NCBI GenBank assembly: GCA_016871445.1 | Contig: VHDH01000001.1 | Location: 1-64,000, forward strand | Origin: Verrucomicrobiota bacterium | Lineage (GTDB): Bacteria > Verrucomicrobiota > Verrucomicrobiia > Limisphaerales > SXTU01 | DNA: 64,000 bases | Direction of reading: 5' to 3' | Shown: piece by piece, positions 1 through 64,000 of the stretch | Layout: every line of letters starts with the position of its first letter | Numbering within the stretch: the first letter of the stretch is position 1 | Notes under the pieces: model-generated | What the model was told of the DNA's origin: nothing | The model's input: only the letters and a program-made list of their open reading frames with translations | Databases searched by the model: none | Position numbers and translations under genes: made by a program

Positions 1-90
1 GCGTATGAACGAGGGGTCTATGCCGATGCGAAGCAGTGGCCGATGGCCTACGAGATCGCCAATACCTTGAACCGCAGAAGTGTCAGGTGA
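1..90 (+). CDS. 3' end of an unidentified CDS (partial)
   Basis: Frame 1 is open from base 1 to TGA at 88-90: AYERGVYADAKQWPMAYEIANTLNRRSVR*; too short to assign a family. Confidence 0.4.
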   Translation, partial: AYERGVYADAKQWPMAYEIANTLNRRSVR

Positions 91-256
91 TAGGTAGGTT
101 TTAAGTCAGCCGATGTAGGGATGGAGAAGGTGCTGCCGCGCGTGTTGATAGCAAGGCGGGAGCTAACTTCACACGCGCGGACTAATTATATCGTATCGAT
201 CAAGGGTGCATTCGCGGTTGATGCGGATTTTACCTCCCGCTAGGCTATGCGCCGTC

Positions 257-2299
257 ATGCCCAAACCACTGCAAATTCTCGTTTGGATCGCGATTTCCGC
301 CCTGGGCGCAGGCGCTGTCGCCTTCTCCGCGCTTCATAAAGGGGAGACCATCAACGCGCTCTGGCTGGTGGTGGCCGGTTTGTGTTCATTTGCCGTAGCG
401 TACCGTTTTTATAGCAAGTGGCTGTTGACCAAGGTGCTGGTGCTTGACTCACAGCGCGCACCACCCGCAGTGACGCATCAGGATGGCAAAGATTTCGTGC
501 CGACAAACAAGTGGGTTGTCTTTGGGCATCACTTTGCTGCCATTGCGGGGCCTGGGCCCCTCGTCGGGCCGGTGCTCGCGGCCCAATTTGGTTATTTGCC
601 TGGCATGCTTTGGATTTTGATCGGCGCCACGCTCGGGGGTGGTGTGCATGACGCGATTGTGATGTTTGCCTCCATCCGCCGCGGCGGCAAATCGGTCGGC
701 CAGATGCTGCGCGAAGAGGTGAATCCTTTTGTTGGGATCGTCGCGATGATCTCCATCCTCGCCATCATGACCATCCTGCTTGCTGTGCTTGGTCTGGTGG
801 TCGTCAAAGCGATGGCCGAAAGCCCGTGGAGTCTCTTCACGATCGCGATGACCATTCCGCTGGCGCTCATCATGGGCGTTGCGCATACGAAAATGGGCGT
901 CAGCGTGCGCAACGTGACCATCTTTGGCGTCATTGGTCTGTTGGCCAGCGTCTGGGCTGGCAGCAAGCTCGGCGAATGGGGCCTGCAGCGCTATTTTGAC
1001 CGGAGTGGCGAGTGGCAGGTTTGGGCGATCATGATCTATGGTTTCGCGGCCTCCGTGTTGCCGGTGTGGATGCTCCTCGCGCCACGGGATTACTTAAGCA
1101 CCTTCATGAAGATCGGCACGGTGGTCGTCTTAGCTTTCGCGGTTATTTGGGTGGCTCCGGAACTGCATATGCCAAAGGTTACAAAGTTCATCGACGGCAC
1201 TGGCCTCGTCTTCGCGGGCACCTTATTCCCGTTCGTTTTTATCACCATCGCTTGCGGGGCAATCTCCGGCTTTCATGCGCTCATTTCGTCAGGCACCACG
1301 CCAAAGCTGCTCGCAAACGAATCGAATATCCGAAGCGTTGCTTACGGCGCGATGGTCACCGAGATGCTCGTCGCGCTGATGGCGTTGGTCGCCGCCTGCG
1401 CGTTGCAACCCGGCGAATATTTCGCCATCAACGCCGGCCTTAACAAGGTCATGCCCCCGGAGCAAGTCGTCGCAACTATCTCCACCGCAGGATTCCCTGT
1501 CACTGTCGAGGGCATGAACAAGCTGGCCGCCGACATAGGCGAAAAAAACATGTTTGGTCGTGCGGGTGGAGCGCCGACTTTTGCCGTTGGTATGGCGCAG
1601 ATGTTTGCCCGCGCATTCGGAGAGCGCTGGATGAGCTTTTGGTATCACTTTGCCATTATGTTTGAGGCGCTTTTCATTCTGACGACCATTGATGCTGGCA
1701 CGCGCGTCGGACGATTCATTCTCCAAGATTTCCTCGGCGGCATTTGGAAGCCACTCGGCAACACGCGCAGCCTGCCCGCCAACGTTTTTGCCAGTGCGGT
1801 GCTCGTTGGCGCTTGGGGCTGGTTCCTATACCAGGGCGTCGTCGACCCGCTCGGGGGCATCAACACGCTCTGGCCCATTTTCGGCATCGCAAATCAATTA
1901 CTAGCTGTGATCGCCTTCTGCCTCGGCACGACCATTCTCATCAAAATGGGCAAATCACGCTTCCTGGCTGTCACCGCTGTGCCGCTAGCGTTTTTAATCA
2001 CCGCCACCTTTAGCGCGGGCTGGATCAAGATTTTTGATGCGAACCCCAAAATGGGCTTCCTCGCTGCCGCCAAGGATTTTTCAGCAAAAATCGCTGCCGG
2101 GGGTACCGAGAAGCAGATTGCCGAATGGACCGCCCAAAAGTTTAACTTTATGGTCGATGTGTATGTGACCGGCTTCTTCCTTTGCGCCGTTGCCATCATC
2201 TTCATTGGTTGTCTCATGGAGTGGATCAAGCTCCTCAGCGGCGCGAAAAAAGCCGTCTTAGCCGAGGAACCGTACGTGGCGCTGGCAGAGGGGATTTGA
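257..2299 (+). CDS. cstA: Carbon starvation protein A family transporter (ORF opens at 206; MPKPLQ start at 257 likely)
   Basis: Multi-TM protein with CstA hallmarks (FGHHFAAIAGPGPLVGPVLAAQFGYLPG; GGVHDAIVMFASIRRGGKS; TTIDAGTRVGRFILQD; LWPIFGIANQLLA). Confidence 0.9.
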   Translation: MPKPLQILVWIAISALGAGAVAFSALHKGETINALWLVVAGLCSFAVAYRFYSKWLLTKVLVLDSQRAPPAVTHQDGKDFVPTNKWVVFGHHFAAIAGPGPLVGPVLAAQFGYLPGMLWILIGATLGGGVHDAIVMFASIRRGGKSVGQMLREEVNPFVGIVAMISILAIMTILLAVLGLVVVKAMAESPWSLFTIAMTIPLALIMGVAHTKMGVSVRNVTIFGVIGLLASVWAGSKLGEWGLQRYFDRSGEWQVWAIMIYGFAASVLPVWMLLAPRDYLSTFMKIGTVVVLAFAVIWVAPELHMPKVTKFIDGTGLVFAGTLFPFVFITIACGAISGFHALISSGTTPKLLANESNIRSVAYGAMVTEMLVALMALVAACALQPGEYFAINAGLNKVMPPEQVVATISTAGFPVTVEGMNKLAADIGEKNMFGRAGGAPTFAVGMAQMFARAFGERWMSFWYHFAIMFEALFILTTIDAGTRVGRFILQDFLGGIWKPLGNTRSLPANVFASAVLVGAWGWFLYQGVVDPLGGINTLWPIFGIANQLLAVIAFCLGTTILIKMGKSRFLAVTAVPLAFLITATFSAGWIKIFDANPKMGFLAAAKDFSAKIAAGGTEKQIAEWTAQKFNFMVDVYVTGFFLCAVAIIFIGCLMEWIKLLSGAKKAVLAEEPYVALAEGI

Positions 2300-2617
2300 A
2301 GTGGCGCTGGGAGGACGATTGACCGTTCGTCGGCTCGCCGTGGAACTCCGTCACCGACCTTCATGCTCGATGTTTAGCTCGGTGGCTTCGTGATGCACGG
2401 CTGCGGAGGCGGAGAAGCAATTCATCTGCGCTGCTTAAAACGATTCGTCGGGCCGATTTCCTGATGGAAAAAACAATCGGCTCCAAGTAACGCCCGATTG
2501 GGGCATGTGGTTTGCAAGCGCGGATGCTCCTCACCAGGCCCCATCTCACAATCTAACAGAAAAGAAATTATTCTTTAGACTTTACGTTTTTTGCCGAAAC
2601 GTCGGGGGCCGTTTCTT

Positions 2618-3490
2618 TCAGCCAAACAAATCGGAGAGGTCAGAGAGGGAGTCTGAAATGCCACCCCCATCGGAGTCAGCCGCAAAATCAGCCGTTCCAT
2701 CAAAATCGGTGTCAACCACACACGTATCTAATCCACCATCCTGATTTGTGTCGGCGCCAACGAAATCAACTTTTCCATCAAAATTATTATCAGCCGCAAC
2801 GAGGTCAATTGAACCGTCACCATCTGAGTCTGCCCCCGCAAGATCGATGCGCCCATCATGGTTTGTGTCTATTCCTACGACGTCGATTGTTCCGTTGTGA
2901 TCGAGGTCTTGGCCAACAGCGTCAATCTGCCCATCTCCATTGGTGTCCAGTCCTACTACATCTGCCACACCGTCATGATCGGTATCGATCGCCACACCAT
3001 CAACAATACCGTCACCATCCATATCAAGGAGAACCGCGTCGTATGTCTCGCCGTCTTCAAAACTATAGTAGTATTGACTGGGTTGGCCGGCGCGGGCTGT
3101 TTGCGTGAAATGCGTTGCTAGGAAACCAAGGATTGCTCCCCCTACAAAGCTGGCTAACGGCACCCACTTGTCTCCACCTCCGCGCGCCACTTGAGCCTGT
3201 GCGCTCAAGGATCGGTTGGAGCGCATCTGATCTAGTTGATCAGAGGAATAAGGCCCTAAGGTTTGGCCATTTTGGTAAACATAAAAATCAGGCGCTGTTG
3301 GATCGATGGTAGGGGTAACTGAGGCTTGCTGTTGTCGGAATTGGCTAAGCGGACGCCATTGGCTTTCTCCTTCAGGAACCACTAATGTCTCCGGATTGAT
3401 AAGGCGCGTATTGACCATATCCACAAGCTGCTTGGCAGTCACAGGACCTAGAGCTTGGTTCTGCTCACCAACATAATAATACCTTTTCAT
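2618..3490 (-). CDS. Membrane protein with two GYF_2 (DUF4339-like) domains and a C-terminal DxDxDG calcium-loop repeat array
   Basis: N-terminal YYYVGEQNQALGPVTAKQLVDMV and FYVYQNGQTLGPYSSDQLDQM GYF-like motifs, a TM-like segment (VGGAILGFLATHFT), then about 9-10 repeats of D-x-[DN]-x-[DN]-G-x-x-D. Confidence 0.75.
   Translation of the reverse strand: MKRYYYVGEQNQALGPVTAKQLVDMVNTRLINPETLVVPEGESQWRPLSQFRQQQASVTPTIDPTAPDFYVYQNGQTLGPYSSDQLDQMRSNRSLSAQAQVARGGGDKWVPLASFVGGAILGFLATHFTQTARAGQPSQYYYSFEDGETYDAVLLDMDGDGIVDGVAIDTDHDGVADVVGLDTNGDGQIDAVGQDLDHNGTIDVVGIDTNHDGRIDLAGADSDGDGSIDLVAADNNFDGKVDFVGADTNQDGGLDTCVVDTDFDGTADFAADSDGGGISDSLSDLSDLFG
2640..3025 (-). repeat. 39-bp (13-aa) tandem repeat encoding calcium-binding-like loops
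   Basis: DMDGDGIVDGVAI / DTDHDGVADVVGL / DTNGDGQIDAVGQ / DLDHNGTIDVVGI / DTNHDGRIDLAGA / DSDGDGSIDLVAA / DNNFDGKVDFVGA / DTNQDGGLDTCVV / DTDFDGTADFAA. Confidence 0.85.
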
Positions 3491-3756
3491 AATCAGCCTC
3501 TCTATTGAACTGAGCCGTTAGAAAAATGCTTTTACGGAAGCTGCGCCATTAATTTTTTAAATTGAATCATGCCAAACATCCTGCTCGCATTTGTTATCGT
3601 CAACCGTTTTTTGGGGGCGGTCATGGAAAAGTGCCCCACGCCAGAACTAAACTCACTATCTTTCAGGCAGTAAAGTTTTTGGAGATTAAATTGCTTTTGG
3701 TAATGAATTGCCGCTCCAAAAAGCGGGAGACCACACCGCTTCAAAACGCCGTTCAA

Positions 3757-4713
3757 TCACTCGCGGATCGAAATCCCAAGATTATTTCCGTTTGCCCGCT
3801 CGCTGGGTCTGAAGTTTGACTCGGTCAGCCCTTTAGCCGTGCTGCCATTACCAACAGGGCGATTTAGCAGTTGGCACTTGTCCTTGTCCTCGGCATTCGG
3901 ATTCCACCAAGCGATAGTGGTGGATCCGCCACCGTCCATGTTGATGCCACGATGCGCACCGAAATGCTTCAGCCAAGCGCCCAATTCTTCGGTGGTCGCG
4001 CCGGCGCTGGCCGGTTGACGGCCATCAATTATGACCATGACCACGTATCGATGATCCTCAGATAAGCCTAGGCCGGTTCGCGGATGCAGATCCTTACCGC
4101 CAAGCAGAGGTTTTCCGTCGGCGAGGCACAAGGCAAATCCACTGACTGCTAGATCAATGTCTGAGGTGTCAGTTTGGTGATTCGTGACCCCAATACGAAA
4201 CTGGCCCGATTTGGTGCGTAACAATGACGGACTGCCTGATCCTCGCGACACGATTATGCCTTGAGAAATTGCAAGGCCGCTCAGATCGGTGGGCGTTTCC
4301 TGATCGTATGGGGCGGGCCAAGGCGAGAACGCATCCGCATTGATCGCAACAATCATAGGAATGCCGTTGGCGCGCGCGGTGCGAAGAAAATTTCGCGACG
4401 TTTGCCGATTGGTTTCGGTTTTGCCCTCAACCCACTCGCTGCGACGACCTGTGGTATGGAATGTCAGCCCTTCGGTTTGTGTGTCGACTCGCAGCCCATA
4501 GAGCACCACTTTTCGCGGCGAATTAACTTCGACGCGAGCGAATTGGATCCCTGCACTTAAACGTTTCCCGCGTGACCAATCGTAAAGCTCATTTTGGGCG
4601 CTGGCCCATGGATTAAGCGATAGCAGTAATACCCAAGCGATGGCCGTTGCGAAAGATGCGGTGTGAGTGCTGGACTGCGGTATTCTCTTTTTCAAAGGTG
4701 TCGTAAGGCTCAC
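3757..4713 (-). CDS. Phosphodiester glycosidase (NAGPA/DUF2233-like) family protein, secreted
   Basis: Motifs MIVAINADAFSPW, GLGLSEDHRYVVMVIIDGRQ, GINMDGGGSTTIAWWNP and an N-terminal signal-like segment. Confidence 0.8.
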   Translation of the reverse strand: MSLTTPLKKRIPQSSTHTASFATAIAWVLLLSLNPWASAQNELYDWSRGKRLSAGIQFARVEVNSPRKVVLYGLRVDTQTEGLTFHTTGRRSEWVEGKTETNRQTSRNFLRTARANGIPMIVAINADAFSPWPAPYDQETPTDLSGLAISQGIIVSRGSGSPSLLRTKSGQFRIGVTNHQTDTSDIDLAVSGFALCLADGKPLLGGKDLHPRTGLGLSEDHRYVVMVIIDGRQPASAGATTEELGAWLKHFGAHRGINMDGGGSTTIAWWNPNAEDKDKCQLLNRPVGNGSTAKGLTESNFRPSERANGNNLGISIRE

Positions 4714-4871
4714 GAGCTAAATACGCTGCATTTAAACCGAGGGTTTTAAAGAACTTTTGCAACGCTTGCCGACGAGTCACATGAACCGACCGAAATTACC
4801 ACAGATCCAAAAAACTACGGCCGCAACAGAGTGACATTCAGAAGTTACCCCCAGGCTATCAAGCGGTTTAG

Positions 4872-6749
4872 CTAGGCCTGAAGCAGCGGCGGGAGCGGGC
4901 AGTCTAGCGAATCACCTATGGCCCGGAGCAACTCTGCCTCGCGGTCATGGATGAACCCATCGTGTGCCACGGCATGCGCGCAAGCCTCGATCACAACTTT
5001 CTTCACCCGCGGTGCAGCGGCAGCCAGGCGATCCAGCGCAGCATCCACCTGCGCAAGGTTGCACTCTGACAATGGCAGCAATCGCAGCCCTGCGGCAGCG
5101 GTGCCAAGCTGCATCGCCCCCGCTTGGAAAGCGGCTGCTTGAGCTGTCCTGTCTTTGGCTCCGAGATGAGCAAGGCAGGAAAGCAAGACGGCCCCGTCCT
5201 GCAGTAGCGCTGCCGCTGGGTAGTGTTGCGTTGCGCGGGCTGGAGCTGGCAGGAACTGCGGGTCGAGGTGGCGGCGCAGGTTTTTTTGGAGTGCAAACTC
5301 GAAAAGGTCCACAGAATTGTCCGCCTCGATCAAGGCGTCCACGTCGCGGCGGAATTGGGTGTATTGCGCCGGCGAAAGCCGGCGCAGCGCGGCCGTGGCT
5401 AGGCTTGCCAAAGGCAATCGGGAACCTGTTGGTAGCGCGGCTATTTTCGGCCCCAACCGGTTCAGCTCTCGCAAGCATGCCGGTTGGCCAGTTTGTTGGA
5501 GCCGCGCGAACTGTGCGGCACGGATGGCGGGCTCGGCATCCAGCAGCAGCCCATAAACAAGCGCAGACGCACCGAGTGGTTCGTGTGTCGCGGCCACCAA
5601 GGGCGCGGGCAAGGCGGCGAGCAGGCCAGCGGCATGGTTGATTTGCGCCGGGGCGAGGCTTCCAACTTGTCGGGTGACCTTCGCGGCGCGGGGTAAGGGT
5701 GGTGGGCCACCCCCGGTGAATCCTGAAGCGGCCGCCGGCACACGGGAGCGGCTTGGCTCATCGGCAAGGAGCTGCGCGAGCTCTGGATTGAAATGAGGAT
5801 CGAGCAGTTTGATGCGTTCCTCCAGCGGCGGGTGTGTGGCAAAGAGGCTATTTAGTGCGCTGGCGAAAAACATATGGGCCATGGCGGAGGCGCGCGGGTT
5901 GGCGATGTTCGAGCCGGTGGGATAGCCGGCAATTTTCTTAAGTGCGTTCGCGATTCCCTCGGGATTGCGCGTGAACTGCACCGCCGAGGCATCCGCCAGG
6001 TGCTCGCGTTGCCGAGAGATGGCCGCTTGAATGGCGCGGGCGAAGAACTGCCCGACCCAACCAATCAGCAGCAGCCCGAGGCCAAAGAGAAACAACGCGG
6101 CGGTAATCTGTCCGCTGTCTTTGCTGCGTGAACGCCCGCTGCGGCCTGCGATCTCAAACAGGATGCGGCCGATGAGAGCTAATCCCATTATCCCATAAAG
6201 CCAGCCGGTGAGGTTGAGATTCCGCCGCATGTCGTTGTTAAGAATGTGGCTAAACTCGTGGGCCACGACGCCTTGCAACTCGTCGCGGTCTAATTGATCC
6301 AAGCACCCGCGCGAGACAGCCACGGCGAAGTCCCCCGTGTTGTGCCCGGCGGCGAAGGCATTAATGCCCAGCTCATCCTCCAGCACAAACAACGCGGGCA
6401 TGGGCACGCCGGAGGCAATGGCCATTTCCTCCACCACATTTAGGAAGCGGCGCTCGGCGGGGTCACGCGAGCCCGGTTCCACGGGCCGGCCGCCGCACAT
6501 CTCCGCCACCGCCCGGCCGCCGGCTGAGAGGCTCGCTTTGCCCACGCCCACGCCAGCGAACACCACCAATAAGGTAATCCCACAGGAAACGGGAAAAGTG
6601 CTGAGGGTAAACCATTGCGCTCCCCCGCTCGTAAGCAAAGAGAACAGTGCATGGACTGCCAAAATGATCGCCGCAATGGCAAACCCGTAAAGGACCAGTA
6701 ATCGGCCGGTGCTTCGACGCGCGGCTTCTTGGCGGGCGAAGAAGTCCAT
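4872..6749 (-). CDS. M48 family (HtpX-like) membrane metalloprotease with a TerB-like C-terminal region
   Basis: HEXXH-type motif VVAHEFSHILNNDMRRN, downstream ReHLADASAVQFTRNP, N-terminal TMs; C-terminal VVIEACAHAVAHDGFIHDREAELLRAIGDSLDCPLPPLL. Confidence 0.85.
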   Translation of the reverse strand: MDFFARQEAARRSTGRLLVLYGFAIAAIILAVHALFSLLTSGGAQWFTLSTFPVSCGITLLVVFAGVGVGKASLSAGGRAVAEMCGGRPVEPGSRDPAERRFLNVVEEMAIASGVPMPALFVLEDELGINAFAAGHNTGDFAVAVSRGCLDQLDRDELQGVVAHEFSHILNNDMRRNLNLTGWLYGIMGLALIGRILFEIAGRSGRSRSKDSGQITAALFLFGLGLLLIGWVGQFFARAIQAAISRQREHLADASAVQFTRNPEGIANALKKIAGYPTGSNIANPRASAMAHMFFASALNSLFATHPPLEERIKLLDPHFNPELAQLLADEPSRSRVPAAASGFTGGGPPPLPRAAKVTRQVGSLAPAQINHAAGLLAALPAPLVAATHEPLGASALVYGLLLDAEPAIRAAQFARLQQTGQPACLRELNRLGPKIAALPTGSRLPLASLATAALRRLSPAQYTQFRRDVDALIEADNSVDLFEFALQKNLRRHLDPQFLPAPARATQHYPAAALLQDGAVLLSCLAHLGAKDRTAQAAAFQAGAMQLGTAAAGLRLLPLSECNLAQVDAALDRLAAAAPRVKKVVIEACAHAVAHDGFIHDREAELLRAIGDSLDCPLPPLLQA

Positions 6750-6773
6750 GCTGCTTCCCGCGACGCGCGGTGG

Positions 6774-7373
6774 TTAGAACGACACCTTGACGTTCTGGCG
6801 CTCGGCGGCGTTCTCTACTTTCCACAGCTCGGCAGCTGTGAAGTTGAACGTGTTGGCGATCAGGTTCGAGGGAAACACCTCACGCTTGATATTGTATTCC
6901 GTCGCCGCGTCGTTGAAAGCCTGCCTTGCAAAGGCAATGCGGTTCTCCGTAGACGTGAGCTCCTCCTGGAGCGCAATCATGTTCGTGTTGGCTTTAAGGT
7001 CGGGATACGCCTCGGCCACGGCAAGCAAGCGGCTGAGTCCCGCAGTAAGTTGTCCCTCGGCCTGGAGCAGTTGTCTCATCGAGTCGGCATCGGCGGGATT
7101 CGCCGCGGCACGCCCGGCGGCGGACACGGCGGAGTTGCGTGCGGCGATGACGGCCTCGAGTGTGCCGCTTTCGTGCTTCATGTAGCCCTTGCACGTCTCG
7201 ACCAGATTCGGGATGAGGTCGTAGCGGCGCTTGAGCTGGACATCAATCTGGGCGAACGCGTTCTTGAAGCGGTTACGCAGCGTGACTAGGCCGTTGTAAA
7301 CGCCCACGACGAAGATGCCAAGCAGCAGCGCTCCACCCACGAGCACGGCGAGAATGATGATTGTAGGGGTCAA
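6774..7373 (-). CDS. lemA: LemA family protein
   Basis: N-terminal TM then YNGLVTLRNRFKNAFAQIDVQLKRRYDLIPNLVETCKGYMKHE and YNIKREVFPSNLIANTFNF, typical of LemA; adjacent to the M48 protease. Confidence 0.93.
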   Translation of the reverse strand: MTPTIIILAVLVGGALLLGIFVVGVYNGLVTLRNRFKNAFAQIDVQLKRRYDLIPNLVETCKGYMKHESGTLEAVIAARNSAVSAAGRAAANPADADSMRQLLQAEGQLTAGLSRLLAVAEAYPDLKANTNMIALQEELTSTENRIAFARQAFNDAATEYNIKREVFPSNLIANTFNFTAAELWKVENAAERQNVKVSF

Positions 7374-7531
7374 AATATTGCCTTTCGCACTTAATTGGTT
7401 TCTTGCCTATGAAATGGACGCTAATGACCGTATTAAATCGGAACAACTACAAAAACACGGTTGTTTTCCAGCTTGGCGGCGACTTGCAGAAAGCCACTGA
7501 GAGCTAATTTCCCCGAAGACTAAAGCCCCTG

Positions 7532-8731
7532 GTGTCCGGTTTGCGCTTTGCACAGCGGACCGCGCAGGGTTTATTGGCTGAGTCTGTGCGGACCATTTAT
7601 TTCGATCACAACGCTACCACGCCGCTCGACCCGCAAGTCCGCGCGGTGATGCTGCCGTTCCTGGACGAAGTTTGGGGCAACCCATCCAGTGTCCACCACA
7701 TTGGTCGGCGCGCCCGGGCCTTGCTGGATGACGCGCGTGATGGTTGCGCTGCTGTGCTGGGCTGCAAAGGTAGCGAGATCGTTTTTACCAGTGGTGGCAC
7801 GGAGAGCAACAACCTCGCCGTATTTGGCACCGCGCGCTTGCTGCGTGATAAGGGCCGGCACCTCATCACCTCGAGCGTGGAGCATCATGCGGTGTCCCAT
7901 TGCTTTGATTATCTTGAACGCAAGGAAGGTTTTTCTGTTACGCGCCTGCCGGTGGACGCCACCGGCCGAGTGCGCGTAGACGATTTGCGTCGCGCGCTCC
8001 GGCCCGATACGACGCTCGTCAGTGTCATGGCTGCGAATAATGAAACCGGCACGGTGCAGCCCGTTGCTGAACTCGGCGCGCTCTGCCGGGAGCGGAGAAT
8101 ACTGTTCCACACTGACGCCGTGCAGTGGTTCGGCAAAGAGCCGTTCGCGAACATTCATCAGTTTAACGCTGACCTCGTTTCGATTTGCGCGCACAAGTTT
8201 CACGGTCCGAAGGGCGTGGGTGCGCTTTATCTCCGCTCGCCGTTGCACCCTGACCCGGTGCAGTTCGGTGGCGCGCACGAGCATGAGCGGCGCGCGGGCA
8301 CAGAGAACCTGCCGGCTATCATCGGCTTCACTGAGGCGCTGAAGCGCTTCGTGCGCGTGCCAGTATTCCCCCGGAACATCCTTGCCCCACTAACCACGCG
8401 GTTGCTGGCGACGGTGGACGCTTGCGAAGGCGCACATTTTCGCGGTTCTCGCGAACATCGGTTAGCGAACACCGTTTCTTTTACGGTAGAGGGTGCCGAC
8501 AGCATCGCACTTATGGCAGCGCTTGATATTGAAGGTGTGTGCGCGTCGAGCGGGTCAGCGTGCACGGCCGGTTCGCTGGAACCGTCGCATGTCATGCTGG
8601 CGTTAGGCGCATCGGTTGCTGAAGCCAACGCGCTTGTGCGTCTCTCGCTGGGGCGGGACAACACCGCCGCTGAAGTGGAAATCCTCTGCACACTGTTACC
8701 GCGCTTGTTGCGTCAGGTGCGTGGTAAATAA
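7532..8731 (+). CDS. Cysteine desulfurase (NifS/IscS-like); GTG at 7586 is an alternative start
   Basis: YFDHNATTPLDPQVRAVMLPFLDEVWGNPSSVHHIGRRAR, FTSGGTESNN, CAHKFHGPKGVGALY, SSGSACTAGSLEPSHVMLALG. Confidence 0.93.
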   Translation: MSGLRFAQRTAQGLLAESVRTIYFDHNATTPLDPQVRAVMLPFLDEVWGNPSSVHHIGRRARALLDDARDGCAAVLGCKGSEIVFTSGGTESNNLAVFGTARLLRDKGRHLITSSVEHHAVSHCFDYLERKEGFSVTRLPVDATGRVRVDDLRRALRPDTTLVSVMAANNETGTVQPVAELGALCRERRILFHTDAVQWFGKEPFANIHQFNADLVSICAHKFHGPKGVGALYLRSPLHPDPVQFGGAHEHERRAGTENLPAIIGFTEALKRFVRVPVFPRNILAPLTTRLLATVDACEGAHFRGSREHRLANTVSFTVEGADSIALMAALDIEGVCASSGSACTAGSLEPSHVMLALGASVAEANALVRLSLGRDNTAAEVEILCTLLPRLLRQVRGK

Positions 8732-8900
8732 CGTCAGCGTCGCTCGTCTTAAGGGCGGATCCCAATCAATGTTGGGGTTTCTCATCATGAAGAAGTAATT
8801 ATCCGTGCTGGCGGGACTCCAGCTTACGAGCGCAAATACAAGGTTTAATCCAGAGCGAACTTGTGTCATCCACAGTTTTTTTGCTTAGCTGCTCGCGCGC

Positions 8901-11240
8901 GTGACTCAATCAAAAGCCAAGCTGGTTCCCTACGTCATCGCGGCGGGGGTTGTTGCACTGGTGGGGTTCCTGCAATCTCTACGGCATTGGTCCGAGCGCG
9001 GTCGTATCCTCGAGGAGCTCGAGTGGAAAACTTACGATTGGCGGGCCAGAGGCGCGCTTCAGCACAACCCACCCTGCGCCACCAACTTGGGCTTCGTCCG
9101 CATTGATGACCAAGACATAAGTAATATTGCCGAGGGCTTCGGCGGCGAATTAGATTACCAATACGGCCTTTATTGGCCGCGCGCGGTCTACGGTCGATTA
9201 GTAACGGAACTCAAGGCGCAGGGGGCGAAGTTGGTGGCGTTCGACGTGCTTTTCGCCGAGCCACGCGTGGATCATCCGATGATCCAGCGGGCGACTAACG
9301 AGCCGCCGATCTCATCGGATGAATTTTTCGCCGACGCGGTGCGCGCGGCTGGTAACGTTGCGCTAGCCACTAGCGAGGGGTTGTCACCGCATTCCATGTT
9401 CCGCGACGCCCAGCCCGCCTTGGGTGACATTTCCACACTGAAAGACTCTGACGGCGTGCTCCGACGCGCCACGGCGTTTCACGTGCTGCGCTTTTGGAAC
9501 CGCCACATTGACCGATACGCGCGGTTGTATGGGTTTGACCCCGCAAAGGCGATCAGTGAGGGCGTGGATTTGCCGCTCGAAGGCACCACAAATACGTTGC
9601 GCGTTAAGATTCCCATACGCGCGGATGGCAAGTTCGACGTGATGGCCTTGCAGGAGCAGTTTGAAGAGAAGAAACCCTTGGGGGCGATGTGGACCTTGCC
9701 CTACCGGGATGTCCGGGTTTGGCACATGGGTATCCTGATGGCGGCGGCGCAACTAGGCCTCGACTTGGAGCAAGCCAAGGTGGATTTGACAGCTGGCCGG
9801 ATTGCTTTGCCCGGCACTAACGGTGTTTCCCGCACGTTGCCGGTGGACGGCAGCGGACGATTCTATGTGGATTGGAGTATCACAGACACAAATGCCCAAC
9901 TGACCACGGATAACATCAGCTTCCAGTTGAGAAGCGACAAATACCGGCGCGAAGGCGTTACAAACAAGCTTTCCTCTCTCTTTCGGGACCGAGTGCTAAT
10001 TGTCGGCTCCACTGCCACCGGCAACGACCTGACCGACCGCGGCGGTACGCCCATCCAGAACGACACCTTTCTGGTCGGCAAGCACTGGAACGTGGCCAAC
10101 TCCGTCATCATGGGCCGCTTCATCGCGCGCAGCCCGCTATGGTTGGAGCTGCTTATCGTGGCCATTCTCGGTTTTGCCGCCACCGGGTTAACCCTCTGGT
10201 TACAAGCGCCGCGGCCTACGCCTGCCGTTCTGCTGCTGGCGGCGGCCTACATCTGGCTTGCACACCACTTGTATGTGGAGCATCGCCAATGGTTGCCCAT
10301 TTTTTTGCCCGTGGTGGGCGCGCTCCTTCTCACGCATGTCGCGCTGGTGACGTATCAGAGCATTTTCGAGCAGCGCGAAAAGCGCCGCGTAAAAGGCGTC
10401 TTTGCCAAGCTCGTCTCGCCCAACGTGGTCAACCAGCTCCTCCAGCGCGAAGAGATCCATCTTGGCGGCAAGCGCGAGCGCATTACGGTCTTCTTTGCCG
10501 ACGTGCGCGGCTTTACCACGCTTACTGATACCAACCAGGCCCGGGCCGACAAGTACGTTCACGCCCATCAGCTCACTGGTGCGGCCGCCGAGGCACATTA
10601 CGACCAGATCGCGGCCGAAACGCTGGAGACGGTGAACCTCTACCTCGCGGCCATCGCCGACCAGATCAAGAAACACAACGGAACGCTGGATAAATATATC
10701 GGCGACTGCGTGATGGCCTTCTGGGGCGCGCCTACACTTGACGAGCGGCACGCGATCAACTGCGTGCGCGCCGCAGTGGATGCACAGATCGCCATGCACC
10801 AGATCAACGCCCGCCGGAAAGTGAATAACGACCGCCTCGAGGTCGAGAACGCGCGACGCGCCACTACTGGCGAAGAGCCCCTGCCGCTCTTACCGCTGCT
10901 CGCGCTGGGTACCGGCATCAACACCGGCACCGCTATTGTCGGCATGATGGGTTCTGAAGCCCACATCATTAACTACACCATTTTCGGCCGCGATGTGAAC
11001 CTCGCCAGCCGCCTTGAGGGCGTTTCCGGCCACAGCCGCATCATCATTGGCGAGGCCACACTCCGCGATTTGGAGCGCCTAGAACCGGAGTTGGCCCGCG
11101 TGTGCGTCGAACTTGACCCGGTGAAAGTTAAGGGCATCGCCAGTGAGGTTCGTATCTGGGAGGTGCCCTGGAAACAATTTCTCCCGCCCGAGGAACCCGC
11201 GCCTGCTGCCGCGGCTCCGACTCCCGCCGCCGCGCATTGA
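8901..11240 (+). CDS. CHASE2 domain-containing adenylate/guanylate cyclase
   Basis: N-terminal CHASE2-like extracytoplasmic region (LEWKTYDWRARG...VAFDVLFAEPR), several TMs, class III cyclase motifs ITVFFADVRGFTTLTD, LDKYIGDCVMAFWGAP, VNLASRLEG. Confidence 0.9.
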   Translation: MTQSKAKLVPYVIAAGVVALVGFLQSLRHWSERGRILEELEWKTYDWRARGALQHNPPCATNLGFVRIDDQDISNIAEGFGGELDYQYGLYWPRAVYGRLVTELKAQGAKLVAFDVLFAEPRVDHPMIQRATNEPPISSDEFFADAVRAAGNVALATSEGLSPHSMFRDAQPALGDISTLKDSDGVLRRATAFHVLRFWNRHIDRYARLYGFDPAKAISEGVDLPLEGTTNTLRVKIPIRADGKFDVMALQEQFEEKKPLGAMWTLPYRDVRVWHMGILMAAAQLGLDLEQAKVDLTAGRIALPGTNGVSRTLPVDGSGRFYVDWSITDTNAQLTTDNISFQLRSDKYRREGVTNKLSSLFRDRVLIVGSTATGNDLTDRGGTPIQNDTFLVGKHWNVANSVIMGRFIARSPLWLELLIVAILGFAATGLTLWLQAPRPTPAVLLLAAAYIWLAHHLYVEHRQWLPIFLPVVGALLLTHVALVTYQSIFEQREKRRVKGVFAKLVSPNVVNQLLQREEIHLGGKRERITVFFADVRGFTTLTDTNQARADKYVHAHQLTGAAAEAHYDQIAAETLETVNLYLAAIADQIKKHNGTLDKYIGDCVMAFWGAPTLDERHAINCVRAAVDAQIAMHQINARRKVNNDRLEVENARRATTGEEPLPLLPLLALGTGINTGTAIVGMMGSEAHIINYTIFGRDVNLASRLEGVSGHSRIIIGEATLRDLERLEPELARVCVELDPVKVKGIASEVRIWEVPWKQFLPPEEPAPAAAAPTPAAAH

Positions 11241-11322
11241 AGGCCGCACTTTGGAATTGAACGGCCCGTGTCGCTTGCTAGCCTGACGACGCATTTCCAA
11301 ACCGCACGCAACCGTTCTTACC

Positions 11323-12372
11323 ATGAGCAACACCGCAAATCTTTATCCCAAGCTCCACAACGCCATGTGGCCAGGCCTCGTCGGCAAGGGCAGCCCGGGC
11401 GCCGAGCCATTCATTGATCTCGATACCATGCTCGACCTCACCGCTAAAGCCGAGGTCAACGGCCAGAAATTCGACGGCGTGGATCTCTTCCTTTACGACC
11501 CGCACACGAACATTGATATCAGCGACGACGGCATCAAGGCGCTCGCCGATAAGATCGCCGGCAAGGGCTTCGTCGTCGGCTCCGTGGTCGCGCCCGTGTG
11601 GTTCGACGGCAATGCGATGGGCGACGAAGCCAAGCGTGCCGGTTGGGTCACGGCGGTCAAGAAGGCCTGCCGCATCGGCCAGAAGTTGCGCCAACTCGGC
11701 ATCCGGCCCTACGGCATCGTGCGCATCGACTCCGCTGCCGGCGTGGCGGACTGGGATAAGGATCCCGTCGGCAATACCAAGCTTATCGCGCAGACCTTCC
11801 GTGAAGGCGCAGCGGTCGCCGCCGACCACGGTGAGCGGCTCGCGGCCGAAGGTGAAATTTGCTGGGGCGGCATGCACTCGTGGCGCAATATGGTTAATCT
11901 CCTCGAGGAAACCGACCGACCCGGCCTCGTCGGATTCCAAGCGGACATGGCACACACGCTCCTTTACACCTTGGGCTATAACGCCGAAAAACATGCCATT
12001 CTCCCCGCCGGCTACGACTGGAAGAACAAGAACACACTCCTCTCCGCGCTCAAGCAGCTCACCAAGGCGCTGCGGCCGTGGACGATTGATTTCCACGTCG
12101 CACAAAACGACGCGACGGTGAAAGGCTCCGGCGGCCACGACAAGACCGGCAAGCACTGCCAAGTGGATGATCCTAACGGCAAGCTCGACATCCCCGTGCA
12201 CGCCGGTTACTGGCTGCGCGATGAGCAACGCAATTTGACCAAGGCCTGCATGCACATTTGTTGGGACGGCTGCATGTTCCCCAACGAGGTTTTGATGAAG
12301 CAGGACACTTGGAACAAAATTCTTGGTGCGATGATCGCCGTGCGCGAGAGGCATGGCTGGAGCACGCTTTAA
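11323..12372 (+). CDS. TIM-barrel sugar phosphate isomerase/epimerase-like protein
   Basis: Long ORF with xylose-isomerase-like TIM barrel character ([52 protein letters not shown]); family placement from appearance only. Confidence 0.6.
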
Positions 12373-12450
12373 GCCGGCTCACATTAAGTTTACCACTGGG
12401 TAAATCCACCGTTGCCTTGGCCCCGGGCTCTCCCCATCTTGACCGTGGTT

Positions 12451-12813
12451 ATGGACGTTCTCCATCTCGACTCCGTGCCCGCCTTCACCACTAAGGACGG
12501 TTCCGAAATCCGCGAGTTGCTGGCGTATCGCAACTCTGCCATCCGCAACCAGTCGCTGGCCGAGGCGCGGGTGCCGGTAGGCGGCTGCACGATGGAGCAT
12601 TATCACGCGAGGACGGAGGAAATTTATTACATCACCCATGGTACGGGCCGAATGCGCATCGAGGCTGAGGAGCGCGACGTGCGCGCGGGCGACGCCGTGG
12701 CCATTCCGCCCGGCCAGAAACACAAGCTTTGGAACACCGGATCTGAGGTGCTGCGCTTACTATGCTGCTGCGCTCCGTGCTACGAACATCAGGATACTTT
12801 TATCACCGAATGA
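12451..12813 (+). CDS. Cupin domain protein
   Basis: GGCTMEHYHARTEEIYYITHGTGRMRIEAEERDVRAGDAVAIPPGQKHKLWNTG is a canonical cupin double motif. Confidence 0.88.
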   Translation: MDVLHLDSVPAFTTKDGSEIRELLAYRNSAIRNQSLAEARVPVGGCTMEHYHARTEEIYYITHGTGRMRIEAEERDVRAGDAVAIPPGQKHKLWNTGSEVLRLLCCCAPCYEHQDTFITE

Positions 12814-13061
12814 AACCCTCTCGCGTCCGCCTCTTCATCAAGCCTTATTGCCCGTGGTGCTCCAAAGCCGAGGATTGGCTCGATGCGCGAGGCGTTGAAT
12901 ATGAAGTGCTCAACGTCATGGCTGACGATAAGGCTTACAACGAGATGGAACGCCTCTCCGGCCAGACCCTCGCCCCGACCATCGAGGTGGACGGCCAGGT
13001 GCTCGGAGACTTCGGACCGCCGGAAATCGAGAAATGGTGGAAGAAGAATGGTTGGGAGTGA
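12810..13061 (+). CDS. Glutaredoxin family protein
   Basis: MKPSRVRLFIKPYCPWCSKAEDWLDARGVEYEVLNV... contains CPWC; start ATGA overlaps the cupin stop by 4 bp. Confidence 0.85.
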   Translation: MKPSRVRLFIKPYCPWCSKAEDWLDARGVEYEVLNVMADDKAYNEMERLSGQTLAPTIEVDGQVLGDFGPPEIEKWWKKNGWE

Positions 13062-13068
13062 TTTTTAG

Positions 13069-13953
13069 ATGGAGACCCTCGCTGCCCCACCTCCCACCCG
13101 TCCGCGCCTGCCGGAATGGCTCCGCCTCTCGTTGCCCACGAGCAGCGCGTTCACGAGGACTCGGGAGCTGCTCAATGACCTCAAGCTGCACACGGTCTGC
13201 GAGAGCGCGAAGTGTCCGAACCATTGGGAATGCTGGAGCAAGGGCACGGCCACCTTCATGATCGCTGGTGACCGCTGCACCCGCGCGTGCGGCTTCTGCG
13301 CCGTCTCGACTGCCAAGCCGCTCGCGCTCGAGGCCGACGAGCCGCAGCGCGTGGCTGAGGCAACGCGGCGCATGGGCCTCAAACACGTCGTCATCACTGC
13401 CGTGGCGCGCGACGACCTCGCGGACGGCGGTGCGGAACATTTCCGGCAGACCATCGAGGCCACGCGCGCGGCAAATCCCGGCCTCATCATCGAGGTGCTG
13501 GTGCCGGATTTTCTGGATCAAGACGAATGCATCGCGACCGTGCTCGCCGCGAATCCGGAGATTTACAACCACAACCTCGAAACCGTGCGCCGCCTCACCC
13601 CCGCGGTGCGGCATCGGGCAACTTACGACCGCTCGCTCTCTGTGCTGGCGAAGGTGAAGGCGCGGCGTCCCGATATATTTACAAAGTCCGGCGTGATGCT
13701 CGGTCTGGGTGAGACGGAGGCGGAGGTGCTCGTAGCGATGGAAGACTTGCGCCGCGCGGGTTGCGATATTCTCACGCTCGGCCAATACCTTCAGCCCACG
13801 CTGAAACATCTACCGGTCGTGGAGTTCATCCACCCGGACCAGTTTGCGGAGCTGGGCGCGCGCGCGGAGGCGATGGGCTTTGTCCACGTCGCCAGCGGGC
13901 CCATGGTGCGGAGCAGCTACCACGCAGAGGAGTTCACACCGACTACGGGATAA
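13069..13953 (+). CDS. lipA: Lipoyl synthase
   Basis: CESAKCPNHWECWSKGTATFMIAGDRCTRACGFCAV (both [4Fe-4S] cysteine motifs), TKSGVMLGLGETEAEV, LTLGQYLQPTLKHLPV. Confidence 0.96.
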   Translation: METLAAPPPTRPRLPEWLRLSLPTSSAFTRTRELLNDLKLHTVCESAKCPNHWECWSKGTATFMIAGDRCTRACGFCAVSTAKPLALEADEPQRVAEATRRMGLKHVVITAVARDDLADGGAEHFRQTIEATRAANPGLIIEVLVPDFLDQDECIATVLAANPEIYNHNLETVRRLTPAVRHRATYDRSLSVLAKVKARRPDIFTKSGVMLGLGETEAEVLVAMEDLRRAGCDILTLGQYLQPTLKHLPVVEFIHPDQFAELGARAEAMGFVHVASGPMVRSSYHAEEFTPTTG

Positions 13954-13972
13954 GCCCTTTTCTACGCTAGTG

Positions 13973-15412
13973 TCAGCCAAAGAGCCGCGTGAGCGGGCTG
14001 CCGCTCTCGACGATGGGAATCGGGCGGCCCTCGCGATTGTGCAGCATCAGCTCGGGATCAATGCCAAGGGACCAATACAACGTCTTGGCGAGATCTTCGG
14101 GGCTGACCGGATGCTCGGTCACGTAGGCCGCGTGGGAATCGCTGGTGCCGTAAACTGCGCCACCGCGAATGCCACCGCCGGCGAGCAAGCAGGGAAAGCA
14201 AGTGCTCCAATGATCACGACCCCAGCCCGCGTTGGCTTTGGGCGTGCGGCCCATCTCGCCAACGGCCACGACGAGGGTCTCAGCCAACAACCCGCGTGAA
14301 TCCAGATCGGCGATCAAGGCTGAGGCGGCCTGATCAAAGGTGGGCAACAAGTGTTTCTGAACATCCTCGTTATTGCGGTGCGAGTCCCAACTGTAACCGT
14401 CCACACAGTCGTAATGCACCGTGACGAAACGCACGCCGCTCTCCACCAGCCGCCGGGCGAGCAAGCACGACTGGCCAAAGAGATGGCGACCGTAGGCGTC
14501 GCGCAGGCGGGCTGGCTCGCGGCGAATGTCAAGTGCGCCACGAGCCTGCTCGGAGGTGGCCAGCGCCAGCGCGCGCCGGCGGTGACGATCGAGATTGGTG
14601 GCCGCGCCGCCATCAATCCGTCGTTGCACCGTCTCAAACTGCTCGAGTAGCGAGGCGCGCTCGCGCAGCGTCCTGATCGGCACTTCCGGCGCCAGCCCTT
14701 CGAGGACAAAAGAGAGCTCCTCCTCCGTGCAATCGCGCCAGTAGGGGTTGTCATTTAGGTCGCGCTTGTCCACCCGCGTGGTAAGCGGGTTGAAGCCGCC
14801 ACCCAGCCACCCGGCATATTCGCCCGGGCGGCGGTATTGCCCGTTCTCCTGCAGCCGACCAAGCGAGTTTGGCACGGTCGCATAAGCCGGCAGGCTGCGG
14901 TCCAGACCGCCGGGCGCCTGCTGGGCCAGATACTCCACCACGCTCCCGATGGACGGCCAGTCCTGCGGCGTGGCCACGAACCCGCCGCCCACCGGCACCT
15001 GCCAACGCTTGCCAGTCTGCATGTAATGCCCGCCGCCGCTGTGGTCGTTGAAGGTGTGCGTCATCGAGCGAATGACACAGTATTTGTCCGAAATGGCGGC
15101 TAGTCTTGGCAGCATCTCAGAAATGAGCAGCTCCGGCGTGCGCGAGCGGATGGGCCGGTAGGGCCCGCGGATGTTTGCTGGCGCGTCAGGCTTCAGATCA
15201 AAGGTCTCCAACTGGCTCGGCCCGCCAAACAGGAAGAGGAAGATCACCGACTTGGCCTTCGTCACGGGCTGCGACCGCGGGGTCGCCTCCTGCGCGGCGA
15301 GCACCTTTGGAAGAGTCAATCCGAGCAGCCCCGCCCCGCCGATCTCCAGCAGGCGCCGGCGGCTGACCGCGCCGGAGCGAGTCGCCGCGAGCGGACGCCG
15401 AATGGTGAGCAT
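13973..15412 (-). CDS. DUF1501 domain-containing protein with Tat-like signal
   Basis: MLTIRRPLAATRSGAVSRRRLLEIGGAGLLGLTLPKVLAAQ, FLFLFGGPSQLETFDLKPDAPANIRGPYRPI, GEMGRTPKANAGWGRDHW. Confidence 0.92.
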   Translation of the reverse strand: MLTIRRPLAATRSGAVSRRRLLEIGGAGLLGLTLPKVLAAQEATPRSQPVTKAKSVIFLFLFGGPSQLETFDLKPDAPANIRGPYRPIRSRTPELLISEMLPRLAAISDKYCVIRSMTHTFNDHSGGGHYMQTGKRWQVPVGGGFVATPQDWPSIGSVVEYLAQQAPGGLDRSLPAYATVPNSLGRLQENGQYRRPGEYAGWLGGGFNPLTTRVDKRDLNDNPYWRDCTEEELSFVLEGLAPEVPIRTLRERASLLEQFETVQRRIDGGAATNLDRHRRRALALATSEQARGALDIRREPARLRDAYGRHLFGQSCLLARRLVESGVRFVTVHYDCVDGYSWDSHRNNEDVQKHLLPTFDQAASALIADLDSRGLLAETLVVAVGEMGRTPKANAGWGRDHWSTCFPCLLAGGGIRGGAVYGTSDSHAAYVTEHPVSPEDLAKTLYWSLGIDPELMLHNREGRPIPIVESGSPLTRLFG

Positions 15413-15458
15413 GGTTAGGAAATGCCACTATCAGTCTCTTACAGCAACTGCTTTCTCC

Positions 15459-15722
15459 ATGCGACTTACCGACCTCAGTGAGCCTAAAGGCGAGGCCCTC
15501 TCGAAGATCACCCCGGTCGCATTCACCGCCGCCGCGCTGGAGCAGCACGGGCGGCACATGCCCGTCTTCACGGACAGCCTCCTCTGCGGCGAGGTCATCC
15601 GCCGGGCCAGCGAGAAGCTCGGGGACCGTGTGCTCTTCGCCCCGCTCCAGTGGCTCGGCAATTCCGAGCGCCATATGGATTTGGGATTAGCCGGTTTCCT
15701 CGCGTGGATGGGAAAATCTTAA
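15459..15722 (+). pseudogene. Truncated creatininase-family (creatinine amidohydrolase) fragment
   Basis: MRLTDLSEPKGEALSKITPVAFTAAALEQHGRHMPVFTDSLLCGEVIRRASEKLGDRVLFAPLQWLGNSERHMD resembles the creatininase N-terminus (EQHGxHxP...TD), then diverges and stops. Confidence 0.6.
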
Positions 15723-15747
15723 AAGGCGTCTCGCGTCGAAAAAACCC

Positions 15748-15765
15748 TTGTGAAACATTTCACGT
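15748..15765. promoter_or_regulatory. Candidate Rex-like operator upstream of the atp operon
   Basis: TTGTGAAACATTTCACGT against Rex consensus TTGTGAANNNNTTCACAA (all but the last two positions); perfect GTGAAA-CA-TTTCAC palindrome about 70 bp before atpB. Confidence 0.5.
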
Positions 15766-15834
15766 CGCGGCAATCTACGCCCCTTTCGTCCCTAGCGCAG
15801 GGAGTAATATCATCTTCGCGCGGGGACCAACGAA

Positions 15835-16752
15835 GTGAAATACGTTTTCAGAGCATTTTTAGCGGCGGTGCTTTTGGTCTTGCTGCCAGCTGAAGTTCAG
15901 GCGGCTAGCGGAGGTGAGCACCCCGGTTTGCCTCTATATGCGCCGGAGTTCCAAGTCGGCCCGCTACAATTCACTAGCTCGATGATCATCACTTGGATTG
16001 TGGCGCTGGGACTGATTGCGTTCGCGCAGATGGCGACCCGGAACATTCAGATGGTGCCGAGCGGTCTGCAGAACTTTGCGGAGTGGTTGGTCGAGGGGAT
16101 GTATGACTTCTTCACGGAGATACTGGGTAAGGAACTGGTCAAAAAGACGTTCTGGTTCTTCTGCACGTTGTTCATCTTCATCCTGTTTACGAACTGGTTT
16201 GGCCTAGTTCCCGGCGTGGGCACAGTGGGTTGGGGAACTCCTGACGCATCAGGGCACCTCCATCACATCTCCCAGCCGGTTCTTCGCGGCGGCAACGCGG
16301 ACTTGAACATGACGCTGGCCATGTCGCTGACGTTCTTTCTCCTTTGGACGGTATGGTCGCTGCAAGCACTCGGGGCCGGTGGGTTTCTCAAGCACATCTT
16401 TAGCGGAGGCGACAATGGCAAAGGCTTCATGGCCTTGTTAATGATGGCGATTTTCTTCTTCGTTGGCGTGATTGAGGTCATCTCCATCGCATTTCGGCCT
16501 GTGTCTTTGAGCTTTCGTCTCTACGGCAACATTTTCGCCGGCGAGAACATCCTCGAGTCCATGATGGAGCTCATTCCGTGGTTGGGCTGGCTTTTGCCGC
16601 TGCCGTTTTACTTTCTCGAACTGCTCGTCGGGCTGGTGCAGGCGCTCGTTTATGCGCTGCTAACCTCGGTTTTCACCGCGCTGATGTGCGCGCACCATGA
16701 CGAGGGTCATGGCGAAAGCCACAGCCACGGGGAGCACAAGCACGCACACTAA
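15835..16752 (+). CDS. atpB: F1Fo ATP synthase subunit a
   Basis: SFRLYGNIFAGENILE and LVGLVQALVYALLTSVFTALM subunit a motifs; GTG start; first gene of the atp operon. Confidence 0.95.
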   Translation: MKYVFRAFLAAVLLVLLPAEVQAASGGEHPGLPLYAPEFQVGPLQFTSSMIITWIVALGLIAFAQMATRNIQMVPSGLQNFAEWLVEGMYDFFTEILGKELVKKTFWFFCTLFIFILFTNWFGLVPGVGTVGWGTPDASGHLHHISQPVLRGGNADLNMTLAMSLTFFLLWTVWSLQALGAGGFLKHIFSGGDNGKGFMALLMMAIFFFVGVIEVISIAFRPVSLSFRLYGNIFAGENILESMMELIPWLGWLLPLPFYFLELLVGLVQALVYALLTSVFTALMCAHHDEGHGESHSHGEHKHAH

Positions 16753-16826
16753 ACAATTTCAGCCGCTGGACCGTGGGCAAACCGCGGAGGCGGCTGATGT
16801 AACACAAAACACGAAAGGCAAAAACT

Positions 16827-17036
16827 ATGCTGCCCATGTTTGCTGAAATGGGAGGATTGGTTCACGTCGGCTTGGCCGGTCTCGGCTCGGCCATCGGCGT
16901 GGGTCTCATCGGCATGAAGGCCGCCGAAGCGACCGGACGCAATCCGGGTGCTGCCGGCGCCATCCGCAACCAGGCGATCATCTTCGCCGCGTTGGCGGAA
17001 GGCGTGGTCTTCTTCGCCATCTTCCTCGTGAAGTAA
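16827..17036 (+). CDS. atpE: F1Fo ATP synthase subunit c
   Basis: 69-aa hairpin: GLAGLGSAIGVGLIGMKAAEATGRNPGAAGAIRNQAIIFAALAEGVVFFAIFLV, carboxylate Glu in helix 2. Confidence 0.96.
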   Translation: MLPMFAEMGGLVHVGLAGLGSAIGVGLIGMKAAEATGRNPGAAGAIRNQAIIFAALAEGVVFFAIFLVK

Positions 17037-17094
17037 TCTTGCGGGCGCGGAGCCGCGCGGCTCCGCGCCTTGCAACCTTTCGGAAGCAAATTTT

Positions 17095-17646
17095 ATGAAC
17101 CTGTATCCTATTCTTGCCGCCGCTGCCGCCGAGTCTGGCGGTCCGGTAAAAGTCATCGCCGAGCAGTTCGGCGTGAAATGGCAGCTTCTCATCTCGCAGA
17201 TCATCCTCTTCGTCATCGTCGCGCTCGCGCTCAAGAAGTTCGCCTACGGGCCGATCCTCGAGATGCTGGAGCAGCGCCGCACACGCATTGCCGAGAGCCT
17301 CGCCAACGCCGACAAGATCAAGGCCGAACTCGCCAACGCCCAGGCCAAGACGCAGGAGTTGATCGGTCAAGCCAGCCAGCAGGCGACCAAGATCATCGAG
17401 GAAGCCCGCGCTGCCGCCGCGAAAGTGGCCGAAGCCGAGCGCCAGAAAGCCATCGCTGACGCCGCAAGCATCATCGTAAAGGCCAAGCAGTCCAACGATG
17501 CCGAACTGGCCCGCATGAAAGGCGAGCTACGGCAGGAGTTCGGCCGCCTCGTCGTGGCTGCCGCCAGCCGCGCCACTGGCGACATTTTGAACGCCGATCA
17601 GAAGGGCCGCCTCGCAGACAACGCGGTGCGCCAGTTGGCCGCCTAA
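17095..17646 (+). CDS. atpF: F1Fo ATP synthase subunit b
   Basis: N-terminal TM, LKKFAYGPILEMLEQRRTRIAESLANADKIKAELANAQAKTQEL coiled coil; operon position. Confidence 0.95.
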   Translation: MNLYPILAAAAAESGGPVKVIAEQFGVKWQLLISQIILFVIVALALKKFAYGPILEMLEQRRTRIAESLANADKIKAELANAQAKTQELIGQASQQATKIIEEARAAAAKVAEAERQKAIADAASIIVKAKQSNDAELARMKGELRQEFGRLVVAAASRATGDILNADQKGRLADNAVRQLAA

Positions 17647-17663
17647 ACTGTTTTTACCCGCGC

Positions 17664-18056
17664 ATGAAAGTTGGCAAACAATCCCGTCGCGATGCCAAGG
17701 TGCTCTTCGCCGCCTGCTGCGTTGGCGGCTTGCTCGACGAGGCGAAAATTCGCCAGGCCGTCGCCGCCGTCATTGCGCAAAAGCCGCGCGGTTACGTCGG
17801 CACGCTCACGCATCTCCAGCGCCTCGTGAAGCTGGATCTCGACCGCCGCTCCGCGCGGGTGGAAAACGCCGTCGAGACCACGCCCGCCCAGCGCGAAGCC
17901 GTTCAGACCGCGCTCGCCGCGAAATACGGGCCCGGCATGAACGTGACTTTTGCCGTTAACCCCGCGCTGATTGGCGGCCTCAAGATCAAGGCGGGTAGCG
18001 ACATTTATGATGGCAGCGTGGCGGGACGCCTCGCGGCTTTGAACGACACACTTTGA
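17664..18056 (+). CDS. atpH: F1Fo ATP synthase subunit delta (short form)
   Basis: C-terminal NPALIGGLKIKAGSDIYDGSVAGRLAALNDTL matches the delta signature; only 130 aa; operon position. Confidence 0.88.
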   Translation: MKVGKQSRRDAKVLFAACCVGGLLDEAKIRQAVAAVIAQKPRGYVGTLTHLQRLVKLDLDRRSARVENAVETTPAQREAVQTALAAKYGPGMNVTFAVNPALIGGLKIKAGSDIYDGSVAGRLAALNDTL

Positions 18057-18077
18057 TTTCTGACTGAACGAATTGCT

Positions 18078-19604
18078 ATGAGCTCCATCCTGCAAGACAT
18101 CGAAGCCCAGATCGCGGGCATTAAAACCTCTGTTTCCCGCCAGAACGTCGGCGTCGTCCGCGAAGTCTCCGACGGCGTGGCCAAAATCGAGGGCCTCACC
18201 GACGTGATGCTCAACGAGATGATTGACTTCGGCAACGGCGTCATCGGCATTGCGCTCAACCTCGAAGAAACTGAAGTCGGCGCGATCGTCCTCGGCGACT
18301 ACCTCAGCATTCGCGAAGGTTCTGAGGTTAAGACGACCGGCAAGTTACTTTCCGTGCCCGTTGGCAAGGGTCTGCTCGGCCGCGTGGTGGACACCCTCGG
18401 CCGACCCGTGGATGGTAAAGGCCCAATCACCGCGACCGCGCAATATCCAGTCGAGAAAATTGCGCCCGGCATCGTAAAGCGCAAATCCGTCAGCCAGCCG
18501 CTCCAGACCGGCATCATGGCAGTGGACGCGATGATCCCCGTCGGCCGCGGCCAGCGCGAGTTGATCATTGGCGACCGCTCGACCGGCAAGACCACGATCG
18601 GCGTGGATGCAATGATTAATCAGGCCCGCATCAACAAGCAGAACGCCGGCCAAAAGGACTTCCGCCCGGTTTACAACATCTACGTCGCCGTCGGCCAGAA
18701 GCAGTCCAACATCGCGCGCGTCATCTCCGAGTTGGAGAAAGCCGGCGCGATGGAATACACGATCGTCGTGGCCGCCGGTGCGGACGCGCCCGCTTCCGCG
18801 CAGTATCTCGCGCCCTTTGCTGGTGCTTCGATGGGCGAGTGGTTCATGGATAACGGCATGGACGCGCTTATCATTTATGATGACCTGTCGAAGCAGGCTG
18901 TTGCGTATCGCCAGGTGTCGCTCGTGCTTAAGCGCCCATCCGGCCGCGAGGCGTATCCCGGTGACGTGTTTTACCTGCACTCCCGCTTGCTCGAGCGCTC
19001 CGCGCGCGTGAACGAAAAAAACGGCAACGGCTCACTCACCGCGCTGCCGATTATCGAAACGCAAGCCGGCGACGTATCGGCTTACATCCCCACGAACGTG
19101 ATCTCGATCACAGACGGCCAGATATACTTGGAAACGGATTTGTTCTACCAAGGCATCCGCCCCGCAATTTCCGTCGGTCTCTCCGTCTCCCGCGTCGGTT
19201 CTGCCGCCCAGATCAAGGCGATGAAGCAGGTCGCCGGCAAGATCAAGCTGGAGTTGGCGCAGTTCCGCGAACTCGCCGCCTTCGCTCAGTTCGGCTCCGA
19301 CCTCGACGCCAAGACGCAGGCCACGCTGGAGCGCGGTAAGCGCATCGTCGAGCTGTTCAAACAGAACCAATACAACCCAATCCCCGTCGAAGTGCAGGCC
19401 GCCGTGCTATGGTCCATGCAAAATAACTTCCTCGACGATGTGGCGGTGGACAAGGTGAAGGACTTCCAGAACAAGCTCACCGACTACCTCAGCACCCGCA
19501 AGAGCGCATTGCTCGACAAGATTCGTATTGAAAAAGCGATCAACGACGCGCTCGCCGCGGAGTTAAAGGCCGCCTTGACTGAGTTCAAGCAGAGTTACCG
19601 TTGA
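18078..19604 (+). CDS. atpA: F1Fo ATP synthase subunit alpha
   Basis: [41 protein letters not shown]. Confidence 0.98.
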
Positions 19605-19631
19605 GACCGATTTCCAAGACTGTAGGCTAAC

Positions 19632-21975
<2,344 letters not shown>

Positions 21976-21979
21976 CTGC

Positions 21980-22022
21980 TTACGCATTACGCACTACGTA
22001 ATGAGTAATGCGTGATGCGTAA
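21980..22022. repeat. Imperfect inverted repeat / degenerate 7-bp-period element between atpD and atpC
   Basis: TTACGCATTACGCACTAC-GTAATGA-GTAATGCGTGATGCGTAA: 18-nt arms with one G:U-type and one mismatched position; also reads as heptamers TACGCAT TACGCAC TACGTAA TGAGTAA TGCGTGA TGCGTAA. Confidence 0.7.
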
Positions 22023-22031
22023 CCAAAAGAC

Positions 22032-22442
22032 ATGGCCGCGACCCTCAAACTCGAAATCGTCACCCCGGAGGCGAAGATCTACTCCGAGGACGTGGACATG
22101 GTCACGCTCCCCGGCGTCGAAGGTGAGATGGGCATCTACCCGATGCACATCCCGCTGATGACGCAGATTGCCCACGGCGAGATCGTGGCCCGCAAAGGCG
22201 GTGTGGATCATTACCTTGCCACGGGCGAGGGCTTCGTGCAGGTGACCGGTGATCGCGTGGCCATTCTGACCGACATGGCTATGAAGGCTGACGACATTGA
22301 CGAAGCCAAGGCCGAGGAAGCCCGCAAGAAGGCCGAGGCCCGCCTCGCCGAGAAGCTCACTGACGAGGAAAACGCAACCGTTCAGGCTGCGCTGCTCCAC
22401 TCGATGACGCAACTCAATGTCAAGCGACGCAATCGCCGGTAG
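22032..22442 (+). CDS. atpC: F1Fo ATP synthase subunit epsilon
   Basis: LKLEIVTPEAKIYSEDVDMVTLPGVEGEMGIYPMHIPLMTQI; operon position. Confidence 0.95.
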   Translation: MAATLKLEIVTPEAKIYSEDVDMVTLPGVEGEMGIYPMHIPLMTQIAHGEIVARKGGVDHYLATGEGFVQVTGDRVAILTDMAMKADDIDEAKAEEARKKAEARLAEKLTDEENATVQAALLHSMTQLNVKRRNRR

Positions 22443-22462
22443 CAGCTGGTTGTCCATTTCCG

Positions 22463-22495
22463 AGCGGTGGACTTCGGTCCACCGCTATTTTTTTT
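22463..22495 (+). terminator. Rho-independent terminator of the atp operon
   Basis: AGCGGTGGAC-TTCG-GTCCACCGCT (10-bp perfect stem, UUCG tetraloop) followed by A and a run of eight T's. Confidence 0.93.
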
Positions 22496-25400
22496 CCGGC
22501 TCTGCTTTGTCTGGCGTAAGGAACTCGCGGATGGTCTGAAACGGTCGCAATGGCAGCAGGAGAAACTTGGGAATGAAGCGCGGCTCGCTCCTCGGGTTGC
22601 TCAGCGAACCAGTCACGCGATACTCGAACACCTTCGTCACTGGCGATGTGAGCAGGCTTAGCAGCGGGCCGACTAGGAAGGCGTCCCGAAACATCTCGGC
22701 CTCGACGTTGGCATAAACCTTGCCGGTGAAGTCTACGGTGCCGTCGTAGTGCAGGCGGGCGGGAGGTGAGAGGATTTCGAGATCCTTCGTGTAAATGACG
22801 CCGTTGGTCAGGATGAAGCTTCCCTTTGCTTCCTTTGCACGGCTGCTTCCGAGATCCTTGTTGATGGCATTCAACACGGGGGAAAAGAGGCCGAAGATCG
22901 GGATATCCCACAGCAAACCGTCGGTGAGCCGCACCTCACCGGAGCCCTGCCAGCTTTGCCAGTTGGTAGTGTTGGCGCTAGTGACCGTCACCCGGCCGCC
23001 CAAGGCGCCCTCCAGCCGGTTGGTCTTGCCGTTCAGCTCCGCGACGAAGCCCGGCAGGTTGGCGTTGGTGAAGCCGAGGTTGAAACCGAAGTTCGCGCTG
23101 CGTAGCGGAGTAAGGTCGAAGTTAAGGTCTCCGAAAATCCTGCCGCCATGGAATCCGCCGATTAAATTGGTTATGACAACGCGGTTGGTGACCCAATGAA
23201 CGGTCGCGTTAACTTGTGGCAAGTGGAAGAACGACCAGCGGAACGGTCCGCTCACAATGTCGAAGTGTAGGTCGGTGCTCTCCGAATCCCCGAAGGGAAT
23301 CGAGCCGTGGACACGCACGGTCGGGGCGTTGCTAAATTGGTAGGCTAAGATCGTATTGGCCGTCTGTGGGCCAATAATGCGCGTGAAGGCGTAGGGGTCG
23401 AAGGTGCTGTGCGCGTTGTTGATCCAGAGCCGCTGAAGCTGCGCATCAATCCGTAGGTCCGGCGCAGTGATGACGCCAGCCCCACGGCGGGCACGCACAT
23501 CGGTAATGGTAAATAACTCATTGGTGAAGCTCACCGAGCCTCTAAAATCGTCCACTTGCTCGCCACGAAGAACGAAGTTGGTGGCCGCTACAGACGCACG
23601 GAAACCACTCTCCTCGCGCGCGCGCCATTGGCCCCAAATTTCACCCTCTACGAAGGGCGGGACCGAGAAGTTGAAATTGGTGAGGATGCGCTTGTCCTCC
23701 GGACGCTCCAATAAAGGTTCGATGGCACTTGGGAAGACGTTCGCCCGACCAGTCCAGTGATACTGGTGCGTGTGTGGGTTGACAGTGTAGGCAAGTCGGA
23801 CTTCGCCTTCGGGCCTGCGCGCCCAGAGATTAGGCAGGCGTAGGACGCCGTTGGTGAGAGTGAGATCGGTGCTGGCTTCGAGATACGTCGCATTGCGATA
23901 AGCACCGCCCGGACTGTCCACGTGAGCGGCGAGCGTCACGGAATCGCCGACCGCTTTCCAGTCGGGCGCAAGGTTCGTCCATTCCGGCAGTATGAGGGCC
24001 ACGCTGGCCCGGGCCTTGGGCACGGCATTAAACGTAAAGCGCGACAATTCGCGCTGCGTATTCGTATGCAACAAGTGCTGGATGCGATAAACGTCGAAGT
24101 CGAGCTGGCCGGTCGCGGCAGCGTGCCGGGTAGCCACGTCGAGGCGCGCGTGGGTGTCGAGTGTCCCGCCGTAAAGTTCGGCGTGGAGGTTGGTGACGTT
24201 TAAGTGCGGTGCTCGCCATTGCGCGTCAAAGTTCAACTTTCCAAGTTCGAGCGGCTTTAAGTCGGATTTCACCCCGTCCAATGCCACGGAGGTTTCCACC
24301 TGCCAGGGCGCGAGATTGGTCCAGAAGCCCCACGTGGCTGGAGCGTCGGGAACCGGTGTGCCAACTTGGGAAACCTTCGCTGACGCACGAGCCTGTTTCG
24401 CCCCACCCCATTTCGTCTTAAGCAGGGCGACCTGCGTTTCGGCGTCGGCGGCTAGCAACTGCTTGCGGGTGGTTGCGAAGATAGCTTTGCCGGTCAACCT
24501 GCCCTCAGCCAGTTGCGCCCATTCGGATTTCAGCCCCGTCGTACTCAAGTTTAGGCTCGTCAGTAGCTCATCCGGGGTCAGAGGAAGCGGTGTGGTCTGG
24601 CCGGAAAGTCGAAACAGCGCGGCTTCTGCCCACTTCGATTTGCCGTCGCGCACCGTCACCTCCCACGCAGCATCCCAGTCGTTGGTGCGCGCGGACTGAC
24701 GGTTCAGTCGGGCGGTGAGCAGGAGGTGTTCAGCGCTGGCACTGAATTGAGTGGAGCGCACGCGAGCGGTTTCGAGGCGAAATTCCGCGCTGGCCGCGCC
24801 GTTGGTTCCAGGTGGCTGGACAATGCGCACGGTGAAGTTGGCAGCGCGCCCACTGCCCCATGGGGTACGTAGGTCCGGCGCCTTCACCTTTAGGTCTGCC
24901 TGCAAGCCGCGCTCTAGCTGCGCGTCGGCGCGGAGCGCCAACTCGATTTCCGGCGGATCGGCATACTGCACGCGCGCCAGCTCGTGCAAGATGCGGTGCA
25001 GGATTTCTTCCGCACCCACCCTGAGTGTTGTGAGAGACGTGTCAGAGTCGGACGGCCGTCTCCGTTTCTTACCCAGCGCACTCGCATTGGTGACGACAGC
25101 ACTGAACTTCATCTCTATACCTTGCACGGTAGCGGTGAGTTGCGGCAGTTCCCACACATCACCGGGCAGGAAACGCACTGCCGTTGCCAGATTCGTGACT
25201 GTTAGCGTATGGGGTGGAAGATTAGTCGGGGCGAGCGTCCACTTCAGCGCGCCTTGACGCAGCGCGACGCCGCTGACGACAAACTCGAAGCGTTGCAACG
25301 CCTCGTGGTCGAGTTGCACCTCGGCCTCAGCTATGGCGAATTGCGGTCCTGCTGCATCTCCTGTAGTGGCGAGGGTGATGCCCTCCGCAACTAGACCGCG

Positions 25401-25655
25401 AAACCACTGCCAGCGCAGCCGGGTGAATTCGAGCTTGAGCCCTTGTGTCTCCAAGTCGGCCAGCACGGGCTGCTTGACGAAGTCGGGCACTCCAATCTGG
25501 TTGAACCAGAGAAATGCGCACAGCGCCGCCAGCACCAGCAGCAAGCACAGAATGCGCACGCAGCGGAAGGCGATCCGGCAGATACGCCATAAGGTCCAGC
25601 GTTTGCGTTGAGTCGGGGATTCTTTCATCGCGCGGCGCGGCGCGGGCCGCCTCAC
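22485..25655 (-). CDS. Large AsmA/YhdP-like (bridge-like lipid transfer superfamily) envelope protein
   Basis: N-terminal TM, long beta-rich repetitive protein, C-terminal FSPVLNAINKDLGSSRAKEAKGSFILTNGVIYTKDLEILSPPARLHYDGTVDFTGKVYANVEAE, typical of AsmA-like C-termini. Confidence 0.75.
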   Translation of the reverse strand: MRRPAPRRAMKESPTQRKRWTLWRICRIAFRCVRILCLLLVLAALCAFLWFNQIGVPDFVKQPVLADLETQGLKLEFTRLRWQWFRGLVAEGITLATTGDAAGPQFAIAEAEVQLDHEALQRFEFVVSGVALRQGALKWTLAPTNLPPHTLTVTNLATAVRFLPGDVWELPQLTATVQGIEMKFSAVVTNASALGKKRRRPSDSDTSLTTLRVGAEEILHRILHELARVQYADPPEIELALRADAQLERGLQADLKVKAPDLRTPWGSGRAANFTVRIVQPPGTNGAASAEFRLETARVRSTQFSASAEHLLLTARLNRQSARTNDWDAAWEVTVRDGKSKWAEAALFRLSGQTTPLPLTPDELLTSLNLSTTGLKSEWAQLAEGRLTGKAIFATTRKQLLAADAETQVALLKTKWGGAKQARASAKVSQVGTPVPDAPATWGFWTNLAPWQVETSVALDGVKSDLKPLELGKLNFDAQWRAPHLNVTNLHAELYGGTLDTHARLDVATRHAAATGQLDFDVYRIQHLLHTNTQRELSRFTFNAVPKARASVALILPEWTNLAPDWKAVGDSVTLAAHVDSPGGAYRNATYLEASTDLTLTNGVLRLPNLWARRPEGEVRLAYTVNPHTHQYHWTGRANVFPSAIEPLLERPEDKRILTNFNFSVPPFVEGEIWGQWRAREESGFRASVAATNFVLRGEQVDDFRGSVSFTNELFTITDVRARRGAGVITAPDLRIDAQLQRLWINNAHSTFDPYAFTRIIGPQTANTILAYQFSNAPTVRVHGSIPFGDSESTDLHFDIVSGPFRWSFFHLPQVNATVHWVTNRVVITNLIGGFHGGRIFGDLNFDLTPLRSANFGFNLGFTNANLPGFVAELNGKTNRLEGALGGRVTVTSANTTNWQSWQGSGEVRLTDGLLWDIPIFGLFSPVLNAINKDLGSSRAKEAKGSFILTNGVIYTKDLEILSPPARLHYDGTVDFTGKVYANVEAEMFRDAFLVGPLLSLLTSPVTKVFEYRVTGSLSNPRSEPRFIPKFLLLPLRPFQTIREFLTPDKAEPEKK

Positions 25656-27481
25656 ATGGATGGGCTAAGGTAAGGGACGATATAGTCCATGAACAGCGGG
25701 CGTGGAAACTCAAAGATAAGGGGCTGGCGCGTGCGCGGGTCGGTGACGGCTGCCCATGGGTGGCGGCCTTGGGGGATAAAACCCAACATTACTACATTCG
25801 TCCGGGCCGGATTTCCACCCAGCTCGATGCTCACGCGGTGGCGTGTCTCGGAAATTCCGTAAAGTGGCAGGCGGTCTGCGCCGAGATGAACCCATCGCTC
25901 GGCGCGCAGCCGTCCCAATCGGAACAGGGTCTCCTCCAATGCGCTATTGCGCACGTCGTCCACGGGCTGACCGGCTTCGCTCCAGCGCCCGTCCCCGGCG
26001 CGCGCGAGTCGGCGTGTGCGGCCGTCAAACTCCACCGTCACAGCGGCAACTTGGTTGGTAGCGAAGCTCCATACCGTGCGGTCTTGCATCTGCCATAACG
26101 CCCACGGCAGGCCTGGATCCACGTCGCCGCGGGCGACGACATAGACGGAGCCTTCATCGTGTCGACGTGCGTAAAGGCGGTCGGGCGGCAGGTTCGTCAC
26201 GGCGCCAAAGTCCAGCCGCGCCACGAGCCGGTTGGTCGGTGCTTCCGCCGCGTTGGTCACCCTGGACAGCAGAGTGAGCGAGCGAGCAGGTGTGGCGAGG
26301 CCGTAGGCCGCGTAGTCAGTGACTATCTCCTTCTCCAGCTCGCGGGCCGCCAGCGTCTCAAGGTTCAGCAGGAAGCTCTGCATGAGTTGCGCATCGATCG
26401 GCGTCCTAAGGGAGTCATCAGCCACCCAAACTATGTTGGTCGCGCTGTTGGTTTGACGGCGGAGAGTGAACGGCTCACGGCCACGTACCTCGATGGCGTT
26501 GAAGGCGTCTGGGGCGAACGCATCGAGCAGCCGGTGCTCGGAGTAGTTCCAAATTGGCGCACGCATGTATGCGAGCGGTTCGGCAGCAACAAGCATGATA
26601 TTGGTGGTTGCGAGGTTACGCGCATAGACCAGCTCCGGCTGGTTGGTCGGGCTCCGGCCGAACTGCACAATCAGCGTGTCGTTCGTACCGGAGCTAAAGA
26701 CCAGTTCCGCCTCGGGCGTTTGCAAGCCAAAGGGATCGAGGTCTGCCTTGGGATCATCCGTCACGAAGCGCTGGACGGGCCATTGCTGCAAGTCTACGAG
26801 CAGTTGTTCGATAAGCGGGGTGTTGCCACGTTTTTCGGGCGCGGGTTGCGCGATACGCCAGAGCTGGTTGGTCACCTTTCGCTGGAACAGCACGTCGCGC
26901 GGCCCAGTGCGCACACGCAGCCGGTCAAATTTCACACCGGCCAGCGAAAACAACTGCCGGTCCCGCCAGTCGTCAGCCGTTTGGGGCAGGAACTTCAGCA
27001 GGTTTGCGTCAGTCACTGCGACGTGTGGTGCGCCGATGACCTGCACGTAGAGTTGGTCGTTGACCGGGGTGCGCGCGCCGATGCGCAATTCGACTGGCGC
27101 TTCGCCTTGGTGAAACCGCAGCGTGGCATGTGGTGGATCGAGGCCGAAATCGGCTGGTGATTTCACCTGCCCGGCCGGAACGACGAGCTGCGGTCGCAGT
27201 TGGGCGCACACATCCAGCAGCGTCTTGAGCAATAGGGAATTCGCTGGGTAAGCAACTGGGTGTGTGAGGTGCCATCTCCCGGCATTGAATTCAGCGTTTA
27301 CTGCAAGATTCGTGCGGGTCAACTCCACGCGCGTAACCGTGGCGGGCCGGAGGCGCGGCACGAGCGGTGCGGCGGTGGGCGAAGGTGGCGGCGCGGTCGA
27401 CTGGCGCGTCTCGGTGACCACGATAAACGCGAGCAACGCGAGCGCTATGGCCACCAGCAGTTTATTCAAAGAGCAGTTCAT
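25652..27481 (-). CDS. DUF4340 domain-containing protein
   Basis: Position after GldG and motifs such as VTRVELTRTNLAVNAEFNAGRWHLTHPVAYPANSLLLKTLLDVCAQLRPQ and VKSPADFGLDPPHATLRF; ATGA overlap with the downstream AsmA-like gene. Confidence 0.85.
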   Translation of the reverse strand: MNCSLNKLLVAIALALLAFIVVTETRQSTAPPPSPTAAPLVPRLRPATVTRVELTRTNLAVNAEFNAGRWHLTHPVAYPANSLLLKTLLDVCAQLRPQLVVPAGQVKSPADFGLDPPHATLRFHQGEAPVELRIGARTPVNDQLYVQVIGAPHVAVTDANLLKFLPQTADDWRDRQLFSLAGVKFDRLRVRTGPRDVLFQRKVTNQLWRIAQPAPEKRGNTPLIEQLLVDLQQWPVQRFVTDDPKADLDPFGLQTPEAELVFSSGTNDTLIVQFGRSPTNQPELVYARNLATTNIMLVAAEPLAYMRAPIWNYSEHRLLDAFAPDAFNAIEVRGREPFTLRRQTNSATNIVWVADDSLRTPIDAQLMQSFLLNLETLAARELEKEIVTDYAAYGLATPARSLTLLSRVTNAAEAPTNRLVARLDFGAVTNLPPDRLYARRHDEGSVYVVARGDVDPGLPWALWQMQDRTVWSFATNQVAAVTVEFDGRTRRLARAGDGRWSEAGQPVDDVRNSALEETLFRLGRLRAERWVHLGADRLPLYGISETRHRVSIELGGNPARTNVVMLGFIPQGRHPWAAVTDPRTRQPLIFEFPRPLFMDYIVPYLSPSM

Positions 27482-27546
27482 GGGAACTGTGTTGTGGGGT
27501 GCGCCGGAGATGTAAGATTAGCAATGATGCAGCTCATGGTTTTTTC

Positions 27547-29028
27547 TCACATCTGTCGCCGGAACCACACAAGCAGCCCTAAGCCCAAGATTCCCCCAGG
27601 GATGCCAAGCATCAGGATGAACTGCACCGAGCGCATTTGCGCGTCGCTCATATTGAAAATGTATTCTCGCACTGGGCGCGCCGCTACGCCCACGAGCCGG
27701 GGCCGATCCACTAACCAGTTCACCGCATTAGCGGCGAAGTCGCGGTTGACCGCATTTTCCAACATGGTGTTACCGAGAAAAAATGACTCGCCCACGACCA
27801 CCATGCGCGTGGAGCCGCCCTCGATGTTGCGCAAACCGCCCCGCTCGACGGCGACGGCGACTGGAATTACGCCCACCCGATCCTCGCGCGGGTCGAACTG
27901 CAGACTGGCCCGCCGGCCAATTGCCTTACCGGCGGGCGAGGTGGCAACGAGCGGCTTGACCTGTGGGGCATCGGAGCCTTGGCCGGTGGGCGCTCGGGGC
28001 GTGACGGAGCGGGGTGTGGCTAGCACGAGGCCGCCCTGAGTTTTTCCAAACGGCCGAGTGATCTCGTGGTCGCCGTAATAACTCAGAATGACATAACTGC
28101 CGTCGCGCACGCCGTTAGCGTCGGTCACCACGTCGTCGCCCAGTTCGACGCCCCAAGCGCGCAGGAGGAGTTCGAGGCCAGCGTTGCTGTTCTGCGGGAT
28201 TAGCACGAGCGCGCGGCCACCTCGGCTAAGGTAATTATTTAACTGGTTGACTTCATCAGCGTGCAATGGCGCGAACGGTCCGGCGACGATAAGCAGGCTG
28301 CAATCGGCAGGCACCTCGTTGGTGCCGCCCAGCGTGAGCTCGAAGGGCGTCAGGCCATAGCCACGCTGGATCAACTCGATGAATTTGCCGTAACCCGTGG
28401 GCGTGATGGCGGTGGTGGGGTCATGTTCCTTGTGACCACGCAGGTAGTAAGTGTGGAGTTTACGATTCTCCATTAGCGTGATGATGGCCGAAGTAAAGTA
28501 GGATTCTCCGGTGAAAGACTTACGCGTTACGTTGCGGCTTTTTCCGGCTAATAGCTCGTTGGTGTCATACTCCGATAATTCGCCTTGTCGTACAATGCGG
28601 CTGCGTTCGCCCAACGTGAAGATGACAACGTCCTTAGTGTTGGGCGGGAGCTTGACGGCGAGCTTGGTGCGCTCTGCTTCTGCCGGCTCGGTGAGGTAGT
28701 TAACGGTCGAAATTTTGACGCGCGGGCTGGCGGCGGCGTATTGGCGGAGGGTTTGGAGGATGGGCGTGTAGAGCGTTTCGTCTGGGTCATAGAAGAGCGT
28801 AACGTGCAGGTCATTCGTGAGTGCGCCCACTACTTGAAGCGTGACCGGCGCGAGCGGCGGTACCCGGTCTTCCGAAAACGACATGCGCCGGAAATAGCGC
28901 GTGGCGATGAGGTTTACCATCAGCACGATGGCGACCATGGCCACAACGCCGACCAGCAAGCCTAGGCCCGCGCCGAACTTGCGCGCGGCAGAAAAACTGG
29001 GCGCCGGATTTTGGAGGCCGTCAGGCAT
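27547..29028 (-). CDS. GldG-family ABC-type auxiliary transport protein
   Basis: N-terminal TM, RYFRRMSFSEDRVPPLAPVTLQVVGALTNDLHVTLFYD, YLRGHKEHDP, C-terminal TM; adjacent to permease and ATPase. Confidence 0.88.
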   Translation of the reverse strand: MPDGLQNPAPSFSAARKFGAGLGLLVGVVAMVAIVLMVNLIATRYFRRMSFSEDRVPPLAPVTLQVVGALTNDLHVTLFYDPDETLYTPILQTLRQYAAASPRVKISTVNYLTEPAEAERTKLAVKLPPNTKDVVIFTLGERSRIVRQGELSEYDTNELLAGKSRNVTRKSFTGESYFTSAIITLMENRKLHTYYLRGHKEHDPTTAITPTGYGKFIELIQRGYGLTPFELTLGGTNEVPADCSLLIVAGPFAPLHADEVNQLNNYLSRGGRALVLIPQNSNAGLELLLRAWGVELGDDVVTDANGVRDGSYVILSYYGDHEITRPFGKTQGGLVLATPRSVTPRAPTGQGSDAPQVKPLVATSPAGKAIGRRASLQFDPREDRVGVIPVAVAVERGGLRNIEGGSTRMVVVGESFFLGNTMLENAVNRDFAANAVNWLVDRPRLVGVAARPVREYIFNMSDAQMRSVQFILMLGIPGGILGLGLLVWFRRQM

Positions 29029-29063
29029 GAGTTAAGCTTGCGACTTTAGGGGGGAATTTGCCT

Positions 29064-29819
29064 TCATTTCCACCTCCGGCTTTCCACTACCTTCAGCGTG
29101 AGGAACAGGAATAGTCCCGTTAAACTCAGGTAAAATACAACCGGCCGCGTGTCCACCACGCCGCGCGTGAAGTCTTTCATGTGATCAACCATCGAGACAT
29201 GTTGGAGAATGGCGCTTTGCCAACCCGGTTTGGGCGGCAAGATATGGGTGAGGTAACCTAGCAGAAACAGCCCAAGGCCGAGCACGAAAGCGTTCATAGC
29301 GGCGATGATCTGATTGCGCGTTAGCGACGAGGCGAAGCAGCCCAGCGCTGTGTAGAGTGTGCCGAACAGAAAGATGCCGACGCACGTTCCTCCCAGCGCG
29401 CCGGTATCCACCTGCGCGAGGTCTACGGAAAAGCGCTTGAGCAGGAACGGATACGCCAGTAGCGGCAGCCAAGCCGACATAAAGAAGAGCAACGCGCCCG
29501 TGAACTTCGCGAGCACCACTTGCGCGTCACCCACGGGCGTAGTCATAAGCGTCTCATAAGTGCCCGAAGATTTTTCCGTCGCAAAGGAGCGCATTGTGAT
29601 GATGGGCGGGGCCAGTAACATCACGAGCCAAAACAGGCCATTGTTAAAGAACGCCTCTGTCACCGGCACGTCAAAGGGCTTGTTCACCAGCGCCTGCAGC
29701 ACGATGATAAAACTTAACCCCAACAAGAACTGCATCGCCGCTACGATGACGTAGCCGATCAACGAGACGTAACACATGCCCAGTTCCCGACGGACGAGGG
29801 TAAGGAAGGGTTGCATCAC
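29064..29819 (-). CDS. ABC transporter permease (GldF-like)
   Basis: Multi-TM ORF with FATEKSSGTYETLMTTPVGDAQVVLAKFTGALLFF, characteristic of ABC-2 permeases. Confidence 0.9.
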   Translation of the reverse strand: MMQPFLTLVRRELGMCYVSLIGYVIVAAMQFLLGLSFIIVLQALVNKPFDVPVTEAFFNNGLFWLVMLLAPPIITMRSFATEKSSGTYETLMTTPVGDAQVVLAKFTGALLFFMSAWLPLLAYPFLLKRFSVDLAQVDTGALGGTCVGIFLFGTLYTALGCFASSLTRNQIIAAMNAFVLGLGLFLLGYLTHILPPKPGWQSAILQHVSMVDHMKDFTRGVVDTRPVVFYLSLTGLFLFLTLKVVESRRWK

Positions 29820-29896
29820 TAATGTGACCGATGGATGGAGTTTGCCAACCGGCGTCTGAGTCCAATGGATAAAATCAGGGTCGCCGTCGTGTTTCC

Positions 29897-29920
29897 CATT
29901 CGCATTACGTAATTCGTATG
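29897..29920. repeat. Imperfect palindrome related to the atpD-atpC element
   Basis: CATTCGCATTAC|GTAATTCGTATG, 10 of 12 positions pair; core ATTACGTAAT is perfect; located in the gldF-gldA gap. Confidence 0.5.
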
Positions 29921-29936
29921 CCCGATCATCTTAGGT

Positions 29937-30890
29937 TTATTCCTGCTCCCGCCGAGTGACATGCACGAAGATGTCCTCCAGCGAATGGCGTGTGCGAGTC
30001 AGTTCCCGCAAAGGCCAACTGCGCGCCTTAGCCAGCTCGAAGATTTGCGGCCGCAGGTCAATACCCGCGCGTGGCGTGAGCGCGCAGCGGTGAAAGCTAC
30101 CTTCTGCCGCCACAATCTCGAAGTGTTCCACCTCCGCCATTTGCTCCCACGCTTCGCGCAGGTCCGGGACCGGCGCGGCTAACTCAGCAATGATTTGTTG
30201 GCCAGCGCTCATCTTGCGCTGCAGCTCGTCCAGCGTGCCGCTCTCGCGGATAGATCCTTGATGGATGATGATGACCCGCGTGCAGGTCAGCTCCACCTCA
30301 GGCAACAGGTGCGACGAGACGAACACCGTGCGGTCCCGGCTTACGTCTTTGATGAGCTGACGCACCGCGCGCGTGAGGTGTGCGTCGAGGTTCTTGGTCG
30401 GCTCGTCCAGGATGATCAGCTCTGGCTCGTGCACGAGCGCATCCGCCAACCCCACGCGCTGCCGGTAACCGCCGGAGAGCGTTCCGATCACCTTGCTCGC
30501 AACGTCACCCAAGCCGCACTGCTCGGTGACGATATCCACACGCTCGCGGCTGCGCGCGACGCTTAGGCCCTTCAACCGGGCGCGAAATTTAAGGTATTCG
30601 CGCACCCGCATGTCTAGGTGGAGCGGATTGCCCTCGGGCATGTAACCAATGCGCCGGCGCACTTCGTCCGCCTGCGTGAACACATCGAAACCCGCCACCC
30701 GCGCGGTGCCAGAGGTCGCCGGCATAAAGCACGAGAGCATACGCATCGTAGTTGTCTTGCCCGCGCCGTTCTGACCGAGGAAGCCGACGATTTCGCCACG
30801 CTTCACGGAGAACGTCAGGTCTCGCACCGCCGCGCGGCTTCCGTAGCGCTTGGTGAGGTTCTCGACCTCGATCATGGGCGCGGTGCTCAT
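29937..30890 (-). CDS. ABC transporter ATP-binding protein (GldA-like)
   Basis: Walker A GQNGAGKTTTMRML, signature LSGGYRQRVGLADALVHEPELIILDEPTKNLD, IFVHVTR C-terminus. Confidence 0.93.
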   Translation of the reverse strand: MSTAPMIEVENLTKRYGSRAAVRDLTFSVKRGEIVGFLGQNGAGKTTTMRMLSCFMPATSGTARVAGFDVFTQADEVRRRIGYMPEGNPLHLDMRVREYLKFRARLKGLSVARSRERVDIVTEQCGLGDVASKVIGTLSGGYRQRVGLADALVHEPELIILDEPTKNLDAHLTRAVRQLIKDVSRDRTVFVSSHLLPEVELTCTRVIIIHQGSIRESGTLDELQRKMSAGQQIIAELAAPVPDLREAWEQMAEVEHFEIVAAEGSFHRCALTPRAGIDLRPQIFELAKARSWPLRELTRTRHSLEDIFVHVTRREQE

Positions 30891-32275
30891 TTCAGTTTCA
30901 TCGCTACGCTGCCTTCGCGAAAGCCGCTAAAGCTCCCGCGCTTGGGCGGCGCGATGACGTTGAGCCGCGCGGAGTCACCCGGCTTCTTCGCGTGTAGCGC
31001 GCGGCCTAACTCCACGAGGTCGCGCATCGGCTGGTTGTCCACGCCGCGGATGACAAAATACTTTTCCATCTTTGCCTCAGCCGCAGGCGAGTCTTTGTCC
31101 ACCTCGGCAACCACGAAGCCGCCGTAAAACGGAAAGCTCAGGTTCGCCGCCAACTCACGTGTCAGCTCTTGTACATGCAGGCCAATTTTTTGTCGCACGA
31201 GATCGGCGTTGAAGAAATCGCGCTCGGGTGTCAATCGCACGGCCAGAGTCTGCTGCACACTATTGCGACGAATCAGCAGTGAAACCGGCTTGTCCGTGCC
31301 AGCGGCATTCAACTCACGCATGAACTCGATGAAATTGCGCGGCGTCTTACCGGAAACTTGCAGGATGGTATCGCCCACGCGCAGGCCACCTTTTTCCGCT
31401 GGGCTGGCGGACTCAACGGCGATGACCTCGAGGAGAGTGGCGCCTGAGCGTACGCGTGCGCCGAACCACATCGCTTTGGTTCCCTCGGGCGTGAAATAGC
31501 GCGAGAGCGACTCATTCACGCGCTTGATAGGGATAGCGAAGCCGATGCCCTGTCCTTCGCGATAGACGGCAACATTTAGGCCAATAAGTTCGCCGCGCAG
31601 ATTGATGAGCGGTCCGCCAGAATTCCCGGGGTTGATGGCGGCATCGGTTTGGAGCCAGTCGGCCACGTCGAGCGGACTATCCTCGCGCGCAGGCCGGCGG
31701 GACTTTGAACTCAGGATGCCCTTGCTCACCGAGCCGCCGAGGCCGAAGGGATTGCCCAGTGTGATAACTGTCTCGCCCAGCAGCAAATCATCGTCCGCCG
31801 CGAAGCGCACCGGTGTGAACTTATCCCCCTCCTTTGCCTTGATGCGGAGCAAGGCCACGTCGGTCTTGGTGGTGCCGGTCACGCGTTCGGCCTCCAATTC
31901 GCGGCCGTCCATAAGCTTTACCCAAATGCGGCTGGCGCCCTTAACAACGTGCTCGTTGGTCAACACATAGCCGCTCTCATCCATGATGACACCGGAGCCG
32001 ACGCTGGACGGAACCTCCTCAAGCTGTGGTCGCACGCGGTAACCAAAGAATTCTGCGCGCCAGCGAAAGAACGGATCTGTGTTGTCCACGACGGTTGTGG
32101 TGGCGATATTCACGACGCTAGACATGGCGCGCTCAACCGCGCTAACGGTGGCATCGCGTCGCACATCAGCGTTTTGGGCGCGGACGTCGAGGAGCGTGGC
32201 CGCCACGATTGCGAGCACCAAGCCCGCCGTGCCGCCCAAGGGTTGAGACGATGGCCGAGTATTACACTTACCCAT
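30887..32275 (-). CDS. HtrA/DegP-like trypsin-family serine protease with PDZ domain(s)
   Basis: SVGSGVIMDESGYVLTNEHVVKGA, TDVALLRIKA, DAAINPGNSGGPLINLRGELIGLN, PDZ GGLRVGDTILQVSGKTPRNFIEF; ATGA overlap with gldA. The ORF opens at 32341; ATG at 32275 is likely. Confidence 0.92.
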   Translation of the reverse strand: MGKCNTRPSSQPLGGTAGLVLAIVAATLLDVRAQNADVRRDATVSAVERAMSSVVNIATTTVVDNTDPFFRWRAEFFGYRVRPQLEEVPSSVGSGVIMDESGYVLTNEHVVKGASRIWVKLMDGRELEAERVTGTTKTDVALLRIKAKEGDKFTPVRFAADDDLLLGETVITLGNPFGLGGSVSKGILSSKSRRPAREDSPLDVADWLQTDAAINPGNSGGPLINLRGELIGLNVAVYREGQGIGFAIPIKRVNESLSRYFTPEGTKAMWFGARVRSGATLLEVIAVESASPAEKGGLRVGDTILQVSGKTPRNFIEFMRELNAAGTDKPVSLLIRRNSVQQTLAVRLTPERDFFNADLVRQKIGLHVQELTRELAANLSFPFYGGFVVAEVDKDSPAAEAKMEKYFVIRGVDNQPMRDLVELGRALHAKKPGDSARLNVIAPPKRGSFSGFREGSVAMKLK

Positions 32276-32532
32276 ACAGACAACGCAGCCCCGCGAGTTT
32301 AAGTGCACAGCGGTTCTAGCTCTGCGGGAAAACACCCTCACAGCAGCGGTTCGCGGCGGTAGCTACAGAGGAATATTTGCCGCACAAAGAAGCATAAAGC
32401 AACCGTAAGGTACCACCGACCCCATTCGTCCAAGACCGTTGGGTGTGCGAAATGATGCCGCTCCGCGAATGGTTTCTTGCTTAACTACTCGAATAGGATT
32501 TTTATAACTGAGTCACTCAGTCAGCCGTCACC

Positions 32533-33942
32533 ATGCTCACGTTTCACGGCCAAACTATCCGCCACTGCGATGGCGCTTCTCGTCGCAGTTTCTTGCGCGC
32601 GGGCGCGCTGGGTTTGGGCGGGTTGACGCTAGCAGACATGCTGCGTGGCGAAGCGCAGGCGGGTGTCCGATCTTCCCGCAAAGCGGTCATACTCCTGCAT
32701 CTTGACGGCGGGCCGCCGCAGATGGATTTGATTGACCCCAAGCCCGAAGCGCCAAAGGAAATCCGGGGTGAGTTTAAGTCGCTGCCTTCCAAAATTCCCG
32801 GCTTGCATCTAACTGAACTGATGCCGCAGATCGCCGCCCACGCGGACCGTTTTATTTTTCTGCGCTCGCTCGTCGGCGCGGACGGGCAGCACGACGCGTT
32901 TCAATGTCAGTCCGGTTTCACGAGCAAGGAACTTGCTGCTATTGGCGGACACCCGGCACTTGGCTCGGCCATCACAAAACTGCTTGGTCGGTCTCAGGAT
33001 GCCGCACCGAGCTTCGTGGATCTCATGCAGGGTCGGCCGCTCGTGCGCAACAGCGCGCGTGCTGGCTACCTTGGGCCGGCGTGCGCACCGTTCCGACCGG
33101 AACTCTCGCACCTGTTCGAGCGGCAATTGGAGCCGGGCATGCAAACTGAGCTGGCGCGGCAGCGGGCGGGCCACACATTGCAACTCGAACTAACCGAGGG
33201 CCTCTCCGCCGACCGGCTGGAGCATCGCGTCGAGCTGCTCGCGCGATTCGACCGGTTGCGGCGCGACCTCGATGGCAGCGGTGCAATGAATGCACTCGAC
33301 CAGTTCACCCAGCAAGCCGTGGGCATTCTCACGTCTGGCCGATTCGCTGCCGCTTTGGATCTCGCGAAGGAAGATCCGCGTGTCATCGAACGCTACACCC
33401 CGCGCGTGTCGGGGCCAGCGGTGCGCGATTACACCACGGAAGGACCGAAGGCTTTGCAGAAGCTGCTGCTCGCCCGGCGGCTCGTCGAAGCCGGCGTTCG
33501 CTGTGTAAGCGTTTCCCTGAGCGACTTCGATACGCACTCAAACAATTTCGATCGGATGCGCTATTTGGGGCCGCTGCTGGACCACGGGTTGCACACACTT
33601 GTCGAGGATTTGCGCGAGCGCCGAATGCTCGATGATGTGCTGGTGTTGGCGTGGGGCGAATTCGGCCGCACGCCTAAAGTGAATGGCAGCGCGGGTCGCG
33701 ATCACTGGCCGCGTGTGAGCATGGGCCTGATGGCGGGCGGCGGCTTGAAGACCGGCCAAGTCATCGGCAAGACGGACAAGTGGGCGTCCGAGGCTACCGC
33801 CCGCCCGGTTCATTATCAGGATGTCATCGCTACGCTGTATCATCATCTGGGCATCGATCCGCATCAGGTCACGCTAAACGATATTACCGGCCGTCCGCAG
33901 CATCTCGTCAGCACGGGGCGCGTCATCAGCGAGGTGGTCTAA
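32533..33942 (+). CDS. DUF1501 domain-containing protein with Tat-like signal
   Basis: SRRSFLRAGALGLGGLTLADML, LLHLDGGPPQMDLIDPKPEAPKEIRGEF, WGEFGRTPKVNGSAGRDHWPRV. Confidence 0.93.
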   Translation: MLTFHGQTIRHCDGASRRSFLRAGALGLGGLTLADMLRGEAQAGVRSSRKAVILLHLDGGPPQMDLIDPKPEAPKEIRGEFKSLPSKIPGLHLTELMPQIAAHADRFIFLRSLVGADGQHDAFQCQSGFTSKELAAIGGHPALGSAITKLLGRSQDAAPSFVDLMQGRPLVRNSARAGYLGPACAPFRPELSHLFERQLEPGMQTELARQRAGHTLQLELTEGLSADRLEHRVELLARFDRLRRDLDGSGAMNALDQFTQQAVGILTSGRFAAALDLAKEDPRVIERYTPRVSGPAVRDYTTEGPKALQKLLLARRLVEAGVRCVSVSLSDFDTHSNNFDRMRYLGPLLDHGLHTLVEDLRERRMLDDVLVLAWGEFGRTPKVNGSAGRDHWPRVSMGLMAGGGLKTGQVIGKTDKWASEATARPVHYQDVIATLYHHLGIDPHQVTLNDITGRPQHLVSTGRVISEVV

Positions 33943-34108
33943 CGCCGGGATTCAACTCAAAATCGGTTCAAGTTACCCACGCACAGCCAAGTTCAGCCTC
34001 TCAGGGAATGTCCAAATAAACGGCTAACTAAACGCTGGCACGTCGTCAGCCAGGGGTGATTAACCGAGGGATCGTGGGCTTGGCTTTCGGTAGGGCATTC
34101 TGAAACGC

Positions 34109-34768
34109 ATGATCACGCTGTTTATTGCCACGCGTAACGCGCACAAGGTTGAGGAAATCGCCGCGATCCTCGGGCCGCAGTTTCGGTACCTGAAAATCAA
34201 GGGTGACGACGAACTGCCGGTCGTTGTGGAGGATGCACTGACCTTTGCAGGCAACGCCGCAAAGAAGGCCGAGACCATCGCCCGCACTTTGTTGCTGCGC
34301 GGGGCGGCGCGAATGCCGGCAACGGAACCAGGAAAGTTTTTTGTGCTGGCCGATGATTCCGGCCTCGAGGTGGACGCGCTCGGTGGCGCCCCGGGCGTCC
34401 ATTCGGCGCGCTTTGCAGCGATCGATTGTGGAATGGTAGGTAATAGCGCAGATGCCGAAAACAACGCAAAGTTACTGCGTCTCTTGGCTAATGTGCCGCA
34501 GGCGGCGCGCACCGCGCGTTTCCGTTGTGTGCTGGCCCTTGTAGAGGTGGATCGCGCCGTCCCGCTGCAATCAGTCCGCCTGTTTGAGGGCGCGTGCGAG
34601 GGGTGGATGGATTTCGCGCCGCGCGGCAAGGGCGGTTTTGGGTACGACCCGCTGTTTATTCCGCTCGGGCACGAGCAGTCTTTCGCCGAACTGGGCGAGG
34701 GATTAAAAAACAGACTGAGTCACCGAGCGCAAGCACTCGCCAAGCTGGGTGCGTGGTTGTTGGCTTAA
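34109..34768 (+). CDS. rdgB: Non-canonical purine NTP pyrophosphatase (RdgB/HAM1)
   Basis: LFIATRNAHKVEEIAAILG, TFAGNAAKKAETIA, ADDSGLEVDALGGAPGVHSARFA, GKGGFGYDPLFIP. Confidence 0.95.
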   Translation: MITLFIATRNAHKVEEIAAILGPQFRYLKIKGDDELPVVVEDALTFAGNAAKKAETIARTLLLRGAARMPATEPGKFFVLADDSGLEVDALGGAPGVHSARFAAIDCGMVGNSADAENNAKLLRLLANVPQAARTARFRCVLALVEVDRAVPLQSVRLFEGACEGWMDFAPRGKGGFGYDPLFIPLGHEQSFAELGEGLKNRLSHRAQALAKLGAWLLA

Positions 34769-34823
34769 AGCTGCGTTCGGACTATTGGCCCGATTGTGCC
34801 TCTCGGCACTGAGGAATTCGGCT

Positions 34824-35771
34824 TCAGTTCAACCCGCCCAATTCCTGTGCGCCTTTACCGCCGTTGATGAGGTAGAGCACGGCCATGCGGACCGCAAGGC
34901 CGTTGGTGACCTGCTCCAAAATGACCGAGCGCCCGCAATCCGCGAGGTCACTGGCGATCTCGACGCCGCGATTGATGGGACCGGGGTGCATGATGAGTGC
35001 GTCGGGCTTAGTTAGCGCGAAACGCGCATGGGTCAGGCCAAAGAGCGCGGTGTACTCGCCGATGCTGGGAAACATCGTCTTGCGCTGCCTTTCGTGCTGG
35101 ATGCGCAGGAGGTTAATTACGTCTGCATTGGCGACGGCCTCGTCCACCTTATGCGTTACGCGGCAGCCCATTTGCTCGAAGACCTTTGGGACGAGGGTGC
35201 TTGGGCCGCAGAGGGTGACGCGCGCGCCGAGTTTGAGCAACGCCCAGATGTTTGAGCGGGCCACGCGGCTGTAAAGAATGTCACCAAGGATGGTGACGTT
35301 GAGGCCGGCAATGGATCCCTTCCGCTCGCGAATTGTGAAGGTGTCGAGGAGCGCTTGCGTAGGGTGCTCGTGTGCGCCGTCACCGGCGTTGACGACGTGA
35401 GCGTTGAGCACGCGCGAGAGGAAGTGCGGCGCGCCGGTGGCGCTATGGCGGATGATGATGATGTCGGCGTTGAGCGCCTCGAGGTTCCGCGCGGTGTCTT
35501 TGAGCGTCTCGCCCTTTTTGAGCGAGCTGGCTTCCGCCCCGAAGTTGATCACGTCCGCGCTGAGGCGGATGGCAGCCAGCTCAAAGCTTATGCGTGTGCG
35601 CGTGCTGGGCTCGACGAAAAGGTTGACGACAGTTTTGCCGCGCAGGGCCGGGACTTTCTTGATGGCGCGCTCACCGACGGCCTTGAATTGCCGGGCGGTG
35701 TCGAGCACAGCGGTGATCTCGTCGGCGGATAAAGATTCGATGTCGAGGAGGTGCTTGCGGTTCCAGGTCAT
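34824..35771 (-). CDS. pyrB: Aspartate carbamoyltransferase catalytic subunit
   Basis: [74 protein letters not shown] start at 35771. Confidence 0.95.
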
Positions 35772-35841
35772 GCGCGACTGGGAATGGAGTAGCCCAGCTG
35801 GGCCAGCTTGGAAAGCCATTCCTCCCGCTGATGGGAAGGGC

Positions 35842-36000
35842 GTGCGCGGCGAGCGGTTCGTGTATGCGCGTTACTTCGACTAGTAGCCGGAGTTCGAACT
35901 CCTGCACAACCTGTGCACCGACCCCGAGGAGCTAAAAAACCTCGCCATAAATCCCGCCTATGCGGAAACCTTGCGGCAGATGCGCTCCCTCTGTAACACT
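35842..36000 (+). pseudogene. Decayed sulfatase C-terminal remnant
   Basis: In one frame: [50 protein letters not shown], a sulfatase C-terminus interrupted by TAG TAG at 35881-35886. Confidence 0.75.
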
Positions 36001-36115
36001 GAGATAATTCGCAAAAGCAGCGCCCTATTGTCGTCAACCGAACGCAACATAAACATGCCCGCGCAGAGGGCGAAGAAAGAAGCAACAGCTAAATAGCCAA
36101 AATGGTTCTACTTCC

Positions 36116-37639
36116 ATGAAATTGTTTGCGCTCCTTTGCTCCGCTTTGCTGGGTCTGACTTCTGCGTGGGCCGCCAACAAGCGTCCTAATGTCCTCTTTA
36201 TCGCCATTGATGACCAGAATGACTGGATTGGCCATATGGGCGGGCATCCGCTGGCGAAGACGCCCCACCTCGACCAGCTCGCCGCGCGCGGCACGACCTT
36301 CCTGAACGCTCATTGTCAGGCCCCGCTCTGCAACCCTTCGCGTACCAGCTTGCTGCTTGGCCTGCGCCCTACCACCACGGGCATCTACGGTTTGGCCCCG
36401 TCCTTCCGCTCCTTGCCCGAGTGGAAAGACCGCGTCGCGCTACCGCAACACTTTGCCAACCACGGCTATCGCACGGCGGCGACAGGTAAAATCTACCACG
36501 GGGGTACGGTGGCCGGCGGAGGCGGTGCCAAGGCCAAAGCCGGCGCAGCACCGGTTGAAAAGCCCAAGCCTGAATTTCAAATCACCGCGCCTTTCGGTGG
36601 CGTCGGCGCCAAGCCCCCGCAGAAGCTCATACCGCCTACTCCCATGGGCAACCACCCACTCATGGATTGGGGTGTCTGGCCACCTGATAATGACGACACC
36701 AAGAAGGGCGATTACCAAGTCGCGAGCTGGACGGTCGAGCAAATCAAGAACGCGCCGAAAGACCAGCCGTTCTTCCTCGCCGCCGGTTTCTTCCTTCCCC
36801 ATGTGCCGTGCTACGCGACGCAGAAGTGGTTTGATCTCTACCCCGACGATGACAGCGTCCTGCCAAAGGTGCTGCCTAGCGACCGAGACGATGCCCCGCG
36901 TTTCTCATGGTATCTGCACTGGAACCTCCCGGAGCCGCGCCTCAAATGGGTTAAGGACAACCAGCAGTGGCGCAACCTCGTGCGCAGTTACCTCGCCTGC
37001 ACGAGCTTCGTGGACGCGCAAATCGGACGGCTGCTTGCCGCGCTGAATGAGGCCGGTGTAGCGGACAACACCATCGTCGTCGTCTGGGGCGACCATGGCT
37101 GGCACCTTGGCGAGAAGGGCATTACCGGCAAGAACACCTTGTGGGATCGGGGCACGAAAGTTCCGCTCATCTTTGCCGGCCCCGGCATTAAGTCCGGCCA
37201 GCGTTGCACGCAACCGGCTGAACTGCTGGATATTTATCCCACATTGAACGAACTCGCGGGTTTGCCTAAACGCGACGATCTTGAGGGCCTTAGCTTGATA
37301 CCCCAACTCAGAAATGCGGCCACCCACCGCGACCGCCCGGCGATCACAAGCCACAACCAGGGCAACCACGGCATTCGCAGCGAGCGTTGGCGCTATATTC
37401 GTTACGCCGACGGCAGTGAAGAGCTTTACGACATGCAAGCCGACCCTAACGAGTGGACCAACCTTGCCGGCCAACCGAGGCACGCCGCTGTCATAGCCAC
37501 CCACCGGCAGTGGTTGCCGAAAATTGACCGGCCGCCCGCGCCCAACAGCGCCAGCCGCGTGTTGACCTACGACAAGGCTACTGACGAGGCTGTTTGGGAA
37601 GGCCAGCTTGTGAAGCGCACCGACCCCATTCCTCAATGA
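36116..37639 (+). CDS. Secreted sulfatase (iduronate-2-sulfatase-like)
   Basis: Signal peptide, RPNVLFIAIDDQNDWIG, sulfatase signature CNPSRTSLLLGLRPTTTG, WGDHGWHLGEKG; 28 bp upstream of gspE. Confidence 0.93.
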   Translation: MKLFALLCSALLGLTSAWAANKRPNVLFIAIDDQNDWIGHMGGHPLAKTPHLDQLAARGTTFLNAHCQAPLCNPSRTSLLLGLRPTTTGIYGLAPSFRSLPEWKDRVALPQHFANHGYRTAATGKIYHGGTVAGGGGAKAKAGAAPVEKPKPEFQITAPFGGVGAKPPQKLIPPTPMGNHPLMDWGVWPPDNDDTKKGDYQVASWTVEQIKNAPKDQPFFLAAGFFLPHVPCYATQKWFDLYPDDDSVLPKVLPSDRDDAPRFSWYLHWNLPEPRLKWVKDNQQWRNLVRSYLACTSFVDAQIGRLLAALNEAGVADNTIVVVWGDHGWHLGEKGITGKNTLWDRGTKVPLIFAGPGIKSGQRCTQPAELLDIYPTLNELAGLPKRDDLEGLSLIPQLRNAATHRDRPAITSHNQGNHGIRSERWRYIRYADGSEELYDMQADPNEWTNLAGQPRHAAVIATHRQWLPKIDRPPAPNSASRVLTYDKATDEAVWEGQLVKRTDPIPQ

Positions 37640-37667
37640 CCACTTCCTTGTCGCCCTCCCCTCACCC

Positions 37668-39338
37668 ATGACTATCGCAGACATTCTCACCCGCAAAGGT
37701 CTGCTCACCGCCGAGCAGTTGGCCGACGCGCAATCGCTCACTGATAGCGAAGGTTTGCGCCTCGACCGCGCCGTCGTGCAGAAGGGCTTACTCACGGAAA
37801 AGCAGTTGCTCGAAGTCTTTGCTGAGCAGTTACATCTTCCCCTAGTATCGCTGGAGGATCGCTCGTTTGATGCGGAACTGCTCCGCACCTTGCCCTCACG
37901 CGTAGTCTATCGCCAACGGCTGGTGCCGGTCGCGCGCGTGGATGGAGCTTTGCAAGTTGCTACGAGCGACCCCCTCGACCTCTACGCCTTCGATGACCTG
38001 CGCCTCACCACCGGGCTAAACATCGAGCCTGTGCTCGCCCCGCGCGAGGAGATCGAGAAGGTCATCAAGACCCACTACGGCCTCGGCGGCGACACGTTGG
38101 ATGAAATGGTCGGCGAAGACGACGCGCCCGCCGTCGCGCTCGAAGCCGGCCACGGCGAAGACCTGCTAGAAGCGGCGCAGGAAGCCAGCGTCATCAAGCT
38201 GGTCAACGAGATCATCCTCGAAGCTGTGAACGAGCGGGCGAGCGACATTCATGTTGAGCCATTTGAATACCAAATAGCTATTCGTTACCGCATTGACGGT
38301 GTGTTGCAGGAGGCGCCTGTGCCGCCGCAGATGCACCGCTTCGCCGCCGCCATCATCAGCCGCATCAAGATTTTGGCGAACCTCAACATCGCCGAACGCC
38401 GCATCCCGCAGGACGGTCGCATCAAGTTCAACGTCGGCGGTCGACAGATTGACGTGCGCGTGAGCGTCATCCCGATGCTCTTCGGCGAGGGCGTAGTCAT
38501 GCGCTTGCTCGATAAGGCAAACGTGCTTTTCACCCTGCCGCAACTCGGCATGGATGACCGATCCTTCGGGCTGTTCAAGGGACTCATAGACCGGCCGCAT
38601 GGCATTTTCCTCGTCACCGGCCCTACCGGCGCGGGCAAGACCACCACGCTTTACGCCGCGCTCAACGCCATCGTCGGCCCCGGCCTCAAGGTGCTAACGG
38701 TCGAAGACCCGGTGGAATACAACCTCACCGGCGTGAACCAAATTCCGGTCAACACGGCAGTGGGCATGACCTTCGAGAAGGGCCTGCGCGCCATCCTGCG
38801 TCACGACCCGGACGTAGTGATGATCGGTGAAATCCGTGATCTGGAAACCGCCCGCGCCGCGATCCAGGCCGCGCTCACCGGCCACCTCGTGCTCTCCACG
38901 TTGCACACCAATGACGCCGCATCCGCGCCAATGCGGCTCATTGACATGGGCGTGGAGCCGTTCCTCATCAGCAGCACGATGATTGGCTCGATGGCCCAGC
39001 GTCTCGTGCGCCGCATCTGCTCCAAATGTAAGACAGAATATGAACCCGATCACGCGCACCTGCCTAACGACTTCGTCCTCGCGCCCGGGGAAAAACTCTG
39101 GCGCGGTGCGGGCTGCCCGAACTGCCGCAACACCGGCTATCGTGGCCGAAGCGGCCTCTACGAACTCATGGTGATGAGCGACGCCATCTCTGAGAAGATC
39201 ATCGAACGCGCGCCCGCATATCAGGTCTTGGCCGCCGCCCAGCAAGGTGGCCTGCGCCTCCTCCGCGAGGATGGCTGGGACAAAGTTCGTCACGGCATCA
39301 CCACACCGGATGAAGTACTGCTATGCACCGCGGGGTGA
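37668..39338 (+). CDS. gspE: T2SS ATPase GspE
   Basis: Walker A GPTGAGKTTTLYAALN, Asp/His boxes VVMIGEIRDLETARAAIQAALTGHLVLSTLHTNDA, CSKC...CPNC zinc motif. Confidence 0.95.
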   Translation: MTIADILTRKGLLTAEQLADAQSLTDSEGLRLDRAVVQKGLLTEKQLLEVFAEQLHLPLVSLEDRSFDAELLRTLPSRVVYRQRLVPVARVDGALQVATSDPLDLYAFDDLRLTTGLNIEPVLAPREEIEKVIKTHYGLGGDTLDEMVGEDDAPAVALEAGHGEDLLEAAQEASVIKLVNEIILEAVNERASDIHVEPFEYQIAIRYRIDGVLQEAPVPPQMHRFAAAIISRIKILANLNIAERRIPQDGRIKFNVGGRQIDVRVSVIPMLFGEGVVMRLLDKANVLFTLPQLGMDDRSFGLFKGLIDRPHGIFLVTGPTGAGKTTTLYAALNAIVGPGLKVLTVEDPVEYNLTGVNQIPVNTAVGMTFEKGLRAILRHDPDVVMIGEIRDLETARAAIQAALTGHLVLSTLHTNDAASAPMRLIDMGVEPFLISSTMIGSMAQRLVRRICSKCKTEYEPDHAHLPNDFVLAPGEKLWRGAGCPNCRNTGYRGRSGLYELMVMSDAISEKIIERAPAYQVLAAAQQGGLRLLREDGWDKVRHGITTPDEVLLCTAG

Positions 39339-39398
39339 GGGAAAACGTAACGATACGAGTAAATCTGTGAAAATTCGCATTATTACTCTCCGAGTAAA

Positions 39399-40601
39399 AT
39401 GACCCAGTTCACCTACACCGCCATGACCGAGGCCGGGCAGCGTGTCTCCGGTTCGCTCGAAGCCGAGAGCGAGGCGTCGGCGTTGCGGTTGCTGGAGGAC
39501 CAGCGGCTGTTTCCCGTCACCGTGGCTGGCGCGTCAGGCACGGATGACGGCAAGCCCGCCCGCCGCAAGGTCCGCTCCCGTGACCTCGGCGTGCTCTATG
39601 GTCAACTCGCCGACTTGCTTGGGTCTGGCGTGCCGCTCTTGCGTGCGCTGGATTCTCTCATCCGCTCGACGCCGGCACCCGCATTGCGTGAATTGCTCAA
39701 GGAAATCCGCGCCGCTGTCGCCGAGGGCAAGACGCTCACCGAAGCGCTGCGGCCGTATCCGGAAATTTTCCCCACGCTACATATCGCGATGATCCAGGCG
39801 GGCGAACGCGCGGCGTTCCTTGAAGCCGTGTTGCGGAATCTCTCGGGCTTCCTCGAACGCTTCGAGGAATTGCGGAGCAAGGTGATGGGCGCGCTCATTT
39901 ACCCGGCGCTGCTCACTACGCTCGGCACGCTCGTGATGGTGGGCGCGCTGGTGTTTTTCGTTCCGCGCTTCGAGCCGTTGCTGGCCGCTGCGAAGAAGCC
40001 GCTGCCCACCGAGATTCTGTTTGGCGCGAGCAAGCTGGTGCGAGGCTATTGGTGGTTGCTGCTCATTGGCGGCGCGGGCGCGGGCTTCTTCCTCTGGCTT
40101 AACCTTCAGACGGAGGCCGCACGGCGGAAGTTGGAGGCGTGGCAACTCAAAATCCCCGTGGTTGGCGAAGCGCTCCGGTTGTTGGCGATTACGCGCTTCT
40201 GCCGCATCCTTGGTACGATGCTTGCCAACGGCGTACCGTTACTTTCCGCGCTGAAGATCGCCCAAAACGCCACCGGCTCGACCATCCTCGCCGAGCGCAT
40301 CGCCGAATGCACCGAGTCCGTGCGCGACGGCAAGCGTCTGTCTGAACCGCTGGCGAAGGGCGGCTTCTTCCCCGACCAAATCCTGGCGATGATCGCTGTC
40401 GCCGAGGAATCCAACAAACTAGATCACGTCCTGGTACAAATCGCCGAAACCGTGGAGCGCCGCACCAACCGCTCGGTGGACCAAGCGGTGCGGCTCATCG
40501 AGCCGTTGATCCTCTGTTTTGTCGCGGCCGCGATTGGCTTCCTCGCACTTGGTTTGCTGCTGCCCATCTTCACGATGGCCAGCGCGCTGGGCTCTAAGTG
40601 A
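39399..40601 (+). CDS. gspF: T2SS inner membrane platform protein GspF
   Basis: FTYTAMTEAGQRVSGSLEAESEASALRLLEDQ, LYGQLADLLGSGVPLLRALDSL, FPDQILAMIAVAEESNKLDHVLVQIAE. Confidence 0.95.
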   Translation: MTQFTYTAMTEAGQRVSGSLEAESEASALRLLEDQRLFPVTVAGASGTDDGKPARRKVRSRDLGVLYGQLADLLGSGVPLLRALDSLIRSTPAPALRELLKEIRAAVAEGKTLTEALRPYPEIFPTLHIAMIQAGERAAFLEAVLRNLSGFLERFEELRSKVMGALIYPALLTTLGTLVMVGALVFFVPRFEPLLAAAKKPLPTEILFGASKLVRGYWWLLLIGGAGAGFFLWLNLQTEAARRKLEAWQLKIPVVGEALRLLAITRFCRILGTMLANGVPLLSALKIAQNATGSTILAERIAECTESVRDGKRLSEPLAKGGFFPDQILAMIAVAEESNKLDHVLVQIAETVERRTNRSVDQAVRLIEPLILCFVAAAIGFLALGLLLPIFTMASALGSK

Positions 40602-40780
40602 GGCCCAGGTTGGCGACGGGCAGTCGCTCGTACCGGATGGGTTCGGCAGGTTCAGATCGGGCTCGCGTTCTCCATCCGAAAACAACGGTAAGTAGCCAGG
40701 TGAACGGATGAAAAATTCTTTCTAAATGTCAAATTTCTCCTGAATCATACCCTCAAGCTCCCGTCTTAATAAGGTTACAC

Positions 40781-41302
40781 ATGAAGTTGAACCTGCTTTT
40801 AAAACAGAATCGGTTCCCGCCTCGCACGGCGGGTTTCACGCTCATCGAGGTATTGCTGGTCATCGTCGTCATCCTGATGCTTGCTGGTGCGATGGTGGTC
40901 TTTGTCCTCCCCCAGCAAAAGGGCGCAGAGAAAAACACCACCAAGCTTCTTCTCGCGCAGGTCGCCAACGCGCTCGACACATACCGCCTTAACCTTGGTC
41001 ATTACCCCACCGAGCAGGAAGGCGGCCTAGATGCGCTCTCGAAAAAACCCACCTTTGAAAACGAGCGCATGGGCGAGAAGTGGCAGGGGCCATATCTTAA
41101 ACCCGGCACGACGTTGGATGACCCGTGGGGCTTTAAAATCCGCTATGAGAGAGTTGCTGCTAGCGGGGACAACGCAGAGGCCGGCAACACCACGGCCCTG
41201 CCATACAAGCTCTTCTCCGTAGGTCCCGACGGCCAGCCCGACACAGACGATGATATTAAACACGGGGCCGAGCCTGCCGGAGCGGAAAACACCGGCCGCT
41301 AA
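40781..41302 (+). CDS. gspG: T2SS major pseudopilin GspG
   Basis: Class III signal TAG/FTLIEVLLVIVVILMLAGAMVVFV, DTYRLNLGHYPTEQEGGLDALSKKP, DPWGFKIRY, FSVGPDGQPDTDDDI. Confidence 0.96.
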   Translation: MKLNLLLKQNRFPPRTAGFTLIEVLLVIVVILMLAGAMVVFVLPQQKGAEKNTTKLLLAQVANALDTYRLNLGHYPTEQEGGLDALSKKPTFENERMGEKWQGPYLKPGTTLDDPWGFKIRYERVAASGDNAEAGNTTALPYKLFSVGPDGQPDTDDDIKHGAEPAGAENTGR

Positions 41303-41305
41303 ATC

Positions 41306-42007
41306 ATGCGCTTACCGCACCAATCACCCCACTCCGGTTACACGCTGACCGAGCTGTTGCTCTCGGTTGTGCTCGTGCTCGGACTGTTGGGAGCGGTGGT
41401 CTTCAACTTCTCCTCCGGCTCCCGCACTGCTCAACTGGACGAGGGCGCGACGCAAGTCGAGGCGATGTTCCGCTTTGCCCGCGCGCATGCGGCTAGCACC
41501 GGCAAGCAGGTTCGCGTTTTTTTTCCAGAGGCTGAGTCCGGCGATAACGCCGAGTTGCTCGCTGCGGAGACACCCGGCGCGACCGTTCGCGTGACCTGCG
41601 AGCTCGATCCCATTGGCGCGCCCGGTGTTTTTACCGACGTGCCGGCGGCGGCCAATTTTGTCGCGAGCATCAGCGACCTTGTCAGCATCCAGCAGGTGCA
41701 GTCCGGGGTAGCAGCCTCGGAAAACTCCGCTCAAGTTGCGCCTCCCTCCGGCGAACCGACAGGCGAACCCGCCCCCGTGGAGGCCGCGCGGAGCGCTTTT
41801 GCGACCGTAACCTTTTATCCCGACGGCACGGGGGATACAGTCGAAGTGCTGCTCACCTCCCGCAGCGAAACCGATGCTCGGCGTTTCAGCATCCGCGTCA
41901 CCGGACTCACCGGTTCCATCCGTCGCCAAATCATTGCCGATCCTGCCGCTACCGAAACCGCGCCTTCCGCTTCGGCCACGGAGGCCGCTGCGGAGGTCGC
42001 CCGATGA
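41306..42007 (+). CDS. gspH: T2SS minor pseudopilin, GspH-like
   Basis: HSG/YTLTELLLSVVLVLGLLGAVVFNF prepilin N-terminus; position after gspG. Confidence 0.75.
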   Translation: MRLPHQSPHSGYTLTELLLSVVLVLGLLGAVVFNFSSGSRTAQLDEGATQVEAMFRFARAHAASTGKQVRVFFPEAESGDNAELLAAETPGATVRVTCELDPIGAPGVFTDVPAAANFVASISDLVSIQQVQSGVAASENSAQVAPPSGEPTGEPAPVEAARSAFATVTFYPDGTGDTVEVLLTSRSETDARRFSIRVTGLTGSIRRQIIADPAATETAPSASATEAAAEVAR

Positions 42008-42420
42008 AGTTTTCGTCTGGTTCCGCCGCTCGCGTTCGCGGCACCGCCCTTCTTGAGGTCATTCTTGCGCTTGCGCTCTTTGTTGTGGCCGCAGCCATCG
42101 TCACGAGCGGCATGAATGCTTCCACGGAGAATCTCAGCCGCCAGCGTCGCCATACCCACGCCGCCAATCTGGCTGCCACGGTGCTTGCGGAAATCCAGCT
42201 AGGTATTCGGCGCACGAGCGAAGTTGGCGAACAACCCTTCGCCGCGCCATTCGACCAGTGGACCAGCGAACTCATCGTCACCCCAACCGAGACTGAGTCG
42301 GGCGAGGCCAGCGGTCTCCTGCGCGTGGAAGTCGTCATCCGACACCAGGATTCCGCGCTTGTTCGCCGCCTTGCCCAAATCATCCGCGTGCCGCCCGCCT
42401 CGACTCGCGCCGCTTTTTAA
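42004..42420 (+). CDS. gspI: T2SS minor pseudopilin, GspI-like
   Basis: VRG/TALLEVILALALFVVAAAIVTSGM; ATGA overlap with gspH. Confidence 0.78.
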   Translation: MKFSSGSAARVRGTALLEVILALALFVVAAAIVTSGMNASTENLSRQRRHTHAANLAATVLAEIQLGIRRTSEVGEQPFAAPFDQWTSELIVTPTETESGEASGLLRVEVVIRHQDSALVRRLAQIIRVPPASTRAAF

Positions 42421-42422
42421 AC

Positions 42423-43217
42423 ATGCGCCTCCCCCGTCATCCTTGCAGCGACCGATGTCAGGTGGTTCTGGCCTCCCAGGCCGCATTTACTCTTTTGGAA
42501 GTCGTCTTCGCCATCGGCATCGCCACCGGTATTCTCGTCGCGGCGCTTGCCTTCCATCATCAAGCCACTGCTTTGCGCGCGAACCTCCTCGACGAAGCAG
42601 AACGCCTCGCCGCCGTTCGCCAGATCATGGACCGTCTCGCTGCCGACCTCCGCGTCGCACCGGGTTACAACCATGTCGGCTTCATCGGTGACTCAAATTC
42701 TCTGCGCTTTGTAACCACCCGCTTGCCGCTCACGCCCGTTGGCTTCGACTCCGACCTGCGCCGCGTGACCTACCGCGCCACCTTCTCCGGCGACGCCACC
42801 AACCTCACTGTTAGCGGCCTCTCACGCCTCGATGAACCGGCCGTGGAACTCATCGCCTCCCCGCTTACGTCAACTGCCGCCACAGGGACGACGACTGAAC
42901 CGGTCGGTGATGCAGCGGAGGAACTCGCCGCCAGCGTCACGAACGCGACCTTGTCCGTCGCTGGCGCTGCCGAGCCGCTCACCGAATCGATTCGCTTCCT
43001 GAATTTTCGTTTCTGGGACGGCTCTGCGTGGCGTGACACATGGAGCGGCGTGGCTCCGCCGCCCGGGGTGGAAATCAGTCTTGGCTTCGAGTCGCTCCCC
43101 GCCGACATGACCCCCGACATGTACCCGGGTGAGGTCTTCCGCCGTGTTATCTTCCTTCCCGCTGGCCAGCCAAAATCAGCGGAGGAGAATCTTGTAGTCC
43201 GCTTGAACCAACAGTGA
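42423..43217 (+). CDS. gspJ: T2SS minor pseudopilin, GspJ-like
   Basis: QAA/FTLLEVVFAIGIATGILVAALAFHHQA; position and size. Confidence 0.75.
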   Translation: MRLPRHPCSDRCQVVLASQAAFTLLEVVFAIGIATGILVAALAFHHQATALRANLLDEAERLAAVRQIMDRLAADLRVAPGYNHVGFIGDSNSLRFVTTRLPLTPVGFDSDLRRVTYRATFSGDATNLTVSGLSRLDEPAVELIASPLTSTAATGTTTEPVGDAAEELAASVTNATLSVAGAAEPLTESIRFLNFRFWDGSAWRDTWSGVAPPPGVEISLGFESLPADMTPDMYPGEVFRRVIFLPAGQPKSAEENLVVRLNQQ

Positions 43218-44827
43218 ACTTGTGCTTTCAACGCGAGCAAACTCGCCTGCCTTATCTCGCTTTCCAAGCGCGAGAAAAGTGGCGCGTGGGGACTCATTCC
43301 TCCGCTTTCGCCCTCGTCGCTGTGCTCGTCATGGTGATGTTGCTCTCGATGCTTGTCATTAGCTTGCTGTTCAGGTTTCAGGCAGAAGACTCCGCTGCAA
43401 GCGCGAGCGTTAACGGCGAGCAAGCATGGGCGGCGGCGATGAGCGGCGTCGAGGAGGCGCTGCGCGTTGCCAGCACCGCCGCCCCCGGTGCCAACGACTG
43501 GCAGGACAATCCGGGCGCTTTCCGCGAGCGGCTTGTCTTCGACGACGGCGGCGAGCGTTGGTTCTTCTCTGTCTTTACGCCGAGCGCGACGCCCGGCGAA
43601 GTCCGCTACGGTCTCGCCGACGAGGCTTCCAAGCTCAACGTCAACGTCGCCGCTGGTGCCAGCCTCGAGAAGCTCCCGCGCGTTTCGCCCGCCATGGCTG
43701 CCGCGCTCGTTGACTTTCTCGACCCCGATGACATACCGGAGCCAGAGGGCGCAGAGCAGGAGTATTACAGCGCCTTGGCTCGGCCTTATACTATTCGCAA
43801 TGGCCCGCTGGCATCGCTTGACGAGTTACTGCTCGTGCGCGGTTTTACGGCGGAAATTCTCCATGGCGCGGCGGCGGCGTCCGCTAACTTGACCAACGAA
43901 GAACCCTCCACGGCCAGTGCTAATACCCGCGTCACGCGCGGCCTCAGCCAGTTCCTCACGGTGGCGTCTTACGAATTTAACACCGACGCCGACGGTTGGG
44001 ACCTCACGAACTTGAACGACCCTGCGTCACCATTGCCCAGCACTGACCGCTTGCCCGCTGCCGTCACGAATTTCATCAGCGCGCTCCGAACAAACGGCGT
44101 GACGCTCAGCCATCCCGCCGAATTGCTTGAAGCCACGTTGCTCATCAAGACCGCGAAGGGCGCCATGACTGAGATCTCCTCTGGCGTGGGCAAGGCTGAG
44201 TTGGCTGCTGTACTCGAACTCTTCACCGCCTCCGATTACTACTACACCGATGGCCTCATTAATGTGAACACCGCCAGTGCCACCGTGCTTGCGACGTTGC
44301 CTGGCGTGGATGAGGCGCTCGCCGAGACCATCGTATCCGCGCGCGGAGCGCTTGGCGCAGGCCGTCGGACAACCACGGCGTGGCTATATCAGGAGGGCGT
44401 GCTCGATGCCGCAAAGTTCAAAGCCCTCGCGCCACTGCTCACCTCGCGCAGCGAGCAATTCACGTTCTGCGTCATTGGCTATGGCCTGCCTTCGGGCCGC
44501 TTCCGCGTGCTGGAGGTGGGCATTGACGTGGCCGGTGGTGACCGCCGCGTGACTTACCTCCGCGATGTGACACGGCGCGGCTTGCCGTTCCCGATTGCCG
44601 GCGAAGCCGAGGGGCAAGTGACGAAGCTCGAAAGCCCAAGTGCGAAAGTGAAACGCAGCTCCCAACTCCCAGCTCCAAATTTTCAATATACTCCAAGCTC
44701 CAAGCTGCCAATACCAAGGCGCGCCTCCAATTTCCCGCATGCGAATCTAGATTCAGAGCAGGCAACGTCTCTGGTGCTAGGACCTTGGATCTGGGGGCTT
44801 TTTTCCTCGGAGGTTTGCCATGGCTGA
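43214..44827 (+). CDS. gspK: T2SS minor pseudopilin GspK
   Basis: Hydrophobic FALVAVLVMVMLLSMLVISLLFRFQAE N-terminus, YGLADEASKLNVNVA, LINVNTASATVLATLPGVDEALAETIVSAR helix-hairpin-helix region. Confidence 0.88.
   Translation: MNLCFQREQTRLPYLAFQAREKWRVGTHSSAFALVAVLVMVMLLSMLVISLLFRFQAEDSAASASVNGEQAWAAAMSGVEEALRVASTAAPGANDWQDNPGAFRERLVFDDGGERWFFSVFTPSATPGEVRYGLADEASKLNVNVAAGASLEKLPRVSPAMAAALVDFLDPDDIPEPEGAEQEYYSALARPYTIRNGPLASLDELLLVRGFTAEILHGAAAASANLTNEEPSTASANTRVTRGLSQFLTVASYEFNTDADGWDLTNLNDPASPLPSTDRLPAAVTNFISALRTNGVTLSHPAELLEATLLIKTAKGAMTEISSGVGKAELAAVLELFTASDYYYTDGLINVNTASATVLATLPGVDEALAETIVSARGALGAGRRTTTAWLYQEGVLDAAKFKALAPLLTSRSEQFTFCVIGYGLPSGRFRVLEVGIDVAGGDRRVTYLRDVTRRGLPFPIAGEAEGQVTKLESPSAKVKRSSQLPAPNFQYTPSSKLPIPRRASNFPHANLDSEQATSLVLGPWIWGLFSSEVCHG
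44657..44711 (+). repeat. Degenerate 7-bp-period repeat within the 3' end of gspK
   Basis: CTCCCAA CTCCCAG CTCCAAA TTTTCAA TATACTC CAAGCTC CAAGCTG CCAATAC. Confidence 0.5.
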
Positions 44828-46445
44828 CCGCGACGCTCTCCCTGCGTTCCCGTTCAAGAGGCCTACTGCCGGGCGCGCGAAACTCCCGTCGCAGGCAACC
44901 TCGCTAGACTTTGACAGCCGCTCGCTCCGTGTCGTCTCGCCTGGACTCAGCCGCATCGCGGTCGCCCCGCTAAACTTGCCCGCTGATGCTGACCGCACTG
45001 ATGCCGCCGTGCTTGGGGCCGCGTTGGCGACTGCGTTGGAGCAACTCAAACTCAAACCCGGCCCCGTAGTAATGGGCTTGCCGCGCGCTCAGGTGGTGCT
45101 CAAGACGCTCCTGCTGCCCGTCGTCGCGGACGTGAACGAACTCGCGTCCATCGTTCATCTGCAAGTCGGACGCGACCTCCCGTTTCGGCTCGCGGACGCG
45201 GTGATTGATTTCCAAATCCTCCGCCAAATCGCGCCGCCTGCACCTAAACCCGACGTGAATGCCAAGCCCGGCGCAGAAGCACCCGCTGCGCCGCCGCCCA
45301 AGGTCGAAGTGCTCGTGGCTGTGGCGAAGCGCGAGGCCGTCGCGTTCTACCAACGCGTCGCGGAAGCGGCAGGCGTGAAACTCGTCGCGCTCGGCCTCTT
45401 GCCAAACGCCGGCGCGCGGTGCGTTGAGGCGTGTCGCGTCGTGGAACGGGGGCAACCCTTCGCGCTCGTGTCGCTGCGCGTGGATGAAGTCAGCATTGAG
45501 ATCGCGTGTGACAGCGCAGTGCCGTTCAGCCGCGGTGCGGCATTGAAGCCAATGGACGCGAACGCGCCGGAGACATTCGTCAACGCCGCGACGATTGAAG
45601 CCGTCCGCAGCTTGCACAGTCACGGCGGCCAGGGCGCGGCAGGGTCACCCGCGAGGGTTTTCGTCAGCGGCGCGACGGGCCAAGAAGCTGCGCTTGCCAC
45701 TGCACTCGCCGCTCGCATGAGTGTGCCGGTGGCCGCGCTGGACACGGCGGCGCTCGACTTGCCGACGGAGGCGCGGGTGGACGCGGGCGGTTCCGCCGCC
45801 GCCATCGGCTTGGTGCTCGGCTACGCGGACACAAACGGGTTGCCGTTTGATTTTCTTAACCCGAAGCGTCCTGCCGTCCCGCGCGATATGCGGCGCGTGA
45901 AGATTCTTGCCGGCTTGGCCGTGACGGCGGCGTTGTTCATCGTCGTGGCGGGCATTCGGCATTGGCTCATCGGGAAACGCCAGACCGTGCTCGATGCCGT
46001 AACCGCCGAGGCTGTGCTTGCGGAGAAAAACCGACCTGCGTACCGGAAGGTAATTTCGCAGGCGGCCGTGGTGAACGAGTGGGTCGGTGGCGAGCGCGAC
46101 TGGCTGCTGCATTATGCGCACCTTAGCGCTGTGCTCCCGCGCAGCGAGGAGATGTTTCTCACATCCTTCGCGGTAAGTGGGCCGGGTGCATTAAGGCTGG
46201 GTGTGCGCGCGAAAAGTGGAGCGATTCTGGCGAAGATGGAAAAGCAGCTCCGCGCCGCCGGCTATGAGGTCAAGCCGCTTGCCATCACGCCGGGTGCGGA
46301 CAAAAATGGCTATGAATTCCAGTCCACCGTCGAACTAGGTGTACCGGCGAAGCTCAAAATTGACACCACGCAACTGCTGCCACCGGAGCGCCCGGCGGAT
46401 GACGCTTCCCTCGACCCACCAGGACGCAGGAGAGGAGGCGGATGA
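44820..46445 (+). CDS. gspL: T2SS GspL-like (PilM/PilN-like) inner membrane assembly protein
   Basis: N-terminal actin-like region (SLDFDSRSLRVVSPG...VVMGLPRAQVVLKTLLLPVV), single TM MRRVKILAGLAVTAALFIVVAGI, periplasmic ferredoxin-like tail; overlaps gspK by 8 bp. Confidence 0.75.
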   Translation: MADRDALPAFPFKRPTAGRAKLPSQATSLDFDSRSLRVVSPGLSRIAVAPLNLPADADRTDAAVLGAALATALEQLKLKPGPVVMGLPRAQVVLKTLLLPVVADVNELASIVHLQVGRDLPFRLADAVIDFQILRQIAPPAPKPDVNAKPGAEAPAAPPPKVEVLVAVAKREAVAFYQRVAEAAGVKLVALGLLPNAGARCVEACRVVERGQPFALVSLRVDEVSIEIACDSAVPFSRGAALKPMDANAPETFVNAATIEAVRSLHSHGGQGAAGSPARVFVSGATGQEAALATALAARMSVPVAALDTAALDLPTEARVDAGGSAAAIGLVLGYADTNGLPFDFLNPKRPAVPRDMRRVKILAGLAVTAALFIVVAGIRHWLIGKRQTVLDAVTAEAVLAEKNRPAYRKVISQAAVVNEWVGGERDWLLHYAHLSAVLPRSEEMFLTSFAVSGPGALRLGVRAKSGAILAKMEKQLRAAGYEVKPLAITPGADKNGYEFQSTVELGVPAKLKIDTTQLLPPERPADDASLDPPGRRRGGG

Positions 46446-47485
46446 ACACCCGCGAGAAAAAACTTGCCGCGATGGTTCTCGGCACTGCGGCGCTCTTCAG
46501 CGGTTTGCTGGGCATTCGCACGTTTATTTCGCGCCCGCTTGTAGACCTCGATAAACGGATCGTCGCCGCTCGCGAGCGACTCGGAAAAATCCAGACCGAA
46601 CGGCGGAATTTCTTCACTGCCGAGGACCGCTTGAAGTCGCTGACCAAGCTTGCTTATGCCGACACGACCGACGAGGCCAGCGCGCGTTCGGGCGAGGTGC
46701 TGACGAAACAGATTGTTCAAGCGGGCTTGGACGAAGGCGACTTCACCCGGCTGCCGCTTGGCCCGCGCAAACTTCGGGGCGCGAGCGAGATCGGCTGGAG
46801 CGTACAGGGCGATGGGCCGTTGGCGAGGGTCGTGAACTTGCTCTTCATCCTTGAACAATCGCCGCATTTGCTACGGATCGAAGGGTTGGTGCTCTCGCAG
46901 GCGGAGAAGCCTGGCGACGTGCGCGTGCGCTTCCGCTTCCTGACGCTCGTGCTGGATCCCGCGCCCGAGGTCAAGCGTGAGGTGCTCACGGCGAAGGTGG
47001 ACTTAAAGTCTGAAGCCCGCCACGTCTTCGACGGCATCGTCACGCGGGACTTACTGCGGCCTTACATTAAACGTCCGCCGCCACCGCCGGTCGTCGCGAA
47101 GACAGGTAGCAATTCCTCTGCTTCCGCGGTGCCCGCCACGCCGCCGGGACCACCTGGCCCGGAGACTTTCCGCGTCGTCTCGCTCTCCGAATGGCAGGGC
47201 CAGCCCGAAATCCACGTGCGCGACCTCACCGCGCAGAAAACAGTTCGTTATAAGTCGGGTGATACGTTGGCGGGAGGAACCATTGTGCTGGTGGATTATC
47301 GTGCACTGCCATTGCCCGGCGGGAATGGGTTGCTTTCCGACAGCCGGGTCATCGTGCGCGTGAAGGACGAGTTCTTCGCTATTGAGCGCGGCCAGACATT
47401 GGGAGATTTACGGAAGCTGGAACTTGCACAGCTCCCGCCAGAATTGGCAAAATCTGTTGGTAACCTGCCGCGCACGACACCATGA
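46442..47485 (+). CDS. gspM: T2SS GspM-like protein with C-terminal HR (GspC)-like region
   Basis: Short N-terminal TM (LAAMVLGTAALFSGLLGI) and coiled coil as in GspM/PilO; C-terminal YKSGDTLAGGTIVLVDYRALPLPGGNGLLSDSRVIVRVKDEFFAIERGQTLGDLRKL resembles a GspC HR domain; ATGA overlap with gspL. Confidence 0.65.
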   Translation: MNTREKKLAAMVLGTAALFSGLLGIRTFISRPLVDLDKRIVAARERLGKIQTERRNFFTAEDRLKSLTKLAYADTTDEASARSGEVLTKQIVQAGLDEGDFTRLPLGPRKLRGASEIGWSVQGDGPLARVVNLLFILEQSPHLLRIEGLVLSQAEKPGDVRVRFRFLTLVLDPAPEVKREVLTAKVDLKSEARHVFDGIVTRDLLRPYIKRPPPPPVVAKTGSNSSASAVPATPPGPPGPETFRVVSLSEWQGQPEIHVRDLTAQKTVRYKSGDTLAGGTIVLVDYRALPLPGGNGLLSDSRVIVRVKDEFFAIERGQTLGDLRKLELAQLPPELAKSVGNLPRTTP

Positions 47486-47498
47486 ACATTTTCCCCTT

Positions 47499-50400
47499 AT
47501 GAACCGAACGCACCCTCCGCTCCTCGCCCTTGCGCTCCTCGTCGGCACGTTCACCCTCGCGGCGCAGGACGCGCCGAAGGCCCCGGCTGTTGCCGTGCCC
47601 GCCACGAACGCCCCCACGAAGGCCGTCACCATCGCGCCCAGCACCGCCGCGCCCGCGTCCAACGCGCGCAACATTCGCTTTCAGTTCGATGGCATTCCTT
47701 ACGGCGATGTCATCGAACGGTTTGCGCAAATGGCGGGCAAGCCACTTCTCGCTGGCAACAAACCCGAGGGCACGCTGACCTACAATGACCCCAACGCCTA
47801 CACTTATGGCGAGGCGCTCGACACGCTCAACGTCGTCCTCGCGATGAAGGGCGTCATGCTCGTCGAGAACGCGAACTACCTCCAACTCGTGCCTTTTAAG
47901 GAGCTGCCGTCCACGCCGCTGAAGCTCCTGCGCGGCGCCGCACCCGTCGGAGACGTGCGGCCCGGCGAGGTCGTTACCGCCGTGCTCGACGCTAAGAACG
48001 TAGACTCGAAGGAAATCACGGATTCGCTCACCTCGATGCTATCGAGCGCCGGTTCCATGGCCGTGCTGCCGCGCGGGCGCGGCATCATCATCACCGACCG
48101 GCTGGCGAATATTCAGCGCATCAAAACTCTGCTCGCCACCATCGACATCGAGGCACCAGCCGAGCGAATGATGAAAACCTTCGCGCTGCAAAATAGCTCT
48201 GGGGCGATAGTTGCCGACCTGCTCAACCGCACTTTCGGTGTCGCCACCGCACCCAGGCGCCAAGAGTTCAACCCAAATACCAAGGCGATGCAAATCCTGC
48301 CGCCGGACCCGAACGAATACATCACTGCGGTCTACGACGACGCCTCGCGCACGATGGTGCTATTCGGCCCGCGCGAGCGCATCGCGCTGGCGGAGGAGTT
48401 GATTGCGAAGTTCGAGCAACGCGAAGGCCCCTCCGGCGATGTGCGCATTTACCAGCTGCAGTCCACCAAGGCCGACGAAATCGCCATGATTATCCGACAG
48501 GCGATTCCCGGCGTTGCCGAGCCAAAAGAAACTGGCTCTGCGGCCGCCACCAAGGCGCGCGTCATCGCCGACTCACAGCAAAACCGCCTCATCGTCGCGT
48601 CGCCCGTGGCAGGACAGTTGGAGCAGATTGATCTGCTCATCAGCCGCGTGGACAAAGGCACGACCGGTAACGTGAATACCAACAACGCGCCGCTCCGGGT
48701 TCAGTCAGTGATGCTCACCAAAGTCTTCCGTCCCCGTGCGACCGAGCCAAAGGACTTCGCCCAAATTGTTACACAGGCGCTCACGCGGCGCGACCCCGGC
48801 GGGCGCGCCGGCATCACCGCCAGTGTCATTCACGATCCCGGCAGCAAGACGGTAGTAATCTCCGGTACGCTTGGCGACCTCCAGACCGCGACGGAGATTC
48901 TCACACAGTTGGAGACTGGCACTTCCCAACCGCAGGCGCTCCAGACGCGTTTCATCGAAGTCGGCACGGCGGCGGACGCGAAGCGCCTGTTGCCGCTCGT
49001 GGAAGAGCTTTACCGCAACCAAATGAGCGGCGCGGGCGCGCTCGACTCCGGCGCGCACGCCAAGCTGATGAGCGACGATAACGGGAGGCTCATCGTGACG
49101 GCGAGCGAGGCACACCTGATTCGGGTGGAGGAGCTTGTAAAGCAACTGCGTGGAAAAAACGGCGTGGTGATGAACCGCCAGCTTTCGATCATTGCACTTA
49201 AAAACACCAAGTTGGATGCGATCCTCGCTGGTTTTGAGAAGCTACTCTCTGACCGCATGGCCGACCGACGCTTCGAGGGCCAGCCAAAGCCCTCGGTCGT
49301 GCCAGATAACGCGAACAACCGGGTGCTCGTCACGGCAACCCCTGAGCAGTTGAAGGAGATTGAGCAACTCGTGCAAGTGGTGGATGTCGCGCCTGCAACG
49401 CAACGCCGCGAGATGGTTGTCCTCCCCGTGCGCGCCAAGACCCCGGCGGAAATCATCACCCTCGCCACGCAACTCCTCGCACAGATGGGTGGCGCTGGCG
49501 CGGACCCCCAGATGGAGCCCAAGCTCATCCCCGACGCGAGCGGTAAACAAATCATTTTGCTCGCTGCCCAGAAAGATTTGCAGCGTGTGCGCGAGTTGGT
49601 CACTCAGCTCGACACGGCCACCATCCAGAACCTCGCCCGCCAGTTCCGTTCGGTGGAACTCAATGCGCGCTCGGCAGCGGAGCTAACCCCGCTAGTCACG
49701 CAGCTTTATCAGGAGCAACTTAAGGGGCAGAACGAGCCGCCCGGCGGCGCGGCCACTGTGCTCGCTGACGCCAAGAACAACCGCATCATGGTCAGCGGCG
49801 CGGACGCGGAAATCACCCGTGTCGAGGCCATCATCCGCCAGCTCGACCCCGCCGGCCGGAAGCCCGCCCGTGACGAAACGCGCGTCTTTCGCTTGCGTGC
49901 CGCGCTGGCCGCCGAAATTTCCGGCCTCGTCGAAAAGAGCCTTAATGCGCAGGCACAGACGGTAAAAGTGCTCGTGGACGCGCGCAGCAATAGCCTCATC
50001 CTCAGTGGGGAGCCGGATGCGGTCGAGGCCGCATCGAAAGTCATCCAACAGCTCGACACGCCCGGCGACGTGCAGCCGCGCGAGATGCGTGTGATGGAGT
50101 TGAAGCAGGGCGACGCTGCCGCCATCGCCGCGCTCGCCACGCCGCTGGTCACCGAACTGCTCAAGAGCCAACGCGGGCCGGAGTATTCGCCCACGGTCAA
50201 AATCATCGCCGACGCTGCCTCGAACCGACTCATCATCAGCGGGCCGCGCAACGAGCTGCTCGCGGTTAATACCATCGTTGAACAACTCGACCAAGCGCCC
50301 GAAGGCGCGGGCGGCGCGCGCGTGTTCAAGCTCAATAACGCCACCGCGCTCAAGGTTGTTGGGGTCGTCTCCAACGCGATGGTGAAGTTTGACGCGCGCA

Positions 50401-53400
50401 ACCAGCCCATCCGCCGGATCACCGTAAGTGCAGACCCGGATTCAAACAGTATTGTCGTCGCGGGTACACGGCAGGACCTGAAGGACGCCGAGAACATCAT
50501 CCAGCGCCTTGATAATGAGGGCATTGACCCGTCGAGTCTGGAAAAACCCAAGGGCATGAAGCTTGTCGAAGTGCGCGGCGATGCTGACGCGCTCGCTGCG
50601 TTGGCCACGCGCATCTTCACAGCGCAAGCCGGGCGCAGCGCGTTGACGAATCTCGTGAGCATCACACCGAACGGCAAACGTCTTATCGTGCTAGCGCCTG
50701 AGGCGATGCTGCCGCAAATCGAGGCACTGGTGAACTCGCTTGATGCAAAGCCTGATGAGTTGCAACGCGAGCTGCATCCTATCGTGCTTAAGAACGCCTC
50801 CGCCACGGAACTGCTGCCCAAGGTCACGGCAATTTACTCCGAGCAGTCCGCCGGCAAGACACAGAAGCCCGCGACGATTTACGCCGACGCCAGCGGCACG
50901 CGGCTCAATGTCTTCGGCACGAAGCAGCAGGCCGAGGCGATTCAGCAGATTGCCGACACGCTCGCCGGGAGCGCGCCCGCGACGCGCGAGACGAAGCTGA
51001 TTGACCTCGGCAAACTCACCGAAGCCAAGCGTGTGATGGCGCTCGCACTCCAGCTCTACAAAGACCAGTTCGCCGCCAACCCTCAGCTCGGCCCTGCCGA
51101 CGCGCAGATGGTCAGCGACGGCGTCTCTGGCCGCGTCATCGTCAGCGCGCGCGCGGACCAGATGAAAGCCATCGAGGACATCTTCAAGCGGCTCGAACTC
51201 ACGCCCGCCGCCTCGGCCGCGCGCGAGACGCGCATGATTGAAGTTGGCTCCGCGAACGACGTGGCGCGGCTGCTGCCCATTGTGCAAAAGCTTTATGCCG
51301 AACAGTGGAAAGACCGACCCGAGACCGACCCGGCGGACGCGCAAATCGTCGCCGACCCGCAGGGCGGGCGCGTCATTGTCACAGGCCGGCCGGAGCACGT
51401 GAAGGAGATTGAAGGCATCTTGCAGAAGCTCGGCACGGCTAAGGCCAAGCCGCAGGCGCGCGAGACGCGACTCTTCGATCTTACCACCGCCAGCGCGACA
51501 GAATTGGTCACGACCTTGAAGGTGCTTTACACCGAGGACGCCAAGGCGCGCTTTGGCGCACAGACGCCGGATACGCTAATCATGGCCGACACGAGCGCGA
51601 ACCGGTTAATTGCGGTGGGTGACACGGTGGAGCTCGAAGCTGTCGCCGGGCTGGTGAAGAAACTCGATTCCAGCGCCGCGCAAAGTTCAACGGCGCGGGT
51701 ATTCAAGATTAAGTCCGCCGATCCGGCGAAGGTTGCCGAGGTGCTCACCACCGCACTGGTGCGCTTTGACGCGCTGGGCCGCGCGCAGAAGCGCGTGAGC
51801 GTCTCAGTGGACGCGAAGACCCGCACTCTCATCGTGACCGGCGATGCCAAGGAACTCGCCGCTGTTCCCACGATCATTGAACAACTCGATCAGTCACTCG
51901 GAGAACAGCCGGAGCGGAAAATACAAACTGTGCAGCTTAACTCCACGACCCCGAACACGCTGCTTTCGCAGGCACGCAAACTTTACGACGACCAAATTAA
52001 GACGCAGCCGGAACTCACCGTGTCCGAGTTGCTCGTGATGGATGATGCCAGTGGCAGCCAGCTCATCCTCGCCGGCAGCGACGCGCAGTTGAAGTTGTTC
52101 ACCCGCATCTTAGATGACCTGCAAAAGCTTCAAGTCACGCCCGGTGAGCGGGTGACTAAGTCGTTCGACCTTGGCCCAGCCGATGAGGTCACGCGGCTTG
52201 TGCCACTGGTGCGCTCGTTCTACGAGGAGAAGTGGCGCACGCGGCCGCTCTCGGACCCGGCGGACGCGACGTTCCTGCCTGACACGCGCAACGGCCGCGT
52301 CATTGTCACGGGTCGCACGAACCACCTTGTGGAGATTGAGGCGTTGCTCGGACAGTTGCGCGATGGGGCGGCGATGGAGCCGCGCACCACGCGTTTTTTT
52401 GACCTGACCAGCAGCGATGCCGGCATGCTGGTCGCCACGTTGCGCCCGCTGTATCTCGAACAAGCTAAACTGCGGCCCGGTGCACCGGCGCAGAATACGC
52501 TGATCCTCGCGGAGACAAATTCCAACCGCCTCATCGTGACCGGTACGGCTAATGAGCTGAGCGTGGTCGAGCAACTCGTCCGCGAGTTGGACAAGGCCAG
52601 CCCGCAGAGCGCCATTGCGCGTATCTTCAACCTTAAGACGGCCGACCTCGCGCAAGTCTCGGAAATCCTCACCAACGCCTTTGTGACGGCAGACCGCATC
52701 GGTCGCTCGACCAAACGCATCAGCGTGGTGGTGGACGCCAAGAATCGCAGCTTGATTGTCACAGGCGAGGTACGTGATTTGCAGGCGGTGGGGAAATTGA
52801 TTGAGCAAATCGATGCTTCGCCCGCGAGCACAAACCAGGTGCGCTCGATGCGAGTCTTCGCGTTGAAAGGCCGGCGGGCGACGGAGACCGCGCCGAAGAT
52901 TCGGCAAGTGTTTGAGGAGCGCGCGCGCAGCTTGCCGGAGGTCGGCACAGCGGGCGCGGTCATCGTCGAAGACATCCCCGGCAACCAGTTGATTTTCGTC
53001 GGCACTGAGGCGCAGCTCGCGCTCATGCAGGAAACCGCCGACGTAATGGATAAAGCTGGTACAACGCTCGGCCGCGAAGTGCGGGTGTTTCCGTTGGAGC
53101 GTAATTCTGCTGACGCCGTGGTGGTGATGCTCAACCGCCTGTTCCCGCGTCAGACCGGCACCACGGATCGCGAGGACCGCATGCTCATCAGCGCCGGCGG
53201 CGACGACAACACGCTCATCGTGGACGCGACCCGAACGGATTTAGACAAGGTTGAGCAGCTGCTGCGCGTGATGGACGCTTCACCCGCCGGCGACAAGACG
53301 ACTTTCCACGCCGTACGTCTCACGAAGGGCAAAGCCGAGGAAGTTGCGACCGCTGTGACCGAGTCGTTCACCGCGAAGCTGGGCCGGGGAAAACTACCGC

Positions 53401-56400
53401 GCACGACGGTGACGCCCGTCAATGGTGCAAACACGCTGCTCATCAACGGCCCGAACGGTGAGGTCGAGAACGTGCTAAAAATCATCCAGTCGCTCGATGT
53501 GGAGATGAAGGGAGACGAGGTCGAGATTCGCATTTACAAGTTGGAGAACGGTACGGCGAAGGAAGTTTCTCTCATCATTGAGCAGTTGCTTCAAGGGATG
53601 GGCCGCGCCCGCGCCCGCGCCGCGGCGAATGTGACCGTGGACCCGCGCGCTAACTCGCTCATCATTTCTGGCACGCCCGCTCACTTCCGCGTGGTGGAAA
53701 AGGTGCTGCCGACGCTCGACAAAGCCCCTGAGCGCGCTGACCGCGATGTGCAGTTCGTGTGGCTGAAGAAGGCGAAAGCGTTCGACGTGAGCGCGAAATT
53801 GGAGGCGCTGTTTAGCGAGCGGCCCAAGGGAGAGCAACCGCTCATCGAGCCGGACGTGATGAACAATTCCCTCACCGTCATCGCCAAGCGTGCCGACCTC
53901 GCGCAAATTCAAGACCTCATCACGCGCCTCGACGAGCAGAGCAAAGACAACAGCATCCAAGTCCGCCTCCGCCCGCTGGACCGCGTCGTGGCCGAGCAGA
54001 TGGCGAAGATGTTGCAAAGCATCTATCCGCAGATGTCGCGTGGCACCGTGCGAGTGGTGGAGAAATTGGATCCACTTAAGCCCGCCGCGACCAACGCGCC
54101 CGCTACCAAAGCCCCGGCCAATGCGCCTGCTGCCCAGCCGCAAGCTGCCGTCGCGGACACGAACGCAGTCCCCGAGGTCGTCATCGCGGTGGATAAAAAC
54201 GCAAACTCGCTTTTGCTCTCCGGTCCAGCATCGGAATTGGACAACGTCGAGCGCATCATTAGCGACCTCTCGCTGAACTTTTACAGCAACGAGGCCGAGT
54301 TCCGCCTGTTCCCGCTCAAGGACGCTGACCCCATCGTCGTCGCGCGCACGTTGAATGAGTTGCTCCGCATGCCGCCGGTGGCCGTCACGCCGCAACGGCC
54401 CGGCGAACCGGTCCGAACGGTGGAGCAACCGCCACGCATCACCGTCGTGGCCGAGCAGCGCACCCGCAGCGTGGTGGTGCGCGCGCGGCCTACGGACTTT
54501 GCGTTGATGGAGTCGCTAATCAAGCAACTCGACAGCGCGGGCCAGACAGCCCAGCTCGATTTTCGCAGCGTGCCACTCACCAATGCGCCGCCGGAGAAAG
54601 TCCTGCCGCTCGTGCAGCAGCTGGTCACCCAGCTCAACCTCATCCGCCCCGGCGAGCCGCTCACGGTGGTGATTGACCCCCGTTCGCGCGGGCTGCTGGT
54701 CGTCGCGCGCGAGGCCGTCATCCTTCAAGTGGAGAAGATGATTCAATCGCTCGACAAACCTGCGCCTTATATCGAGGCCGAGGTGATGGTGTTCCAATTA
54801 CGGAAGGCGAATGCAACCTCCCTCGCGCTTGTGTTGCAAAACATGATTCGCCCCGGTCCGCAGGGGACGCAGTCGCCTGAAGCCCGCGAGTTGCAAGAGC
54901 AAATTCGCCGCCTGCGCGTGCTGGGCGAAGATGGGGAGGCCGTCTCGCTTGACCTCACCAAGCCCATCAAAATCAGTGCCGACGGCACGGGCGGCGGCAA
55001 CCGCCTGCTACTCACCTCCACGCCGGACAACCTCAAGGCACTCGCTGCCGTCGTCGAGTTGATGGACACGCCGCAAATCACCGAGGGCGTGAACGTCCGC
55101 ATCATCAAACTCCAGCATGCCGACGCAGCGACCGTCTCGACCACGTTGCAGAGCATCTTCACCCAGGGCCGCACGCTTGCCACCGGCCCCGGCGGGCCGG
55201 GCGCGCAGCCCGAGGGCCTAACCGGCAAGGCACTCGTCAACCCCGTCGGCATCGGTGTGGACGCGCGCTCGAACACGCTCATCCTCAGCGGTCAGAACGA
55301 ATCCATCGAGCTGGCCTCGAAACTGGTGGAAGACCTCGACAAGGCAGTGGACCATCCCGTCACGGAAGTCCGCCTGTTCCGGCTGAAACACGCGTCTGCC
55401 GCGCGGTTACTGCCGATGCTGCAAAGTGTCTTCGCTGAAGGCGCGCCGGTGCCTGGCACGGAGGGTTTGAAGACGCAGGTTACTCGGCTTCGCACGTTGC
55501 GCGAGGCAAACACGCCGCGCGTCACTGATGCCGCGAAATCCCGCGCCGCGCTCGCCATGCAGGCGGATGATTTCTCGAACATCCTCATCGTTGCCGCTCG
55601 CAGCGACATGCTGCCGCTCATCGCCGATGTCGTAGAGCAACTCGATATTCCCTCCGCCTCCGGCTTGGAAACTGTCCGCATCTTCCCACTCGCGCATGCG
55701 GACCCAGCGGCGGTGCAAAAGGTGCTGGCTGACCTCTATGCTGGTCAGCGCGCCGGCACCGTTCGTAACGAAGATAAACCCGTCATCACACTCGATGACC
55801 GCACCGGCTCGCTCATCGTTGCGGGCAACGCAAAAAGCTTCGCCATAATCGAGGGCCTGCTTCAATCGCTCGACCGCCAGTTGCCCTTCGACCTGCGCGA
55901 CATTCGCATCCTGCCGCTGGAGAACGCGGACGCAAATGTCGTCGCTGGCACATTGCAGAAGCTCATGGATGCGCGGCTCACGCAGCGCGCGCAGTTGAAC
56001 AAGTCCCAGGCCGACGCGCTTAAGGTCATTATCCTCGCCGATCAGCGTAGCAACGCCCTGCTTGTGGGCGGCGGTCGCGACGCCTTCGATATGGTGCAGA
56101 TGCTCGCGAAGCAGCTCGACACACCCGGAGCGGCGTTAAGTGGACGCATCCGCTTGGTAGCCGTTCAATTCGCGGACGCGCGCCTGTTGGCTGCGACGCT
56201 GACGACGCTCTTCGAACAGCGTTACTCCACCGCCCGCGCGACCGACGTGCAGCGGAACAAGCCGGTGATTCTCCCTGACCCGCGCAGCAACAGCTTACTC
56301 ATCACCGCCAGCCAGGAGGACAACCGTGCGATTGATGAGCTGCTGCAACGCCTCGACACGCGGTTAGACAACCCGGCACTCCAACTCACCGTGCTGCCAC

Positions 56401-59318
56401 TCAAGCACAACGACGCTGCGCGCGTGGCTGCAATGATTGAGAGTATCTTCGCCGCGCGCCGCACCGCGCAGACCCTCCCCGGTCAGCCGCCCTTACCCAA
56501 CACGCAAATCAAGCTGGAGCCGGACCCGCTGAACAACTCGCTCGTCGTTTCCGCCAGCAAGGAGAACGTGGAGTTGATTCAGGACTTGCTGAAGAAACTG
56601 GACGCCGAGCCGGCCATCGCGGGCGGCGTGCTAGAGGTGTTCCCGTTGCAGTTCGCGGACGCCACGCGCGTCGGGGCATTACTGACTTCACTCGTGCAGC
56701 AGGGGCTTTACCGGCCCGGCCAGTTACCCGGCGCGCCGCGCGCGACCTCCATGGACAAGCTCGCCGTGACTGTGGACCCGCGCAGCAATTCACTCTTTGT
56801 TAGCGCCAGCCCAGAAACCATGACTGTGGTGCGCGAGGTCATTAAACGCATGGACGTGCAGGAGCAGAACCTGACCGGCGACGTGAAACTCTTTCAACTT
56901 AAGAACGCCCGGGCCAGCACGCTCGCCGCGACACTCACGCAGTTTTTCACCGCCAAGCAGGCCGCTGACACCGCACTCATCGCCAACGCTAATCAGCGCC
57001 GCCTGCCCGCCACCGTTATTGCTGACGACCGCGTGAACACACTGCTCGTGACCGGCGGGAAGGAAGCGTTCGACTTCGTTGAGCGCCTGCTCCCGCAACT
57101 CGATGGCGAGGGGACCTTCAACAAGCTGAATTTCCGCGTGTTCCCGTTGAAGAAGGCCACGGCGCAGAAACTACAAGCGACGTTGCAGCCTATCTTCGCG
57201 AATCGCCCGCCCCGTGTGCGAGGCGAGCCGAACGACCCCATCACCATCATCGCCGATGCGTGGGTAAATGCGTTGCTCGTGGGCGCAAACGTTGAGGACC
57301 TGAGCGCGATCGAGTCACTCATCAACCAACTTGACACCGATCCGATGCCAAACGGACTCGCCATCCATGTCTTCCCGCTGGCCAAGGCGGACGTGCGGAA
57401 GGTGGCGCTGACCGTGCAAGGCTTGTTCCGCGATGGCCCGCCCGGCCAACCCGGCCAACAGACGCAGGTGCAAGTCACGGCGGACGAGCGCATCAACGCG
57501 CTGGTCGTGTCCTGTGGCGAGGTGGACGCCCGGCGCATAGCCGAATTGGTAAAGCGCCTCGACACCGAGCAAGTCGCGCGCGTGGCCGAGATCCGTGTCT
57601 TCCCGCTAAAGCACGCTCGCGCCGAGACGCTTTCAACCATCCTCAACACTGCGTTGAACACCAAGCCCACGCCGCTTTCCGACCAACAAAACCCTAACGC
57701 GCAGTCAGTGCTTCAATTCATCACGCGTTCGAACGAGGGCCGCGAGCTGATCACGGCAGCGTTGAAGGAAGCCGTCTTGATCACGCCTGACCCACGCATG
57801 AATTCGCTCATCGTGAGCGGTCCAGTGGATTACATGGGCCTGCTGGAACAGATCATCAGCCGGCTCGACGCAAGCTCGCCGCAGGAGGCGAAGATTAAAG
57901 TCTTCGCCCTAAAGAACTCCTCTGCCCGCGCCATGGCGGACATTCTCACGCAAATGTTCCGCATGACGGCAACGGCGACGACGGCCAGCCAGCGCACAAT
58001 CCAATACACCCTTGTTCGCCCTGGCGGCACAAATGACGCCGCCAGCGCAACGCTCGGCTCAGCGGAACAGACTTCGCTCACAGTCACCGTGGATCCACGC
58101 ACGAACAGCTTGCTCGTGGGCGGCACGGATCATTACGTCAAGATGGTTGAGCAGATCATTGAGTCGCTCGATACCTCCACGGCGAATGACCGGCGCACAG
58201 AAGTAATTCGTTTGAAAAACACGCAGTCCTCCGACGTGGCAGGCGCGGTCCGTAACTTCCTCGACCAAGAACGCCAACGCGTGACGCAAGTGCTCGGCGC
58301 GGATGCCGTCGGAGCCGCACAGCAGATGCTTGAGCGGGAAGTTGCCGTGGTGGGCGAGACGAACAGCAACACGCTCCTCCTCTCCGCCAGCCCGCGTTAC
58401 TTCACTCAGGTACAAGACTTGATCAAGGAGCTCGATAAGTCCCAGCCGCAGGTGATGATCCAGGTTGTGCTAGCAGAAGTGGCACTGAACGAGGGGCGGG
58501 ATATTGGCTTGGAGTGGAATGTGTCCGGTGGACCGACCTATTCGGCCGGCCTTGGATTGGGTTTAGCGAACGCGGTGAGGAACGGTTTCACGGCTGCGCT
58601 TACAGGCGGTGATACTACCTTTATTCTTAAGGCGTTAAAGGATCAATCCAAGTTAGAAGTCCTGAGCCGGCCGCAGATCGTCACGGCGGACAACAAGCCT
58701 GCGAGTATCAACGTGGGCCAGCGCGTGCCGCTCATCACCGACAGCCGTGTGACTGTGCAGGGCGACACTATCAACTCCTTCCGCTACGAAGACATCGGCG
58801 TTAACCTGACCGTCACGCCCAAGATCAGCCTCGACGGCTTTGTGAAGCTCGAGTTGGGCACGACTAATTCTTCGCTCGCCAGTTCCGACGTTAAGATCAA
58901 TGCGTCCGCTACCGTACCTGTCATCAACCAACGCCGCGCCAACACCACCGTGAGCGTGCAGAATGGCCAGACCATCATCATCGGCGGCCTTATCGGCACA
59001 CAGGAAGACCGCCGCGTGCGCCGTGTGCCGGTGCTCGGCGACATCCCCTACCTTGGCGCAGCGTTCCGCAGCACCAAGATCACGAAAGAGCGGAAAGAGC
59101 TGTTGATCTTCCTCACGCCGCAGATTCTCGCGAACAACAATCAGGATCCGGTGCCGCTGACTGATCCGGCCAATGCGCTGCGCGAACAGATAGACCGTTC
59201 CCGCATCAGCCCAGAACTCAAGCGCAACGAGTTCAACCAGCCAGTGCTGGAGCCAATTTTTCCGGCCCCACCGGCCCCGCCGACTACCCCCAGCGGACGT
59301 AAGCCCACCGGTTCATAA
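47499..59318 (+). CDS. gspD: Giant T2SS secretin (GspD-like, about 3,939 aa) with about 43 tandem N-domain-like units
   Basis: Signal peptide (MNRTHPPLLALALLVGTFTLAAQ), N0-like region, repeated ...RSNSLIVSG...xxIxxLIxxLD units, C-terminal secretin (VEVLSRPQIVTADNKPASINVGQRVPLITDS; YEDIGVNLTVTPKI; VQNGQTIIIGGLIGTQEDRRVRRVPVLGDIPYLGAAFRS). Confidence 0.93.
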   Translation: MNRTHPPLLALALLVGTFTLAAQDAPKAPAVAVPATNAPTKAVTIAPSTAAPASNARNIRFQFDGIPYGDVIERFAQMAGKPLLAGNKPEGTLTYNDPNAYTYGEALDTLNVVLAMKGVMLVENANYLQLVPFKELPSTPLKLLRGAAPVGDVRPGEVVTAVLDAKNVDSKEITDSLTSMLSSAGSMAVLPRGRGIIITDRLANIQRIKTLLATIDIEAPAERMMKTFALQNSSGAIVADLLNRTFGVATAPRRQEFNPNTKAMQILPPDPNEYITAVYDDASRTMVLFGPRERIALAEELIAKFEQREGPSGDVRIYQLQSTKADEIAMIIRQAIPGVAEPKETGSAAATKARVIADSQQNRLIVASPVAGQLEQIDLLISRVDKGTTGNVNTNNAPLRVQSVMLTKVFRPRATEPKDFAQIVTQALTRRDPGGRAGITASVIHDPGSKTVVISGTLGDLQTATEILTQLETGTSQPQALQTRFIEVGTAADAKRLLPLVEELYRNQMSGAGALDSGAHAKLMSDDNGRLIVTASEAHLIRVEELVKQLRGKNGVVMNRQLSIIALKNTKLDAILAGFEKLLSDRMADRRFEGQPKPSVVPDNANNRVLVTATPEQLKEIEQLVQVVDVAPATQRREMVVLPVRAKTPAEIITLATQLLAQMGGAGADPQMEPKLIPDASGKQIILLAAQKDLQRVRELVTQLDTATIQNLARQFRSVELNARSAAELTPLVTQLYQEQLKGQNEPPGGAATVLADAKNNRIMVSGADAEITRVEAIIRQLDPAGRKPARDETRVFRLRAALAAEISGLVEKSLNAQAQTVKVLVDARSNSLILSGEPDAVEAASKVIQQLDTPGDVQPREMRVMELKQGDAAAIAALATPLVTELLKSQRGPEYSPTVKIIADAASNRLIISGPRNELLAVNTIVEQLDQAPEGAGGARVFKLNNATALKVVGVVSNAMVKFDARNQPIRRITVSADPDSNSIVVAGTRQDLKDAENIIQRLDNEGIDPSSLEKPKGMKLVEVRGDADALAALATRIFTAQAGRSALTNLVSITPNGKRLIVLAPEAMLPQIEALVNSLDAKPDELQRELHPIVLKNASATELLPKVTAIYSEQSAGKTQKPATIYADASGTRLNVFGTKQQAEAIQQIADTLAGSAPATRETKLIDLGKLTEAKRVMALALQLYKDQFAANPQLGPADAQMVSDGVSGRVIVSARADQMKAIEDIFKRLELTPAASAARETRMIEVGSANDVARLLPIVQKLYAEQWKDRPETDPADAQIVADPQGGRVIVTGRPEHVKEIEGILQKLGTAKAKPQARETRLFDLTTASATELVTTLKVLYTEDAKARFGAQTPDTLIMADTSANRLIAVGDTVELEAVAGLVKKLDSSAAQSSTARVFKIKSADPAKVAEVLTTALVRFDALGRAQKRVSVSVDAKTRTLIVTGDAKELAAVPTIIEQLDQSLGEQPERKIQTVQLNSTTPNTLLSQARKLYDDQIKTQPELTVSELLVMDDASGSQLILAGSDAQLKLFTRILDDLQKLQVTPGERVTKSFDLGPADEVTRLVPLVRSFYEEKWRTRPLSDPADATFLPDTRNGRVIVTGRTNHLVEIEALLGQLRDGAAMEPRTTRFFDLTSSDAGMLVATLRPLYLEQAKLRPGAPAQNTLILAETNSNRLIVTGTANELSVVEQLVRELDKASPQSAIARIFNLKTADLAQVSEILTNAFVTADRIGRSTKRISVVVDAKNRSLIVTGEVRDLQAVGKLIEQIDASPASTNQVRSMRVFALKGRRATETAPKIRQVFEERARSLPEVGTAGAVIVEDIPGNQLIFVGTEAQLALMQETADVMDKAGTTLGREVRVFPLERNSADAVVVMLNRLFPRQTGTTDREDRMLISAGGDDNTLIVDATRTDLDKVEQLLRVMDASPAGDKTTFHAVRLTKGKAEEVATAVTESFTAKLGRGKLPRTTVTPVNGANTLLINGPNGEVENVLKIIQSLDVEMKGDEVEIRIYKLENGTAKEVSLIIEQLLQGMGRARARAAANVTVDPRANSLIISGTPAHFRVVEKVLPTLDKAPERADRDVQFVWLKKAKAFDVSAKLEALFSERPKGEQPLIEPDVMNNSLTVIAKRADLAQIQDLITRLDEQSKDNSIQVRLRPLDRVVAEQMAKMLQSIYPQMSRGTVRVVEKLDPLKPAATNAPATKAPANAPAAQPQAAVADTNAVPEVVIAVDKNANSLLLSGPASELDNVERIISDLSLNFYSNEAEFRLFPLKDADPIVVARTLNELLRMPPVAVTPQRPGEPVRTVEQPPRITVVAEQRTRSVVVRARPTDFALMESLIKQLDSAGQTAQLDFRSVPLTNAPPEKVLPLVQQLVTQLNLIRPGEPLTVVIDPRSRGLLVVAREAVILQVEKMIQSLDKPAPYIEAEVMVFQLRKANATSLALVLQNMIRPGPQGTQSPEARELQEQIRRLRVLGEDGEAVSLDLTKPIKISADGTGGGNRLLLTSTPDNLKALAAVVELMDTPQITEGVNVRIIKLQHADAATVSTTLQSIFTQGRTLATGPGGPGAQPEGLTGKALVNPVGIGVDARSNTLILSGQNESIELASKLVEDLDKAVDHPVTEVRLFRLKHASAARLLPMLQSVFAEGAPVPGTEGLKTQVTRLRTLREANTPRVTDAAKSRAALAMQADDFSNILIVAARSDMLPLIADVVEQLDIPSASGLETVRIFPLAHADPAAVQKVLADLYAGQRAGTVRNEDKPVITLDDRTGSLIVAGNAKSFAIIEGLLQSLDRQLPFDLRDIRILPLENADANVVAGTLQKLMDARLTQRAQLNKSQADALKVIILADQRSNALLVGGGRDAFDMVQMLAKQLDTPGAALSGRIRLVAVQFADARLLAATLTTLFEQRYSTARATDVQRNKPVILPDPRSNSLLITASQEDNRAIDELLQRLDTRLDNPALQLTVLPLKHNDAARVAAMIESIFAARRTAQTLPGQPPLPNTQIKLEPDPLNNSLVVSASKENVELIQDLLKKLDAEPAIAGGVLEVFPLQFADATRVGALLTSLVQQGLYRPGQLPGAPRATSMDKLAVTVDPRSNSLFVSASPETMTVVREVIKRMDVQEQNLTGDVKLFQLKNARASTLAATLTQFFTAKQAADTALIANANQRRLPATVIADDRVNTLLVTGGKEAFDFVERLLPQLDGEGTFNKLNFRVFPLKKATAQKLQATLQPIFANRPPRVRGEPNDPITIIADAWVNALLVGANVEDLSAIESLINQLDTDPMPNGLAIHVFPLAKADVRKVALTVQGLFRDGPPGQPGQQTQVQVTADERINALVVSCGEVDARRIAELVKRLDTEQVARVAEIRVFPLKHARAETLSTILNTALNTKPTPLSDQQNPNAQSVLQFITRSNEGRELITAALKEAVLITPDPRMNSLIVSGPVDYMGLLEQIISRLDASSPQEAKIKVFALKNSSARAMADILTQMFRMTATATTASQRTIQYTLVRPGGTNDAASATLGSAEQTSLTVTVDPRTNSLLVGGTDHYVKMVEQIIESLDTSTANDRRTEVIRLKNTQSSDVAGAVRNFLDQERQRVTQVLGADAVGAAQQMLEREVAVVGETNSNTLLLSASPRYFTQVQDLIKELDKSQPQVMIQVVLAEVALNEGRDIGLEWNVSGGPTYSAGLGLGLANAVRNGFTAALTGGDTTFILKALKDQSKLEVLSRPQIVTADNKPASINVGQRVPLITDSRVTVQGDTINSFRYEDIGVNLTVTPKISLDGFVKLELGTTNSSLASSDVKINASATVPVINQRRANTTVSVQNGQTIIIGGLIGTQEDRRVRRVPVLGDIPYLGAAFRSTKITKERKELLIFLTPQILANNNQDPVPLTDPANALREQIDRSRISPELKRNEFNQPVLEPIFPAPPAPPTTPSGRKPTGS
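47950..58435 (+). repeat. Tandem array of about 43 secretin N1/N2/N3-like (NolW/Secretin_N) units, about 240 bp each
   Basis: Manual count of the unit-terminal motif (e.g. RSNSLILSGEPDAVEAASKVIQQLD, RANSLIISGTPAHFRVVEKVLPTLD, RTNSLLVGGTDHYVKMVEQIIESLD). Confidence 0.85.
51220..53060 (+). repeat. Four-unit higher-order duplication inside gspD (about 51220-52130 and 52150-53060)
   Basis: Order-preserved pairs: DPADAQIVADPQGGRVIVTGRPEHVKEIEGIL/DPADATFLPDTRNGRVIVTGRTNHLVEIEALL; RETRLFDLTTASATELVTTLKVLY/RTTRFFDLTSSDAGMLVATLRPLY; ARVFKIKSADPAKVAEVLTTALVRFDALGRAQKRVSVSVDAKTRTLIVTG/ARIFNLKTADLAQVSEILTNAFVTADRIGRSTKRISVVVDAKNRSLIVTG. Confidence 0.8.
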
Positions 59319-59329
59319 GTTTTCCACCT

Positions 59330-59872
59330 ATGATGGCCCGCTTCTTGCCGCGGCGGCTGCTGCCCGCCGCTCCGCTTCCGCTTTGTTCGGGCGTTTGGTT
59401 GCTGGTGCTGATCTTGGCGCTCGCTGGCGGACCAGGCTGCGGTTCATTACGGCTGGGCGGCGATGATCAAGAAGTGCAGGAATTGCATCTGCTGGTGGCG
59501 CCGGGCGCGTTGCCATCCCTGGCTTCGCCCCGCCCCACCGGCCTTGTGGTGCGGGTGTTCGCCAGCAGCCGCGTACGGGCGAAGGGCCTGCCCATCCGCG
59601 CAGGCACCCTCGAAATCATGGCCTATGACGGGACTATCCCGGACGCCGCATCACCCGCCCGCCCACCCGCACAGCTGTGGGTCTTTCCGGCGGCGAAGCT
59701 CGCGGCCCTCGCCGCTACCAGTTCACTTGGCACCGGCTATGAGTTGGAACTTCCATGGCAGGGGCCGCGTCCGACGGCCGGCCGGCTGGTGATCATGGCC
59801 CGCTTGGTGCCGCCCCGCACCGGCCCCGCGATTTTCACCGCGCCAAGCGTGATCCCCAACGGGCTGAAGTAA
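59330..59872 (+). CDS. Hypothetical secreted protein or lipoprotein downstream of gspD
   Basis: 180-aa ORF with hydrophobic N-terminus ending in a degenerate lipobox (LILALAGGPGC); 11 bp after the gspD stop. Confidence 0.65.
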   Translation: MMARFLPRRLLPAAPLPLCSGVWLLVLILALAGGPGCGSLRLGGDDQEVQELHLLVAPGALPSLASPRPTGLVVRVFASSRVRAKGLPIRAGTLEIMAYDGTIPDAASPARPPAQLWVFPAAKLAALAATSSLGTGYELELPWQGPRPTAGRLVIMARLVPPRTGPAIFTAPSVIPNGLK

Positions 59873-59977
59873 CCGCGAACTGGCCTAGATCAGCGTGATG
59901 CAGATAGGAGCTTAGTCGGCCTTTTTTGGCGAGGTCCTCCTTTACGGCGATCATTGAGTCTTCACGAGAGCCCGACT

Positions 59978-60385
59978 TTAACGTGCAGCGCAAGCTTTTA
60001 GGGTTTCCAACGGAACGAACTCAAGCGCGTGCAGGTGCGTAGCTTCGAGGACAACAGGCGGAGCTTTCCCGGCGTTGAACGCTTCAACCCAACGCGTGAC
60101 GCAGAGGCACCAGCGATCTCCGGGTTTCAATCCGGGGAAATCGTATTCTGGCACGGGCGTGGAGAGGTCATTACCGCGTGCGCGAGTGAAGGCGAGAAAC
60201 TCTACCGTCATCACTGCACAAACGGTGTGCAACCCCCGATCCTCCGGACCAGTTCGGCAGTAACCGTCGCGATAGAAGCCAGTGCACGGGACAGTGCCGC
60301 AACACTGCAGAGGTTGACTGAGGACATTGCTGGGCATACTTGAGGTAGTAATTTTTTGCAACCGGCGGCGTTCAAATGAATCCAT
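59978..60385 (-). CDS. DUF2237 family protein (alternative start at 60337)
   Basis: NVLSQPLQCCGTVPCTGFYRDGYCRTGPEDRGLHTVCAVMTVEFLAFTRARGNDLSTP..FPGLKPGDRWCLCVTRWVEA. Confidence 0.88.
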   Translation of the reverse strand: MDSFERRRLQKITTSSMPSNVLSQPLQCCGTVPCTGFYRDGYCRTGPEDRGLHTVCAVMTVEFLAFTRARGNDLSTPVPEYDFPGLKPGDRWCLCVTRWVEAFNAGKAPPVVLEATHLHALEFVPLETLKACAAR

Positions 60386-60487
60386 TTACGTCTGACTGCA
60401 AGCTGGAGTTACATTGATGCTGAGGAAATGCCAGGCGGTTGGAACAGAGGTTGGTATTTTCCCAAGCAAGTTTGAACCGCGCGGTGG

Positions 60488-60503
60488 TGTAAATTTATTT
60501 ACA
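60488..60503. promoter_or_regulatory. Candidate operator palindrome in the divergent DUF2237/MOSC intergenic region
   Basis: TGTAAAT-TT-ATTTACA, perfect 7-bp inverted repeat with 2-nt spacer. Confidence 0.35.
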
Positions 60504-60723
60504 TTGGCAAGTTGCTCCTGACCGGCTGACCTCGATGCACTAGGGCATCTTTTTTGATCCACAGCGGCTGTGTTAAATGTGCGTGGCAAAAGTACGCCCG
60601 TGCGGGACATTTTAGCTTCGTGGCACTTCAATTCAAGATCCGAACCGGGTGAGCATAAGTGTGGAAATGAAATTTCAGGAGATTTACGACGGGTTGATAT
60701 GAGTGTTAGGGTAACTCATTCGC

Positions 60724-61314
60724 GTGAACGAAATTACTGCCCGCATCGAATCTGTGCTCGGCGAATCCGCGCGCCACTTAACTACCGCCGCGCTGGAAGC
60801 TGGTCTGCACGCGCTGCCGACGGCACCAAAAGATACCGGGCGGCTCATGGGTATTGTGCGCCGACCGACCAAAGACGCGCGGGAACTCCTTTCTTATGCG
60901 CGGCTCTCGCCAGAGGCTGGCTTGCCGGGCGACAACTGGAGCCAAAAGCCCGCGCCTGACCCCACCGCGCAGCTCACGGTTATGCAGACTGGGGTGGCGG
61001 AGTTGATTGCCAACGGCCAATCGCTCGCGCTTTTCGGCGACAACCTATTCGTGGACCTTGACCTCTCGGTGGCCAACCTGCCCGTTGGCTCGCGTTTACG
61101 CGTGGGCGCGGCAGTGGTGGAAGTGACACCGATGCCGCATGACGGCTGCCGCAAGTTCAAGGCGCGCTTCGGGAACGACGCCTTGCACTTCGTGAACGCC
61201 AAGCCCACGCGCTCATTAAACCTGCGTGGCATTTATTGGCGCGTGATCGAGGCGGGTGACATTGAAGTCGGCTCGCTTGTCCAGGTTCTCTCGCGGCCCG
61301 CACCGGCTCAATGA
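60724..61314 (+). CDS. MOSC domain-containing protein
   Basis: LSPEAGLPGDNWSQKPAPDPTAQLTVM...FGDNLFVDLDLSVANLPVGSRLRVGAAVVEVTPMPHDGCRKFKARFG; GTG start. Confidence 0.85.
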   Translation: MNEITARIESVLGESARHLTTAALEAGLHALPTAPKDTGRLMGIVRRPTKDARELLSYARLSPEAGLPGDNWSQKPAPDPTAQLTVMQTGVAELIANGQSLALFGDNLFVDLDLSVANLPVGSRLRVGAAVVEVTPMPHDGCRKFKARFGNDALHFVNAKPTRSLNLRGIYWRVIEAGDIEVGSLVQVLSRPAPAQ

Positions 61315-61393
61315 GCACCCCGGCTGCCTCGCACTGGCAACGCTGGGTTTGCCTGCTCGCCGCCCATGTGCCATAACCGCCGTGCACACACTT

Positions 61394-62176
61394 ATGAAAT
61401 TGCTCACACCCCGTCTCTTCCACGTCCTGCTCGCCGCCTCTGTCACCCTGTCCGTTGCCGCCGCCGATGCGAACCTTGGTGTCGGGGCCAAGCCCGTCAC
61501 CGGCGCGGAGGTCATCCTTGACGGTTCACGCGAGATGCTCGACGCGAAGTGGACCTACTGGCAGGGACCACGCTTCGCCTCCTCGATGCCCATCAAATGG
61601 AAGATCGTTGAAGACCCTGTGGACAAGGGAAAAACCGTGGTGCAGACCGATGATCCCGTGGCCGCCGGCGGCAAATACGGCACCGCCGACATTGTGACCA
61701 AGAAGCCCTACCGCGACTTTCGCCTGCACATCGAGTTCTGCGTCATGAACCCGCGCGGCAACAGCGGCGTGTATCTCCAGAATCGTTACGAAATCCAAAT
61801 CATGGAAGGCGACAAAACCAAGCACGGCATGGGCGCGGTCATCAACGAGACCGAGTCGCCGTATCACGCGTTCGCTGGCCTCGGGAAATGGAACAGCTAC
61901 GACATCGTCTTCCGCGCCGCGCGCTTCAAGGACGGCCAACGCGTCGAAAAAGCAATGGTGACGATGTATTTCAACGGCCAGAAAGTTCACAAAAACGTTG
62001 AGATCAATCAGGTCTGGGGCGGGGCGAACTCCGGCGTGGACGGCGGCAACGACAAGGGCAAGGGCATCACCGACTCGCCGCAGGGCCTCAAGCTCCAGTG
62101 CGAGGGCCACGACGTGCGTTACCGCAACACGTGGATCAAGGAGCTCGATCTCAAGGAAGCGAGCACGGATTTCTGA
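61394..62176 (+). CDS. DUF1080 (3-keto-disaccharide hydrolase-like) secreted protein
   Basis: Signal peptide MKLLTPRLFHVLLAASVTLSVAAA; DFRLHIEFCVMNPRGNSGVYLQNRYEIQIMEG, SYDIVFRAARF, GLKLQCEGHDVRYRNTWIKEL. Confidence 0.92.
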   Translation: MKLLTPRLFHVLLAASVTLSVAAADANLGVGAKPVTGAEVILDGSREMLDAKWTYWQGPRFASSMPIKWKIVEDPVDKGKTVVQTDDPVAAGGKYGTADIVTKKPYRDFRLHIEFCVMNPRGNSGVYLQNRYEIQIMEGDKTKHGMGAVINETESPYHAFAGLGKWNSYDIVFRAARFKDGQRVEKAMVTMYFNGQKVHKNVEINQVWGGANSGVDGGNDKGKGITDSPQGLKLQCEGHDVRYRNTWIKELDLKEASTDF

Positions 62177-62178
62177 TC

Positions 62179-63207
62179 TTGAGCGCGCTGCAGCATCAAT
62201 CGCCCAACCGGGAAACGATCGAGCGGCTTGCTTGGGTTGGCCTAGTCATTGTTCTCCTCACCGGTTGCACGAACCCCCGCCCGGGCGCGTTGCTCAAACG
62301 TACGGGCGATGAGATCATCGCCGCTGGGCAACTTTTTCACACCGGCACGCGCGTCGTCACTTGGATGGATTCGCGCGGCTATGATGCCTACCGTTGCGAG
62401 CGCCGCTTCGCGCCGTTCGACCAGTCTTCGTGGGAAACCTCGAAGGTTGCCGTGGCAGCGTTAAAAACGCCGAACCGCTACGGCCTGCGCAAGGACGGCC
62501 TCACGGAAGCCCAAGTCGAGCAGGTGCGCGGTGGCGGATGGAACCTCGCGCTGCTGCGCGACCAGGTAGATCAATTCGTCCTGCACTTTGACGCCTCGGG
62601 CACGAGCCGCAACTGCTTCAAGGTGCTGCATGACCACCGCTGCCTGAGCGTCCACTTCATGCTCGACCTCGATGGCACGATCTACCAAACGCTCGACCTC
62701 AAGGAACGCGCGTGGCACGCGACCACCTCGAATACCCGCAGCATTGGCATCGAGATCGCGAACATCGGCGCGTTCGCCCCCGGCCAGCAGCGCATGTTCG
62801 AAGAGTGGTACCAGCGTGACGACACCGGTTGGCCGCGCGTGGTCATTCCCTCGCGCTTCGGCGAGAGCGGCATCCTCACGCCGAACTTCATTGCCCGCCC
62901 GGCGCGAAGGGAACCCGTGCTTGGCCCGGTGCAGGGCCGGCAACTTCAGCAATACGACTTCACTCCCGAGCAATACGCCGCGCTGGCGAAGCTCACCGCC
63001 GCCCTCTGCAAAGTCTTCCCCAAAATCCGCTGCGACTACCCGAAGGACGCAACGGGTAAGCTCATCACGCGCAAGCTGCCCGACGACCAGCTCGGCGCTT
63101 ACCAAGGCATCCTCGGCCACTATCACATCCAGACTAACAAAGTGGACCCGGGGCCGGCATTCCAGTGGGAAGAACTCATTGGCCGGGCGAGAAAGCTGAT
63201 GAAATGA
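62179..63207 (+). CDS. N-acetylmuramoyl-L-alanine amidase (amidase_2-like) lipoprotein
   Basis: LIVLLTGCTN lipobox; QFVLHFDASGTSRNCFKVLHDHRCLSVHFMLDLDGTIYQTLDLKERAWHATTSNTRSIGIEIANIG. TTG start at 62179 is suggested; the ORF opens upstream at 62098. Confidence 0.82.
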   Translation: MSALQHQSPNRETIERLAWVGLVIVLLTGCTNPRPGALLKRTGDEIIAAGQLFHTGTRVVTWMDSRGYDAYRCERRFAPFDQSSWETSKVAVAALKTPNRYGLRKDGLTEAQVEQVRGGGWNLALLRDQVDQFVLHFDASGTSRNCFKVLHDHRCLSVHFMLDLDGTIYQTLDLKERAWHATTSNTRSIGIEIANIGAFAPGQQRMFEEWYQRDDTGWPRVVIPSRFGESGILTPNFIARPARREPVLGPVQGRQLQQYDFTPEQYAALAKLTAALCKVFPKIRCDYPKDATGKLITRKLPDDQLGAYQGILGHYHIQTNKVDPGPAFQWEELIGRARKLMK

Positions 63208-63208
63208 A

Positions 63209-63257
63209 GCACGCTCCGTGTGGCGTGCTGCGTGTTGCGTAGCGCGCACGGACACGC
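63209..63257. repeat. Degenerate 7-bp-period repeat between the amidase and folA
   Basis: GCACGCT CCGTGTG GCGTGCT GCGTGTT GCGTAGC GCGCACG GACACGC; includes perfect AGCACGC/GCGTGCT arms. Confidence 0.45.
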
Positions 63258-63287
63258 GGCCTTTTCACGCAACCAGCACCACGCCCC

Positions 63288-63758
63288 ATGCTCCCTCTCC
63301 ACGCCATTGCCGCCATGTCGCTTAACCGCGTCATCGGGGACGGTCCGCGCATCCCGTGGCACTTGCCGGAGGACTTTAAGTGGTTCAAGGCCACGACGCT
63401 CGGGCACGTGTTGGTGATGGGACGTAAGACCTTTGAGTCCATCGGGCGGCCGCTGCCGGGGCGGGAGACCATCGTGTTAAGCCGCGCAGGCTGGAGCCAT
63501 CCCGGTGTGCGTGTGGCGGCGGGCTTCGACGCCCTGCCCGCGCTCGTGGGCGACCGGCAGGCCTTCCTCTGCGGTGGCGCGCAGCTTTATGCGCAGGGAT
63601 TGCCGCGGTGCTCAGACCTATTCCTGACGCTCGTGAAACGCGAGGTTGCAGGTGATGCATTCTTCCCGTCCTTCGAAGAGCGCTTCGAACTCATCGCCGA
63701 GCTGCGTGACACACCAGAATTCAAAATCCTGCACTACCGGAATCGTGGCGAGCAGTGA
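63288..63758 (+). CDS. folA: Dihydrofolate reductase
   Basis: LHAIAAMSLNRVIGDGPRIPWHLPEDFKWFKATTLGHVLVMGRKTFESIGRPLPGRETIVLSR. Confidence 0.96.
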   Translation: MLPLHAIAAMSLNRVIGDGPRIPWHLPEDFKWFKATTLGHVLVMGRKTFESIGRPLPGRETIVLSRAGWSHPGVRVAAGFDALPALVGDRQAFLCGGAQLYAQGLPRCSDLFLTLVKREVAGDAFFPSFEERFELIAELRDTPEFKILHYRNRGEQ

Positions 63759-63814
63759 AGTGAGCACCCTTACACCTCTTGACCGTTGGGAGATTCGGAC
63801 GCCGACCGGCGAGA

Positions 63815-64000
63815 CTATGAGGCCGCGAATTGTTTCACGGCTTCAACACAACGCAGGCAGAGCGTCGGATGCTCCTTACTCGTGCCGACTTCGATTTCTG
63901 TGTGCCAGCAGCGTTCACATTTGGTTCCGTTTGCTTTCGCGACGGTGAAGGTGGTGGTAGTGGCTTGAGTGAATTGAAGTTGTGAGACGTTAAGTAATTC
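63815..64000 (-). CDS. ileS: Isoleucyl-tRNA synthetase, C-terminal end (partial, runs off the window)
   Basis: Reverse complement reads [61 protein letters not shown], the IleRS C-terminal zinc-finger (CxRCW...HPTLCxRCVEAV). Not in the supplied ORF track. Confidence 0.9.

Follow-up and report, generated by a model that had tools for sequence, protein, structure and literature searches.

Secretins described so far carry only a few N rings. The 64,000-nucleotide stretch of DNA analysed here (the window) encodes a GspD-like secretin in which N units are roughly ten times as numerous, and the question it raises is how such a protein is built and in what envelope it could work.

The giant secretin gene and its operon

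The sequence-only reading had described one uninterrupted 11.8 kb open reading frame (ORF) of about 3,939 aa from position 47499, and we find exactly this frame, free of internal stops. It has a layout of signal peptide, N0, N1, 42 further N-type units and a single Secretin domain, as follows:

47499..59318, + strand: giant GspD-like secretin, 3,939 aa, mature mass ~423 kDa
47499..47564, + strand: signal peptide (MNRTHPPLLALALLVGTFTLAA), from the sequence and a start region shared by relatives; its end is approximate, not a computed cleavage site
47667..47910, + strand: N0 domain, approximate limits (PF21305 weak, 17.5 bits; profile alignment)
47976..48155 (aa ~160-218), + strand: N1, first Secretin_N unit (PF03958, 33.7 bits)
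48177..58436, + strand: array of 42 further N-type units, u1-u42 (self-profile; 35-37 units pass Pfam alone)
51018..52814, + strand: u13-u20, two four-unit blocks (u13-16 versus u17-20, with u14 resembling u18, u15 resembling u19 and u16 resembling u20)
58632..59129 (aa 3712-3877), + strand: Secretin domain, the outer-membrane barrel (PF00263, 165.9 bits)

The N0-like region that had been proposed is real, since a profile built from aa 53-228 can be aligned with the N0-N1 region of solved GspD/XcpQ structures (E = 9e-8). The Secretin domain is indeed single (PF00263), but its start had been placed about 190 bp too early (~58440-59130, instead of a start at 58632). The GspD equivalog model TIGR02517 scores 1,141 bits against a cut-off of 351.35, a value inflated by 22 repeated stretches, of which the best lies at aa 3428-3881; the PilQ and SctC models are also above cut-off, their scores likewise inflated.

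With respect to the number of units, an iterated self-profile places 42 of them at aa 227-3646 (each E ≤ 1.2e-12, a strength partly due to self-fitting), which together with N1 gives 43 in total and agrees with the earlier manual count of about 43. The HMM scan proposed as a check on that count recovers 35 separate Secretin_N stretches with Pfam (summed 1,138.8 bits), showing the units to be Secretin_N-like, and a genome-wide profile search finds 37 PF03958 places in the giant frame. KH-domain and HMA Pfam matches within the array overlap Secretin_N units. Chance or degenerate motif counting was rejected, as the Pfam matches and the self-profile lie far above chance. For units 34-38, aligned over 26 relatives, an AF2 block model of middling confidence (pLDDT 71.6, pTM 0.59) contains five beta-alpha-beta-beta-alpha domains, and its top Foldseek matches (E = 5e-10) are T2SS secretins and DR_0774; each of the five modelled units is predicted to have the ring-building fold. 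The model leaves the angle between units free and its inter-domain geometry fails to superpose on GspD (TM 0.15-0.30), and the unit sequence profile places consecutive units on consecutive N domains of GspD.

The giant gene is the D gene of a complete type II secretion (T2SS) operon with the order E-F-G-H-I-J-K-L-M-D, in which no separate gspC is seen:

37668..39338, + strand: GspE ATPase (PF00437, PF05157, TIGR02533)
39399..40601, + strand: GspF (PF00482, TIGR02120)
40781..41302, + strand: GspG major pseudopilin (PF08334; TIGR01710; above cut-off)
41306..42007, + strand: GspH (PF12019)
42004..42420, + strand: GspI-like minor pseudopilin (weak sub-threshold N_methyl; position)
42423..43217, + strand: GspJ-like minor pseudopilin (PF11612 below cut-off; position)
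43214..44827, + strand: GspK minor pseudopilin (PF21687, PF03934, NF037980)
44820..46445, + strand: GspL/PilM-like protein (PF11104, TIGR01175)
46442..47485, + strand: GspM/PilO-like inner-membrane protein (AF2 model, Foldseek)
59330..59872, + strand: small lipoprotein (LAGGPGC, lipobox-like), candidate pilotin, conserved beside the giant gene

We observe the order G-H-I-J-K-L-M-D-lipoprotein in most relatives whose contig extends far enough, while in family f97 (L070, L073) E, F, G and H are located after the lipoprotein. Since the operon is both complete and conserved in relatives, it points to a functional machine and not to an isolated oddity, in line with what its context had suggested. 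The small lipoprotein adjoins most giant genes that could be checked; the Pfam scan gave no family for it, and its motif GPDGIGVRVFAS recalls, by eye, TssJ-like lipoproteins. A sulfatase gene precedes gspE (36116-37639), and genes for a 3-keto-disaccharide hydrolase and an amidase follow the operon (61256-62176 and 62098-63207); the products of all three are possible T2SS cargo or chance neighbours.

The product of the gene just upstream of the giant secretin (46442..47485) gave no direct sequence match to solved structures, and for this reason a fold model was made. The model shows a membrane helix, a ferredoxin-like domain, a Pro-rich linker and a C-terminal six-strand domain, with Foldseek matches to PilO (3jc8 chain Oa, E = 1.7e-4), 5uvr, 2rjz and Amuc_1100, and weak matches to PilP (E = 0.05-0.09). 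Its predicted fold resembles that of PilO/PilP of type IV pili (T4P) and GspM/GspC-HR of T2SS, but here both domains are apparently fused in one protein of 347 aa. Judging from the model, the six-strand domain is probably PilP/GspC-HR-like and the whole protein probably the anchor of N0; its gene is kept in nearly all giant loci that reach it. PilP is a partner of the secretin N0 in known systems. The same is true of GspC-HR (PMC6882859), and if the pairing holds here, N0 would lie near the inner membrane and the array would have to bridge the remaining gap.

Spread across Limisphaerales and conservation of unit order

With a 267-aa internal stretch as query and E ≤ 2e-20 as the threshold for a strong match, the giant gene is found in 97 of the 320 genomes searched in the order (Limisphaerales/Pedosphaera-type Verrucomicrobiota), spread over ~20 families; by our count, ~70 of the 97 carriers have it in a frame that stays open for 3,000 aa or more. 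Named carrier records are Limisphaerales, Pedosphaera and uncultured Verrucomicrobia, with isolate names mostly of lakes and groundwater. Samples of the class and phylum beyond the order yield ordinary secretins only and no giants (longest frame among the matches listed, ~1,130 aa); other phyla were covered by one contig scan, which detects close relatives only. In five giant-gene records (L083, L085, L106, L089 and L090), the title names Akkermansia muciniphila, Klebsiella pneumoniae or Proteobacteria; these records are 76-91% identical to the window and look like misnamed verrucomicrobial bins.

Orthologues with variable unit counts, a search for which had been suggested, are readily found. 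Among 37 complete proteins, including that of the window, 42 units is the commonest count (n = 13), followed by 46 (n = 7), and the same profile gives a range of ~24-55 (shortest ~24-25). The longest relative seen is an ORF of 5,155 aa in L116, with ~55 units by profile.

Reciprocal best matches pair same-position units across species, typically 37-42 of the 42 pairs and nearly all in order, with identities of 46-90%; for the distant families f6, f12, f17, f21 and f97, 17-29 unit pairs are left and the order is mostly kept. Units u1-u2 and u24-u42 are present in most relatives, whereas u3-u21 are gained or lost between species, often in fours, the most variable copy number being that of u13-u20 with u3-u12 and u21. 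In 11 species with 42 units (f1, f7, f9, f10), u1-u42 span 3332-3356 aa, a difference of <1%, and the linkers are mostly 9-12 aa long (SD mostly 0-0.9 aa, few up to 4.5). Our reading of these sequence comparisons is that the array would be an old expansion frozen in register, its ends fixed and its middle adjustable. That one species after another keeps its units in the same order suggests that the export channel is real and very long, and seemingly nobody has described it before: the literature searched, with most subscription journals and preprints outside its coverage, holds no description of a giant secretin.

Relatives of the giant secretin

The giant secretin shares N0, N1, repeated Secretin_N units, the Secretin barrel and the T2SS operon with GspD/PulD/XcpQ, as seen from sequence and fold matches, and departs from GspD in unit number, not in kind: GspD/PulD/XcpQ have four N domains (N0-N3) in ~650 aa and ~20 nm, whereas the giant has N0 plus 43 units in 3,939 aa. 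Thermus thermophilus PilQ likewise carries additional N rings, for which a role in spanning a wide periplasm was proposed (PMC5745081), but is a T4P/DNA-uptake secretin of 757 aa with N0-N5, and thus seven-fold fewer rings. Deinococcus DR_0774 (8co1) matches the units of the giant in sequence and fold, but is a type IV piliation-like protein of 740 aa with far fewer units.

A Secretin-domain tree places the giants on one side of a branch and split secretins on the other, and the AU test does not reject monophyly of the giants (p-AU = 0.345). The nearest tree relatives are these two-gene secretins of T2SS type from the same order and class, which belong to a second gspK-bearing locus and, unlike the giant, have N-domain and barrel proteins encoded separately, with ~four N units. 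One is present in the window's own genome (L113, 5747-8893, contig C21) and others in L117, L118, L127, L129 and L130. The N-domain protein has a Gly/Asn/Gln-rich tail and the barrel protein a signal-peptide-like start, with the last N domain apparently divided between the two genes, and several families keep this arrangement. A programmed frameshift was considered for the split secretin and rejected, since both halves have a separate start and begin with a signal-peptide-like N-terminus, which makes a two-gene secretin the simpler explanation. The window's own genome also encodes five GspF-type platform proteins (contigs C1, C21, C35, C73 and C137), which indicates several type IV filament machines in a genome of 3.5 Mb.

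A proposed ring stack and envelope depth

The N0-N2 ring of XcpQ is 8 nm high (PMC5646246), PulD plus HR measures ~20 nm (PMC6882859), and the Thermus PilQ, whose six rings were called unusual (PMC5745081), measures ~35 nm in a periplasm of ~70 nm (PMC5745081, PMC4463427). These heights correspond to ~2-4 nm per ring, and hence to ~90-180 nm for the giant if every unit forms a ring; the sequence-only reading had inferred a stem of ~100 nm.

We give about an even chance to a T2SS secretin whose ~44 rings are stacked in fixed register, forming an extended conduit with conserved ends and a length-variable middle. Protomers would assemble as in other secretins, with one ring per unit and the rings held in register; N0 would dock on the PilO/PilP-like anchor in the inner membrane, whose gene immediately precedes that of the secretin, and the last units of the array would join the barrel. 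The stack would then be a conduit of ~90-180 nm, along which a pseudopilus might push folded enzymes. The array ends would be fixed because they are in contact with partners, and the middle would act as a spacer, its unit number tuned by gain and loss. We infer the extension of the stalk from the fixed linker and array lengths, the positional orthology, the predicted ring-building fold and the adjacent inner-membrane anchor, all of which favour it.

The likely setting of such a stack would be an envelope region with the two membranes far apart. We take the verrucomicrobial subdivision of strain Ellin514 to be the one that holds the order of the giant gene. This subdivision 3 verrucomicrobium was described with a ribosome-free outer compartment, an invaginated 'paryphoplasm' (PMC2647929), and such compartments were later argued to be periplasm in the case of the planctomycete Gemmata (review PMC5945725). 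That the whole order builds a ~44-ring T2SS tube of at least 90 nm, with its ring number tuned mid-stack to a deep or invaginated periplasm, has in our view a chance slightly short of even. If this is true, and the secretin is a 15-mer, the ~44-ring assembly would amount to ~6.3 MDa. The family, with 24-55 units, would hold the longest secretin stalk known, and its range of counts is a natural length ladder for asking what sets ring number. The giant secretin would furthermore allow the wide periplasm ('paryphoplasm') long discussed for Verrucomicrobiota to be tested directly, because a length-conserved trans-periplasmic protein gauges the distance between the membranes.

A gap of 100 nm everywhere is unlikely, since the same genome encodes TolC-type proteins of ordinary length (495-513 aa), the two-gene secretin with four N units and an 810-aa secretin; the alternatives would be a local deep zone of the envelope or a compact stalk. 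In a compact or beaded stalk, rings would come only from N0/N1 and the last few units, with the rest folded back, in zig-zag or as a tether, and the machine would sit in an ordinary periplasm with its units acting as springs or spacers. The ordinary-length conduits speak for this arrangement, as do the known flexibility of N0-N2 rings (PMC5646246) and the AF2 block without confident inter-domain geometry. We nevertheless consider it rather unlikely, since an array of flexible beads could drift in length and be reshuffled without harm, whereas linkers and overall length hardly vary between families and each unit keeps its identity and position.

The extended ring stack is also to be weighed against a substrate-handling array, in which units or rings would bind, sort or store cargo in folded form, or attach to peptidoglycan, and selection on unit number would act through binding capacity instead of length. 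Substrate binding by secretin N domains has been reported (PMC5646246), the units differ strongly among themselves (mean identity within one protein, 27%), and the sulfatase gene lies directly before gspE. This gene is, however, not generally found beside other giant genes (few loci reach so far), Pfam finds no additional enzymatic or wall-binding domain, many families have 42 or 46 units, and the 42-unit species compared keep their length within 1%, all of which makes such an array distinctly improbable.

An assembly artefact, frameshift fusion or decaying repeat array is hardly credible: the assemblies are draft and metagenome-type, and giant genes of two relatives contain exact repeats of 287 and 102 bp, but the longest exact repeat in the window's giant ORF is 16 bp (13-16 bp in five shuffles), leaving a short-read assembler nothing to collapse or expand, and the gene recurs across the order (97/320 genomes) with 42 as the commonest unit count. 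Differences from a relative at 89% aa identity are distributed over codon positions as 0.101/0.043/0.359, which indicates purifying selection on the giant frame. Artefact or frameshift, named beforehand as one route to refutation, finds no support as far as sequence allows, nor does the other route, units unlike Secretin_N; on the repeat lengths, codon-position pattern and order-wide orthologues we reject both assembly artefact and recent slippage. The repeats of 287 and 102 bp lie inside the giant ORFs of L070 and L071 (family f97); they are probably recent unit duplications, so that in this family the array may still be growing.
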